Assembly (NCBI RefSeq): GCF_024372725.1
Contig: NZ_VOUA01000029.1
Location: 1 to 52,610, forward strand
Direction of reading: 5' to 3'
DNA length: 52,610 nt
Origin: Methanosarcina sp. KYL-1
GTDB lineage: Archaea; Halobacteriota; Methanosarcinia; Methanosarcinales; Methanosarcinaceae
Every line of letters starts with the position of its first letter. Positions within the stretch are counted from its first letter, which is position 1. Position numbers and translations under genes: made by a program. This document shows, piece after piece, positions 1 through 52,610 of the stretch. The notes beneath the pieces are model-generated. The model was not told the DNA's origin. It was given only the letters and a program-made list of their open reading frames with translations, and ran no database searches.

Positions 1-1
1 G

Positions 2-436
2 CTCTTAAAAGGCAACCCCGAATGGGTAATTGATGCCGGCAGGTCTCCGATAAAAGGTGATGAACAGGGCTCGGTATGGGTCAAGGTAGAGCATTTGAGC
101 TGCTATTCTTTGACCGGGTCACTAATTCCGGATTCAGTCCCGAATGAACCTGAAAAGCATAACGGGGGATCCGGGTTTGGTCATGCTGTCATTATCAGAA
201 AAGGTGAGGTTTCGGACGCAACCGGGGAGGATACGGGAACTGCGGATGGGAAAGGATCCGGCCAGGGCATTATTCCGGAAGAACCGGTTCCGGTAAATGA
301 AACTTTGGGAGATGAAGCTCCCGAAAAGAATACTCCGGTAGAAGGGGAATCCGAAGGTTCTCCCGGATTCGGATCAATATTTGCGGCTGCAGGCCTGGCT
401 CTTTCGGCCGTTTGCTTGAGAAGGCGGATGCTTTAA
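2..436 (+). CDS. C-terminal end of a secreted surface protein with PGF-CTERM-like anchor (partial)
   Basis: The reading frame is open to the left edge, so the true start lies outside the window; the first TTG at 95 is internal. The visible 144 residues begin with a beta-rich stretch (WVKVEHLSCY) of the kind that ends PGF-pre-PGF modules in methanogen surface proteins. A long Glu/Gly/Pro/Thr-rich linker follows, then PGFGSIF, a short hydrophobic helix and CLRRRML. PGF plus helix plus Arg cluster is the archaeosortase A recognition tail (PGF-CTERM), so the protein is probably exported, cleaved and lipid-anchored at the cell surface. The function of the missing N-terminal part cannot be judged. 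A hairpin terminator follows at 493-520. Confidence 0.7.
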   Translation, partial: LLKGNPEWVIDAGRSPIKGDEQGSVWVKVEHLSCYSLTGSLIPDSVPNEPEKHNGGSGFGHAVIIRKGEVSDATGEDTGTADGKGSGQGIIPEEPVPVNETLGDEAPEKNTPVEGESEGSPGFGSIFAAAGLALSAVCLRRRML

Positions 437-492
437 TAAAAAGCATTCCCACCTCTCTTTTATTTTATATTCATTATTATTTTCTTTGGCAT

Positions 493-520
493 GAGAGTAC
501 CTCGGTACTTTCATTTTTTG
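493..520 (+). terminator. Hairpin followed by T-rich run
   Basis: Bases 493-501 pair with 504-512 (core AGTACC/GGTACT, one G-T pair) and a T-rich stretch follows immediately. It lies 57 bases after the first gene's stop and well before the next start at 673, so it fits transcription termination of the upstream gene. Confidence 0.55.
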
Positions 521-672
521 TGCCTGTAATTCAGGAATCTCATGTGCATTTTTTCAGCTTTTCTTTTTAAGTTCATAATTTCCAATGTATCGAAAGTAAT
601 TTAAGCATTGAACGTTTTAATATTTTTAACTTGTAAGAGAATTAATTTTCCTGTGTTTCCGAGGTAGAGGGT

Positions 673-3600
673 ATGGGAAAGAAATCATCAGGAGAAGAAT
701 TTTCATCCTTTATTGGCAACACTTCTGCCTATATACCATATGCGGTGATCGGTATCTTCATTGTCCTTGCTGCAACCTTTACCTCAGCTTTCCTGGTGAA
801 TATGGACAGTGAAGTTGCCGAGACTATTTACACCACGGAGAAAAGCGACCCCCGGCAGACGGCAGTTAACCTTGCAGCCTCGGACCTTGCCCGCTGCCTG
901 AACTATGCCGGCATGGAAGCCCTGGAGTGGCAAGGGGAGCATCCGGTCATCCAGCCCGAGGGAGTGCCGGTTGAAAAGCTTTCCGAAGACGGGTTTATGG
1001 TAAACCCGCAGGACCAGGACCTGGAAAGGGGCGATGTGCTGAAGATTTCCGTAAACATGCCCTCGGACGTCTGGGGGAGAGTCGAAGCCTTGTGGAAAAA
1101 CATGGACGTCGTCCTGGTGGTAAAGGACTCTAAGGGAAACGAGCTTGAACGCGAAAACTACGGGCAGGCAACCGGCTTTCTCAGCAAGGTCTCCTTTGAC
1201 GAATACGTGGAAATCCCGGAAACTGCGGAGTCAGGTTACGCATCGATCGAGCTCTACTACGGAAACGAGCTGAAAGCCTCCGACTGGTTCCGGGTTGAGG
1301 TAAGCCCGGTAAAGGACATCACGGCAGACGGGCTGAACAGGCTGCTTGCCGCAAACTACCAGGGCAACATGCATACCTTCATGGAATTCGCCGTAAACGT
1401 GGAGCCTGAAATAAAACCCGAGGAGATAAAGGTCCGGAAAGTGCAGGGGACGCTTGAGCGGGAGATAAATCCCTCGGAAAAAAACTACACGATTTATTAT
1501 ATCTTCGAGGTCCCTGCCCTTAACTACACCCTTGTGGACCTCGAATCGGGAGAAGTGTATAACGGCAGTATGAACCTCTCCACCCTGGTCACCTCCAGAG
1601 AACCGTTACTAGAAGAGCTTGTAAGGGAATACGAGACCGAGCTTAAAAACTCGGCAAGCCCGGATTCGACTTCCAATCTCGTGCTCGGGGCAATGAACCT
1701 GAGGACCTTCATCTACGGCCCCTGGCAGTACTACGCAAAAGGCCCCTTAAATATCCTGACCAACCCGGCTCTCGCAAGTTCCGTTAACGGAGCCACCATC
1801 TACACCCAGAAAAAGGTTTTCGATTCTGTGGACCCCCTTGCCCTTACCTACACCACGTACTACAACGGAAAAGTGCTGTACGAAGACGCCCTTGCCTCAA
1901 GGGATGTAAAACAAGACTCAGAGGGGCTTGAATCCGATTCTGGTTCAGGTTCTGGTTCAGGTTCCGGTTTGAACTCCACAAATTCCAGCGTTTCAAAAGA
2001 TAGGTACGAGCTGGATAAGGGTGTAAACCTCACGACTACCTATGATTCCCTCTCGCAGGACAAGTCCTTCAACCTTGATGTGGAAGAGGGAATTGATGAG
2101 TCCCTCAAAGAGGCAAATACCTCCTTTGAAGAGCTCTCCGAATATTCGGAAATAAAAGTTTCGGCTTCTGACTACACCGAAGGAGTGCTTGACGGCTGGG
2201 TCTTCAACGACCATGTATGGACGGATGAAAACCCGGACCTCATCCATGATGTCACCGATAGTGTTTATATGGCTCCCGTACAGGGCCAGGTCATAAGGGA
2301 CGGTTTCTGTTCCCCGGATCCCCTGGTCTCAGCGATTGCAGCGGATTTCGACCGGAGTTCGGTTTCTTACAGCGGGCATACAGTCAACTGGGCCTCGGAC
2401 TACCTTGCTTCGGGCACACATGCGGGGTCGCTTGTACCGTCCTATGCCTGGAGTGATTCGACTACGAATTCCTATTCCGAGACCATGTCCCCATCCATAA
2501 GGCCGCCTCGGGGGCACGTCTCAAGCTGGTCGATTACAGGGGCTTCGGTTAGCTTGAAGTCCGTGGAAATCACTGACGTAAAAGTAGTGCCCCACTATGA
2601 GTACAGAGCTAATGATCGGCTTATCGCTGAAAACAGAACCGACGGCTATCTTGACCTGGAAGACCATGTTTTTGATTGGGGTATCCGCTATGATATCTCG
2701 TATGCTATAAAGACGAGCTGGAAAATCGATTATAATTATCTCTACACTTACATCTGGCACACTGCCGTCCCTAATCCAAACGGAGGCCATACTATAGTAT
2801 CACACTCCGGCACGTCCAGCGGCTCTGACTCCGAAACCACGAGCAAAACCGATTCCGAATTCCTCTTTCACACCGAAACCGAATCAGAGAACCTGACCAT
2901 TATCTTCCACAAACGCCCTCCCACAGGCGGCTACACAGGCCTTTCAACCTATGCAGACCCAACCGAAAGGGAATACAGGGAAACGACTGTTTATGCAGAT
3001 GGGGCAGACAGGTTTGACCCCTGCTGTTCGGATGCCGCCGATAAATACAGGGACGCCCACGTTGACCTGAGGGCTATCGAAAGCATGTTCTGGGCCTACC
3101 CTGACGGGCAGTACCTGGCAGAACACTCTGTCCCCTGCGACATCCCACCCTGGCTGCACAGGGTAATGGCCGAAGAAGTACTGGCAATGCTTTCCGAAAT
3201 AGAGGAAGACAACCCGACCTTTTCCTATTCCCTTCTTGAAAACCCCGGCCAGGACCCTACCGACCTGCAGGTGGAAACCGCAGAAAAACTCGTTCTTGAC
3301 CTGGAAGCTTCCCGGAAAAACTACGTAAACAGGAAGCAGCACCTCACCCACACAGGAGAAATGTACAGCTCAAGCGACTCTGCCCGCTACACAGCCAGGA
3401 ACGAAGCCTACAACAAACTCCTGGAGGACATCGAGCAGAAAAACAAAAAGCTGGACTCGAACCTTGACTCCTACATCCTCGAAGCCCTTGACAAAAAGGG
3501 GCTCGACACCGGAATGCTGGACGATGTGACTTCAGGCACTCTCACCCTCTTCAACAACCCCGCAATGGAGCGGGCCGCCTCCGCCCTCGGCGCCGAAATG

Positions 3601-4830
3601 GGCATCATCTCCACCATGACCGTTACCGGCCAGCCCGAGAGCAAATACAGCTGGGACGAAAACCTGACCCTGATCATTGATCAGAAACCCAACTACCTCT
3701 ACCACGACCCAGACTTCGACCTGAGGGGAGAATACGAATGGACCGACCCCATGACCGGGAAAACAATCTACCCCCTGGGTGTCCGGAACACCTGCATCTT
3801 CACCACCGGCCTCTCCGAAGAAATTGCAGACGCCATAGCCACAAGCGGGGAATACGTAAAGACCGAAACCGCAGAGCAAATCAGCAGGAGCATTGCCGTC
3901 CTGAACGAAGAAGTCCTCCTCCTCGAAGAAAACCTCAGCGAACAGTCAGTCTCCCTTGATACGTCATCCCTTGATCTCGAAGTCTACAACCTGAAGCGTA
4001 TCTATGCGAAGGAAATGAAAGTCCGGGTTACCAAAGAAATCGCAGCCGAAGTAAGCTCAAACCCCGGGATCTCCGACTGGATCTCAGAAGCCCGGGTCCG
4101 TACGATCACATTCGGCTACCTTTCCAGCCTCTCCGACGACAAAATAATAGAAAAATCCACCACCGAAGAACTCTCCGAAGAGCTTGCCACCATCATAAAA
4201 ACCGAAATCCGAAACTCAAACCCGACCATCGGACCCGACGAACTTGAAGCAGTCCTCAACCGGGTCGACACCGACGTCCGCATCGGCGTTGCAGACGGCA
4301 TCTGCGCCGTCACCGTAAACAAAGGGGAAGTCCTTGATGCCTGTTTCGGGAAGATTGATGACGAACTGAAAAACCTGGCAGACGAAACCGTGGACAGATA
4401 TTCGGGAGAGGCAGGCGATCTGGTTTCAAAGCGGCTGGATAGGGTTATGGCAGCTGTCCCGTGCGGGCTTCCAGTGCTGCCGCCTCACTGGGTGTTTACG
4501 GTGAATGTTTGGACGTATGAGGTTGTGGGGAAATATCAGGTGTTTACTGTTATCGATAATGATAATGAGGTGATTCCAAAGCCTTATTTCGGGCATAAGG
4601 GGCAGCGGTATGTGAGACAAGATGAACGTGTAAAGCACCCGTGTAATCAGAATAATGATGGAACTCCAATAATAATTGGAGAAAATCTACCAATAAAATA
4701 CAGATTTAGTGGATATGCTTCAACAATTGTTGGCCCTGGACCAAAAGGTGTTGGAGATAAAGTTGGCAGTAGTACCGAAAAATCAGTAGGATATGATAGT
4801 TTGATTTTAGAAATTGGGGGAAATCCATGA
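673..4830 (+). CDS. Large membrane-anchored extracytoplasmic protein (1385 aa), unknown function
   Basis: ATG start with a purine-rich GAGGTAGAGGG stretch just upstream. Residues about 18-42 (IPYAVIGIFIVLAATFTSAF) form a single N-terminal membrane helix. The rest is hydrophilic, with many Asn-X-Ser/Thr sequons, which suits an outside location. A Gly-Ser repeat at about 422-435 (DSGSGSGSGSG) separates two large regions; a Ser/Thr/Tyr-rich beta-type region follows, then a Glu/Lys-rich helical part (about 860-1290). The N-terminus recalls haloarchaeal DUF7286-type proteins found near type IV pilus-like secretion genes, but this is from memory and unverified. The last 60 codons are noticeably more AT-rich than the rest. 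It overlaps the next gene by 4 nt (ATGA), implying translational coupling. No enzymatic motif was recognised. Confidence 0.75.
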   Translation: MGKKSSGEEFSSFIGNTSAYIPYAVIGIFIVLAATFTSAFLVNMDSEVAETIYTTEKSDPRQTAVNLAASDLARCLNYAGMEALEWQGEHPVIQPEGVPVEKLSEDGFMVNPQDQDLERGDVLKISVNMPSDVWGRVEALWKNMDVVLVVKDSKGNELERENYGQATGFLSKVSFDEYVEIPETAESGYASIELYYGNELKASDWFRVEVSPVKDITADGLNRLLAANYQGNMHTFMEFAVNVEPEIKPEEIKVRKVQGTLEREINPSEKNYTIYYIFEVPALNYTLVDLESGEVYNGSMNLSTLVTSREPLLEELVREYETELKNSASPDSTSNLVLGAMNLRTFIYGPWQYYAKGPLNILTNPALASSVNGATIYTQKKVFDSVDPLALTYTTYYNGKVLYEDALASRDVKQDSEGLESDSGSGSGSGSGLNSTNSSVSKDRYELDKGVNLTTTYDSLSQDKSFNLDVEEGIDESLKEANTSFEELSEYSEIKVSASDYTEGVLDGWVFNDHVWTDENPDLIHDVTDSVYMAPVQGQVIRDGFCSPDPLVSAIAADFDRSSVSYSGHTVNWASDYLASGTHAGSLVPSYAWSDSTTNSYSETMSPSIRPPRGHVSSWSITGASVSLKSVEITDVKVVPHYEYRANDRLIAENRTDGYLDLEDHVFDWGIRYDISYAIKTSWKIDYNYLYTYIWHTAVPNPNGGHTIVSHSGTSSGSDSETTSKTDSEFLFHTETESENLTIIFHKRPPTGGYTGLSTYADPTEREYRETTVYADGADRFDPCCSDAADKYRDAHVDLRAIESMFWAYPDGQYLAEHSVPCDIPPWLHRVMAEEVLAMLSEIEEDNPTFSYSLLENPGQDPTDLQVETAEKLVLDLEASRKNYVNRKQHLTHTGEMYSSSDSARYTARNEAYNKLLEDIEQKNKKLDSNLDSYILEALDKKGLDTGMLDDVTSGTLTLFNNPAMERAASALGAEMGIISTMTVTGQPESKYSWDENLTLIIDQKPNYLYHDPDFDLRGEYEWTDPMTGKTIYPLGVRNTCIFTTGLSEEIADAIATSGEYVKTETAEQISRSIAVLNEEVLLLEENLSEQSVSLDTSSLDLEVYNLKRIYAKEMKVRVTKEIAAEVSSNPGISDWISEARVRTITFGYLSSLSDDKIIEKSTTEELSEELATIIKTEIRNSNPTIGPDELEAVLNRVDTDVRIGVADGICAVTVNKGEVLDACFGKIDDELKNLADETVDRYSGEAGDLVSKRLDRVMAAVPCGLPVLPPHWVFTVNVWTYEVVGKYQVFTVIDNDNEVIPKPYFGHKGQRYVRQDERVKHPCNQNNDGTPIIIGENLPIKYRFSGYASTIVGPGPKGVGDKVGSSTEKSVGYDSLILEIGGNP

Positions 4831-5423
4831 AAAAAATAAGTTTCGTTACTTATGGAGTTTTGTTTCTTTTTATGGTAGGAACAGTTTCTGCCAGTAGCCC
4901 TTATGGAGACATAGATGTATACTACAATGACCAATTATTACCTGATAAAGAAATTGCAAAATCCGTTTTGAAAATTGGGGAACCTTTTAAAGTTAAACTT
5001 GATTTCTCAGTATATCAAAGATGCTATGTTTCTGTCAAATTAAGCGAACTTGGGGAAAATAATTTTGTTATTATAGATGGGCCAACTTCAAGAATGGAAG
5101 AATACTTTGGGAAAACTATGGAAGAGAATTCAACGGAAATTTTTGAATGGACCGTCAAACCAACCGAAAATTGGGCAGGAGGAAGTATGCCTATTGATTT
5201 CGTGTATCAAGTTGATGAGTTGGGTGCCAGTGGAAAAACTTTAGTAAAAGGTGGCTTCACCGTCGCCTACTGCACCATTTCCAACGAATACTACGAAGGC
5301 AAAATCCCTGTCTCCGAACAGCCAGATTCGGAAACCGAACCTACCACTGAAACTGCTCCTTCCTTCACACTTCCCGGTGCCCTTTCAGTTCTGGCACTTG
5401 CTTTTGCCCTGTTCCGCAGGTGA
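4827..5423 (+). CDS. Sarcinarray-like surface protein
   Basis: 198 residues with a signal peptide (MKKISFVTYGVLFLFMVGTVSA), then a beta-rich ectodomain starting SSPYGDIDVYYN. Its pattern (conserved VYYN, KIGEPFKV, ENSTEIFEWTVKPTENWAGG) resembles the Methanosarcina-restricted sarcinarray/MAST-domain proteins. The end is PSFTLPG, a hydrophobic helix and FRR, a sortase-like C-terminal tail related to PEF/PGF-CTERM signals, so processing and surface anchoring are likely. The start codon overlaps the stop of the 1385-residue gene (ATGA), so the two are probably made together and may act as partners. The first 400 bases are AT-rich while the last 170 are GC-rich, as if two alleles had recombined. 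The family role is unknown; family assignment is moderately sure. Confidence 0.7.
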   Translation: MKKISFVTYGVLFLFMVGTVSASSPYGDIDVYYNDQLLPDKEIAKSVLKIGEPFKVKLDFSVYQRCYVSVKLSELGENNFVIIDGPTSRMEEYFGKTMEENSTEIFEWTVKPTENWAGGSMPIDFVYQVDELGASGKTLVKGGFTVAYCTISNEYYEGKIPVSEQPDSETEPTTETAPSFTLPGALSVLALAFALFRR

Positions 5424-5451
5424 AATGCCTGCGGAAGAGGCTTATTTTTTG
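5414..5451 (+). terminator. Hairpin overlapping the stop codon, followed by T6
   Basis: CCGCAGG (5414-5420) pairs with CCTGCGG (5428-5434) around a 7-base loop that contains the stop codon of the sarcinarray-like gene. A T6 run follows at 5445-5450. It sits between convergent genes and is a good terminator candidate for the plus-strand pair. Confidence 0.6.
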
Positions 5452-5522
5452 AGCCTATCCTAAACCAATTATGCGGTAGATAGAATCTGCTGCTAAGAAT
5501 TAAGCCGATGTAAGATAAGCCT

Positions 5523-6011
5523 TTATCTGAACGCCGTAAATTTTTCCTTTAAAGCATTGCAGATGGGGCATCTATCGGGGGTTTCCCCTTCGAGGGTATA
5601 TCCGCAAACTTCGCAGACGTGGACCGGGCCGAGCTCGACATCTTTTCCAGAATTGACCGACTCGAATGCTTTTTCAAAGAGCATTTTATGCATTTTTTCG
5701 GTAGCATACGACCATTCAAAGCTTCTCTGTGCAATTTTTTCGGCCTGGAATTTTGCTACTTCTATGTATACGGGATACATTTCCTCGATTTCAAATGTCT
5801 CGCCGTCGATGATCAGTTTAAGGTTTTTTATTGTGTCCCCCGGACCGAAGGCTGCCATGCTGTTTGCGACAAATCCCCCGTCAAGGTGTTTTAAAGCCCG
5901 GTAGTGGTCGCCTGTATGTATATATTCAGCGTGAGCGATTGCTCGAAATAAGCGGGCTACGCTGGTGAATTTTTCTTTTTCGGCCTGGTTTGCAAAATGC
6001 AAATACCTCAT
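5523..6011 (-). pseudogene. Rubrerythrin, N-terminally truncated
   Basis: The 162-residue reading frame carries most of a rubrerythrin: ferritin-like di-iron helices (RAIAHAE, EEMYPVY, YATEKMH) and a C-terminal rubredoxin-like knuckle (CEVCGY...CPICNA). Rubrerythrins reduce peroxide in the cytoplasm of anaerobes. The ATG at 6011 aligns inside the first helix of the family. The codons just upstream (6024 to 6012) still encode E-S-Q-V-H, matching the family motif GESQA, whose Glu is an iron ligand (E20 in Desulfovibrio vulgaris), but an in-frame TGA at 6041-6039 and no start codon between them prevent its use. Immediately beyond lies a 160-bp inverted-repeat element (6056-6215). The first ~18 codons of a normal gene are absent. 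Probably inactive, or a protein lacking one iron ligand. Confidence 0.7.
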
Positions 6012-6055
6012 ATGGACCTGGCTTTCTCCCCCATTATGTCAAAAATACCAAATAG

Positions 6056-6215
6056 CAGGCTGTATCAAAACTCAACCCATTTCTACAATTGGATAAGGGG
6101 TAATAATGAGTTTAAATTCAAACAGATAATTATTCTGAAATTCAGATATCAATTAACCTTGAAACATAATATTCTAGCCCAATTGTAGAATCAAATGTAG
6201 TTTTGAGACAGCCTG
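6056..6215. mobile_element. MITE-like element with 37-bp imperfect terminal inverted repeats
   Basis: Bases 6056-6092 and the reverse complement of 6179-6215 agree at 29 of 37 positions, with identical outer CAGGCTGT and inner TTCTACAATTGG blocks. The 86-bp core is AT-rich and has no reading frame of note. Ends of the GGCTGTnTCAAAAC type are common among transposase-bearing insertion sequences, so this is probably a non-autonomous derivative. No clear target-site duplication is visible, suggesting that flanking DNA was lost. It borders the broken 5' end of the rubrerythrin gene. Confidence 0.65.
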
Positions 6216-6277
6216 ATGAATTCAATTCATAGGTTTACCTGGCCGGATTTCGTATACAATTTCTGAGAATTCTAAAT

Positions 6278-7609
6278 TTACGTTTCAACATAGTATTTAT
6301 TTTTGGATGGCTCGCCGTCCTTACTTTCAACATCTTCTAATTGTTTTATCTTTTTATTTTGCCAGATCAAAAGGGCAAACACGGAAATCATTAAGCCGGA
6401 AATTATGAACATTAAGGCAATTCCTCTGCCTCCTCCCACTCCAATAATAGAACCGGCCGTTTCAGCCAGTAACCCCCCGGGTTCCAAAAGCGGATTGAAT
6501 ACTTTGTCTGCTAAAAAACCTGCGACTGCATAAGCTATGATGTAGCCGAGATAAGTAATCATAGAAATAATCGACCATACACGCCCCTGTTTACTGTTAT
6601 CTATATTTTTTCGAACTAAAACTTCAAGAGATGTATTAATAAAAGGCAATGTGGCAAAAAACATAAATCCTGCTAAAGTGACAAAAGCTATATTTGTTGA
6701 GAGTCCGAGGTTGGCAAAAAATATGCCTGAAATGAATAGTGAGATAGATAAAGTTTTTACATGTTTGTTTTTGCTGCCAAATACCCCGATAAACAGGCTT
6801 CCGATAAGTATGCCCGATGCACAGATCGATTGAATGATTCCTGCTGCTTTTACTGTTGTTAAATTTAGCAGCATCGGAATAATAAGAGATTGGAGCAATC
6901 CCACAAAAAAGAGCACGAGCATGATAGTAACAATCAGATTGACCACGCCTCTATTTTTCGAAAATTCCCGGATGCCTTCTTTAAGGTCAGCCATGTTGTT
7001 TTGTTCCGATCTCGTTATTTGGGTTCTGCCCAGGGTATTTCTTATCCATATAACAATGGAGCTGGCAATTACGAATGTGGTAACATCAATTAAAAAAACA
7101 AATTTGATATCCATTATTGTGAGTATAATTCCGGCTAAAAAAGGAGAAATTAAATATTGAGCTGAACTTGCTAATTGCACCAGTCCGCTTGCTCTGGCAT
7201 ATTGATTTTCAGGCAGGAGGTCCGTAATCAGGGCTTTATAGGCTGGTTCCTGAAAAGCTGAAAAAATTGAACTGATTGCAATCCCAAGATAAATTTGCCA
7301 GAGTTCAATGTTGCCTTTCAGCATCATAAGAAATATGAAGAGAAGCCCGAGCGTTGATCCAAAATCCCCGAAAATCATCATTGAACGTCTATCATAACGG
7401 TCTGCCAGTATACCTCCATAGGGCTTTAGCAAGAAAGGTGGCACAAAAGCACACATGAGTATAAAGACATAGCTTGAAGCCGTACCGGTTTGTTGGTATA
7501 CGTATACCCCCAGGGAAAAAATAGTAAGACCACTACCTATTATTGAGATGAATTGTCCAAACCAGATAAAAAGGAATTTGGAATAGTGGTCTGTAGAATT
7601 ATTTGTCAC
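6278..7609 (-). CDS. MFS transporter (drug-efflux type)
   Basis: 443 residues, mostly hydrophobic, with about 12 membrane segments, the normal length for the major facilitator superfamily. The signature loop between helices 2 and 3 reads GGILADRYDRRSMM, matching MFS motif A (GxLaDrxgRr). The overall pattern resembles the macrolide-efflux (Mef-like)/EntS branch, so it may export a small hydrophobic compound by proton antiport; the substrate cannot be read from sequence. Its ATG lies inside the stop of the upstream CPBP gene (4-nt overlap, 7606-7609), so the two form an operon. Confidence 0.8.
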   Translation of the reverse strand: MTNNSTDHYSKFLFIWFGQFISIIGSGLTIFSLGVYVYQQTGTASSYVFILMCAFVPPFLLKPYGGILADRYDRRSMMIFGDFGSTLGLLFIFLMMLKGNIELWQIYLGIAISSIFSAFQEPAYKALITDLLPENQYARASGLVQLASSAQYLISPFLAGIILTIMDIKFVFLIDVTTFVIASSIVIWIRNTLGRTQITRSEQNNMADLKEGIREFSKNRGVVNLIVTIMLVLFFVGLLQSLIIPMLLNLTTVKAAGIIQSICASGILIGSLFIGVFGSKNKHVKTLSISLFISGIFFANLGLSTNIAFVTLAGFMFFATLPFINTSLEVLVRKNIDNSKQGRVWSIISMITYLGYIIAYAVAGFLADKVFNPLLEPGGLLAETAGSIIGVGGGRGIALMFIISGLMISVFALLIWQNKKIKQLEDVESKDGEPSKNKYYVET

Positions 7610-8487
7610 TCAGTTAACTCCAGTGGTCCTGTCATTTTCGGTAACTCGCCAACTCCAGTAGTAAGATGTTCTTTCGAAAAAGCCATCTCTTTGTCTAATA
7701 TGATAATAATGGCAGCAACGACAGTAACAACCACAGATTCAATGCACTTTGCAAATTGGGTCATTTGCAGAGCTTCCTGCGAGAAATTGATGACAATGTG
7801 AATGAGAATCACTGCCAGAACACTTTTTCCATTTTTTATATAGAGCCAGCTGATAATCACTCCCATAGGGATGATGCTGACAAAAAAATTCACCGCATAC
7901 CAGATGTTTTCGTGGAAAATCTCATACTGATACATGTCCTTGAAAAAGATCAGCGGGAAGTGCCAGAGCGACCAGAGTATACTGAAAACAATCGATGCCG
8001 TAAAGAAAGTGTACCGGCTTTGCAGACTTTCAAAGCCGTATCCTCTCCATCCAAGCTCTTCAAAAGCTGAAGCCAGGATAAGAAGAAGAAACGCAGGGAC
8101 AAAACCTGATGAAAAAGAGAACTGTTCTGCAATTTGAAATTGAGAAGTCGATCCACCAAATGGAAGAGAAAGAAAGATAGATACCAGAACAGTGAGTGGC
8201 ATTATTAAAAAAAATGCCAGTAGCACTTTTGGCCTTATTAACCTGAGATTGATAAGCCGGTTGATAAAATCCTTTTTTAGATCCGAATTTTTAGACGTAA
8301 ATATCATGAAAAGTGAAACAAGAAAAGGTGTCATCATTCCAGCCAGGAGTAATAACGTATACAGTTCCCTTCCATCATCATGAAAACTTAAGTATGCCCC
8401 TACAAACAAGAAAACATAGGTTATAATAAAAGTCGCAATAAAATAGACTCCGGGTTTGTACTTATAGTTAGGAATCATCTTATTCAC
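7606..8487 (-). CDS. CPBP-family intramembrane metalloprotease (CAAX protease-like)
   Basis: 293 residues with about eight membrane helices. All three family motifs are visible: E143-E144-x3-R148 (FEELGWRG), a Phe-x3-His motif with H176 (LWSLWHF) and H230-x3-N234 (HIVIN). These are the glutamate-and-histidine metal site of Rce1-like CPBP proteases. Some bacterial relatives protect against self-made bacteriocins, and the overlapping MFS gene makes a joint export/immunity or stress role conceivable, but this is inference. First gene of a two-gene unit; AT-rich DNA upstream (8488-8600) would hold the promoter. Confidence 0.8.
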   Translation of the reverse strand: MNKMIPNYKYKPGVYFIATFIITYVFLFVGAYLSFHDDGRELYTLLLLAGMMTPFLVSLFMIFTSKNSDLKKDFINRLINLRLIRPKVLLAFFLIMPLTVLVSIFLSLPFGGSTSQFQIAEQFSFSSGFVPAFLLLILASAFEELGWRGYGFESLQSRYTFFTASIVFSILWSLWHFPLIFFKDMYQYEIFHENIWYAVNFFVSIIPMGVIISWLYIKNGKSVLAVILIHIVINFSQEALQMTQFAKCIESVVVTVVAAIIIILDKEMAFSKEHLTTGVGELPKMTGPLELTE

Positions 8488-8891
8488 CTAAATTTTAAAT
8501 GCTTTGGTATTGACCTTATATTTTGTACTTATATTCATTTTGAATAGCCTAACGTATAAAAAATTTATTAATTATTTATTAATTAGATAAAAAAGTGCAC
8601 AAAAATTATAGAAACTAGTTAAATACTATTTAATATGTTCTTAGCAGTAGAAGCTGGAAAATTTCTATAGTTAAAGTTGTCCTTTAATGAATGACACTCT
8701 ATTTTAGCCATGGATGAGTATTCTTTATTTAATTATAGTTCTCCAGTTCCAGAAGTGCCTATGCTAGGAAGGAAATGGGAATGACAATTTTTCCCCAGAT
8801 TGATATACACTTTTAGCCATGGGTCTGTGGAAACAACTTAAATACTAATATACAAATCCCTATAGCATAAAAACTAGAGACAGATGAAACT
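8488..8891. other. AT-rich divergent intergenic region with a short orphan reading frame
   Basis: 404 bases between the CPBP gene and mre11. It contains AT-rich blocks suited to promoters on both strands, including CTTAAATACT near 8839 about 50 bases before the mre11 ATG. A 24-codon frame at 8710-8784 (starts MDEYSLFNYSS, ends LGRKWE) followed in another frame by MTIFPQIDIHF could be a decayed gene fragment, but I cannot identify it. Nothing else is evident. Confidence 0.4.
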
Positions 8892-11054
8892 ATGGACCGG
8901 GAAATAAGGATACTCCATACGGCAGACACTCACCTGGGTTACAGGCAATACCACAGTGAGGTTCGGAGGAAAGACTTTTTTGATGCTTTTGAGGCGGTCA
9001 TAAAAGACGCTATTGAGATGCAGGTGGACGCTGTCGTGCATGCGGGAGACCTTTTCGATTCCAGGAACCCGACTTTGGAAGACCTCCTGGATACGATAAA
9101 TATCCTGGGCCGGTTGAAGGCTGCAGATATTCCTCTGCTGGCAATTGTAGGGAACCACGAGAGCAAGCAGAATACCCAGTGGCTGGACCTCTTTGAGGAG
9201 ATGGGAATCGCGGTCCGGCTGGGAAAAGTGCCCTGCATGGTTGGGGATGTAGCTGTCTACGGGATCGACAGCGTGCCGAAGTCAAAGATCCCTATTTTTG
9301 ATTATTCCGGGTTTGAGCTGCCTGAGCTGCCTGAGGTGCTTGAGGCGTCTGAGGTGTCTGAGGTGTCTGAGGGTGTTTCGGAAAACGGGAAGAAGCTCCT
9401 GGTCATGCATCAGATCATGACCCCTTTCCCCTACGGGGAATGGGACTGTGCCGAGGTGCTGGAAAATATTCCCTTTAAGGTGGATGCGATCCTCCTTGGG
9501 GACTACCACAAGTACGAGAAAATTAAGGTTGGGGAGACCTGGGTTACGTACTCGGGGAGCACTGAAAGGAACAGTGCGTCCGAAAGTGAACCACGATCCT
9601 ACAATATTATCACGCTTTCTGCGGAGGGGGTGGAGATCAGCCGGCGCACCATCCCTACCCGCAAATTCCTCTTCATTTCCGCAGACCTGAAAGGGGAAGA
9701 TAAGCCCTATGAACAGATTTTTGCCGCCGTAAACGAGTATGAGGATGACCTCCCTGAATCGGTTGTGTTCCTGGAAATTTCCGGGGATTCTGGGGATGTC
9801 CTTTCTTTCAGTGATATTGAGGAGTACCTGCTGAATAAAGGGGTCCTCGTGCCGAGGGTCAGGGACCTGAGGGTCAAAGATGCGGTCCCGGAAGAGGTCG
9901 TAAAGGTCAGTTTCGCAGACCCGGACCACGCGGTTGCCGAGGAGATCAAGCGGATGAGCCTGACCGACGGCGGGCTGATCGTTGATGAAATTGTCCGGAA
10001 CCCTAACGTTGCCAGGTCAAGGGTGGACGAAGAAACCGAATCACGGCTTTCGGAACTGATTTCGGCAATCGATTTCAAGGACCCGGATTTCATTATTGAG
10101 GTGCCGGGCAGAGCTGAAGAGGCCGTAGATTCCGGCTATGCCGAAGGTGCCGAAGAAGTTGAGCAGCCTGAATATGTTGACTCTCCTGAACATGTTGAGC
10201 TGGCCGTGGAAGCCAAAGAAATAGAGCTGCCAGCGGAAGTTGAGGTTCTAGCAGTCACTGGAAGTCCTGAAATTGTCGTGAATCCTCAAGTTGAAAGCCC
10301 TGAAGGCATTGACACTACTACAATCGATGAAAATGCCGGACCTTATGAAAGTGCCGGCGTTCCCGGACCGGTTGAAGAAGCCGGCATTTCTCCGGTTGCT
10401 GCAGATGATTTGCCTGAGGGGCCGGAGAGAAAAAGCCTTGAGGGCAGGGTTCTGGAAGTTGAGAACACGGTGGGGGCGGAAAACGCAGAAAAAGAAGAAG
10501 GTAAAGACAGTCCTGTGTTCTGGAAAGCCCCTGATGTCCCGGATGCCCCCGAAAAGCCCGCTTCTCCGGAACAGCTCGCCGAAGAGCCCACCAAAGAACC
10601 CGCAGAAGAAGGGAAAATGGATAAGATCCCATCTCCAGTCGTTTCATTTTCAAGAAATACGAGCCATGCGCCCCCTGCAATGAGCCTTGACAGTTTCAAA
10701 ACGGCATCGAGTATGATTTCTCCTCAGAAGCTTTCTGAAACCCCTGCAGAAAGCCCTGCAAAAAGTCCTGAGGATATTGATTTCTGGAAAGATGCTGACA
10801 ACAGGCCGGATGTGGAAAACAGGGGTGGAAACCTTCCGGAAGAAAAACCGGTAAAGTTAGAAATGCCTGATAAATTGGAAAATACTGAAAAATCGGAATC
10901 TGAGAAGGCTGAATATCCGGAAAAGGCTGAAAAGTCGGAATCTGAAAAGGCTGGAAAACCGGAAATAGCTGGAAAGCCCGAAAAAGCCGGGCAGAAAAAT
11001 GGGAAGGGCAAGCCTGCAGTGCCCAGGCAGTACAACCTTGGTGATTACTTATGA
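8892..11054 (+). CDS. mre11: DNA double-strand break repair nuclease Mre11
   Basis: 720 residues. The N-terminal ~220 residues are a calcineurin-like phosphoesterase: D12 and H14 (HTADTHLGY), D53 (HAGDLFDSRNP), N88-H89 (VGNHE), H173 (VMHQIM) and D204-Y-H206 (LGDYHKYE). The last motif is usually G-H-x-H, so one histidine is Asp here. A low-complexity insert (residues 142-160, 9-bp DNA repeat) sits in a loop of this domain. A capping domain follows to about 410. Residues ~415-705 are a long Glu/Pro/Ala/Lys-rich disordered linker absent from standard Mre11 (about 400-420 residues), and the protein ends RQYNLGDYL, resembling a PCNA-binding PIP box. With Rad50 it forms the complex that tethers and processes DNA breaks. 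The stop overlaps the rad50 ATG by 4 nt. Confidence 0.93.
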   Translation: MDREIRILHTADTHLGYRQYHSEVRRKDFFDAFEAVIKDAIEMQVDAVVHAGDLFDSRNPTLEDLLDTINILGRLKAADIPLLAIVGNHESKQNTQWLDLFEEMGIAVRLGKVPCMVGDVAVYGIDSVPKSKIPIFDYSGFELPELPEVLEASEVSEVSEGVSENGKKLLVMHQIMTPFPYGEWDCAEVLENIPFKVDAILLGDYHKYEKIKVGETWVTYSGSTERNSASESEPRSYNIITLSAEGVEISRRTIPTRKFLFISADLKGEDKPYEQIFAAVNEYEDDLPESVVFLEISGDSGDVLSFSDIEEYLLNKGVLVPRVRDLRVKDAVPEEVVKVSFADPDHAVAEEIKRMSLTDGGLIVDEIVRNPNVARSRVDEETESRLSELISAIDFKDPDFIIEVPGRAEEAVDSGYAEGAEEVEQPEYVDSPEHVELAVEAKEIELPAEVEVLAVTGSPEIVVNPQVESPEGIDTTTIDENAGPYESAGVPGPVEEAGISPVAADDLPEGPERKSLEGRVLEVENTVGAENAEKEEGKDSPVFWKAPDVPDAPEKPASPEQLAEEPTKEPAEEGKMDKIPSPVVSFSRNTSHAPPAMSLDSFKTASSMISPQKLSETPAESPAKSPEDIDFWKDADNRPDVENRGGNLPEEKPVKLEMPDKLENTEKSESEKAEYPEKAEKSESEKAGKPEIAGKPEKAGQKNGKGKPAVPRQYNLGDYL

Positions 11055-14000
11055 AGCTGAAAAACCTGCACATCGAAAACATCCGGAGTTACAGGAAGCT
11101 GGACCTCGCTTTCGAAGACGGGGTGACGGTGATTTCCGGGGTCAACGGGAGCGGGAAGTCGAGCCTGCTTGAAGCCTGTTTTATGGGGCTTTTCGGGAGC
11201 AAGATACTTTCAAAGGACTTTGTGCTTGCGGACATGATCTTCAAGGGAGCGGAAAATGCAAAGCTTGCCCTTGACTTCGAGCACCTGGGGAGAGAATACC
11301 GGCTCGAGCAGGCTTTCCGCTACTCTCCGAAAAGTGAAAACGCCTCAAATTCGAAGTGCGTGCTCTATGCTGACGGGGAAAGCATGGTCGACCAGGCCAC
11401 CCGGACCTACGAAGAGGTCTGTGCCCTCCTGAATATGGATGAAGAGGCATACCGGAACTGCGCCTACATCCGGCAGGGGGAAATCGATGTGCTCATCAAC
11501 GCAAAGCCGAAGGACAGGCAGCGGATGATCGACGACCTGCTGCAGCTCGGAAAGCTCGAGGAGTACCGGGAAAGGGTCCACAGCGCAAAGACCGGAGTCA
11601 GCAGGCTTGAGCGGGATACAAGGACCAGCCTTGCGGACATGAAGGCCGAAATAGAAGGCATCGAGCAAACAGGGCCGGTTGCTGCCCTGAACGGGCTTCG
11701 GCAAAAGGTGAAGGAAAGTGATGCGGCCCTGCAGGAGCTTTCCGAGAAAAAAGAAGCTGCAGCTTCCCGCAAGCAGGAACTTGACAGGATGATTGCGGAG
11801 CACAGGGAACGCCTGCAGGAAATCGAGAAGTTGAAAGGGGCTGTCCGGGAGTCACAGGAAAATAAAGCAGGCTGTTTCCGGGAAAAAGAGAGCCTTTCCG
11901 GAGAAATCCAGACGCAGAGGGAGGACCTGCTTGAACGAGGGGAAGAAAACTCCTCCCTCAGGGAAGAATGCGGATTCGGGGACCTTGAAATTGAAGCCCT
12001 GCTCCTGCAAAGAGAAAAAGAGGAAGCCCTGGCAAAGGAAAAGGTGAACAGCGCCTCAAAGGAACTTGCCCTGCTCCTGAAGGAACAGGAAGCCAGGGAA
12101 CAGGTCCTTGCCGACCTTGAAAAAGACAGGGGAGAAAACAACCGCGCCCTTCTGCAGTGCAGGTCGGATATCGAGGCTGCAAAAAAGGAGATTGAAGCTT
12201 ATAAGGAAAATATAAAGGGGCTTGAAGAGGAGAGCAGGGGACTAAAAGAAAAAGCCGGCTTTGGAAATACGGAAGCTGAACTCGCTTCTGCGATAAAGGA
12301 ACTGGAAGAGAAAGAAAGCCTGCTCAGGGACCGGAAAAATGATATCGCTTCGAAGCTCGCCCTTGCCCTGAAGGAAAAGGAAACCGGGGACGGGAATTTA
12401 CTCGAACTTGAAAAGGAGCTGCAGGCCTCCAGGGCTGCAGGCCGGAAGGGTAAGACCGAAGTCGAGATTCTTGAAGAAGAACTCCGGGAAAACGCAAGAG
12501 CAGTCCTGGAAGTCCAGGAGCAGAAGTCTGAGGCCCAGGCAGGGTTGCGGGGGCTCGGGTTTGGTGCGGAGCAGCTCGAAAACCTGGAGGATTTCAGCGA
12601 ACTTTTGCTTGAGAACAAAAACAGGCTGCACGGCCGGGAAAAGGAACTTGAGGCTGTTGTCCGGGAACTTGAAAAAAGCCTCCGGAAAAACCGGGAACTG
12701 CTTGCCGAAGGGAAGTGCCCGACCTGCGGGCAGGAGCTGAAAGGGTCCGAAATCGCATGCAGCACGGAAGAGTCAGAACAGAAGAAAGAAAAGCTTTCCG
12801 CAGAGCTCGTGGACACCAAGGTCCAGCAGGCGGAGATCGAGAAAAAGCTTAACCGGCTCAAGGACGCGAAGAAACTTGAAAAGAAGATTTCTGACTACGA
12901 CCTTGAAACCGAAAAACTCAGGGAAAAGGCAAAGGCTTCGGAAAAACTGATGGAGGCCCATAAAGCCCGGATCGAAGAGGAGAAACTTAAACTCGAAACC
13001 CTTGATAAGCGAAAGCGAGAGCTTGAAGCCGGCCGGGAACAGCTCCTCCCGGACATCAAGGCCCTCAGGGGCTGGGAAGAGGCGGCGCAAAAAACCCATG
13101 GGGAGAGTGAAAAAGCCCTCCGGGAAGCCAGGGCATTTGAGAAAAAGCTTGCCGAAAACGCTTCGGAAACCGAGAAATTGAACGGGAAAATCCGGACTTC
13201 CCTGGCCCTGATTGAAAACTACGGGCAGAGGGCCGGGGAACTTGAGGAAAGGTTAAAAGAGCTCGGGGACCGGGAAGGCCAGGTCAAGGAAAAGCTGCAG
13301 GCCCTCGGGCATGAAGCCGGAGCCCTGCGGAAAAAGGAAGAGGAGGCAAAAAAAGCCCATGAGGGAAGCGAAAAGCTCCTCTTGCAGGTAAAAAAGCTTC
13401 AGTCAAACCTGCTCCGCATGGACAACATAAAGCACAAAATTTCCGAACTTGAAACCGGCATAAGGAACCTTTCCGAAAAAGTCGGTTTCTTTGACCGGGA
13501 AATCCTGGAGCGCAGTGAAAGGATAAGGCAGCTACAGGAAAAAATGGAAGGAAGCGACCTTCAGGAACTGCAGGACAAACGCACCCTGTTTGAGGAAGCC
13601 CAGGCAAATATCACTAAGAATATCCAGGAGATGGCCGCTGCAAAAGACGCGCTTTTAAAAGAAATTGGCATGGCAGAAAACAGCTTAAAGCGCTTAAGAG
13701 AACTCAAAGACGAACTCCGGGCTCTCGAAAACAGGCGGGCATACCTTGAAGCCGTGTACAGGAACGCCGAAGAACTCGAAAACACCTACATGCGCATCCG
13801 AGCAGACATGCGGACCCGGAACATAGGCGCCCTTTCCACCCTCTTAAACGAGATGTTTTCTTTCATGTATGCAAACAACGCCTATTCCCGCATCGAACTT
13901 GACTCCGAGTACAACCTGACCGTCTACAGGAAAGACGGCACTCCTCTTGAGCCAAAACTCCTGAGCGGAGGCGAACGCGCCATCTTCAACCTCATCCTGC

Positions 14001-14266
14001 GCTGTGCCATCTACCGTCTGCTTGCCCTGGGTTTTGGCGGGGACAGGGCCGACGGGCTTCCCCCCATGATCCTGGACGAACCCACAGTCTTTCTGGACAG
14101 GGGCCATGTCAGGCAGCTCCTCAAACTCATTGACACGATGCGCAACATAGGGGTCGGCCAGATCATAGTAGTCTCCCATGACGAGTCCCTTATAGATTCC
14201 GCAGACCACGTATTCCAGGTCGAAAAAGACCCCCTGACAAACATGTCCTCAATTAAGAGGGTATGA
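11051..14266 (+). CDS. rad50: DNA double-strand break repair ATPase Rad50
   Basis: 1071 residues, normal for Rad50. Walker A GVNGSGKSS at 30-38, Q-loop Gln at 142 (YIRQGEID), two long Glu/Lys-rich coiled coils separated by the zinc hook CPTCGQEL (C556, C559), then the ABC signature LSGGERAIF near 972 and Walker B MILDEPTVFLD near 1007. The coiled coils fold back so that the two ATPase halves meet, and the hook dimerises complexes through a shared zinc ion. ATP binding controls Mre11 nuclease access. Translationally coupled to mre11 (ATGA overlap). The archaeal partners HerA and NurA, often adjacent, are not in this window. A hairpin terminator candidate lies at 14319-14347. Confidence 0.95.
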   Translation: MKLKNLHIENIRSYRKLDLAFEDGVTVISGVNGSGKSSLLEACFMGLFGSKILSKDFVLADMIFKGAENAKLALDFEHLGREYRLEQAFRYSPKSENASNSKCVLYADGESMVDQATRTYEEVCALLNMDEEAYRNCAYIRQGEIDVLINAKPKDRQRMIDDLLQLGKLEEYRERVHSAKTGVSRLERDTRTSLADMKAEIEGIEQTGPVAALNGLRQKVKESDAALQELSEKKEAAASRKQELDRMIAEHRERLQEIEKLKGAVRESQENKAGCFREKESLSGEIQTQREDLLERGEENSSLREECGFGDLEIEALLLQREKEEALAKEKVNSASKELALLLKEQEAREQVLADLEKDRGENNRALLQCRSDIEAAKKEIEAYKENIKGLEEESRGLKEKAGFGNTEAELASAIKELEEKESLLRDRKNDIASKLALALKEKETGDGNLLELEKELQASRAAGRKGKTEVEILEEELRENARAVLEVQEQKSEAQAGLRGLGFGAEQLENLEDFSELLLENKNRLHGREKELEAVVRELEKSLRKNRELLAEGKCPTCGQELKGSEIACSTEESEQKKEKLSAELVDTKVQQAEIEKKLNRLKDAKKLEKKISDYDLETEKLREKAKASEKLMEAHKARIEEEKLKLETLDKRKRELEAGREQLLPDIKALRGWEEAAQKTHGESEKALREARAFEKKLAENASETEKLNGKIRTSLALIENYGQRAGELEERLKELGDREGQVKEKLQALGHEAGALRKKEEEAKKAHEGSEKLLLQVKKLQSNLLRMDNIKHKISELETGIRNLSEKVGFFDREILERSERIRQLQEKMEGSDLQELQDKRTLFEEAQANITKNIQEMAAAKDALLKEIGMAENSLKRLRELKDELRALENRRAYLEAVYRNAEELENTYMRIRADMRTRNIGALSTLLNEMFSFMYANNAYSRIELDSEYNLTVYRKDGTPLEPKLLSGGERAIFNLILRCAIYRLLALGFGGDRADGLPPMILDEPTVFLDRGHVRQLLKLIDTMRNIGVGQIIVVSHDESLIDSADHVFQVEKDPLTNMSSIKRV

Positions 14267-14293
14267 AAAAAGAAGGTAAGAAGAAAGAGGGTC

Positions 14294-14355
14294 TGAATAC
14301 AGGAAGTCTGAATACAGGAAGTCTGAGCTTTTCGAAGAGCTTCAGACTAATTTAA
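14294..14355 (+). terminator. Two 15-bp repeats followed by a hairpin after rad50
   Basis: The unit GAATACAGGAAGTCT occurs twice in tandem (14294-14323). It runs into a hairpin whose outer arms are AGTCTGA and TCAGACT (about 14319-14347), followed by AT-rich sequence. It probably ends rad50 transcripts facing the convergent gene at 14496. Confidence 0.45.
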
Positions 14356-14495
14356 AAATTCTTTGGATTGACTTTCTGAGCTTCCGTCAGGTAATCATGA
14401 TAACTTCAAAAGCCTTCAGGCCAACGTTCCGGACTTCCGGGCTAGCCTTTTGAAGTGCGTTTACAGTATCCTGAGGCGTTCCAGGTGAGGCTGAG

Positions 14496-15284
14496 TTACC
14501 AGTACACGAGGTAGTCGAAAAGTCCTTTGATCTCCTCTCCGTATTCTTCAAAAAAGCTGTAGTCTTTGACCAGGTAGCCGTCGGCGGGGAGGTCATCAAG
14601 GCAGCCGTACCAGTAGACGACCATGCCTTCCCCGAAAATCTCCGAGTATTCTTTGAACTGTTTTTTCGAGTACTGCTGGTGTTCGAATTCGTCCCCGAAA
14701 AGGGCTTTGCTCTCTATCCACTTTATCGTCATGCCTTCAATGCACACCGGAATTTTCAGGACAAAATCCGGAGTCTTACCCTCTCCCTGGGCCCGGATTT
14801 CGGCTTCCGTACAGTAGGGAATTTCCCTGTCGTCCAGCCATTTCTGGATGACTGCTTCTCCCATTTCGCCTTTTTTGCACTGCATTTCGTGGGCTTGCGG
14901 GGAGAAGAAGTGGTCAGCTTCCAGGGCTTTTTTTATCTCTTTTCTCAGGCGGGGGTGCTCGATGGAATCGGGGTTTTTGAAAAACCAGTTAACGGTTTTT
15001 TTGGGAAAACCGAGGTTTTTCATGATAAGGGACGCCATAAGGGTCGGGGGGAAATGGACATACTCCGCAAGGTCCAGGACCGGACGGCCCTTCCTCCATT
15101 TGAAAAAAAGTTCTTCCTCCCTGGAATACACTTTCCTGTGCCTGAACCTTGTCATTTTCACAATTTTCTGGTTGAGGATCGTAGCAAGCATGCCGACAGG
15201 TTCGGAATATTGTTCAGAAAGACGGAATACGTCCTTAAAATCGTACAGCGAATCGTATATCTCACGGTATGTCTCTCGGTCCAT
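14496..15284 (-). CDS. CDIN1/C15orf41-like nuclease family protein (TPD motif)
   Basis: 262 residues, close to human CDIN1 (281). The N-terminal ~125 residues are helical with helix-turn-helix character. The C-terminal half carries the family's name-giving TPD motif (GKTPDF, residues 171-173) and 18 residues later E191-S-K193 (WIESKALFGD). Together they form a PD-(D/E)xK endonuclease-like active site, with an extra conserved acidic helix (KKGEMGEAVI, 138-146). Human CDIN1 is mutated in congenital dyserythropoietic anaemia type I and works with codanin-1; the role of archaeal homologues is unknown. It is convergent with rad50 and downstream of the Cys-rich protein gene on the same strand, which may indicate a DNA-maintenance role. 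Family assignment rests on motif and length agreement. Confidence 0.8.
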   Translation of the reverse strand: MDRETYREIYDSLYDFKDVFRLSEQYSEPVGMLATILNQKIVKMTRFRHRKVYSREEELFFKWRKGRPVLDLAEYVHFPPTLMASLIMKNLGFPKKTVNWFFKNPDSIEHPRLRKEIKKALEADHFFSPQAHEMQCKKGEMGEAVIQKWLDDREIPYCTEAEIRAQGEGKTPDFVLKIPVCIEGMTIKWIESKALFGDEFEHQQYSKKQFKEYSEIFGEGMVVYWYGCLDDLPADGYLVKDYSFFEEYGEEIKGLFDYLVYW

Positions 15285-15383
15285 GCTTGATCATCATACC
15301 TCTGGCCTGGTAATTTTCCCTGGGGTTCCCGTATGCATCTTCAATCCTTAATTCTTTTCCGTTTTTCCGCTGCCAAAGGGCAA

Positions 15384-16205
15384 TTAACTCCAGAACTCCT
15401 CTTCGTAGTTGTCCGGGAGATCCAGTTCCATGAAGTCATCGACCTTCTTGCGTTTTTCCCTGAGTTCGGCAGGTTTTTTGGGGCTTTCTTCTTTTCCGGC
15501 GGGGCAACAGGGGCTGTTCTCGTTCCCATCACAGGAAGCGAAGATTGTGGTGTGCTTGTCTCTGGAGATTACTTTTTCCTGGACCTTTGGCTTTTCCTGT
15601 GCCCTGGGCTGGGGCTTTGCATAAATAATTGGATTTTCTTCCACAGGCTCTTTTTTCAAGCGGGATTCAAGCCTCATGGAGGCTACTTCAGCTTCACTGG
15701 AAACGCCTTTTCCGTTCAGGCTTTCACCGGGGCTTTCCCTGAACCTTCCTTCAAGGCTTTCCCTCTGCTTTCCTTCAAGACTTTCCCTGAGCCTTCCTTC
15801 AAGGCTTTCCCTCTGCTTTCCTTCAGGGCCTTCCCTGAGCCTTCCTTCAGAGCTTCTGCCAGGCTCTTCCGGCCAGGCTCTTCTGGTCCCTCGAAGAAGG
15901 TGGGTTTCCTCTCTTCTTTCAGCCGGCTTTTCAGGGGGTCTTTCTGCCATCCTGCTGGGAGTCCAGTCCCCGTTTTCCGAGCCAGTCCTTCTTTTAGGGA
16001 GAGGCTGCCGTCCAAGTTTGTTGAAGGTTTCCTCGGCATAGGTATCTTTTTTACGGTCTGTCCTGCCGGCCGTTGTTCTGCTGGTCGCGCCGTAGCCGAT
16101 AAGGCATATGGGCTCTTTTGTTCTCCATTCCAGGCAGAAGAGGTGACAATCCAAACCCTTGCATTTTTTGGAACTATCCAGGGGGCAAATATCTGGGAGC
16201 GTCAT
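15384..16205 (-). CDS. Cys-rich N-terminus / octapeptide-repeat / acidic-tail protein, unknown function
   Basis: 273 residues in three parts. The N-terminal 38 residues contain five cysteines (C7, C15, C20, C24, C34; CPLDSSKKCKGLDCHLFC), a likely zinc or Fe-S site. The middle is charged and disordered and includes five tandem 8-residue repeats (consensus ESLEGKQR/ESLEGRLR; 24-bp DNA units at 15731-15850). The C-terminus is acidic with aromatic residues, FMELDLPDNYEEEFWS, the kind of tail used as a protein-binding peptide, for instance by single-strand DNA-binding proteins. It lies 62 bp after prs and 99 bp before the CDIN1-like gene on the same strand. I do not recognise the family. The opposite strand is also open (15333-16238), but that frame is Ser/Phe/Pro-rich and looks like a shadow of the repeats. 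Confidence 0.65.
   Translation of the reverse strand: MTLPDICPLDSSKKCKGLDCHLFCLEWRTKEPICLIGYGATSRTTAGRTDRKKDTYAEETFNKLGRQPLPKRRTGSENGDWTPSRMAERPPEKPAERREETHLLRGTRRAWPEEPGRSSEGRLREGPEGKQRESLEGRLRESLEGKQRESLEGRFRESPGESLNGKGVSSEAEVASMRLESRLKKEPVEENPIIYAKPQPRAQEKPKVQEKVISRDKHTTIFASCDGNENSPCCPAGKEESPKKPAELREKRKKVDDFMELDLPDNYEEEFWS
15731..15850. repeat. Five tandem 24-bp units inside a coding region
   Basis: Units start at 15731, 15755, 15779, 15803 and 15827. Odd and even units alternate between two variants (CCCTGAgCC and CCCTCTGCTT types), indicating growth by a 48-bp double unit. 24 bp is eight codons, so copy-number change keeps the frame of the minus-strand gene. Confidence 0.85.
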
Positions 16206-16267
16206 AGTACTAAGAATGTACAGAACATTAAAAAATAGTTAACGGTAAAAAAAATAGAGGTGGAGGG

Positions 16268-17119
16268 TCAGAGGCCCTTCAGGGCATCTGCAATGAGGGG
16301 GGCCATGCTCACCCTGCTCTCAGCTTTTTCAAGGGTATCGCTTGCGATAATGTCTTTTACCCCTGCATTGAACAGCCTTATTGCGGCGTTTCTTGCAAGG
16401 ACAGGGTGTACGCAGGCCAGGTAGACGTCGGCAGCGCCCTGCCCCCTGAGCATGCGGATGGACTCGGCCATTGTCCCGCCGGTTGCGATCATGTCATCCA
16501 CAAGAACGATGTGCCTTCCGGTTACGTCAACGGTCTTTGTCTTGATCTCAACGGTATCCCCACTGAGCCTGGTTTTCTGGAGGTAGTCGCAGGCAAAGCC
16601 GAGGTCGGAGGCAACGTTTTTCACAAGCCCCTGGGCTCCTGCGTCCGGGGCAACCAGGAGGGGGTTTTCAAGGCTAAGGGTCGCAATGTATTCCCCGAGG
16701 AGTTTTGCAGCGTCCAGGTCTTCGGCAGGGCAGGGGAAGTGCCCGAGAACGCTCTTTTCATGGATATTGATGGTAAAGACCCGGTCAGCATTGATGCAGC
16801 GGGCAACTGCCCTGGCGCTGATAGGCTCACCGGGCTTGAACTTCTTGTCCTGCCTGGCATAGCCCATATAGGGGATCACGACATTGATTTTGGCCGCCCC
16901 TTCACAGGCATCGATAAGCTGGATCAGGGCCACCAGGTCCGAGTCCGTGGGGGTACTCTGGATCAGGGTTACATTTTCGTTTTCCGTTTCTTCGGCAATC
17001 CGGAGGTAAAGTTCCCCGTCAGGGAAGCTGTTGAATTCGCAGAGCGCAGGCTCTGTCCCGAGAGCCCGGGCCGTGCGGCTTGCAAGTAATTGTGATGCTG
17101 GTCCACCTATGATCTTCAA
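16268..17119 (-). CDS. prs: Ribose-phosphate pyrophosphokinase (PRPP synthetase)
   Basis: 283 residues, the short archaeal form. It makes 5-phosphoribosyl 1-pyrophosphate from ribose 5-phosphate and ATP in the cytoplasm, feeding nucleotide, histidine and tryptophan synthesis and, in methanogens, methanopterin. Visible motifs: FNSFPDGE (29-36), YARQDKKF (87-94), catalytic-region H120 (NIHEKSVLGHF) and the PRPP-binding loop VDDMIATGGT (207-216). The start is TTG at 17119, supported by a GAGGT Shine-Dalgarno 8 bases upstream; no ATG precedes the conserved KIIGG. A T8 run downstream in the sense strand (about 16251-16244) could help termination before the Cys-rich gene. Confidence 0.93.
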   Translation of the reverse strand: MKIIGGPASQLLASRTARALGTEPALCEFNSFPDGELYLRIAEETENENVTLIQSTPTDSDLVALIQLIDACEGAAKINVVIPYMGYARQDKKFKPGEPISARAVARCINADRVFTINIHEKSVLGHFPCPAEDLDAAKLLGEYIATLSLENPLLVAPDAGAQGLVKNVASDLGFACDYLQKTRLSGDTVEIKTKTVDVTGRHIVLVDDMIATGGTMAESIRMLRGQGAADVYLACVHPVLARNAAIRLFNAGVKDIIASDTLEKAESRVSMAPLIADALKGL

Positions 17120-17200
17120 GATACATACCTCAGTTTCCCGTCTTGATATATTCCATCCTTTAAAAATCTTCTTTTAGCGGACCCCCTACTTTTCCGGCTT

Positions 17201-17668
17201 TCAGCCTTTAACCTTTTCAAGCACCCTTATGTTCCTGATAGCGGTGTGGGGGTAGTTCCCACTCTCATCTTTTTCCGCCGATTTTACCATGTCCCAGACC
17301 GTCAGCAGGGCAGCCGAGACTCCTGCCAGGGCTTCCATTTCCACCCCTGTCTTTCCGACAGTCCGGACCTCCACCACAGCCGAAATTGCCTCTTTTCCGA
17401 TCTCAAAATCCACATCTATCCCGGTGATCGGGATCTGGTGGCACATGGGAATGGTATCGGGCGTCCTTTTCACCGCCAGCACGGCCGCAACCCTGGCGGT
17501 TGCAAGCACATTTCCTTTCTCCACCGTGCCCTCCCTTATCTTCCCGATAGTGTCTTCCGAAAGCACAATATCCCCTGCCGCCCGCGCCCGCCGGGAAACG
17601 TCAGCTTTCCCGCTAATATCCACCATGCGGGCCCTGCCGTCTTCAATATGTGTAAACGTCTTCTCCAA
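17201..17668 (-). CDS. moaC: Cyclic pyranopterin monophosphate synthase MoaC
   Basis: MoaC converts the MoaA product to cyclic pyranopterin monophosphate in molybdopterin/tungstopterin synthesis, needed for formylmethanofuran dehydrogenase in methanogens. Motifs visible: FTHIEDGRARMVDIS at the start, PMCHQIPI, VRTVGKTGVEMEALAG and LTVWDMVKS, covering the whole family length (155 residues). The frame stays open upstream to 17773, but the extra 35 residues are Lys/Phe-rich, unlike MoaC, and partly encoded by a CAAT repeat. I therefore place the start at TTG 17668, just after GTGGTGAT, a good Shine-Dalgarno match. moaA is not in the window. Confidence 0.88.
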   Translation of the reverse strand: MEKTFTHIEDGRARMVDISGKADVSRRARAAGDIVLSEDTIGKIREGTVEKGNVLATARVAAVLAVKRTPDTIPMCHQIPITGIDVDFEIGKEAISAVVEVRTVGKTGVEMEALAGVSAALLTVWDMVKSAEKDESGNYPHTAIRNIRVLEKVKG

Positions 17669-17764
17669 ATAATCACCACGTTTTTTAATGTTTTCAAATT
17701 TTGATTTTTCAAATTTGGGTTTTTCAATTCTTCCTGACCAGTTAGTCCGGATCAGTTGGTCCAG

Positions 17765-17975
<211 letters not shown>

Positions 17976-18057
17976 ATCCCATACTCCCCATTTCTTACTG
18001 AAGGTTTGTCTACGGTAGTTTTCGGATTTTTATCTGCTTTATTCGCTTTATCCGTAT

Positions 18058-19560
18058 TTATCCTATCTCCGCCTCTTTAATGATTGGGGGGATTTTTTCC
18101 AGCACATCCGTTGCAAGCAGACCGTTTCCGGCTTCCTTAAAAGCCAGGTCTCCTGCAGCCCCGTTTATGTAGGCCGCACACAAGGCGGAAAGAAAGGCGG
18201 GGTTTCTGGCAAAAAGGGCTCCGGTAATGCCTGCCAGGACATCTCCGGTGCCTCCCACGGTCATGCCGGCATTGCCTGTCCTGTTAAGGAGGGTTTGCTT
18301 TCCGTCCGAAATGATGTCGAGCTTTCCCTTAAGGAGGGTTACCACCCCGTTTTCTTCCGAAAATTCCCTTACGGCTTTCAGGCGGGTTTCCGGGTCTCCG
18401 GGGTTTTCCCTTCCCCGCAGGCGAGCAAATTCCCCGGCGTGGGGGGTTACGATCATTTCGCAGCTGCCCGCAAGGGTTTCGAAGAGGGGGCCTGAGAGGG
18501 CCGAAAGGGCGTCGGCGTCCAGGACGGCTTTCCTGCAGAAGGGCAGGATTTTCCGGACAGCCTCGAGGGTCTCTGCGGCTTTTCCGAGTCCCATCCCCAT
18601 CACAACCACGTCATGGGAGTTGATGAGGTCCAGAAGGAAGGGCAGGTCTTCGGGGCAGAGCAAGCTTGAAGACAGCTTCCGGACGATAAGGTTCGGGGAA
18701 TAAGCCGCAACAATGCCTGCAACAGGCTCCGGGACTGCAACGGTTACCAGGTCCGCCCCTGTCCTTAGGGCTGCAAGGGAAGAAAGGGCAGGAGCCCCTG
18801 AATACGGCCCTCCCCCGATAACGAGGACCTTTCCGGAATCCCCTTTGTGCCCTGCCTGCTCCCGCCTGCAGAGCATCTCCAGGTCCCCCGGGCCCACGTA
18901 ACGTTCGGCATCCGCGCAGACCCCTATCTCAGCAACTCTGACAATGCCTGCATATTCCCTTGCCTTCTCGTGAAAAAGCCCGGTTTTCATGCGGTGGAAG
19001 GTCACGGTAAGGTCTGCTCGAACTGCTTTTTCAAAGTCCCCTCCGTCCGGGTCAAGCCCTGAAGGGATATCCACCGCAATTACGGTTTTTCCGGCTTTTC
19101 CGGCTTCGTTAATCAGGTCGATTGCCGTTGACTCGGGTTCCCTTAAGCTTCCTTTTATGCCTGTCCCGAAAACGGCATCAACCACAAGGTCTGCTTCGGA
19201 AAACCAGCCCGAGGCTGCAAGCTGGCTTGAATCCCCTGCTTCAAGCACTCCGACGTCGCTGAACTTAAGGAGGGAAAAGTTGTGGGCTGCCTCTTTGGTC
19301 CCTATTTCCCGGGCCTTTCCGAGCAGGACCAAACTCACCCTGTAGGCAGGGAGGCCTGCAAGGTGCCTGGCAGCAACAAAGGCATCTCCCCCATTATTTC
19401 CCCGGCCTGCCACAAAAAGCACTGTCCCGCTTTCGAGCTTCTCCCTTACGCTCTGTGCTACCCCGGCCCCTGCATTTTCCATCAGCTGCAGCGGGAGCAG
19501 GCCCAAATGTGCACAGTTTTTATCGATTGCTTTCATCCGTGAAGAACTGATGTGTTTCAT
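18058..19560 (-). CDS. nnr: Bifunctional NAD(P)H-hydrate repair enzyme Nnr
   Basis: 500 residues, a fusion of the two NAD(P)HX repair activities. The N-terminal ~215 residues are the YjeF_N epimerase, with GRGNNGGDAF (52-61), DAVFGTGIKG and IDIPSGLDPDGG-type motifs (VAVDIPSGLD). The C-terminal ribokinase-like half is the ATP/ADP-dependent (S)-NAD(P)H-hydrate dehydratase: GGGPYSGAPALSS, DADALSAL, TPHAGEFARL and NAGMTVGGTGDVLAGI. The enzyme restores hydrated, damaged NAD(P)H in the cytoplasm. The ATG start gives a full epimerase domain; a TATA-like GTTATAAACT on the plus strand (19597-19606) lies about 40 bases upstream. It leads a minus-strand gene run that continues through moaC and prs. Confidence 0.93.
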   Translation of the reverse strand: MKHISSSRMKAIDKNCAHLGLLPLQLMENAGAGVAQSVREKLESGTVLFVAGRGNNGGDAFVAARHLAGLPAYRVSLVLLGKAREIGTKEAAHNFSLLKFSDVGVLEAGDSSQLAASGWFSEADLVVDAVFGTGIKGSLREPESTAIDLINEAGKAGKTVIAVDIPSGLDPDGGDFEKAVRADLTVTFHRMKTGLFHEKAREYAGIVRVAEIGVCADAERYVGPGDLEMLCRREQAGHKGDSGKVLVIGGGPYSGAPALSSLAALRTGADLVTVAVPEPVAGIVAAYSPNLIVRKLSSSLLCPEDLPFLLDLINSHDVVVMGMGLGKAAETLEAVRKILPFCRKAVLDADALSALSGPLFETLAGSCEMIVTPHAGEFARLRGRENPGDPETRLKAVREFSEENGVVTLLKGKLDIISDGKQTLLNRTGNAGMTVGGTGDVLAGITGALFARNPAFLSALCAAYINGAAGDLAFKEAGNGLLATDVLEKIPPIIKEAEIG

Positions 19561-20068
19561 GGTAACTGCCTGCAGGTCTAAATTTTATGATGTTTAGTTA
19601 TAAACTTAATAGAATACTGTGATAAGTAAGGAGGGGCAAAAGAACCTCCAATATTTATGTGCGAATCTTTATGCACTTTTCCCGTCCCCTGGCATACATT
19701 CATTTTATATTTTTATACAGAGAAAAACTTATTTCGTATCACCAACTATATACGTTACATTTCAATATAACATTGTATACTAACTAGTTTAATGGATGAA
19801 TGTTAATTTAATGCACGAATGATAAGTTAATGCAGGAACAGCAAATTCAAAGTTAACGACAACCGAAAGGTGCATTGTAATGCAGTATACCTGTGGAGGT
19901 CCGGGAAAGGCCCCGGAAACAGGTGATTTGCAGGTATGTACCGCGTTTATAAGGAATGAACTTGCGTGAATAATATAAATAGTAACTCCGTAATATGTAG
20001 AATTTTGATCGAACATCTGCTCTCCTTTGAACGTGTCCATACGTACATGAGACAGGGAGGAACTGTTT
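19561..20068. other. Divergent intergenic region with promoters and possible structured RNA
   Basis: 508 bases between nnr and the DHH gene. TATA-like sites: GTTATAAACT (19597-19606, for nnr), ATTTTTATACAG near 19709, GTTTATAAGG near 19946 and AATATAAATAGT near 19974 (likely for the DHH gene, about 90 bases before its start). Between 19872 and 19926 are two hairpins, GCATTGTAATGC and a stem ACCTGT/ACAGGT enclosing TCCGG/CCGGA. This GC-rich island in AT-rich DNA could be a small RNA or leader structure. No reading frame looks real. Confidence 0.5.
19872..19926 (+). ncRNA. Possible small structured RNA (two hairpins)
   Basis: A perfect palindromic GCATTGTAATGC is followed by ACCTGT...ACAGGT arms that enclose TCCGGGAAAGGCCCCGGA. 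The upstream TATA-like ATTTTTATACAG near 19709 and the downstream TATA at 19974 would place these outside the DHH leader. No known RNA family was recognised, and the strand is a guess. Confidence 0.25.
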
Positions 20069-21535
20069 TTGTCTAATTTTTCAAAAGATCCGGATAGTAC
20101 CCTGAAGAACGTAGTTAAACCCAGATATTTGATTCTCGGCAGTGGAAGTATTGGTTTTGCGCTTGCAAAAGAACTCCGGGAAAGCAATAAAGTCGTAATC
20201 ATTGTGGACAAGGACGAAGCCAAGGTTGAGACCCTCCGGGAGGAAGGCTTCGAAGCAATTGTCGGAGACATTTCCGACCCCGGTCTCGTGAATACGATTG
20301 ACCTCCGAAATGTTGTTGCCATACTCTTCCTCAGTTCCAATAATGAGGCGAACAGGCAGGGCATCGAAAATTTCAAAAAAGTGATAAGCCCCGATGTGCA
20401 GATTTTTTCCCGGGCTTCCGACATCATCAACAGGGAAAAGATGGAGGACCTTGGGGCAGATTACGTATTTATGCCTTCCCGGGTAGTGGCCAGTTCCCTT
20501 TCCCGCTCCCTTGAGAGGGCCGAATCTGTCCACAGGGGCAACAGGCTCTCCAGATGGCTGAAAGGGATCAGAGACAAGAGGCTTGCCATCGTAATTCATG
20601 ACAACCCTGACCCTGACGCCATATCCAGCGGGCTTGCTTTAAAAGAAATTTCAAAAAGCCTGGGAGTCGACGCAAATATCCTCTACCACGGGAGGATCGG
20701 ACACCAGGAAAACAAGGCCTTCGTAAACCTGCTGGGGATTGACCTGAGCAAGATGGAAGAATATGACCTGGAAGACTTTGACGAAATTGCCCTTATCGAC
20801 TGTGCCATCCCCGGTGTAAACAACATGCTTCCCCCCAACTCATATGTGGGAATAGTAATCGACCACCACCCGCCGGGAGAATCCGAGATCAAGGCAGAGT
20901 ATATTGATATCCGCCCGAACTTCGGGGCCACGGCCACCATTATGACGAAGTACCTGCAGCAGCTCAACATCAATATCTCAAAGACCCTGGCAACGGCCCT
21001 CCTCTACGGGATCCGGACCGACACCCAGGACTTCAAGCGAAAAACCGACCCTGCAGACCTTTCGGCAGCGTCCTACCTCTACCCCCTCTCGAACCACGAC
21101 ATCCTGGACCAGCTTGAGCGCCCTTCCATGGCTATCGAGACCCTGGAGGTGCTCGGGGAAGCCATCCGGAACCGCCAGGTCATTGGGAGCTACCTGCTCT
21201 CCAACGTCGGGAACATCCGGGACCGGGACACCCTTCCCCAGGCAGCCGACTACCTTCTGAGCCTTGAAGGAATCTCGACAACGGTCGTCTTCGGGGTCAC
21301 CGAAGAGAGGATCTACATCTCGGGCCGGAGCAACGACATCAGGGTAAACCTGGGAGAAATCATGCGCCAGGCCTTCGGAGAAGATGCAGGGGGCCATGCA
21401 AACGCGGCAGGAGCCCAGATCCCCCTTGGGGTCTTCAGCTCGACAAAAGACCGGCAGACCCTTCTCAGGCTTGTCAACGAGGCTGTTGTAAAAAGGTTCC
21501 TGAATGCCGTAGGCGTGGAGGAGTCAGGGGAGTAA
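20069..21535 (+). CDS. TrkA-N (RCK) / DHH-DHHA1 phosphoesterase
   Basis: 488 residues. The N-terminal ~140 residues form a Rossmann NAD-binding RCK/TrkA-N domain (YLILGSGSIGFALAKEL, then VVIIVDKDEAKV). The rest is a DHH phosphoesterase: HDNPDPDAISSG near 178, ALIDCAIPG, IDHHPPG near 265, and the DHHA1 motif GGHANAAG near 441. DHH-DHHA1 enzymes hydrolyse short oligonucleotides (nanoRNase) or cyclic dinucleotides such as c-di-AMP; coupling to an RCK domain suggests control by a nucleotide ligand. The substrate cannot be decided here. The start is TTG at 20069 behind GGGAGG. The stop codon begins a run of 13-bp repeats. Confidence 0.85.
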   Translation: MSNFSKDPDSTLKNVVKPRYLILGSGSIGFALAKELRESNKVVIIVDKDEAKVETLREEGFEAIVGDISDPGLVNTIDLRNVVAILFLSSNNEANRQGIENFKKVISPDVQIFSRASDIINREKMEDLGADYVFMPSRVVASSLSRSLERAESVHRGNRLSRWLKGIRDKRLAIVIHDNPDPDAISSGLALKEISKSLGVDANILYHGRIGHQENKAFVNLLGIDLSKMEEYDLEDFDEIALIDCAIPGVNNMLPPNSYVGIVIDHHPPGESEIKAEYIDIRPNFGATATIMTKYLQQLNINISKTLATALLYGIRTDTQDFKRKTDPADLSAASYLYPLSNHDILDQLERPSMAIETLEVLGEAIRNRQVIGSYLLSNVGNIRDRDTLPQAADYLLSLEGISTTVVFGVTEERIYISGRSNDIRVNLGEIMRQAFGEDAGGHANAAGAQIPLGVFSSTKDRQTLLRLVNEAVVKRFLNAVGVEESGE

Positions 21536-21652
21536 GTTTGGAGAATAAGTTTGGAGAATAAGTTTGGAGAATAAGTTTGGAGAATAAGTTTGGAGAATAA
21601 GTTTGGAGAATAAGTTTGGAGAATAAGTTTGGAGAATAAGTTTGGAGAATAA
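21536..21652. repeat. Nine tandem 13-bp units GTTTGGAGAATAA
   Basis: Perfect copies start every 13 bases from 21536 to 21640, followed by degenerate copies at 21661-21685. The array begins immediately after the TAA stop of the DHH gene. It carries a TAA in each unit, so all three frames close quickly. Confidence 0.95.
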
Positions 21653-21854
21653 GTTAGCAAGTTTGAAGAATAAGTTAGAGAATAATCTTTTTCAGTGAAT
21701 TTTCAGGAAAGAAGAAGTGTTTTTTCTTCTTTTCCTTATCCATTTCTTTATTCCTACCTTCTGTTGCGTATTTTACCTTCTTGATTATTTATTCTTGATT
21801 ATTTATTCTTGATTATTTATTCTTGATTATTTATTCTTGATTATTTATTCTTGA
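21653..21854. other. Convergent intergenic spacer with two repeat arrays
   Basis: With the 13-bp array this completes a 319-base gap between converging genes. It holds degenerate 13-bp copies, T-rich runs near 21718-21735 that could terminate DHH transcripts, and the 14-bp array at 21781-21864. No gene is seen. Confidence 0.6.
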
Positions 21855-21864
21855 TTATTTATTA
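21781..21864. repeat. Six tandem 14-bp units TTGATTATTTATTC
   Basis: Copies start at 21781, 21795, 21809, 21823, 21837 and 21851, the last ending TTA. On the minus strand the array begins at the last Asn-Lys codons and TAA stop of aglB (stop at 21857-21855), so it grew from the end of that gene. Confidence 0.92.
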
Positions 21865-24392
21865 TTTGTAGAAAAGTCAAGTTCTATTTTGTTCCCTTCC
21901 ATAACGTCTTTTTCCGTAACCTGTATCCCTAAGGTGCTGTTCTCTCCTGCGGTCAGGGAGTAGGCTGAGACTGCATATACGCCGGTATCAGCGTTAGCTG
22001 CAGTGTTCTCTGTCGGGTAGGGCACGGTAATTTCAAAGTATCCGGCCTCATCGGCAACTGCGCTGTTGTAGTAGGTAAAGTCCCGGCTTCCGGACTTGAG
22101 TTTAAGCTCTGCACGCACCGGCTGGCCCGGGCTTGAAAGGCCCGAAAGGACGGCTCCGGGCACGTATTCGAATACTTTTACCTTGTTTTCCCTGGAGTTT
22201 ACAGTCCTTTTAGTTTCAAGGTCCTCGTCTGTGCTTTCATGGATGAGCCGGAGGTTTCCCAGGTTTGCCCCGTCAAGTTCATGGAGTTTATATATCTCGG
22301 TGTCCAGAAGTTCCTTTTTCGGGGATGCATACGTTTGAAGTCCCGCATTATTTCTTACCGTTTTTATATCGTAATAGTCCTCAATGGTTTTTCCTGCAAA
22401 CCCGGCGATATGCCCGAATTTGCCTCTTGCCATGTAGGTGTCCGTTATCACGTATTTTACGTTGTGTTTGTCAAGGATATCCCTTGCTTCCTGCTCGGAA
22501 TCACTTATTAAAAAGCGTGCTGAGTCTTCAACTCCTGTCTGGAAGTTATTTGAGACCGCTGGCCTTTTTGCCATGTATACGATCCAGTTTCCATAATCCC
22601 ACCAGCTAAGGACTCCGTATTCCGGAATCTCGGCAGGCTCCTGATAATAGGAAGTTTCGGGGCTTGAAGCCTCGAGCCACTGCAGGGATTCCTGCCATTC
22701 TCCTTCAACAACAGTCGTTTCCTTTGAGTACCCGGAAACTATCCATACGGAGGGGCCAAGCAGGATGATGACAAGTGACAGTGCCGAGATAAGCTTGAAA
22801 TAATCGGGATTTGAAGCTTCAATTTTTGATTTTTGGGCTTTGATGGCTCTGGATTTTGTTTTAATCTTTGCTTTTGCTTTTCTTCCGGCTTCCCTGACAG
22901 GTTCAGGTAAATCTACGGGCGCATTTCCAGGCGCATTTCCGGTCCTCTTTAAGGAACTGAACAGTTTATGCACTTCATTTTCGAAATCGAGGGATTCGAA
23001 AAGCGTCATTATGAAGTATGCATTAAGGAATGCCACATTTACGGAAAAAAGGTATGAGTAGCGTCTCTGGGATAAGGTAAGGTATGCGGCAAATACTGTC
23101 CAGAGAAGGAAAAAGACCCTGTCGGACCGGAGTTTTTCACCTTTCCATGCCAGGAGCAGCAAGAAAAACGCTACAAAGGCAACCGGGAAGCAGAGCCAGA
23201 AATTCCCGAGCATCGAAGAAAGGGTGAACTTCCCTTCCGAGGTAAAAAAGAGGGGTTGGGCTTCGGAAATTGAGCCGGTGAATCCCCCTATTCCGGAGAA
23301 GTATTTCACCGCTTCGATTACCAGACCGTAGGTTTCAATCGAAAAGCTCCTGAGGAGGAAAAGCCCTGCGCCTGAAGCCAGCAGAATAAGGGCCGGATAG
23401 TACCTCCAGTCCTGGCCCTTTTTTGAGACGTATATGGAAAATCTTCCCAGCAGGACTACCCCGGCAAGCAGGGCAAGGATGTAAAAAACCTGGAACCAGG
23501 AAAGGAACATAGCACTCATTTCGAGTCCCGGGCGTACGGCTCCGGCACAAATGGGGATGGAAACCAGGAGTGCTGTAAGCAAGCTTGCAGCAGAGCAGAT
23601 GAACAGGTATTCGGATTTTTTGCCGGTTTTCAGGTCAATTGTGGCCTGCACGAAGAAGTAGAGAAGGATAAATCCGATGTAAACGGGAGCCCCGATCCAG
23701 GTAAAGACCAGGAGCGCAAAACAGACACCAGAAGCTCCTGCAAAGGCCACCGGTTCCATGAGCTTCTTTTCTTCAGGAAGGCCCTTGAGGGCTGCAAGGG
23801 AAAGGGATGTTTCCTTTGCCCTTTTCAGGGCAAGTATGAAAAATGCATAGGCAGCCGTTGAGAAAAGCACTTCTGCTACGTGGTGATCAGCCGCCCCGAA
23901 CTGGGATATATATATGTGGACCGGCATAAGCGCAAAAACAGCAGCACTGAGGAAACCTACCTTTCTGTCGAAAAGGGCCGATGCAGCTACATATACAGGA
24001 ATAAGGGTCAGGATTCCCAGCAGCACCGGCAAAAGCGCTCCTGCAAATTCTACGGTGTGTGTATCAGGGTTTCCTGCTCCGAGGACCAGGGCAAGCCCTG
24101 CCCCAAGAAGGTCATAGAGGGGAGGCCAGCTGATTTCAAAACCAAAAGGATAGTTAAGATAGGAGTCAAAATGGAGGTAGTCTGGAAAGTTTGCTGCACT
24201 GTAGAGGATGCGCCGCATGTGGTAGAATGAGTCATAGCCTGCAAAGGTGATGCCTCCGTTTGCGGTGACTGAAGAGTAAGAGAGCATACGCATAAAGAGG
24301 GCAATTGCGAGAACTACAAACAGGGAAATAATTCCAGGTTTAAATTCATGGGTTGAAAGCTTTGACTCCATATGCCTAGTATGTTTGTTCAT
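21855..24392 (-). CDS. aglB: Dolichyl-phosphooligosaccharide-protein glycotransferase AglB (STT3)
   Basis: 845 residues: about 13 membrane helices followed by a soluble C-terminal domain from about 560. The catalytic signature WWDYG is in YGVLSWWDYGNW near 600. Other family motifs: YDSFYHMRRI in the first outer loop, GAADHHVAEV (second acidic motif), SISEAQP near 375 (TIXE-type loop) and MARGKFGHI (K-F-x-x-I site that reads the sequon +2 residue). It transfers lipid-linked glycans to Asn in N-x-S/T outside the membrane. ATG at 24392 follows GGGGTGGTC; a TATA-like ACTATAAATG lies just upstream (plus 24433-24442). It anchors the glycan locus that follows and would modify the sequon-rich surface proteins seen here. 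Confidence 0.93.
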   Translation of the reverse strand: MNKHTRHMESKLSTHEFKPGIISLFVVLAIALFMRMLSYSSVTANGGITFAGYDSFYHMRRILYSAANFPDYLHFDSYLNYPFGFEISWPPLYDLLGAGLALVLGAGNPDTHTVEFAGALLPVLLGILTLIPVYVAASALFDRKVGFLSAAVFALMPVHIYISQFGAADHHVAEVLFSTAAYAFFILALKRAKETSLSLAALKGLPEEKKLMEPVAFAGASGVCFALLVFTWIGAPVYIGFILLYFFVQATIDLKTGKKSEYLFICSAASLLTALLVSIPICAGAVRPGLEMSAMFLSWFQVFYILALLAGVVLLGRFSIYVSKKGQDWRYYPALILLASGAGLFLLRSFSIETYGLVIEAVKYFSGIGGFTGSISEAQPLFFTSEGKFTLSSMLGNFWLCFPVAFVAFFLLLLAWKGEKLRSDRVFFLLWTVFAAYLTLSQRRYSYLFSVNVAFLNAYFIMTLFESLDFENEVHKLFSSLKRTGNAPGNAPVDLPEPVREAGRKAKAKIKTKSRAIKAQKSKIEASNPDYFKLISALSLVIILLGPSVWIVSGYSKETTVVEGEWQESLQWLEASSPETSYYQEPAEIPEYGVLSWWDYGNWIVYMAKRPAVSNNFQTGVEDSARFLISDSEQEARDILDKHNVKYVITDTYMARGKFGHIAGFAGKTIEDYYDIKTVRNNAGLQTYASPKKELLDTEIYKLHELDGANLGNLRLIHESTDEDLETKRTVNSRENKVKVFEYVPGAVLSGLSSPGQPVRAELKLKSGSRDFTYYNSAVADEAGYFEITVPYPTENTAANADTGVYAVSAYSLTAGENSTLGIQVTEKDVMEGNKIELDFSTNNK

Positions 24393-24851
24393 GACGACCA
24401 CCCCGATATGTTTTTTAATTATTCTATCTGCATTTATAGTCTCACTGTATTTTATAGTCTTACATGCAAATATTTTGTTTAAATTCCCAGGTTGAACCTG
24501 AAATATTATTCTCCAGACTACTTATTTAATCTGCCCGATTGTCAAGTTCAATTCTTTGCGTAAATGATTATATCTGAACTTTCAGTGTAAAGTAAAATCT
24601 GTATAGTCGGGTTGTTATTATCACTTAAAATATTTTCCATGGTTTGTTTGACTGTTTTGAAGTTTATATATATTTGTTCTATTTGTACTTGTTCTGGATC
24701 TAAGGAATCTCCCGTTATGTTAATAAATTATCATTTATTATTTAATAGAGGGAAATATTAAATGGGGACTCCATTATGTGTATTTTTTAATATCTTTGTG
24801 AATTTTTCAACATATTTATAAACTTTGAATCTAAAGGGATATTGAATAAAT
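24393..24851. other. AT-rich divergent promoter region
   Basis: 459 bases between aglB and the epimerase gene. The aglB TATA-like site is at 24433-24442 (minus strand). For the epimerase a TATA-like TATTTATAAACT is at 24813-24824, so its leader would be very short. A further TTTATATATAT near 24661 is unassigned. No gene is seen. Confidence 0.5.
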
Positions 24852-25826
24852 ATGGCACAGATCAGGTGTTTGGTTACTGGTGGAGCCGGATTCATAGGTT
24901 CTCATATTATAGAAAATTTACTGAAACTTGGGCATGAGGTTGTCTGTATTGACAACTTTGACGTCTATTACGACCCGCAATTGAAAAGGAAAAACATAGA
25001 TTCATTCATGGGAAATGAACTTTTTGAACTTGTAGAGGGGGATTTCAGGAACAGGGGCCTGTTAAAAAAGGCTTTAAATGGGGTGGAATATGTTTTTCAC
25101 GAGGCTGCTCAGGCGGGGGTCCGGATCTCCGTTGAAGCTCCTATGAAGCCTCACGAGATTAATGCCACAGGGACACTGAATCTTCTTGAAGCCGTCCTTG
25201 ATTCAGACGTCAAAAAAGTTATAAATGCCTCTTCTTCTTCTGTTTACGGCAAAGTGGAATACCTTCCTTTTGATGAAAATCACCCCAACCAGCCCGTATC
25301 TCCTTACGGGGTTTCCAAGCTCCTTGCTGAGCATTACTGCAGGGTCTTTGAGGAACTCTACGGCTTAAAAACCGTGTCTTTACGCTATTTTACCGTCTAT
25401 GGCCCGAGAATGAGACCTGACCTTGCAATAAGTATTTTTACTAAAGCCGCCCTGAAAAACAAACCCATTACAATATTCGGGAACGGAGAGAAAACAAGGG
25501 ACTTTACCCATGTAGATGATATCGTGAGGGCAAACCTGATCTGCATGGAAAAAGGAAGCGGTGTCTATAACATCGGCGCCGGAAATTCAATCAGCATCAA
25601 TGAACTTGCCCGGAAGATTATCGAGATCAATAAAAGCAAATCAACGATTTTTTATGCCGACCCGGTAAAGGGAGATGCCGAGCATACCCTTGCAAGTTCG
25701 GAAAAAGCCTGGAAAGAATTGGGATGGAAACCTGAAGTTACGGTTAAAGAAGGGCTCGAGAGGTATGCTAAATGGATGTCAAACTCCCGGAAAGCAAATC
25801 AAATGTTGTTTATGCCGATCCAGTAA
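24852..25826 (+). CDS. NAD-dependent sugar-nucleotide epimerase/dehydratase
   Basis: 324 residues of the extended short-chain dehydrogenase family: VTGGAGFIGSHI nucleotide-binding loop near the start, ASSSSVYG, and the catalytic Y-x3-K in PYGVSKLLAEHY, with SLRYFTVYGPRMRPD downstream. This pattern fits UDP-glucose or UDP-glucuronate 4-epimerases, which make UDP-galactose-type donors; the exact sugar is not certain. The C-terminus is abnormal: after WMSNS the frame runs into a second, out-of-frame copy of its own last 158 bp and ends RKANQMLFMPIQ. The catalytic core is complete, so the enzyme is probably active. First gene of the glycan cassette. Confidence 0.85.
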   Translation: MAQIRCLVTGGAGFIGSHIIENLLKLGHEVVCIDNFDVYYDPQLKRKNIDSFMGNELFELVEGDFRNRGLLKKALNGVEYVFHEAAQAGVRISVEAPMKPHEINATGTLNLLEAVLDSDVKKVINASSSSVYGKVEYLPFDENHPNQPVSPYGVSKLLAEHYCRVFEELYGLKTVSLRYFTVYGPRMRPDLAISIFTKAALKNKPITIFGNGEKTRDFTHVDDIVRANLICMEKGSGVYNIGAGNSISINELARKIIEINKSKSTIFYADPVKGDAEHTLASSEKAWKELGWKPEVTVKEGLERYAKWMSNSRKANQMLFMPIQ

Positions 25827-25948
25827 AGGGAGATGCCGAGCATACCCTTACAAGTTCGGAAAAAGCGTGGAAAGAGTTGGGATGGAAACCTGAAGTTACG
25901 GTTAAAAAAGGGCTTGAGAGGTATGCGGAATGGATGTCGAACTCTCAG
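25633..25948. repeat. 158-bp tandem partial duplication of the epimerase 3' end
   Basis: GGAGATGCCG recurs at 25671 and 25829, a shift of 158 bases, and flanking sequence matches closely over the whole unit. Since 158 is not a multiple of 3, the second copy is out of frame with the first. Its own frame (about 25772-25954) still encodes YADPVKGDAEHTL through WMSNSQL, the probable original C-terminus, which overlaps the next gene's start. Confidence 0.9.
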
Positions 25949-26859
25949 TTGTAATTCCCGCTTATAACGAAGAAGAAAGCGTCGTTCCCTGCTACGGGGA
26001 AATTAAAAAAGCCCTTGACCCTCTCGGCAAAATCTATGAAATCATTTTTGTGGATGACGGTTCTACGGATTTAACTTTTGAAAAGCTTACCGAACTGAGC
26101 AAAACCGACAGCCTGTTAAGAGTCCTTAAATTAAGGAAAAATTTCGGACAGAGCGCTGCATTAAGAGCCGGTTTCGACCATGCTAAAGGCAGGTATATTG
26201 TTACCCTTGATGCGGACTTACAGAATGATCCCGGAGACATCCCTGCCCTCCTCCGGAAGCTGGAAACAGAAGACCTTGATGTAGTCTGCGGCTGGCGTTA
26301 TTCCCGAAAAGACACATTCTCAAAAAAGATTAACTCTAAATTTGCCAACTGCCTCCGAAAAAAACTTACCAGTGAAAAGGTCCACGACTCAGGCTGTACA
26401 CTCAGGGTCTACAAAAAAGAGTGTGTAAAGGACCTCGAACTCTACGGGGAACTTCACCGCTATATCCCTGCAATGCTCGGCTGGAAAGGCTACAGGGTAG
26501 GGGAAATCAAGAGCAACCACAGGGAAAGGAAATACGGGACCAGCAAATACGGGTGGAAACGGCTGTTCAGAGGTTTTTTGGACCTGCTCGTCATTACCTT
26601 CTGGGAGAGGTATTCTGTGCGGCCTATTCATGTTTTTGGGGGTACGGGTCTGATTTTTGGTTTTGTGGGATTTGCAATATCCATGTACCTTGGGGTTATG
26701 AGATTGGTTTATGGAGTCAGCTTGAGTGATAGACCTCTGTTTCTTGTCGGAATCTTCCTGATCATTGTCGGCGTACAGTTTCTGGCAACAGGGATTCTTG
26801 CGGATATCCTGCTGAAGATCTATTACGGGCAGAACGGAAGGAAGAACTACTTGATTTAA
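25930..26859 (+). CDS. GT2 glycosyltransferase, polyprenyl-phosphate sugar synthase type
   Basis: 309 residues. GT-A fold GT2 with SVVIPAYNEEESV at the start, VDDGSTDLT, LDADLQNDP (DxD metal site) and a C-terminal pair of membrane helices (about 230-255 and 265-295). This layout is that of DPMS/GtrB/ArnC-like enzymes, which put a sugar on dolichyl or undecaprenyl phosphate at the cytoplasmic face. The start at 25930 lies inside the duplicated epimerase tail, overlapping its ancestral stop codon (TTGTAA), so the two genes were originally overlapped. The lipid-linked sugar could feed the GT-C enzymes encoded further along. Confidence 0.85.
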   Translation: MDVELSVVIPAYNEEESVVPCYGEIKKALDPLGKIYEIIFVDDGSTDLTFEKLTELSKTDSLLRVLKLRKNFGQSAALRAGFDHAKGRYIVTLDADLQNDPGDIPALLRKLETEDLDVVCGWRYSRKDTFSKKINSKFANCLRKKLTSEKVHDSGCTLRVYKKECVKDLELYGELHRYIPAMLGWKGYRVGEIKSNHRERKYGTSKYGWKRLFRGFLDLLVITFWERYSVRPIHVFGGTGLIFGFVGFAISMYLGVMRLVYGVSLSDRPLFLVGIFLIIVGVQFLATGILADILLKIYYGQNGRKNYLI

Positions 26860-26920
26860 TGGTGTGTGTTCCCGAATAGTGGAGGAAGTCTCAGATCATA
26901 AAAGGGATATATGTGGTACA

Positions 26921-28045
26921 ATGAAGATATTAATGTTGAATTATGAGTATCCGCCTCTTGGGGGAGGGGCTGCAAACGCCACTTATTATATGCTTAAAGA
27001 ATTTTCCTTAAGAAATGATATTGAAGTGGATCTAATTACGAGTTCGGCAAATTCAAAATTTGAAATCGAAAAGATGGGAGCAAATGTTGTTATCCACAAA
27101 CTTCCGATAAGCAAGAATAAAATTCATTATTGGACACAGAAAGAAATTCTGTCGTATTCCTGGAAAGCATATAGGTATATAAAAAAGCTTAATCTTAAAG
27201 AATATGACCTTGCTCATGCTTTCTTTGGGATTCCTTGTGGAGGAATTGCCTGGGCTTTCAGAAAAAATCTTCCATATATAGTGTCACTGAGAGGTTCTGA
27301 TGTTCCTGGTTTTAACAATAGGTTTTCATTTCAATATGTTTTTTTGAAGCCAATTATTAAAAAAGTATGGAGAGACTCTGGAGCTGTTATTGCAAATAGT
27401 AAAGGGTTAAAAGAATTAGCATTAAAAACTGAAGAGTATGTTGATATTGGGATCATTTTCAATGGGATTACTATTGATCAGTTCTTTCCAAAAGTAGATT
27501 CTCAAAATGAGCACTTCACAGTTTTAACGGTAGCTAGATTGATTGAGAGAAAAAGGATTGAGGACCTTATAAAAGCTGTTAGTCTTCTTGTTAAAGACAA
27601 TATTACAAATATAAAGGTAAAAATTATTGGTGACGGAAATATGAGGGGACAATTAGAATCTCTCGCTCAAAATTTGAACGTTTCTGAATATATCGAATTT
27701 TTAGGATATATCCCTCATGAAAAATTGCCTTCCTATTATTCATCAAGTGATTTATTCGTTCTGCCGTCCAAAAATGAAGGAATGTCAAATACTATTTTGG
27801 AAGCAATGGCTTCAGGTTTGCCGATAATTACAACTAATACTGGTGGAACTCAGGAACTGATTAGTGGAAATGGGATTCTGGTGGGCGCAGAGAACCCAAA
27901 ATCAATCAAAGAAGCCTTGAACAAATATTTTGATAACCACGAGTTGTTAAGGGAACATGGACAAAAATCCCGGGAAATCGCAGAAAATATGAGTTGGGGA
28001 AAAGTTGCCCAGGATTATTACAAAGCATATCAGGCGATTCAATGA
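26921..28045 (+). CDS. GT4 glycosyltransferase
   Basis: 374 residues from ATG 26921 (MKILMLNYEYPPLGGG, the standard glycine-rich GT4 start). The frame is open back to 26864, but those 19 residues are not family-like. Two Rossmann domains (GT-B); the E-x7-E site is NEGMSNTILEAMASGLP. It adds a sugar from a nucleotide donor to the growing lipid-linked glycan. It begins the AT-rich stretch, with weaker codon bias than the genes before it. Its stop overlaps the next start (ATGA). Confidence 0.85.
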   Translation: MKILMLNYEYPPLGGGAANATYYMLKEFSLRNDIEVDLITSSANSKFEIEKMGANVVIHKLPISKNKIHYWTQKEILSYSWKAYRYIKKLNLKEYDLAHAFFGIPCGGIAWAFRKNLPYIVSLRGSDVPGFNNRFSFQYVFLKPIIKKVWRDSGAVIANSKGLKELALKTEEYVDIGIIFNGITIDQFFPKVDSQNEHFTVLTVARLIERKRIEDLIKAVSLLVKDNITNIKVKIIGDGNMRGQLESLAQNLNVSEYIEFLGYIPHEKLPSYYSSSDLFVLPSKNEGMSNTILEAMASGLPIITTNTGGTQELISGNGILVGAENPKSIKEALNKYFDNHELLREHGQKSREIAENMSWGKVAQDYYKAYQAIQ

Positions 28046-29391
28046 ACTGGAGAAAACCGTTGATCTATACTCTATTATATCTTACAGGAAGCAAGATCCC
28101 TAATATATTGACAGAAATTGGATATGTAGATGGATTATCTGCAGAGAAAATAAAAGAATACCAAAATGAAAAACTGAAAAATTTATTGATACATGCATAT
28201 CAGAATGTGCCTTATTATCATAAAGTTCTCCCTGAAGCAAAGGTGATAATAAATGGCGAAGTCCATCTAGAGAATTTTGAGAATATGCCCCTGCTCACAA
28301 AGGATATAATTAGAAAAGAAAGAGAAAATCTCTATTCGCACGATTATGCAAAAAGAAAACACTACAAAAACACTTCTGGGGGTTCTACGGGAGAACCAGT
28401 TACGTTCCTTCAGGACAAACAATACGATGAATGGAATATTTCAACAAAGATTCATGTAAATAAATATCTAGGTAAGGATCTAGGGAATCGAGAAATAAAG
28501 TTCTGGGGCTCAAGTCGGGATGTAATTGAAGGTACATTGGCTTATAAGGAGAAAATAATAAATTATCTATATAACAGAAAATTTTTCAATTCATACAATC
28601 TTAATAAGGAAAATGTTGAAAAACTTGTTTATTTAAATAATAAATTCAGACCTGATGCATACTGGAGTTATGCTGATTCTGCGCTTGAATTTTCAAAGAT
28701 AGTTCTTGATAAAAATATTGAATTTCATCCCCCTAAATTAATGATAACAACTATTAATCCATTAAATGATACTGAGAGAAATATTATCGAAAATACATTC
28801 AAATGTCCTGTGTATGATGAATACGGTTCAAGAGAAGTTGGGTGGATTGCGTGCCAGTGCAAGGCTAAGGGCGATCTTCATACATTTCCATGGTTTAATT
28901 ATGTAGAAGTTCTGGATCAAAAGAATAACATTGTCGGAGCAGAGGATGAAGGCAGGATCATCGTAACTTCTTTAGAGAATTACTCTATGCCCTTAATCCG
29001 TTATGACATTGGTGATGTGGTTGTTTCTGGTGGGTATTCAAAATGCAGCTGTGGGAGATACGTATTTTCTTTGAAAGAAATACACGGTAGAACGCTGGGC
29101 TATTTCAAAAAAAGAGATGGTTCTCTAGTTCATTCTCATTTTATAGTTGAGCGCCTCTTCTTCAAGGATTGGATACGGAGATTCCAAGTAATTCAGGAAG
29201 ATTTCGAGGATATTCTCATAAGGGTCGAAAAATATAAAGAGCCAAAAAATGAAGATTTTGCTGAAATCTCAAATAAAGTAAAAATAATCATGGGTGAAAA
29301 CTGTCTTGTAAGGTTTGAATTTGTGGACAATATAAAGCCGACTGAGAGTGGGAAATATCTTTATACCATCTGTAAAGTTGCGGATTGTTAA
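28042..29391 (+). CDS. CapK-like adenylate-forming enzyme (phenylacetate-CoA ligase fold)
   Basis: 449 residues from ATG 28042, which overlaps the upstream stop; the open extension to 27994 lies in the previous gene. Adenylate-forming signature TSGGSTGEPVTF near 115, YDEYGSREVGW near 275, then MPLIRYDIGD and CSCGRYV, and a small C-terminal domain. It resembles CapK proteins in bacterial capsule clusters, which look like phenylacetate-CoA ligases but have no proven reaction; they may activate a carboxylic acid for attachment to an amino sugar or surface glycan. The conserved location inside glycosyltransferase operons supports a glycan-decorating role. Confidence 0.8.
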   Translation: MNWRKPLIYTLLYLTGSKIPNILTEIGYVDGLSAEKIKEYQNEKLKNLLIHAYQNVPYYHKVLPEAKVIINGEVHLENFENMPLLTKDIIRKERENLYSHDYAKRKHYKNTSGGSTGEPVTFLQDKQYDEWNISTKIHVNKYLGKDLGNREIKFWGSSRDVIEGTLAYKEKIINYLYNRKFFNSYNLNKENVEKLVYLNNKFRPDAYWSYADSALEFSKIVLDKNIEFHPPKLMITTINPLNDTERNIIENTFKCPVYDEYGSREVGWIACQCKAKGDLHTFPWFNYVEVLDQKNNIVGAEDEGRIIVTSLENYSMPLIRYDIGDVVVSGGYSKCSCGRYVFSLKEIHGRTLGYFKKRDGSLVHSHFIVERLFFKDWIRRFQVIQEDFEDILIRVEKYKEPKNEDFAEISNKVKIIMGENCLVRFEFVDNIKPTESGKYLYTICKVADC

Positions 29392-29428
29392 TATTTGATT
29401 GTGCAATATAGTATGGTGGTAGATCTGG

Positions 29429-30511
29429 ATGAATATCCTACATGTTATTGATAAAATGGGTCTTGGTGGAGCACAAAAGGTTGTAGAGGGAATTGTAGGA
29501 TACTATGATAGTCAGGACTATGTCTATTGTTATGCATTAAGAGAAAACTCCTTTTCAAGCAATTATAAAAAAATAATAACCAGAAACACGAATAGTAAAT
29601 ATGATTTAATGTCAATTCATGAACTTAAATCTATTATTAAAAAAAATAATATTCAAATATTACACTGCCATCTTTTGAAGTCTTTTTTTATAGGGTATGT
29701 GGTAAAAAAATTATATTTTAAAGATATTAAACTAATATTCCATGAACATGGGAAAATCTTTAGGAATCAGAGTTATTATAATTTTTTTTTAAATTATGTT
29801 CAAGGGGATGTAGATCTATTTATTGGTGTGTCCAGAGCAACTAAATATAAACTTATAAATTATGCAAAAATACCTCGGGAAAAGATAAAAGTACTGTATA
29901 ATTTTGTAGATTTAGAAAACTTAAATCTACAATTTTTGGATGAATATGAGAGTGATAAAACAGTATCTTATAGAAATGAGAGCGGTTTTATCATAGGGTT
30001 TGCGGGTCGGTTGGACAGTATAAAGGGGTGTGAATACTTAATCAAGGCAGTTTCTTATCTTTTAATTCCAAATGTTAAATTGTTAATTGCAGGTGAAGGA
30101 AAAGAAAAAAAGAAATTAATGGAATTAGCTGAACATTTGCAAGTTAATAAAAATATAATCTTCTTAGGCTATGTAAAACAAATGTTGAATTTTTACAAAA
30201 AAATCGATGTCTTAGTTGTCCCTTCTGAATTTGAATCTTTTGGTATAGCAGTCATTGAAGCTCAAGCTTGTGGCGTTCCTGTAATTGCCAGTGATGTTGA
30301 GTCCTTGAATGAAATTATTAAGAATGGAGATGACGGATTATTATTTGAGTTTGGAAATGCAAAGGATTTAGCAAAAAATATAGACTTAATTTATACAAAT
30401 CATCACCTGAAAAATACATTGAGAATTCATGGTATTAACAATGCCCAAAAGTATTCACGAAGATACTACATCTCTACATTGGAGGATATATACCAAAGTT
30501 TATTTAACTAA
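29429..30511 (+). CDS. GT4 glycosyltransferase
   Basis: 360 residues starting MNILHVIDKMGLGGAQK, the typical GT4 glycine-rich loop. The C-terminal donor site includes GFAGRLDSIKGCEYLI and the E-x7-E motif in EFESFGIAVIEAQACGVP. It probably extends the surface glycan next to the other transferases. Very AT-rich, like its neighbours; 37 bp after the CapK-like gene. Confidence 0.87.
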   Translation: MNILHVIDKMGLGGAQKVVEGIVGYYDSQDYVYCYALRENSFSSNYKKIITRNTNSKYDLMSIHELKSIIKKNNIQILHCHLLKSFFIGYVVKKLYFKDIKLIFHEHGKIFRNQSYYNFFLNYVQGDVDLFIGVSRATKYKLINYAKIPREKIKVLYNFVDLENLNLQFLDEYESDKTVSYRNESGFIIGFAGRLDSIKGCEYLIKAVSYLLIPNVKLLIAGEGKEKKKLMELAEHLQVNKNIIFLGYVKQMLNFYKKIDVLVVPSEFESFGIAVIEAQACGVPVIASDVESLNEIIKNGDDGLLFEFGNAKDLAKNIDLIYTNHHLKNTLRIHGINNAQKYSRRYYISTLEDIYQSLFN

Positions 30512-30577
30512 TATAAATGGAGTTTTATATATCTTTAAGTATTGACATTTGAGTAACTTGTTATATTTGGGGCATCA

Positions 30578-31351
30578 GTGGTTTTTATGGTGGAATCTGA
30601 CTTAGTAGAAGATTATCGAAATTCGCATATATCTGATGAGATCAGCCATGATTATGAATACAAGATATACTCTAAAAATAGTTACGATTCAATAATTTGG
30701 AATTTTGAGAAAAAAATCCTTGCAAAATATTTCTATTTATTAAAGGATCAAAATGGAATTATTGATTATATGGATTTCGCTTGTGGTACTGGGAGAATCA
30801 TCTCATATATAGAAAGTTTGTCAGCTATTAATGAAAATCTAGTTGGGGTGGATGTTTCAGATTCAATGTTAAAGATTGCAGAATCAAAACTCACTCACTC
30901 AAAATTAATTAATGCAGATTTGACTGTGGATGATGTATTGGAAATGCAAAAATTTGATTTAATCACATCTTTCCGCTTTGTGTTAAATGCACAGCCTGAG
31001 TTGAGAGATCTGGCGATAAAGCTGATCCATGATAAACTAAAAAACAATCACAGTTTCCTCATATTTAACGTTCACGGAAATAAATATAGTTATAGGTTGA
31101 TCACTTATGTTATAGCTAGGTCACTGTGGGGGAGGAGGCTCAATCATTTGTCCTACTGGGAAACTGAAAAAATTGTGGAAAAATACAATTTGAAAATTGT
31201 TTCTTTTTATGGGATAGGTTTTGTACCTAAGGTTCTGTATAGGTTTTTTCCTTCAGGGATACTTTGTCATGTCGATAGTTTATTACAAAGGATTCCTTTT
31301 ATTAAATACCTAGCATATGATCTGGTGTTTATATGTCAAAAACAGAATTAA
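30578..31351 (+). CDS. Class I SAM-dependent methyltransferase
   Basis: 257 residues. SAM-binding motif I is MDFACGTGRIISYI near 65, the acidic motif II GVDVSDSMLKIAESKL, then INADLT. The C-terminal part is hydrophobic (VPKVLYRFFPSGIL). Likely O-methylates a sugar of the glycan, as cluster methyltransferases often cap chains. The GTG at 30578 has GGGG six bases upstream; an ATG at 30587 is an alternative start. The end overlaps the next gene by 19 bases. Confidence 0.75.
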   Translation: MVFMVESDLVEDYRNSHISDEISHDYEYKIYSKNSYDSIIWNFEKKILAKYFYLLKDQNGIIDYMDFACGTGRIISYIESLSAINENLVGVDVSDSMLKIAESKLTHSKLINADLTVDDVLEMQKFDLITSFRFVLNAQPELRDLAIKLIHDKLKNNHSFLIFNVHGNKYSYRLITYVIARSLWGRRLNHLSYWETEKIVEKYNLKIVSFYGIGFVPKVLYRFFPSGILCHVDSLLQRIPFIKYLAYDLVFICQKQN

Positions 31352-32238
31352 CTACTTCTAAATATATATGTTTAAGGGGTGGGAAATATTTAGTAAGAAA
31401 CGATTATAATGCTTTTTCCATATTTTACAATTATTTCTTAGACACCCCTCATGTAAAAAGTACCATGATTAAAAAATTATTTACTATTTTGAGGTCATTA
31501 TTTTTAAAAATCATAAAAATGTACTTTACATTAAGACTTAACCGTTATATTAAATGTGTCTGTAATAATTCCAATTATTTAATTTGTAGAAAAGGTACTG
31601 GGAACTATAGTAATATCATCTTTCTGTGCGAAGAAAATCATAATCTCTACATATTGAAAAAGAATAGTAGTTTTGATTTTTTTAAACGAGAACTTAAATT
31701 TCTCGATTTTTATTATTTGGATATGCAAAATTTAGATCTTCAGATCCCGAGGTATTCTATTGAGTCTTACGAAAAAATGATTCTAAGATATGACTTTTTA
31801 CAAAAAGCTTCTTTTATTAGTGAGATAAGGAATGGAAATCTCGATATAATAGATTCATTGAATATATATATTAAAATCTGCAATCAATTGAAACATTTAT
31901 ATAAGGATAAGTTTGCTTATGTTCATGGGGATCTAACTCCTACAAATGTTATTCTTGGTGAGGAGAAAATATTCCTTATTGATTATACTGATTCAGAATA
32001 TTTGCCTACTTTCTATGATTATCTATGCCTTCTTTATAGTATACTAATAGAATACGAAGAAATAAATCTGAATGAATTTTTTCCATATTTAGAAAGCGAT
32101 GGTTACTTATCTTCAATCCTTTGTGAGGTCTTGGATGGACCCTTAAATACTGATATGAAAACAGAATTTCTTAAGTTATATTCTGAAAAAAAATCTCTCA
32201 AACACGGTAATTCAAACACGGTAATTCAAACACGGTGA
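31333..32238 (+). CDS. Protein kinase-like / aminoglycoside phosphotransferase-like protein
   Basis: 301 residues. The catalytic core of a kinase-like fold is seen as YVHGDLTPTNVIL (HGD-x5-N, catalytic Asp and Asn) and FLIDYTDSEY (DFG-equivalent Asp), near 200-225. Upstream, YILKKNSSFDFFKRELKFL offers the Lys and Glu of the N-lobe. This is the pattern of APH and of lipopolysaccharide core kinases (RfaP/KdkA-like), so it may phosphorylate a sugar or lipid of the glycan. The first ~70 residues are basic and unassigned. It overlaps the methyltransferase gene; the last codons are three copies of a 15-bp repeat. Confidence 0.65.
   Translation: MSKTELTTSKYICLRGGKYLVRNDYNAFSIFYNYFLDTPHVKSTMIKKLFTILRSLFLKIIKMYFTLRLNRYIKCVCNNSNYLICRKGTGNYSNIIFLCEENHNLYILKKNSSFDFFKRELKFLDFYYLDMQNLDLQIPRYSIESYEKMILRYDFLQKASFISEIRNGNLDIIDSLNIYIKICNQLKHLYKDKFAYVHGDLTPTNVILGEEKIFLIDYTDSEYLPTFYDYLCLLYSILIEYEEINLNEFFPYLESDGYLSSILCEVLDGPLNTDMKTEFLKLYSEKKSLKHGNSNTVIQTR
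32202..32237. repeat. Short 15-bp repeat at a gene's 3' end
   Basis: AACACGGTAATTCAA recurs, giving three CACGGT cores at 15-base intervals before and at the stop of the kinase-like gene. It encodes the odd C-terminus HGNSNTVIQTR. Confidence 0.8.
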
Positions 32239-32397
32239 TTATTCGTAATCCAGGTTAATATCATAATATATTAGCAATTTCTGATTGCTCTTGTTTAGAA
32301 CCATTCTACTTTAAACATTTATTATATGTGTAGTTTTCAAAAGTGTATATAGCCTCTGACTTACATGTAGAATTTAGTAGGATTCAGGAAGAACACG

Positions 32398-33687
32398 ATG
32401 ATTGATATTCAGAGTATACGTTTTAAAAGAACAGATTTATTTAAAAATAAAATGTTCAAAGAAACAATGTGGAGTTTTGCTACAAAAGGCATGGCGTTCG
32501 GATTATATTTTATGTTGAATATATATCTCGCCAGAAACTTAGGTGTAGAAAAATTTGGCACCTGGTCTTTATTTTTTTCAATACTCTCCATAATACTTCT
32601 AATATCTTATTTTGGTATTAATGCCTCTGCAATGAAATTTATTGCTCAATATAATAATACTGACAAATTATACTCTGTATTAAAAAGTTCCTTCAAAATA
32701 AGAATTGTATTGAGTTTTGGATTCACATTGCTCTTTTTTTTGACTTATAAACCCTTGTTAACCTTCATAGACAGACAAGACTTAGAGTTTCTTTTATTAA
32801 TTTCTACGCCTTTGATTTTTCTTTGTGGTTTAGTAGAATTCTTAAAATCAGTGTTTATTGGATTGCATCGTGTTAAATATAATTTTATAATAACTAGTTT
32901 AGAATATGGTTTAAAATTTGGAATTGTTGTCCTATATACAAATCTTGCAATGAGCTTTACAGGCATTATAAATTCCTATCTTATTGCAACTTTTATTACC
33001 TCGCTATTTGGGATCTTTATCCTATACAATAACTTTTTTTTACATACTTCTAACAAAACAGACTATAATCTTTCGACTGAAATTTTTCGATACGGCATCC
33101 CTTTATTTTTTGTAAGTATTGGATTCCTCGTTGCAACTGAAATAGATACGATAATGTTAGGTCTTTTGTCAACAGATGGAGAAGTTGGAGTTTATGCTGT
33201 TGCGAAACAAATTGTTATAAAAATTCCTCAAATCAGTATGGCCATTGAAATGGGTACAATGCCTATATTTGCTAAATTGAATCAGGATAATAAAAAAAAT
33301 CTCAAAAGAATATTCGATAAGTTAGTGAGAGCAAATGCTGCAGTAATGTTTTTTATTATTATAGGACTCCTGATGTTTTCCGGGATACTCATCCCGCTAA
33401 TTTTTGGACCAGAATATACAGGTTCTATATTACCATTGAGAATATTAACCTTATATCTTGGATGTGTATCTATATGTGTATTTTTTAATTCATTTTTGAA
33501 TTATCAAGGATTAGCAAAGAAAAGAGCAATTAACTTTTCAATAGCTATAGTATTGAATATTATCTTAAATTATCTTTTGATTCCTAGCTATGGAGCCGTA
33601 GGTGCCTCTATTGCTACATCAATATCATATATACCATATTTTGTTTTGAACTGGATTGAAGTTAATAGAGTATGGGCCCATTATTGA
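32398..33687 (+). CDS. Polysaccharide flippase (Wzx-like, MOP superfamily)
   Basis: 429 residues with 12 or more membrane helices. The N-terminal pattern WSFATKGMAFGLYFMLNIYL followed by ARNLGVEKFGTWSLFFS is the usual start of polysaccharide-biosynthesis exporters, and the C-terminal half has PSYGAVGASIATSISY, typical of the family. It would move the lipid-linked glycan across the membrane for AglB or for a surface polymer. It closes the AT-rich plus-strand run; a second flippase lies at 39575. Confidence 0.85.
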   Translation: MIDIQSIRFKRTDLFKNKMFKETMWSFATKGMAFGLYFMLNIYLARNLGVEKFGTWSLFFSILSIILLISYFGINASAMKFIAQYNNTDKLYSVLKSSFKIRIVLSFGFTLLFFLTYKPLLTFIDRQDLEFLLLISTPLIFLCGLVEFLKSVFIGLHRVKYNFIITSLEYGLKFGIVVLYTNLAMSFTGIINSYLIATFITSLFGIFILYNNFFLHTSNKTDYNLSTEIFRYGIPLFFVSIGFLVATEIDTIMLGLLSTDGEVGVYAVAKQIVIKIPQISMAIEMGTMPIFAKLNQDNKKNLKRIFDKLVRANAAVMFFIIIGLLMFSGILIPLIFGPEYTGSILPLRILTLYLGCVSICVFFNSFLNYQGLAKKRAINFSIAIVLNIILNYLLIPSYGAVGASIATSISYIPYFVLNWIEVNRVWAHY

Positions 33688-33856
33688 ATATTTAGACTCT
33701 TCGCCATTATTTGTGGGTAAGACTAAAGTTTCAATTAAGAAGTATTTGCTTTTGTGAGTTACATCCAGAGTAGCGAAGAGCCAAAAAATATAATGTTTTT
33801 CGTGAGATGTCTTTATAAATTCATTCGTGGATTAGATTGTAAGTTGTTTATATACA

Positions 33857-35680
33857 CTATTCTGTGGTATTTCCAGGAACTGCATTAAAAAGTAATACTT
33901 TGCTGTATCCATCAGGAGATTCATAAACAACCTTATCCATATTTTTTTCCAAAAATTGAAGAAAATCTTCCCTTACATGAACGGTATACAATACGTGAAT
34001 ACTTGCTCCATTTACAAGCAACCATACTTTTTTATCTTTGTTGGATTCAATTATTTCATAAATGTCGTCTGCTTTATTTATTAAAAGTGATCCGTCATCA
34101 GTGTATATAAAATTTCCATTATCAAAAATTGAGTACGTATTCCATCTATCATTTTGATTTAATGTGTAATTGGGTGTTCTCCCTAAATAAAAATATGGAG
34201 CTTCCATAACAGAGATTAAAATATCCTCATTGTTTATTTTTTCCGTAATATATTTAGAAGTAGTTTTGTAGTCGGCTCTGTACGCTGCTACATTAGTAGT
34301 CCTGAACGGATCGTTTGTTATGTCATCACCATAATCAAGTGTTAATATCTCATAAAATGAAGGTTGGATTGAAAATACAAGAATGATTACAATGGATAAA
34401 CTAAGAAACTTTACATAAACCTCGTTTTTAAACAGGATTCTTAGAATTATATATATGCTCGACATAGACAATATTACGAAGAGGCCATCTAAAAACAAGT
34501 ACGTTCGTGGACCTATTACATTCCTGTTTGCGATTTCAAAACCAATAACCGATAGAATGAAAACTAAAGACATATATTCAAAATATGAACATTTTTCCTT
34601 ATTTGATCGGATTATTGGCATTAGTGCGGGAACTATACAAAGAATCGCAAAAAGGGGAAAAAGATAGTATTTTGCTGAAAATTCAAAAAAAGACCATTCT
34701 GGAATTTTAATTAACGGATATGATTTAGGAGCAAGTGTGGGTAAAAGCTGATATGCGAATGTATAATGAACACTAAGAAATTTGTTAAATAAATTGCCAG
34801 AGAGGCAAAAATAGGTTGTTAAACCCAATAAGAAAAAATTGACAGCATTTTTCCTGAGAACAGGCATCTTTTCTTTAGACCTTAGAATGATAAAAAATTC
34901 ATATACAAAATAAGTACCTAGAACGAATATAAATGAGCTTCCAAGCTGAACAGTATGAACCATTATGATACATATCACTAAGGAGGCAATCTTATATTTT
35001 AGATCATTCTTAATAAATCCTTCATATACTGTATAGATTGAGAGCATGTACAAAAAAGAATTCATAATATAAAATCTTGCAAATCTTGAATATTCAAGAT
35101 TATAGGGAGAAAAAGTTAAAAATAGAAGGACCAGTAAACCTACAAATTTGTTCACTTTCCTACCATAATAAAAAGACAGAAATATGATTCCCATACCAAA
35201 AATCACACTTGGAAAACGAAGCCAAAATTCATTCATGTCATAAATAAATGAAAAAACAGCGACAATATAATGGTACGCTACTCCTCTCCAATAGTAATTA
35301 AGTTCAGAGGGATATAGTGGAGCTCCCTCTTCCAAAATTCTTCTAATGACCATCCCTGTGATTCTTTCGTCCCACCAGAGGGAAAGGTCTCCTAACCGAT
35401 AAATTCTCAAAATAAATGAAATAGTTAACAATATAAGTACGGAGGAGCTATACCACCATCCGTCCTTATAACCCCATTTAAGCAAATTGCTCAAAAAAGG
35501 GATCTTACCAATCTTTGGAAATTTTTCATTGAATTCTTTAGTTCTATTCGACTCTTCTGTTTTTTCGACATCATTATTCTCTAGAGTGGATAATCTACTT
35601 AAGTCATCTCGGTATAGGTATAAGGTCAATATTCCAATAAAAGTAGTGATAAAAATGAATTGAGTTGACACATCAGACAC
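33857..35680 (-). CDS. GT-C membrane glycosyltransferase (GT39/ArnT-like)
   Basis: 607 residues. A membrane helix and charged linker come first, then SLWWDERITG near 100, the acidic pair of GT39/PMT-type enzymes, and about ten further membrane helices. A soluble domain from about 455 ends at the C-terminus. Such enzymes take a sugar from a polyprenyl-phosphate carrier and add it to a protein or glycan outside the membrane; donors could come from the GT2 enzymes in this locus. The first ~80 residues resemble those of the 648-residue protein at 36313 (helix, Asp/Glu/Lys linker, KIP-I/F-x-x-L), so the two are paralogues. Convergent with the flippase. Confidence 0.8.
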   Translation of the reverse strand: MSDVSTQFIFITTFIGILTLYLYRDDLSRLSTLENNDVEKTEESNRTKEFNEKFPKIGKIPFLSNLLKWGYKDGWWYSSSVLILLTISFILRIYRLGDLSLWWDERITGMVIRRILEEGAPLYPSELNYYWRGVAYHYIVAVFSFIYDMNEFWLRFPSVIFGMGIIFLSFYYGRKVNKFVGLLVLLFLTFSPYNLEYSRFARFYIMNSFLYMLSIYTVYEGFIKNDLKYKIASLVICIIMVHTVQLGSSFIFVLGTYFVYEFFIILRSKEKMPVLRKNAVNFFLLGLTTYFCLSGNLFNKFLSVHYTFAYQLLPTLAPKSYPLIKIPEWSFFEFSAKYYLFPLFAILCIVPALMPIIRSNKEKCSYFEYMSLVFILSVIGFEIANRNVIGPRTYLFLDGLFVILSMSSIYIILRILFKNEVYVKFLSLSIVIILVFSIQPSFYEILTLDYGDDITNDPFRTTNVAAYRADYKTTSKYITEKINNEDILISVMEAPYFYLGRTPNYTLNQNDRWNTYSIFDNGNFIYTDDGSLLINKADDIYEIIESNKDKKVWLLVNGASIHVLYTVHVREDFLQFLEKNMDKVVYESPDGYSKVLLFNAVPGNTTE

Positions 35681-36124
35681 TTAAATCTCCACTATATTAT
35701 TTTAAAAATATATGGCAAAAACAAGGGTATATGTTCGTATAAACTTTTTGATTTTTATTCCTGAAATAATTTCGGTTTGACCTATAGACATACCTTTCTA
35801 CACAATCTAATCAGCTTAATATCTCTAGTGCATTTTACTCCTCCTTTTTATCTACCTTTGTTGACCCTCCTCTTTATTGACCTATCTCTTTATTGACCTA
35901 TCTCTTTATTGACCTATCTCTTTATTGACCTATCTCTTTATTGACCTATCTCTTTATTGACCTATCTCTTTATTGACCTATCTCTTTATTGACCTATCTC
36001 TTTATTGACCTTCCTCTATGTTCTTCTCAATATTTCTTTTGTTCACAGGTATATTTGACTTTATTCAAGAAACCACAACTCTTCCCTAAATTATATTAAT
36101 TAAAGGATGTATTTTACCACAACC
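35681..36124. other. Intergenic region with 16-bp repeat array
   Basis: 444 bases between the 607-residue gene and the glycosyltransferase remnant. It contains an AT-rich promoter-like block for the minus-strand gene (35690-35720), the array at 35871-36014 and AT-rich unique sequence up to the remnant. No intact gene is seen. Confidence 0.6.
35871..36014. repeat. Nine tandem 16-bp units TCTTTATTGACCTATC
   Basis: Units start every 16 bases from 35871 to 35999; the first eight are perfect and the last ends TTCC. Read on the plus strand a unit contains no stop in some frames, but no credible protein results. It lies in a spacer rather than at an intact gene end. Confidence 0.95.
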
Positions 36125-36320
36125 ATGAAAAGCAGGAAAGATCTCTTTATTCTTATTCCTCTTTCTATCTTCTTAATTCTTGCTTTGATAAGGTTCCTGC
36201 GCCCCCTGAACTTCCAGGTAGATGAGACATTCTGCGTCTTTGCAGTCTAATACAAAGATAACTCCTGATCCTCGGGTTTTTCGATTATCCCCGCAAAGAC
36301 CGTCCCTCAATTTCATTCTA
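36125..36320 (+). pseudogene. Remnant of a GT-C membrane glycosyltransferase (N-terminus only)
   Basis: ATG at 36125 opens a 41-codon frame: basic start, one membrane helix (LFILIPLSIFLILALI), then RFLRPLNFQVDETF. The Asp-Glu after the first helix is the GT39/ArnT-type acidic pair. The frame stops at 36250; coding-like sequence continues in another frame to about 36321 (ILGFFDYPRKDRPSISF). This is the first ~65 residues of a lost gene, now overlapping the 3' end of the minus-strand gene at 36313. Confidence 0.55.
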
Positions 36321-38259
36321 ACCTGTAAAGGTACCAGTTTCCAATTGTTTTCTCCAACACAAAGTATTGATCCGGTCTATACTGATTGTAATATTCATCC
36401 ATATCAACAGAATAGTACTCTTCTTGGCCTATGACAGAAAGTATCACATCTGTTCTAACCTGAGGGCTTTCCTCAATTTCATCGACAAACAGATATGTGA
36501 ATTCCTCAAAGTTACCTTCGCCCTCCGAAAGATAATATTTAACACCGCATTGGCTAAAGGTTTCAACGAATCCTGTATCTTTGATACTTTTCTTTATGGT
36601 GGCCTGTTCATCTCCATAAAAGGCATGTCCGCATACCTTTGCGTTGTTATATAAGGAAAATATCCTTGGGGTGGTTTGTGTCCTTAAAATAACATCATTT
36701 TCCCCCAGGTTTTTTTCCAGATATCCGGACATCTCCCTGGTGCCTGGAATATCGTGGTTGAGTGTCTCTTTTGAATCACTATAGGAAGGTAGTATCAAGA
36801 GAAGCACTACTAAAAAAAGGACTAGATTTTTGGAAATTTTGTTAAGCCTGGTTTTTTCGATCAAAAGCAAAATGTAAAGGGAATACAGGATAAGGACCAC
36901 AATAAATACATGTTTGTAGTAGACATGGAAATATATTGCTTTAGAAGCTGCTATCAGGTAAATTGCGCTGGAAAGTGCAAATGCCAGAGTCTCTGTTCTT
37001 GCCTTCTTATAAAATATGCTCAGCACCAAACCGGCGGGAAATACATAAAATAGAACTGCTGGGACGTCTCCTTTAACCATGTTTATTATTTCCAGGTACA
37101 CCCTCCAGTTGAAAATCAGATTTTCATCCGTCAAAAAATCAGCTGCAAGTCTGGTGATCGGATCCTTGATAAGAAAGACTAAAATTAGCGGTAACAGAAA
37201 TATCAAAATATATCTTATATTTTTGCTAATGTTTTCTGCTGCCTTTCTAAATTTGTCGTCGTGTTTTTTTATTAAGTCATAGATTACATATATCAAAAAA
37301 GGCATTAGAAGCAATCTTATAATCCCTTCGATAGGGGTTGTAACAGGAATCGGGTTTATAAGGATTCTGAATAAAAGGGTTGGAAGAATGCTCAAAAATC
37401 CCAGTTTGGCTAGACTGTAAAGGTCACTTTTCTCTTTGAAGAGAATTAATAACGCCAGGGTCGGGAAAATGATCAGCAAAAAGGAATATTTCATCAAAAC
37501 CGATAATCCGCAAAAGAGGTAAGCCAAGTTTTCTTTTTTGTCGAGGTACAGGTTTAGGGCAACAAACATGAATATCAAAGAGGGCAGGTCCATTACCGTC
37601 ACATAAGTCGTTAACTGGAAAACCGGGTTAAAAGCAAGAAGTAAAGTTCCGATTAATGCAATTTTTTTAGTGAATAGTTTGTTGAAAAATCGATATATAA
37701 GATATAGTAGTAATATGCCTAAAATAGTCAACAGGTTTCGGATCAGGATTTCAAGTGGAATGAATTCCGAAAGGGGCATAAAAGGCAAAAAAGTCCATTC
37801 AAAAAAAGGGAAGTAACCTAAACTTCTGGAATAAGTATCCAGGCCATTGAAGATTGAGATGTAAGAGTAGTTCTGATTTAAAAAAGGATTCAAGTATTTA
37901 TACATATTGATGAGATTTGGCAAGTGTGTGGCGTATTTATCACAGTGGGCAACCCCTGCGAAAGAGTAGTTCATATATGGAGCCCTCACAGCGGCAAATG
38001 CTGTGAATACTGCAGCCAGGCCGAAAACAGATGAGCCTTCTTTATAGAATTGTCTTGCCAGAAAGTTTATTATCGGAATTTTGTTCATTGAAGGGTGTTT
38101 TACTTCAAATTTTATTGCTCTTTGTTCTTCTTCCTCTTTTTCTATATCAACTTCATCCTCCGAATTGTACAGCTTGTCCAGTTTCTCACGGTAATGATAA
38201 GAAATCAGGATGCTCAGAAGAGTTATCAGTATGATAATGATAAAGGGGATCGTCGACAT
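36313..38259 (-). CDS. GT-C membrane glycosyltransferase-like protein
   Basis: 648 residues with an N-terminal membrane helix, an acidic linker (EDEVDIEKEEEEQ), a conserved HPSMNKIPIINFL segment, then roughly 12 membrane helices. The first outer loop carries VAHCDKYATHLPNL and YSRSLGYFPFFEWTF, in the place where GT39-like enzymes hold their acidic site, and the C-terminal ~130 residues are soluble. It is probably a glycosyltransferase using lipid-linked sugars outside the membrane. The shared N-terminus ties it to the 607-residue protein. The exact family is uncertain. Confidence 0.7.
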   Translation of the reverse strand: MSTIPFIIIILITLLSILISYHYREKLDKLYNSEDEVDIEKEEEEQRAIKFEVKHPSMNKIPIINFLARQFYKEGSSVFGLAAVFTAFAAVRAPYMNYSFAGVAHCDKYATHLPNLINMYKYLNPFLNQNYSYISIFNGLDTYSRSLGYFPFFEWTFLPFMPLSEFIPLEILIRNLLTILGILLLYLIYRFFNKLFTKKIALIGTLLLAFNPVFQLTTYVTVMDLPSLIFMFVALNLYLDKKENLAYLFCGLSVLMKYSFLLIIFPTLALLILFKEKSDLYSLAKLGFLSILPTLLFRILINPIPVTTPIEGIIRLLLMPFLIYVIYDLIKKHDDKFRKAAENISKNIRYILIFLLPLILVFLIKDPITRLAADFLTDENLIFNWRVYLEIINMVKGDVPAVLFYVFPAGLVLSIFYKKARTETLAFALSSAIYLIAASKAIYFHVYYKHVFIVVLILYSLYILLLIEKTRLNKISKNLVLFLVVLLLILPSYSDSKETLNHDIPGTREMSGYLEKNLGENDVILRTQTTPRIFSLYNNAKVCGHAFYGDEQATIKKSIKDTGFVETFSQCGVKYYLSEGEGNFEEFTYLFVDEIEESPQVRTDVILSVIGQEEYYSVDMDEYYNQYRPDQYFVLEKTIGNWYLYRLE

Positions 38260-38350
38260 TCCACGTCTCCGGGGGTTTGCTGTAGCTTGTTTATTGAGTA
38301 AGGCTTATAAGTTGTTTTGGCTCTATAATACTGTTGAACTATTTATAGTC

Positions 38351-38393
38351 TTAATGTTCAAATTTGTCATGTTCAAATTTGTCATGTTCAATT
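38351..38393. repeat. 15-bp unit ATGTTCAAATTTGTC, nearly three copies
   Basis: Two full copies and a partial one (ATGTTCAATTT) between divergent genes. They lie within the promoter region of the acyltransferase gene. Confidence 0.8.
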
Positions 38394-38426
38394 TACATTT
38401 GTTTGTTCTTTACAATGGAGCAGTGA

Positions 38427-39524
38427 ATGCAAACCCAAAGAATAATAGAGCTTGACTATCTTCGGGCCTTTGCCATACTCGCAGTAATCAGCATTCATAC
38501 ACTTGACTATTTCAGGTATATACCCGAGGTTAACGCTCTGGTTATCTCAAGTCTGATCTTATATGTATTTGTAAGGTTTGCAGTCCCAATGTTTGTGTTT
38601 GTATCGGGTTTTGTCCTGGCTTTGAAATACGGAGACCGTTTTTCAAGGAAAACTTATTTTGTAAAAAGGGCCAGGGCAGTTATACCTCCATATATGGTAT
38701 TTTCTGCAATTTATCTCATTCTTCCCGATTATTTATTTAACGGGCAGTTGAAGTTTCCTTCCGTGGGAGAATTTCTTGTAAATCTTTTTTCAGGAAATAG
38801 TTATGGACACCTGTGGTTCATTCCCCTGATTCTTCAATTTTATGTCCTGTACCCGGCTACGATAGGTATATACCAGAGGTTTGCCGAAAAAAGGAACCCT
38901 CTGTTACTTCTGGCTTTAAGCGCATTTTTTCAGGATATATGGATCGTTATGGCTTCTCTTTTCAACCAGTACTCATATGCCACAATTAATGTTATAATGG
39001 ATAGAGCATTTGTTTCTCATGTATTCTATTTTCTATTTGGAATCTACATATGCAAAAATTACGCTGATGTCAGGAAAAAGATTTTAGGTTTAAGAGGCAG
39101 ACATCTGTTAACTTTAGCCCCTGTGACATTATTCATGTCAAGTTTCTGGATATACGGTTTATTGCGGTACGGGGACTACTTCAAAATTCCTAGCTACTAT
39201 GTGGGTATACCTCACATGTTGTTCCCCATATATTTTACACTTATTTTTGTTGTGTTGTTTCGGCTTGGCCTTATACTATCAAAAAATAATAACCTTTGTT
39301 CGAACTTCATTTTTCAATTGGGTAGAGAATCCTTCGGGATTTATTTGATCCATGCCCTGTTTTTACATCTTACTGTAAAAATGATATATCCCGGACTTAA
39401 TATTGAATATACTCAGTGGAAATTTTATCCTTTGTTATTCCTGTTTACAGTTTTATTGAGTTATACCTCAGTAAATCTTTTTAATCATTTACCTTTTAGT
39501 GAACTATTCTTCGGGCATAAATGA
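38427..39524 (+). CDS. Acyltransferase family 3 (OafA-like) membrane protein
   Basis: 365 residues with about ten membrane helices. The start RIIELDYLRAFAILAVISIH holds the conserved Arg and His of acyltransferase-3 enzymes, and GHLWFIPLILQFYVLYP is the second typical motif. These integral enzymes move acyl groups (often acetyl) across the membrane onto sugars. It would O-acylate the glycan made by this locus. It is followed after 50 bp by a flippase, likely in one operon. Confidence 0.85.
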   Translation: MQTQRIIELDYLRAFAILAVISIHTLDYFRYIPEVNALVISSLILYVFVRFAVPMFVFVSGFVLALKYGDRFSRKTYFVKRARAVIPPYMVFSAIYLILPDYLFNGQLKFPSVGEFLVNLFSGNSYGHLWFIPLILQFYVLYPATIGIYQRFAEKRNPLLLLALSAFFQDIWIVMASLFNQYSYATINVIMDRAFVSHVFYFLFGIYICKNYADVRKKILGLRGRHLLTLAPVTLFMSSFWIYGLLRYGDYFKIPSYYVGIPHMLFPIYFTLIFVVLFRLGLILSKNNNLCSNFIFQLGRESFGIYLIHALFLHLTVKMIYPGLNIEYTQWKFYPLLFLFTVLLSYTSVNLFNHLPFSELFFGHK

Positions 39525-39574
39525 AAACTGTATTCAAAAGATTTTAATAATTCCGGAGTTTTGTGTGATAGCTC

Positions 39575-40933
39575 ATGAAACAGAGCAGTGAAAAACTGGG
39601 ACTCAAGAAAATTGGGATCAATTCCTTTCAGACGATTACACGCCAGAGTCTTTCCATCGTTTTCGGCCTGGGCCTCTACATCCTTCTAGCCCGCATCCTT
39701 GGCCCTGAAGGTAGTGGCCTGTATGCTATGGGTTTGCTCCTCCCTTCTACTCTTGCAACTTTTCTAAATCTTGGCGTGACTTCATCAAACGTTTACTTCA
39801 TTGCTTCAGGAAAAGTTACACCGGTGCAGGCTGCGAAAACGAGCTTTCTGCTATGGGCCGTGTTAAGCTTAATTGGCTGCCTTGCCGCTTCTGCGGTAAT
39901 CATCACTCAGGGTGAAGTCTGGTTTCCGGGAGTGCCGAAATTCTTGCTGTGGCTGGGGACACTGGCATTTCCGGTTATCCTACTCCTGGCATTTTTGGAG
40001 GGTTTCTTTCAGGGAGTCCAGGACTTCAAAAGCTATAATATGTTTCTTTTGCTTGTTCCGGGGTTGACGCTTGTTTTTGCATTAATACTGGTCGGAATCT
40101 TAAGGACGGGAGTTATGGGAGCTCTACTCTCTTTTATCGGAGGGAACGTAGTTGGACTCCTGATCGGGCTGGGTATGCTGCGGTCTCATATAAGGAGAAA
40201 TAAACAAGAAGTGATAGGTTCCGGGTCAAAAAACTATCTTCGGGAATGCCTGAATTACGGCTGGAAATCCCATTTGAGCAACATGCTGGCTTTCGTAAAC
40301 TATAAAGCCGACATTTTTTTAGTAAACTTTTTCCTGTCTCCAGCGGCAACGGGGATCTATTCTATTTCAGTTCTGATTGCGGAGAAATTGTGGATACTTT
40401 CCTATTCCGTAGGTGCAGTAATCCTGCCACACCTCTCGGAACTCCATCAGGAAGAGCAAAAGAGAAAACAACTTACACCTCTGATAGCCCGATGGGTGCT
40501 TTTTGCATCCTCTTTGGGTGCGGCAATTATTGCATTGGTGGCTTTTCCGTTCATTAACCTGCTTTTCGGGAAAGAATTCGCTCCAGCCTTCGGAGCACTC
40601 CTATGGTTGCTTCCCGGTGTGGCAATATATAGCATGGCCCGGGTGCTCTCCAATGATATCGCTGCTCGCGGAAAACCTGAATTGAATTGTTACAATGAGC
40701 TGGTTGTCGTTACCGTAAACGTGCTGGCCAATATAGTCCTGATTCCGAGGTTTGGGATCAAAGGTGCGGCAATTGCTACAAGTATAGCCTATATCCTGGG
40801 TGCAATTACGAAACTGTGGATATACTCGTACGTGAGTAAAAATGAATGGTGGAAACCCATTATTTTTGATTCCTACGATAGGTCTTTTATCAAGGAAAGT
40901 ATTAAATTGGTAATAAAAGCATTTGCCCGATGA
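39575..40933 (+). CDS. Polysaccharide flippase (Wzx-like), second copy in locus
   Basis: 452 residues, 12-14 membrane helices. SIVFGLGLYILLARILGPEG near the N-terminus and IPRFGIKGAAIATSIAYILG near the C-terminus are family hallmarks. It is more GC-rich and clearly different in sequence from the flippase at 32398, so they are unlikely to be recent duplicates. It may serve a separate glycan or lipid carrier. Followed by a 24-bp direct repeat. Confidence 0.87.
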   Translation: MKQSSEKLGLKKIGINSFQTITRQSLSIVFGLGLYILLARILGPEGSGLYAMGLLLPSTLATFLNLGVTSSNVYFIASGKVTPVQAAKTSFLLWAVLSLIGCLAASAVIITQGEVWFPGVPKFLLWLGTLAFPVILLLAFLEGFFQGVQDFKSYNMFLLLVPGLTLVFALILVGILRTGVMGALLSFIGGNVVGLLIGLGMLRSHIRRNKQEVIGSGSKNYLRECLNYGWKSHLSNMLAFVNYKADIFLVNFFLSPAATGIYSISVLIAEKLWILSYSVGAVILPHLSELHQEEQKRKQLTPLIARWVLFASSLGAAIIALVAFPFINLLFGKEFAPAFGALLWLLPGVAIYSMARVLSNDIAARGKPELNCYNELVVVTVNVLANIVLIPRFGIKGAAIATSIAYILGAITKLWIYSYVSKNEWWKPIIFDSYDRSFIKESIKLVIKAFAR

Positions 40934-40953
40934 AGCAAAAATAGTAGGGGAAT

Positions 40954-41001
40954 TTTTTGGTTTAATTGAAGTAATTATTTTTGGTTTAATTGAAGTAATT
41001 A
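40954..41001. repeat. Two tandem 24-bp units in spacer
   Basis: TTTTTGGTTTAATTGAAGTA plus four bases is repeated with a 24-base shift, about 20 bases after a stop codon. It is a duplicated AT-rich spacer, possibly duplicating regulatory sequence for the downstream GT4 gene. Confidence 0.85.
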
Positions 41002-41078
41002 TATTTCTACAACCTGTTCAATATAAATTTTTAATGGATTCCGTCAAGTGTACGGAATGAAGTAGGAGATATGAAAAT

Positions 41079-42263
41079 TTGAAAGTTGCTTATTTCTTAG
41101 ATACTTTTCCCAAAATTTCGGAATCATTTATTTTAAATGAAATTACTGAACAGCTAAATGGTGGTACTGATGTCTTAATATTCTCGATGAATACCCCTCA
41201 TGAGGAAATTTTTCACGATGAAGTTGAAAATTTCGATATCTTGAAACGAACATATTATTTTGATATCAGGAACGTTTTTACTTTAAACATTGTTCAATTT
41301 TTATATTTTCTTTCCAGGTCTATTTTTTATGAAATACACGACTTAAGGCTTCCAAAAAGCTCATTAAAAATAGCATACTTTGCCACAATAATTGAAAAAG
41401 AAGATGTAAAACAAATACATTCTCACTTTGCTAATTTTGGGATTTATACTAAAGAGTTAAGCTGCCTGCTAAAGATTCCTTTTACTTTAACAACTCACGC
41501 ACAAGATATTTATTTTAAACCTGATTTCAAAAAGCTCAGAAGTATTATGGACGATGCAGCTGCAGTTGTCACTATCTCGGATTACAATAAAAAATATTTA
41601 GAAGAGACGATTCGACTAAAAAACAATGTAGAAGTTATTAGATGTGGAATAAATCCGGCTAAATTTGATCCTGGAAAAGGACAAAAAGGGAATGATTCAA
41701 CAATAAATATTCTTACGGTTTCAAGACTTGTCGAAAAAAAAGGTATCGAATATTTGGTAAAAGCTATTCCTTCAGTTATTGAGAAATTTCCTGGCTGTAA
41801 ATTTACTATTATCGGTTCAGGCTACCTGCATGATTCACTAAACCAATTGGCCATGGATCAAAATGTAAAGGCATATATACAGTTCAAAGGAGATGTTTCC
41901 GACTCAGAGTTAAAAGAAAACTATCATAAGGCAGACATTTTTGTCCTGCCCTGTATTGTGGCTGAAAATGGTGATCGTGATGGTATCCCGGTTGCGATGA
42001 TGGAAGCAATGGCAATGGAAATTCCTGTAATTTCAACGGATGCTTCCGGTATACCTGAGTTAGTAATAGATGGAATTTCCGGAATATTGGTTCCTCAGAA
42101 AAATGAGACCGAAATTTCGAGAGCCATAATTAAACTATGTGAAAATAAAGATTTACGTAATAATATGGGAAAAGCAGGAAAACATATTATTATAGAAAAG
42201 TATAATCTAGAAAATGAAGCTAAAAAACTGGAAAATTTGTTTCAATCAGTTTACGGTTCCTAG
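41079..42263 (+). CDS. GT4 glycosyltransferase (WcaL-like)
   Basis: 394 residues. SESFILNEI near residue 15 and HSHFANFGIYTK, then TLTTHAQDIYF, fit the colanic-acid WcaL branch of GT4. The donor site has TVSRLVEKKGIEYLV and E-x-type AENGDRDGIPVAMMEAMAMEIP. Start is TTG at 41079; the ATG at 41070 reads only three codons (M-K-I-stop). AT-rich, like the first cassette, and convergent with the following operon. Confidence 0.85.
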   Translation: MKVAYFLDTFPKISESFILNEITEQLNGGTDVLIFSMNTPHEEIFHDEVENFDILKRTYYFDIRNVFTLNIVQFLYFLSRSIFYEIHDLRLPKSSLKIAYFATIIEKEDVKQIHSHFANFGIYTKELSCLLKIPFTLTTHAQDIYFKPDFKKLRSIMDDAAAVVTISDYNKKYLEETIRLKNNVEVIRCGINPAKFDPGKGQKGNDSTINILTVSRLVEKKGIEYLVKAIPSVIEKFPGCKFTIIGSGYLHDSLNQLAMDQNVKAYIQFKGDVSDSELKENYHKADIFVLPCIVAENGDRDGIPVAMMEAMAMEIPVISTDASGIPELVIDGISGILVPQKNETEISRAIIKLCENKDLRNNMGKAGKHIIIEKYNLENEAKKLENLFQSVYGS

Positions 42264-42296
42264 TCAACTTGAAATTCTTTTATCCAGGATTCTTTT

Positions 42297-43406
42297 TTAA
42301 ATTACCAGCTCAAGCCTGGTTTTTACCAGGTTTTTCAATTCCCTTATATTAGTTTCAATCTTAAACTTCAAGGCATGGAATTCGGCTTTTTCAGAGTATT
42401 CCCTATATTTATTTTCGTCCTCTAGCAGGGAGATCGCATCTATCCATTTCTCGGGGTCTCCATAGTTTTCAATAAGTATTCCTCCTTCTCCTACTGCTTC
42501 AGGAAGCCCTCCGATTTGGCTTGCAATCGAAGGAATCCCGCAAAAGGCAGCTTCCACGCAGACCCTCCCAAAAGGTTCCGGCCACAGGGAGGGCACGAGC
42601 AGGATTTTTGTTTTTGAATAGAAAGTTTCGGGATGATCTGCCCAGGGCATATATGTGATATTAGGATATTTTGAAAAATCGATGTATTCTGGGTTATGCC
42701 CCACAACCAGGAATTTCTTTTCCGGAAGTTTTCTAACAATTTCTAAAAATGTCTCGATTCCCTTGTGCTTTGAGGCATTGATCAACGTGATGTATTCAGG
42801 GTTTTGCTCTCTAACGCTGATCTCCCTGACGAAAGGATAGATTACGTGGGATTCCACACCAAACCAATCTTTTACAACTGAAGCCATATAATGACTGTTC
42901 GAAAGAATAAGTGATGCTCTGGGAATCCATTCTTTTTCATACCGAAAAACAGCGTTAACAAAATACCTGTAAGGGTTTAGGGAAGAGTAACCATAGCAAA
43001 CCGAACAATTCCTGTTGCAGTTGCTTTCAGGGTTTGCGCAGAGACAGATATGCTCGTAGTTCCGCATGAAGACTATGGAAGGTATCTTTTCTTCATAAGC
43101 TATTTTTATTGTCGGGGCTGCAAAGTCCTGTTGTGTAATAACGAGATCCGGGGAAAAGTTCCTCATTTTCCGGCTTAAGGAACGTTCAAGCTGTTTGAAT
43201 ACGAAGTATTTGTTTAGCATATAGGTATTTGTTTCAAAAAGGGGGATAGAGGATGAGGGAAACGGTACTGCATGAGGGTTTTTTACATGCTTTCCGACTG
43301 TAAGCACTTCATTATTTATACTGAGCCCGGATATGAGTGTTTCAAAAGAAAGTTCTCCTCCCCCCAGCGGGGTAAGGAGATTTTCTTCTGACGCAAAAAT
43401 TTTCAT
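42297..43406 (-). CDS. GT4 glycosyltransferase with Cys cluster
   Basis: 369 residues. The N-terminal ASEENLLTPLGGGELSFETL is a GT4 acceptor-domain loop; the donor site has EPFGRVCVEAAFCGIP (E-x7-E). A cluster C121, C123, C130, C134, C137 (ICLCANPESNCNRNCSVCYG) lies in the acceptor domain and could bind a metal. Its start overlaps the stop of the membrane-protein gene upstream by 4 nt, so it is the third gene of an operon whose other two members are not enzymes I recognise. Confidence 0.83.
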   Translation of the reverse strand: MKIFASEENLLTPLGGGELSFETLISGLSINNEVLTVGKHVKNPHAVPFPSSSIPLFETNTYMLNKYFVFKQLERSLSRKMRNFSPDLVITQQDFAAPTIKIAYEEKIPSIVFMRNYEHICLCANPESNCNRNCSVCYGYSSLNPYRYFVNAVFRYEKEWIPRASLILSNSHYMASVVKDWFGVESHVIYPFVREISVREQNPEYITLINASKHKGIETFLEIVRKLPEKKFLVVGHNPEYIDFSKYPNITYMPWADHPETFYSKTKILLVPSLWPEPFGRVCVEAAFCGIPSIASQIGGLPEAVGEGGILIENYGDPEKWIDAISLLEDENKYREYSEKAEFHALKFKIETNIRELKNLVKTRLELVI

Positions 43407-44548
43407 TCATTTGGCTCCTCATCTGAATCTTCAAGCTTAAGGAAGAAGGCTTTGTTAAGCCCGTAGACCATTAAAGCCACAAGAATCGCTACAGGAATCA
43501 TAATGATGCCAAGCCTGGTGAACATCACAAGCATGATCCCACCCACAAAAATGGACATTGTTACGTTTAATTCCTTTTCATTGCTAATACTTAACAGCAG
43601 GAGGAACATCATCAGGCCTACACCTGCAAGCATCCCAGCAATAAGATAGGTTGCAATGCCTATTTCCGCAACATAAGCGGAAATCATTGCAACAAGTGAC
43701 CTGTAAATTATATATGAAAGCATCAGCACGAAGATGCCTGCAATAATTTCCCTGGGAATCCTGAATGAAACGGTGCTATTCCCATCTCCTGCCTTCTTCT
43801 CCGTTGAAGAATTTGAAAAAGAGGAGGGACTTTTTCTGTTTAATTTGAATTCTATCCCATTGTTCGACTCAGAAATGCCAAAGGGAATGTTCCTGATTAA
43901 TGCCTGAAGTCTCCGATTAATTTTTATCTTTATTGTACGCCTTCTGAGAATCATCAGAACGAAAAGTACAAAACCGAATAATGAGATCCCGATTATGCTT
44001 GAAAAGAGACCGTAGGCAAGCTTTGTTAAATATATAATCTTAATATTGTTCTGTGAAGTTTCAAGCTGTATGACCTTAAAATCGCCTTCGGAATAAATAT
44101 TTTCGTTTTCAAGGAGGACAGGGCCATTAAGATAGAGGACCTTCTCTGCGTTTTCAATGCTTATGGTTACATTTTGTTTCCCTTTTTCAGAAACACGGGG
44201 GTTTGAAAACTCAAGCGTAAATAAACCGTGGCCCTCCGGTCCGGGACTCATGAAGAGTGCATGTAGTTCATTTCCATTTTTAGCGGCCAGAAACTGGATC
44301 CTTTCTTCAGAAACGTTGATCACGGCGGCATCTGACGTATAGGATACGATATCATTTCCATTCTTATATAGTTCAAAAGAATTCCCCAGGTCAGTGGCGA
44401 AGATTTCTCCTTCCCCATACCAGTATCGATTTACGTCCCCTATATCTTCCTGATAATAATTGATGCTGATATTTTCAGAAGCTGAAGCCGCCGAAATCAT
44501 CATGGATAAAAGAATCAAACCACAAATCATGACAGAGTATTTCTTCAT
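43403..44548 (-). CDS. Membrane protein with ectodomain, unknown function
   Basis: 381 residues: a signal peptide (LILLSMMISAASASE), a beta-rich ectodomain to about 175 with several N-x-S/T sequons, one membrane helix (about 180-205, IIGISLFGFVLFVLMIL) followed by RRRTIKIKINRR, a cytoplasmic loop, and four C-terminal helices (265-370). It overlaps both neighbours by 4 nt (44545-44548 and 43403-43406), so production is coupled with the upstream secreted protein and the downstream GT4. It could be the membrane platform of a surface complex. No known family was recognised. Confidence 0.72.
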   Translation of the reverse strand: MKKYSVMICGLILLSMMISAASASENISINYYQEDIGDVNRYWYGEGEIFATDLGNSFELYKNGNDIVSYTSDAAVINVSEERIQFLAAKNGNELHALFMSPGPEGHGLFTLEFSNPRVSEKGKQNVTISIENAEKVLYLNGPVLLENENIYSEGDFKVIQLETSQNNIKIIYLTKLAYGLFSSIIGISLFGFVLFVLMILRRRTIKIKINRRLQALIRNIPFGISESNNGIEFKLNRKSPSSFSNSSTEKKAGDGNSTVSFRIPREIIAGIFVLMLSYIIYRSLVAMISAYVAEIGIATYLIAGMLAGVGLMMFLLLLSISNEKELNVTMSIFVGGIMLVMFTRLGIIMIPVAILVALMVYGLNKAFFLKLEDSDEEPNE

Positions 44549-45636
44549 GTACGGACGACCTCGACAGGTATTTTATAGACATAGGGTTCACTGAATTCAT
44601 TATACCTGACTTTCAGTACAATTGTAGTTTTGACGTATCCGTATTCATCGTTTAAGTTCCGGCACAGGAAGTTCAGGTCCAGATTCTCTCCGGGGCCGAT
44701 TGTGAAGTTACTTTCAAAGGGGACCACAACGTCTCTAAGAATTTCCGGAATCTCAATGGACCCGTACACAGGACTCTTATTGTTTTTATTTTCCAGGGAA
44801 AATTCCACAAAACTTATTTTTCCGTCTTTAAAGGGAATGGAAAACTCGGAGGGCCTGTATGACAATTCTTGCATTTCCTCATTATCTTCAGATTCGATGT
44901 AATTCAGGACAAGATACAAAAGTTCTCGATTTTCATTGAACCTGTAGTTTGTAAGAAAGTCCTTGTTCCCGAGAGCAATTACTTTTCCTTGCCGGAAATT
45001 CTTTGCCATTAATATTGTATGTTCTTCCCCAATTCTTTCTTCTTCAAAGAACAAATCTTTTGAAATCTCGGAACTACCATTTAATCTAAAAGGATTTTCC
45101 TCAAATGCTGTAGACTCCGTATAAACTTTCCATTCTTCCAGGGGGATAGAACAGCCTAAATTTACGGATTTGTTCTTTGAAATGTTAACGTGAGTATTCA
45201 AAAGATATTCTCGTTTGAAATAAATGTCATATGGGTCAAGAATCAGATTGGAATTGAATATGGATTCAGGCGAATCACATATCACAATCAAATTTCCTCC
45301 GTTTTCAACAAAATTCATTAAGTTTGAGGTTTCGGTATTTTCCAGGCTTCTTTTAGGATTAATAATTACAACGAGGTCAGATTCCTGCAAATTCGATTCA
45401 GCTAAATAGCCAAAGTTAGAGTTAGTCATAGAATTGTCATTTACAACATACCCTAAACTTTCAAGACCTCCTGCAAGTTCACTGAAACCGGCCGGTCCTG
45501 AGTTTTGAAGCCCGAAAAAACCTTTTGTTGAAAGATCAAAGAATATATGATTTCCTTCTTCTGAACCAGCTATCACGGGAGAAGGGATCAAGAATATGAT
45601 GAAGATTAGAAATATGGACCTCTTTGTCGTATTCAT
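44545..45636 (-). CDS. Secreted/membrane-anchored protein with DUF4350/GATase-like domain
   Basis: 363 residues from ATG 45636, preceded by GGGGTG; a GTG at 45648 has no such site. A signal peptide (SIFLIFIIFLIPSPVIAG) is followed by a Rossmann-like domain: HIFFDLSTKGFFGL, LAGGLESLGYVVN, ESDLVVIINPKRSL and MNFVENGGNLIVICDSPES. This is the arrangement of DUF4350/glutamine-amidotransferase-like folds, without an evident catalytic Cys. The C-terminal ~120 residues look like a beta-sandwich (FSLENKNNKSPVYGSIEIP). There is no C-terminal membrane helix, so it may be released or bound to the next gene's product. The family call is tentative. Confidence 0.65.
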   Translation of the reverse strand: MNTTKRSIFLIFIIFLIPSPVIAGSEEGNHIFFDLSTKGFFGLQNSGPAGFSELAGGLESLGYVVNDNSMTNSNFGYLAESNLQESDLVVIINPKRSLENTETSNLMNFVENGGNLIVICDSPESIFNSNLILDPYDIYFKREYLLNTHVNISKNKSVNLGCSIPLEEWKVYTESTAFEENPFRLNGSSEISKDLFFEEERIGEEHTILMAKNFRQGKVIALGNKDFLTNYRFNENRELLYLVLNYIESEDNEEMQELSYRPSEFSIPFKDGKISFVEFSLENKNNKSPVYGSIEIPEILRDVVVPFESNFTIGPGENLDLNFLCRNLNDEYGYVKTTIVLKVRYNEFSEPYVYKIPVEVVRT

Positions 45637-45721
45637 CAAACACCCCACGAGGATCAGCCTTTATTTTTACAGGAAACTTATGCAATTCTCCGGTGGAGAA
45701 TGCCATTTAATGTCAGGTCAT

Positions 45722-46831
45722 TTATTTAATGTCAGACCCCTTATAGTTGTTATTCACCTTATTTATAGCTTCAAGCATCTTTGCAATAAATATTGATTTA
45801 TCGAACATTTTTGCCCTCTCAATACAGGAAGCCTTATACTTCTCAGGATTTTCAGAAATAACCCTGATAGCTTCAATTATATTTTCGACATCCGGTATTG
45901 TCAGTACTCCTGTCTCCCCATTGACCACGCTTTCGAGGTATCCACCCTCGTTTACTGCTACTACGGGTTTCCCTGCTGCCATGGCTTCAATAGCTGTCAT
46001 ACCGAAATCTTCATTCATGGCAGTTGTAATATGCCCTTTACATCTGGAGTATAAATCCAGCAGTTCTTCTTCCGAGATGCTTCCTATCAAGCTTACGTTC
46101 CCCGGAAGGTTTGACATCAATTTGGATTCGTATTCAGACGCTTTATAACCATTTACATAGCCCCCCACAATAATCAATTTTTCATCGGGCATACGTCTGA
46201 AGGCTTCGATCTGCAGTTCCACGCGTTTTTCAGCATACAAACGGTTTACAGACAGCCAGAAATCTCCGCATTCATTAAAAGTAAACTTTGAAGTATCAAC
46301 CGGAGGATAAATTACAGTTGAATCTCTTAGAAGATATTTCTTAATCCTGCGCTGGGTATTGAGGGAGTTTGTAGCAATCATGCATACATTGGATAGAGAT
46401 ATTTCATATAACTCCCGATTTATTTTTGCCCAAAATATAAACGGCAGAGAAGACAAAACGGAATACTTTTGCTTGAAAAAATCGTAAAGATCATAAAATA
46501 TTCTTGCCGGAGTATGGCAATAAAAGATGTTTGGTTTATGCTTTCTTGCAGAGAAATGAGCCCAATTTCCGGAAAAAATAAAAAAATCGTATTCCTTTGA
46601 AAAATCGCACATTGAATACTTAAATAGAGCCACGGTTTGCTTAAGGCCGGGCAATTTCGGCGTTTCTCCCAGGCTTATTATGGTTATATCTTCGTATCCC
46701 ATTTTTTCAACGGCTTCAGTATCCAGGTCCGTAGTAATAACGTCTGCATTAAGTCCCCTTGCAAGTGTGAATATTAATTTTTCACCACCACCTATCGCGC
46801 CGACAAAATCATGGAAGATTGCAATCCTCAT
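45722..46831 (-). CDS. GT4 glycosyltransferase (WbaZ-like mannosyltransferase)
   Basis: 369 residues. MRIAIFHDFVGAIGGGEKLI, then NIFYCHTPARIFYDLYDFF and WLSVNRLYAEKRVELQIEAF, match the WbaZ/mannosyltransferase branch; the E-x7-E site is NEDFGMTAIEAMAAGKP. It probably adds mannose from GDP-mannose. 85 bp upstream of the three-gene overlapped operon on the same strand, so possibly cotranscribed. Confidence 0.87.
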   Translation of the reverse strand: MRIAIFHDFVGAIGGGEKLIFTLARGLNADVITTDLDTEAVEKMGYEDITIISLGETPKLPGLKQTVALFKYSMCDFSKEYDFFIFSGNWAHFSARKHKPNIFYCHTPARIFYDLYDFFKQKYSVLSSLPFIFWAKINRELYEISLSNVCMIATNSLNTQRRIKKYLLRDSTVIYPPVDTSKFTFNECGDFWLSVNRLYAEKRVELQIEAFRRMPDEKLIIVGGYVNGYKASEYESKLMSNLPGNVSLIGSISEEELLDLYSRCKGHITTAMNEDFGMTAIEAMAAGKPVVAVNEGGYLESVVNGETGVLTIPDVENIIEAIRVISENPEKYKASCIERAKMFDKSIFIAKMLEAINKVNNNYKGSDIK

Positions 46832-46948
46832 CCGGTTTCCTCACAATATATAGTTCGGTGTATCTCTTCACATTCATACCTTTCGGCTTCAATCGATATT
46901 TTATACCTGTAAATTAATTTTCAACGTTTTTTTGCAGATTCTGTAAAT

Positions 46949-46961
46949 AGTATAAAATAGT
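46949..46961 (+). promoter_or_regulatory. TATA-like box for the PIG-V-like gene
   Basis: AGTATAAAATAGT lies about 65 bases before the ATG at 47025, inside a 193-base divergent spacer; it is the best archaeal TATA match there. GGAGA precedes the start codon by six bases. Confidence 0.45.
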
Positions 46962-47024
46962 AGTTTATGGTATTTTATAGAGTGTAGCTAAACCCGGAGT
47001 GCAGCAAGAAATCGGAGAAATGTT

Positions 47025-48212
47025 ATGAATGTTATTTCATTTTTTAAAAACAGATTAAAAGACCCTGAAATCAGGTATGCTCTGATCCTGTTCTTCACCA
47101 CAAGGATTTTCCTGACACTCATCGGTGTATTATCCAGTATTGCACTGAAATCTTTTCATAAGAAGAAGTGGGTTTATTCAGAACACCTCTGGTTAGATAT
47201 CTGGGGAGTCTGGGATACCGGCTGGTATATGAGCATCTCTCAAAAGGGCTATCCTGCAATATCTCCGGATGAACTGGCCCGGCATTTTACGGAATTTGCA
47301 TTTTTTCCTTTTTACCCTCTGCTCATGAAACTTATTGGTTTCATTCTTACGGATAATTATATTGCAGGCCTGCTGATCTCCAACGCCTGTTTAATCGTAT
47401 CCTGCATTTATCTGTATAAGCTGGCAAAACTGGATGCTGACGATGCCAGCGCTCTCAGGTCTATAAAATATCTATTATTGTTTCCCGTTTCTTTCATCCT
47501 ATCGGGAGTTTTCACCGAGTCCCTCTACCTTATGCTGGTTTTGATGTGCTTCTATTATGCCAGGACGGATAGGTGGCACCTGGCAGGAGGACTGGGTTTC
47601 TTCCTGGCCCTTACAAGGTCTTTAGGGGTCCTCATCGTTTTGCCCCTGCTCTATGAAGGCCTTCAACCTCTGTTTAGTAAGGGAGTCAGCCTGAAGAATT
47701 TAAAAAGCCTGACAAATTTAATAAGTTTCAGGAATGATCTTATCCCCATTTTATCACGGCTTTCATACCTCCTGTTAATCCCCCTGGGCCTGGCTGTCTT
47801 CATGGCTTATAATTACTATCTTACCGGGGATTTCCTGGCTTTCGCCCATGCCCAGGCAGCCTGGGGCAGGCATTTCGGAAGCCCACTGCTTACGCTGCTA
47901 GATGCCTTTGACTCAAACATTAACTCTAAATTCGAAGCCGTTTTTGCGGCAGTCTCTCTTTCCGTTTTTCTGTTATTTTATAACAGGATTAGGGTTTCTT
48001 ATTGGATCTTCGGGATATATTCAATGTTAGTTCCCCTTTTTACGGGAATAATGTCCATGCCCAGGTTCATCCTGGTAATTTTTCCTATCTATATTCTGCT
48101 GGCTGACCTGACTGAAAAACGCGTTTCAGAGGAAATTGCTATACTGTCTCTGGCCCTGTTGCAGGGCTGCTTGATGGTTTTCTGGAGCAATGGCTTTAAC
48201 CTGATTATCTGA
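47025..48212 (+). CDS. PIG-V-like membrane mannosyltransferase
   Basis: 395 residues with about ten membrane helices. The outer-loop signature WGVWDTGWYMSISQKGYP and EFAFFPFYPLLMKLI are those of the PIG-V/GPI-mannosyltransferase 2 family, in which the Asp lies near the active site. Family enzymes use dolichyl-phosphate mannose at the outer face. The next gene encodes a probable polyprenyl-phosphate sugar synthase 27 bp downstream, which would supply this donor; the pairing is logical. Confidence 0.85.
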   Translation: MNVISFFKNRLKDPEIRYALILFFTTRIFLTLIGVLSSIALKSFHKKKWVYSEHLWLDIWGVWDTGWYMSISQKGYPAISPDELARHFTEFAFFPFYPLLMKLIGFILTDNYIAGLLISNACLIVSCIYLYKLAKLDADDASALRSIKYLLLFPVSFILSGVFTESLYLMLVLMCFYYARTDRWHLAGGLGFFLALTRSLGVLIVLPLLYEGLQPLFSKGVSLKNLKSLTNLISFRNDLIPILSRLSYLLLIPLGLAVFMAYNYYLTGDFLAFAHAQAAWGRHFGSPLLTLLDAFDSNINSKFEAVFAAVSLSVFLLFYNRIRVSYWIFGIYSMLVPLFTGIMSMPRFILVIFPIYILLADLTEKRVSEEIAILSLALLQGCLMVFWSNGFNLII

Positions 48213-48239
48213 GGCAGAAATGAAACTCAGGGGCAAAAA

Positions 48240-49406
48240 ATGAACACTGAATACGGAATAACGGTAATTATCCCCACTTTCAATGAAGAAAACAATATAG
48301 CTTCGATCATCCATGCAGTTAATTCAAGCTTCTCAAAAAGTGGAATTTCCGGGGAAATTCTGGTCGTTGACGATGAATCCCGGGATGAGACGATTGAAAT
48401 TGTCCGGAATATCTCCAGGAAATGCGGGAATGTAAGGATAATTGTAAGGCATGAGGACCACGGACTTTCCCAATCCGTAGTTGAAGGCTTTAAACAGGCG
48501 AATTCGGAACTTTTTCTGGTTATAGACGCAGACTTTTCTCACCCTCCCGAATTGATCCCGCGCTTTTACGAAGAAATAAAGAAGGGACATGAAGTAGTTG
48601 TCGGAAGCCGGTATATCCGGGGAGGGGGCATAAGGCAGTGGCCACTGAAGCGCCGTGTCCTGTCCCTCGGGGCCACAGGTCTCGGAAGAATCCTTTTCCC
48701 TGAAGTTACGGATCCTGTCAGCGGCTTTTTCGCCGTAAAAAAAGAGGTTGTAGAGAGAGCCCCCCTCAAACCCAGGGGATATAAGATCTTAATGGAAATC
48801 CTCGGGAAGGGGAGATGGGATTCGATATCAGAGGTTCCCTTCACCTTTAGCGATAGAAAGGGCGGGGAGAGCAAATTATCTCTGAAAATAATTCTTGAAT
48901 ATATTGAGCAGGTCCTCAATATCACGAAGTATTCCATTGATGTGCGGGATAATTCTGTCTGGAATGAATGGAAGAGGTTGTCCAGGTTCTGTTTTGTGGG
49001 GCTGTCAGGGATAGCGGTAAATATGGGAGCCCTGTATTTGCTGACAGAATACTCCGGTTTTTACTTTCTCACAGCCAGCGCAGTTGCAATAGAGTTATCG
49101 ATCATAAATAATTTTATCTGGAATGACATCTGGACATTTAAGCCGCCTGAGAACCTCTCTCCGCACAGGGAAAGCAGATTTCACCGTTTCCTGTCTTTCC
49201 AGTGCGTTTCAATTGCAAGTCTCCTGATAAACATGGGGATACTGTACTCCCTTACCGACTTTCTGGGAGTATACTACATGATTTCGAATTTTATCGGGAT
49301 ACTGGTTGTTTTCTTCTGGAATTATTTTGTTAATAGGAACCTTACCTGGAAACTGCAACCTTTTGACCGGGGCTGTGAAGAAATTTCTCCAGAAGATTTC
49401 AATTGA
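48240..49406 (+). CDS. Dolichyl-phosphate mannose synthase-like GT2 with C-terminal GtrA domain
   Basis: 388 residues. The first ~235 form the DPMS catalytic domain: TVIIPTFNEENNI, VVDDESRDETIEI, IDADFSHPPE (DxD) and VVGSRYIRGGG. Residues about 245-375 are a GtrA-like four-helix membrane domain (RFCFVGLSGIAVNMGALYLL, then FIWNDIWTF). This fusion is common in archaea; the GtrA part may help present or flip the lipid-linked sugar. Probably makes dolichyl-phosphate mannose for the PIG-V-like enzyme just upstream. Confidence 0.9.
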   Translation: MNTEYGITVIIPTFNEENNIASIIHAVNSSFSKSGISGEILVVDDESRDETIEIVRNISRKCGNVRIIVRHEDHGLSQSVVEGFKQANSELFLVIDADFSHPPELIPRFYEEIKKGHEVVVGSRYIRGGGIRQWPLKRRVLSLGATGLGRILFPEVTDPVSGFFAVKKEVVERAPLKPRGYKILMEILGKGRWDSISEVPFTFSDRKGGESKLSLKIILEYIEQVLNITKYSIDVRDNSVWNEWKRLSRFCFVGLSGIAVNMGALYLLTEYSGFYFLTASAVAIELSIINNFIWNDIWTFKPPENLSPHRESRFHRFLSFQCVSIASLLINMGILYSLTDFLGVYYMISNFIGILVVFFWNYFVNRNLTWKLQPFDRGCEEISPEDFN

Positions 49407-49462
49407 ACGTGATTTCTTTCTCTTCTTCTTTTTTTATTTAAATTCCTCTTATTTCAACTAAT

Positions 49463-49594
49463 TTTTCCTTATTTTTGCTCCTTATTTTAGTAAACTTTTC
49501 CTTATTTTTGCTCCTTATTTCAGTAAACTTTTCCTTATTTTTGTTCCTTATTTTCAGTAAATTTTCCTTATTTTATCCTTATTTAGGCAAGTTT
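49463..49594. repeat. 33-bp tandem repeat overlapping a gene end
   Basis: TTTTCCTTATTTTTG begins at 49463, 49496, 49529 and 49562, a constant 33-base period, with degenerate units beyond. The array extends into the 3' end of the minus-strand GT4 gene (stop 49581-49579), whose last 15 codons (KLTEIKTKIRKNLPK) match the repeat. 33 bp is 11 codons. Confidence 0.88.
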
Positions 49595-50826
49595 TTCCTT
49601 ATTTTTGTTTTTATTTCAGTTAATTTTCCATAGTGTGAGAGGATTTTTACAAAAGCCTCGTCCCAACCATATTTTTCAGCCTTGAGAAAGGCAGAAACAG
49701 ACATTTCTCCATATGATGAATTTCCCTCATCTCCCTTCATCTCATCTCCCTTAATTACTCTCTTCACCCCTTCTGCAATCTCTCTTTCCCCCAGCCCCAC
49801 AATAAACCCGTCAACGCCATCTTCTACCAGCCCCTGCGCTGCGTTATACTTCTCCTTAACCGTCACCACCGGCACCCCGCAGGCAAACGCCTCGATCACC
49901 ACCATCCCGAAGCCCTCCCTGGAAGAAGGCAGCACGAATACTTTTGAGGCTTTTATTTTTCCTATGAGGGCTTCATACTCCTGAAAACCCGCAAACTCCA
50001 CAATCTCCTGCATGCCGGTTTCATCCGCAAGTTTCTCAAGCGCTGCTTTTTCAGGCCCGTCCCCCACAATGCAGCACCTGAGAGCCGGAAAGTCGTCTTT
50101 CAGGAGAGCTACCGCTTTGATCAGGACACCGACGTTTTTTTCTTTAATGAGCCGCCCGGCAAAAATGACATCATAACGTTTTCCTTCCTGCTCAACAGAA
50201 ACCCGGCATCTTTCCGTTCCAGCAGAAGCCCGGCATCCTTTCGCTTCGATCCCGGAAATCCTTTTAAGATCGATCCCGTTTGAGACTACCTTTATCTTAT
50301 CCTCAGGGACTCCAAGAGTTTCAAGCCTTTTCTTTGTCCAATCAGAAACCGCTATATTATCCGCGGAAATCTTTGCGACCGCGTATTCTACCATTTTTCC
50401 GAAAAACCCGGCTCTTCCCAGGTATTCATACCAGTAATCGTCCCAGACTTCATGCCAGGTATAGACTGCAGGGCTCTTTTTTAAAACCGAGACCGCTTTT
50501 ACGGTAAAACAGGAAAAATAAGGAAAGACGCTCACATCAATAATATCGAAGTTTTCTTTCCGGAGAGGGTAGAACAGTTTTGCGGCAAACAACAGGGCTT
50601 CGGAAATAGAACGCTTTCCACCAACGTAGAGGTCCCTGGCTTTGCAGACTCCGTGCAGGGTCATGCCCTCATATTCAAGAACATCTTCGCCTTCCCACCA
50701 CTTGATTCCGAAGAGGTGCACTTCGTCCCCGCGGGCTGCCAGGCGCTTTCCAAGCTCATGAATGCGCATTTCTGCGCCGCCTTTGACCCAGGGGTAGACA
50801 GCGTCGTAGACGAAGGCGATTTTCAT
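49579..50826 (-). CDS. GT4 glycosyltransferase
   Basis: 415 residues from ATG 50826 (MKIAFVYDAVYPWVKGGAEM); nine extra open codons upstream are not family-like. Donor site VIFAGRLIKEKNVGVLI and the E-x7-E motif SREGFGMVVIEAFACGVP. A short charged insert (about 190-215) and the repeat-derived basic tail KTKIRKNLPK are unusual. It starts 4 bp after the stop of the GT2 gene, so they form an operon. Adds a sugar to the surface glycan; sugar unknown. Confidence 0.88.
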   Translation of the reverse strand: MKIAFVYDAVYPWVKGGAEMRIHELGKRLAARGDEVHLFGIKWWEGEDVLEYEGMTLHGVCKARDLYVGGKRSISEALLFAAKLFYPLRKENFDIIDVSVFPYFSCFTVKAVSVLKKSPAVYTWHEVWDDYWYEYLGRAGFFGKMVEYAVAKISADNIAVSDWTKKRLETLGVPEDKIKVVSNGIDLKRISGIEAKGCRASAGTERCRVSVEQEGKRYDVIFAGRLIKEKNVGVLIKAVALLKDDFPALRCCIVGDGPEKAALEKLADETGMQEIVEFAGFQEYEALIGKIKASKVFVLPSSREGFGMVVIEAFACGVPVVTVKEKYNAAQGLVEDGVDGFIVGLGEREIAEGVKRVIKGDEMKGDEGNSSYGEMSVSAFLKAEKYGWDEAFVKILSHYGKLTEIKTKIRKNLPK

Positions 50827-50830
50827 TATT

Positions 50831-51961
50831 TCACCAGTCGGCGTCCGTATCAAGGAGCATTACGCTTACAAAGATTGCAGAAAAAATCAGCTGGAACCCA
50901 ACTGCCGCAAGGACCATTGAAATAACTGCGGATTCCACCTCTTCAAGAGACCCGTATCCGGAAATAATCCAGTTGTAGGCAACTTTCAGCCCGAGGATGA
51001 GGCCGGAGCCCAGGATAAGGGAGCCTCCAAGCAGTTCTTTTTCAAGGGAATGGTAGCTCAGCCATTTTTTAGAACTGCCGTTATTATTCTTGTAGATCCC
51101 GTGGATCAGGCCGTATGTTTTCATATACCCGCCAGTGGCCAGGATTTGCCCGCCAATGATTAAGAGCATGCTGCCTAAAATGAAGGAGTGAAGCCTGTTT
51201 ACGACGGCGTTTCCTGTCAGCAGGAGGGTTGTAGTTATGAGAAAACCGAGGATGAAGACAAAAGCTCCGGGAAGGTAGAGGAAAGGTATCGGGCGGTACA
51301 GCATCATGAACCGTACATGCCGCCATCCGTCCCGGAAGGAGCGCAGTTTGGAGGGGGCTTTTCGTGAGTAGTAACTTATAGGGACTTCCTTTATCCTGAG
51401 CCCGCTTTTTGCGGCTTCTATTATCATTTCGGATGCCAGTTCCATGCCGTGGGTCTTGAGGTTCATATTTTCAAGGGCTTCTTTCGTAAAGGCCCTCATC
51501 CCACAGTGGGCATCCGAGATCTCTGTCTTGAAAAGCAGGTTAAGCATGCCTGTGAGGAGGGGGTTTCCGATGTACTGGTGCAGCCAGGGCATGGCTCCTT
51601 TCTTGATATCACCTTTGAGCCGCGTACCTATTACGAAATCCGCTTCACCTTTCATAAGAGGGTCCAGAAATCCCGGCAGCTCCAGCAGGTCATAGGTATT
51701 GTCGGCATCCGCAATAGCTATGTAGTCCCCGCTTGCATACGCAAGTCCCGTTAGATACGCATTCCCGTACCCCTTGATAGGGCCGAGCACCTTTGCCCCC
51801 ATGGATGCCGCAATTTCGGCGGTCCTATCCGAAGAATTGTCAGCAACAATTACCTCCCCTTCAATCCCATATTTATTGAATACTGTATGGGCTTTTTCTA
51901 TGCATGTCCGGATAGTTTCTTCTTCATTCATCGAAGGCATTACGATGGAAAGGGAGGGCAT
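50831..51961 (-). CDS. GT2 glycosyltransferase with C-terminal membrane helices
   Basis: 376 residues. SIVMPSMNEEETIRTCI, IVADNSSDRTAEIA and IADADNTYDLLE (DxD) mark a GT2 catalytic domain; DAHCGMRAFTKEAL is typical of polyprenyl-phosphate sugar transferases. The C-terminal ~150 residues contain four membrane helices (about 230-255, 262-285, 310-335, 345-370). It likely makes a lipid-linked monosaccharide at the cytoplasmic face, a third enzyme of this type in the locus, so several lipid-linked donors may be used. First gene of a two-gene operon. Confidence 0.87.
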   Translation of the reverse strand: MPSLSIVMPSMNEEETIRTCIEKAHTVFNKYGIEGEVIVADNSSDRTAEIAASMGAKVLGPIKGYGNAYLTGLAYASGDYIAIADADNTYDLLELPGFLDPLMKGEADFVIGTRLKGDIKKGAMPWLHQYIGNPLLTGMLNLLFKTEISDAHCGMRAFTKEALENMNLKTHGMELASEMIIEAAKSGLRIKEVPISYYSRKAPSKLRSFRDGWRHVRFMMLYRPIPFLYLPGAFVFILGFLITTTLLLTGNAVVNRLHSFILGSMLLIIGGQILATGGYMKTYGLIHGIYKNNNGSSKKWLSYHSLEKELLGGSLILGSGLILGLKVAYNWIISGYGSLEEVESAVISMVLAAVGFQLIFSAIFVSVMLLDTDADW

Positions 51962-52104
51962 GTCGATTTATACAGCTTATTGCTTAATAACTATTTTGAT
52001 GTAATTTATTTTAAGGCAGGCTGCTTTTAAGTTCATTCCCGGGATTCCTGAGACTCCGGGTTGAAAGGCCTTTTGTAACCGGTAGAGAAAATCCTCTTTA
52101 AGCT

Positions 52105-52118
52105 CAAATATATAAAGG
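52105..52118 (+). promoter_or_regulatory. TATA-like box for the interrupted flavodoxin-like gene
   Basis: CAAATATATAAAGG is a strong archaeal TATA match about 105 bases before the ATG at 52221. A perfect palindrome, CCGGAATTTTCCGG (52149-52162), lies just after the expected transcription start and could be an operator. Confidence 0.5.
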
Positions 52119-52220
52119 ATAAATAAAGTAATTTTAAGAAGGGGCCGTCCGGAATTTTCCGGGATTTACTTTTATTTTTAAGTTCTTTATCGAAACAAAG
52201 TTTTCAATAAAGTGGGGATC

Positions 52221-52265
52221 ATGGTCAAAGTAAACGTCATATTCTATAGTTATACGGGCACATCC
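52221..52265 (+). pseudogene. 5' fragment of a flavodoxin-like gene interrupted by an IS
   Basis: ATG at 52221 with GGGGATC just upstream encodes MVKVNVIFYSYTGTS: one beta strand and the flavodoxin FMN-phosphate loop (S/T-x-T-G-x-T/S). The gene then runs directly into the right end of an IS200/IS605-type element at about 52266; the frame continues into IS sequence only as an artefact to 52430. The rest of the gene would lie beyond the window, past the element. Fifteen codons are too few to name the exact flavoprotein. Confidence 0.55.
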
Positions 52266-52400
52266 GTGAACTACCCCTCCCTAAAACCTTCGCCTGACGG
52301 CTCAGGTTTTGAGGAATGGGCTTCCTGCTTCATTCCCCGGAGTAAGCTCCGCAAGTCCACAGGCTCTTCCCCACGTTCCGCAGGTGTCAAGTTACAATCG
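52266..52400 (-). ncRNA. Candidate TnpB omega RNA (reRNA) scaffold
   Basis: In IS605-group elements the RNA guide of TnpB comes from the right end: scaffold stem-loops overlap the end of tnpB, and the guide is the host DNA just past the end. Three stem-loops between 52283 and 52351 and the GGTAGTTCAC terminus fit this. The guide would then be the minus-strand reading of 52265 downwards (starts GGATGTGCCCGTATAAC), that is, flavodoxin-gene sequence. Confidence 0.5.
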
Positions 52401-52610
52401 GATTTTGAGCTTGAAGTGCAAATTTTTTGATATTAATAGCGGCATTTATGTCCCTGTCATGTTTTGTTTTACACCCAGGGCACTCCCATTCCCTAACATC
52501 CAGAGTTATGTTTGAATTGTGATACCCGCAAACGTTACAAAGCTTTGTTGATGGCTCAAACCTCCCTATCCTTAACAGGGTTTTCCCGAACCATTCAGCT
52601 TTATACACTA
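52387..52610 (-). CDS. tnpB: RNA-guided endonuclease TnpB, C-terminal part
   Basis: The frame is open to the right edge, so only about 73 C-terminal residues are seen. They hold the TnpB zinc ribbon CNVCGYHN...CPGCKTKH and the last RuvC motif HDRDINAAINI with its catalytic Asp, preceded by RFEPSTKLC. TnpB cuts DNA using an RNA guide from the element's end and helps the transposon persist. The visible domains are intact; whether the rest is functional is unknown. Confidence 0.88.
   Translation of the reverse strand, partial: VYKAEWFGKTLLRIGRFEPSTKLCNVCGYHNSNITLDVREWECPGCKTKHDRDINAAINIKKFALQAQNPIVT

Follow-up and report, generated by a model that had tools for sequence, protein, structure and literature searches.

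The archaeal oligosaccharyltransferase AglB is treated as a single-subunit enzyme. For Wbp1 and Swp1 (OST48 and ribophorin II), which make up subcomplex III of the oligosaccharyltransferase (OST), action on the lipid-linked glycan has been suggested, and the GIFT fold of Wbp1 has been proposed to bind sugar (PMC7226087). Among prokaryotes this subcomplex has been reported only from Heimdallarchaeia (Eme et al. 2023, PMC10307638), and Lombard recognised no convincing prokaryotic candidates for it (PMC4973528). GIFT-like domains are also found in GldG/ABC_transp_aux proteins and in archaeal DUF4350 proteins of arCOG01314, the latter in a MoxR/vWA context predicted to represent a secretion complex (Makarova et al., PMC5898192). 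Here we compare with these systems a pair of extracytoplasmic and membrane proteins from archaeal glycan loci; we found no paper in the literature describing it.

The stretch of DNA analysed (the window; 52,610 nucleotides) is the full contig C29 from the 4.04 Mb genome of Methanosarcina sp. KYL-1. Its relevant features are as follows.

44545..45648, minus strand: secreted protein of GIFT/DUF4350 fold (GIFT protein), ATG start at 45636, ORF intact
43403..44548, minus strand: membrane partner with five transmembrane (TM) helices (5TM protein), ORF intact
42297..43406, minus strand: family-4 glycosyltransferase with a five-cysteine cluster (GT4c), ORF intact
45722..46831, minus strand: conserved core glycosyltransferase directly upstream of the pair (GT4b)
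49579..50853, minus strand: core glycosyltransferase kept with the pair in Archaeoglobus too (GT4a)
50831..51961, minus strand: AglJ-like GT2, TIGR04182 170.9 bits, below the cut-off of 325
39575..40933, plus strand: Wzx-type (Polysacc_synt) flippase
36313..38259, minus strand: GT-C-like polytopic protein (PMT_2), probable extracytoplasmic glycosyltransferase
33857..35680, minus strand: GT-C-like polytopic protein, weak Agl23 match (TIGR03663, 35 bits, cut-off 126)
32398..33687, plus strand: second Wzx-type (Polysacc_synt) flippase
21855..24401, minus strand: AglB, in the same locus, TIGR04154 727.6 bits, cut-off 450

The first three genes had been described in a sequence-only reading as joined by two 4-nt overlaps and as encoding an exported DUF4350-type protein, a five-helix membrane protein with a sequon-bearing ectodomain and a GT4 with a five-cysteine cluster. 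Each of these descriptions held: ORF reading gives three intact frames with a 4-nt ATGA overlap at both junctions, and the family, topology and motif assignments are borne out below. The fixed-ratio complex read from the overlaps does not follow from them, as 4-nt overlaps alone do not show a ratio and are ordinary in operons. Nor do the three proteins form one unit as had been proposed; what is conserved as a unit is the pair of genes for the GIFT and 5TM proteins, and not the trio. The GT4c motif CLCANPxSNCxRxCSVC, with its five cysteines, is kept in all four orthologues, and coupling of GT4c to the pair through ATGA is seen only in the window and in a sister genus, g17. Because GT4c is absent beside the pair in Archaeoglobus and in G134, a genome of the same family, it is lineage-specific and lies outside the conserved unit, and a conserved three-gene unit was rejected.

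The same reading had called for a neighbourhood search. When 393 genomes of the phylum were searched with profiles, full-length 5TM proteins scored 508-580 bits and full-length GIFT proteins 505-551 bits, and both came from one set of seven genomes: the window's, three of g17, G134 and two Archaeoglobus. The taxa with the pair, Methanosarcinaceae and Archaeoglobus, are thus methanogenic and sulfate-reducing archaea. Many other archaeal DUF4350 proteins score just 18-56 bits against the GIFT profile, and 5TM matches below about 20 bits (G408, G067, G062 and G352) were counted as chance. In all seven genomes the two genes are adjacent, in the same order and joined by an ATGA junction; conservation of homologous full-length pairs in this arrangement is therefore more than chance. 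Denser sampling added none (5/112 genomes of the family, 5/238 of the class and 2/55 Archaeoglobaceae, with one 19-bit fragment set aside). An alignment-based scan of genome contigs returned three loci, all already known, while a protein-only scan of genome contigs and scans of viral contigs and plasmids found no pair.

A pair usually located away from glycan genes had been named as grounds for abandoning the sequence-only reading. It passed this test, since all seven pairs were found within glycan loci, five of them in the same locus as AglB. The window itself is an archaeal N-glycosylation (Agl) locus, with AglB above its model cut-off and the AglJ-like GT2, which likely starts the lipid-linked glycan, below. 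A module of AglJ-like GT2, GT4a and AglB is common to Archaeoglobus and Methanosarcinaceae. The gene order in Archaeoglobus G200 is GT4a, AglJ-like GT2, AglB, GIFT, 5TM; in Archaeoglobus G141 two GT4 genes separate AglB from the pair. In g17 the order is AglJ-like, GT4a, GT4b, GIFT, 5TM, GT4c, with AglB 15-18 kb off, and in the window AglB lies 20 kb from the pair. G379 carries pair and AglB on different contigs, and in G134 some 1.6 Mb separate the pair from the sole AglB found. AglB is not dependent on the pair, since within the window's genus orthologous AglB is present in 31/31 genomes and the pair in 1/31, that of the window. Archaeoglobus shows the same at short range: the AglB of G146, 90 % identical to that of G200, has no pair. 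DNA identity between G200 and G146 is 94 % through the end of AglB and on into the nucleotidyltransferase gene behind it, of which G200 keeps the initial 40 nt before switching into the GIFT gene (seam AAGAGGTTAAG/ACGAGGTTGAG, L015:6735-6780 compared with L131 and L133). The GIFT reading frame of G200 thus opens with codons borrowed from the start of this nucleotidyltransferase gene, which in relatives comes after AglB. With 94 % identity up to the seam, the pair in G200 has therefore recently been swapped in beside AglB. The pair as such can safely be regarded as an extracytoplasmic element of archaeal glycan loci that is both conserved and swappable.

The GIFT protein consists of a signal peptide, a GIFT domain (residues ~33-258) and a PapD/MSP-like beta-sandwich (~260-367), with no C-terminal TM helix; each of the seven GIFT proteins carries a single hydrophobic segment, at its N-terminus, and no other TM. 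The sequence-only reading had placed two members of the operon in no known glycan family. This stands for the 5TM protein, which has no Pfam or NCBIfam family, but not for the GIFT protein, which belongs to Pfam DUF4350 (PF14258; 38.8 bits against a gathering cut-off of 30.4). The orthologues in L012 (31.0 bits) and L015 (32.2) also exceed this cut-off, and those in L016 (26.4) and L017 (29.1) fall below it. Residues D125, N240 and E106 are invariant, control DUF4350 proteins included, and N134 and N234 are nearly invariant across those controls; GFFG (43-46), NPxR (97-100) and CDxP (124-127) are signatures of the pair family. Matches to ABC_transp_aux (E 1.5e-5), IFT52_GIFT and OST48_N were sub-threshold. 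The structural model is of low confidence (pLDDT 56.5); its one well-modelled part is the C-terminal domain, whose PapD/MSP-like beta-sandwich (Z ~13) also accounts for most Foldseek matches. Residues 33-257, in the low-confidence N-terminal half, align with the GIFT domain of IFT52 (Z 14.3, rmsd 3.2, 171 residues), and for this half a VIA-align search added IFT52 and site-one protease, WBP1 not being among the 50 matches listed.

These data bear on whether the archaeal pair is truly homologous to OST48-ribophorin II (Wbp1-Swp1) and serves as a standing subunit of AglB. Like subcomplex III, it combines a secreted GIFT domain followed by a further extracytoplasmic domain with a multi-TM partner, may recruit lipid-linked glycan, and in Archaeoglobus adjoins AglB, the counterpart of STT3. 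OST48_N (PF03345) matches the window's GIFT protein with E 2.7e-4, and a profile search of PDB sequences places WBP1 as third entry (E 0.05), at the G-x-x-DFLxN motif. The OST48_N score is however 20.7 bits, below the cut-off of 36, falling to 14.9 in L015 with no match in L016 or L017; an unrelated DUF4350 control, L061, matches comparably (7.5e-4), and IFT52 (6e-5 in the PDB search) and DUF4350 match better. As the family score fails, the C-terminal TM is missing and the control scores alike, we do not file the GIFT protein as OST48. The 5TM protein is not detectably Swp1: it has no match in Pfam, NCBIfam or PDB sequences, and its model, at pLDDT 50, does not support a comparison of folds. 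The AglB distribution described above, with 30/31 orthologues in the genus and that of G146 lacking the pair, rejects an obligate AglB subunit, and we consider it highly improbable that the pair is a true OST48-ribophorin II homologue and standing part of AglB.

With DUF4350 as best family match, the pair might instead be a surface secretion or membrane-remodelling complex like that predicted for arCOG01314 (PMC5898192), present in glycan loci by chance. The two share a GIFT-like extracytoplasmic domain and a signal peptide, and the MoxR context is seen here too, since most of the control DUF4350 proteins examined carry a C-terminal TM and lie next to a MoxR-type gene, MoxR being confirmed beside L042. 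Unlike the arCOG01314 proteins, the GIFT proteins of the pair have no C-terminal TM (0/7), carry the PapD/MSP-like second domain and come with a dedicated five-TM partner. No MoxR AAA ATPase or vWA protein was recognised among the BLAST- or Pfam-typed neighbours of the pair, and a location in glycan loci in all seven cases sits poorly with chance, making this explanation very unlikely. The GldG model (TIGR03521) gives 14.5 bits against a cut-off of 389.85, and home-made profiles recognised no ABC transporter partner in the pair loci. A further archaeal GIFT/ABC_transp_aux family (L043-L048), also without a C-terminal TM, occurs in tandem with an S49-type peptidase.

A different relationship emerges from the genes that the pair replaces. 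In relatives without it, genes for ABC2_membrane and ABC_tran/Wzt proteins, i.e. a Wzm-Wzt glycan exporter, adjoin GT4b. Reading the gene after GT4b in 30 loci gave the pair in 4, Wzm-Wzt in 17, AglB in 6 and other genes or a contig end in 3; Wzm-Wzt thus directly follows GT4b in 17/26 loci other than the pair-bearing ones. We surveyed 35 loci, which differ in length and were typed by home-made profiles. Wzm-Wzt was present in 0/7 loci with the pair and 21/28 without (Fisher p 5e-4), and these profiles found no ABC transporter in the seven pair loci. Wzx-type flippases were present in 7/7 and 3/28 respectively (p 2e-5), a contrast that is partly circular, with absence elsewhere perhaps overstated, because pair-bearing loci had served to train the Wzx profile. 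Other polytopic proteins of at least 500 amino acids, several of which match PMT_2 weakly and are GT-C-like, occur in 6/7 and 3/28 (p 3e-4). With the pair genomes collapsed to four lineages p is 0.009 for Wzm-Wzt and 0.001 for Wzx, the pair-negative loci being left uncollapsed and mostly from one genus. Wzx loci without the pair also occur (G415 and G126). The pair likely belongs to loci that flip lipid-linked glycan by Wzx and do not export it by Wzm-Wzt. The role near glycan export entertained in the sequence-only reading is thereby supported as to context, the Methanosarcinaceae pair occupying the Wzm-Wzt slot of relatives; a role in sensing the glycan is unsupported.

Occupation of exactly that slot after GT4b in Methanosarcinaceae, together with the absence of Wzm-Wzt genes from pair loci, would also be expected if the pair took part in translocation itself, as a flippase helper or as an alternative exporter in place of Wzm-Wzt. 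The two share the slot but neither sequence nor domain similarity; the pair has no ATPase, its TM helices have no conserved charged residue and Wzx-type flippases are already present in all pair loci, so that we regard translocation as improbable. The same exporter-slot, Wzx and polytopic context, and a membrane protein with a large extracytoplasmic domain, would suit control of polymerisation or chain length of an extracytoplasmic glycan. Wzz exerts such control in Wzx/Wzy systems, and a Wzz-like pair would be missing where ABC export moves finished chains. Neither protein is similar to Wzz in Pfam or NCBIfam, however, the topology of five TM helices plus a secreted partner differs, and no polymerase (Wzy) family was recognised in pair loci; chain-length control appears fairly improbable.

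The 5TM protein comprises a signal peptide, as its N-terminus resembles one, a beta-rich ectodomain (residues ~24-175) with sequons at 26, 78 and 126 and an invariant WYGxGE, five TM helices and a cytoplasmic loop (~202-265). The five helices are present in its model, which is otherwise poor and was left out of the fold search. Invariant residues in the TM helices are few and none is charged, which suits an adaptor more than it does an enzyme or a transporter. The GIFT protein needs an anchor, because no TM follows its signal peptide, and we infer that the 5TM protein is the membrane anchor of the pair.

Location in glycan clusters and the frequent use of the ABC-exporter slot suggest that the pair acts outside the cell, helping to complete lipid-bound sugar chains or to pass them on. 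The reading we prefer, tentatively and at somewhat less than even confidence, is that the GIFT and 5TM proteins form an extracytoplasmic accessory complex of Wzx-type N-glycan loci which hands over the lipid-linked glycan. The 5TM protein would provide the anchor and the soluble GIFT protein would dock on its ectodomain. A Wzx-type flippase would move short lipid-linked glycans across the membrane, and GT-C enzymes would extend or decorate them outside, in place of export of finished chains by Wzm-Wzt. The putative complex would probably bind the outward-facing lipid-linked glycan, its presumed ligand by analogy with the action suggested for Wbp1-Swp1, and probably pass it between flippase, GT-C enzymes and oligosaccharyltransferase before transfer. 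In a broader version, which we consider rather unlikely, the pair would act on lipid-linked glycan at the outer membrane face and be the first such accessory complex to be recognised beyond the Asgard archaea. It would match Wbp1-Swp1 in function, having been assembled separately around a GIFT protein of the DUF4350 type, and would mark a flip-then-finish mode of N-glycosylation exchangeable with ABC export. If a GIFT pair does belong to Wzx-type N-glycan loci, the roles of GIFT domains near oligosaccharyltransferases could be tested outside the Asgard archaea, and the swap of ABC for Wzx would let the effect of export mode on methanogen surface glycans be followed as a natural experiment.

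The glycan loci contain a number of further features. GT4b and GT4a are direct neighbours in g17, but in the window inverted genes for a GT-C-like and a GT2-GtrA protein separate them (47025-49406, plus strand). The arrangement suggests insertion of an extracytoplasmic module for side-chain glycosylation, for which three-component systems provide a comparison (PMC11127046). We did not find a single conserved 600-aa GT-C partner common to all pair loci. The GT-C-like proteins at 33857-35680, 36313-38259 and L012:15599-17548 share ~40 % identity over their N-terminal 55-206 residues and no BLAST similarity beyond, suggesting from sequence comparison a mosaic exchange of the non-N-terminal parts. 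In the pair loci of both G200 (L015:12592-15554) and G134 (L017:13650-16677), a GT4 gene lies beside one for an unannotated polytopic protein of 630 aa; between the two loci the GT4 proteins are 56 % identical and the polytopic proteins 33 %. A PaaK/F390-synthetase-like CoA ligase gene lies within the glycan locus of the window (27994-29391, plus strand), and g17 has two copies (L067:920-2266 and 3378-4748).
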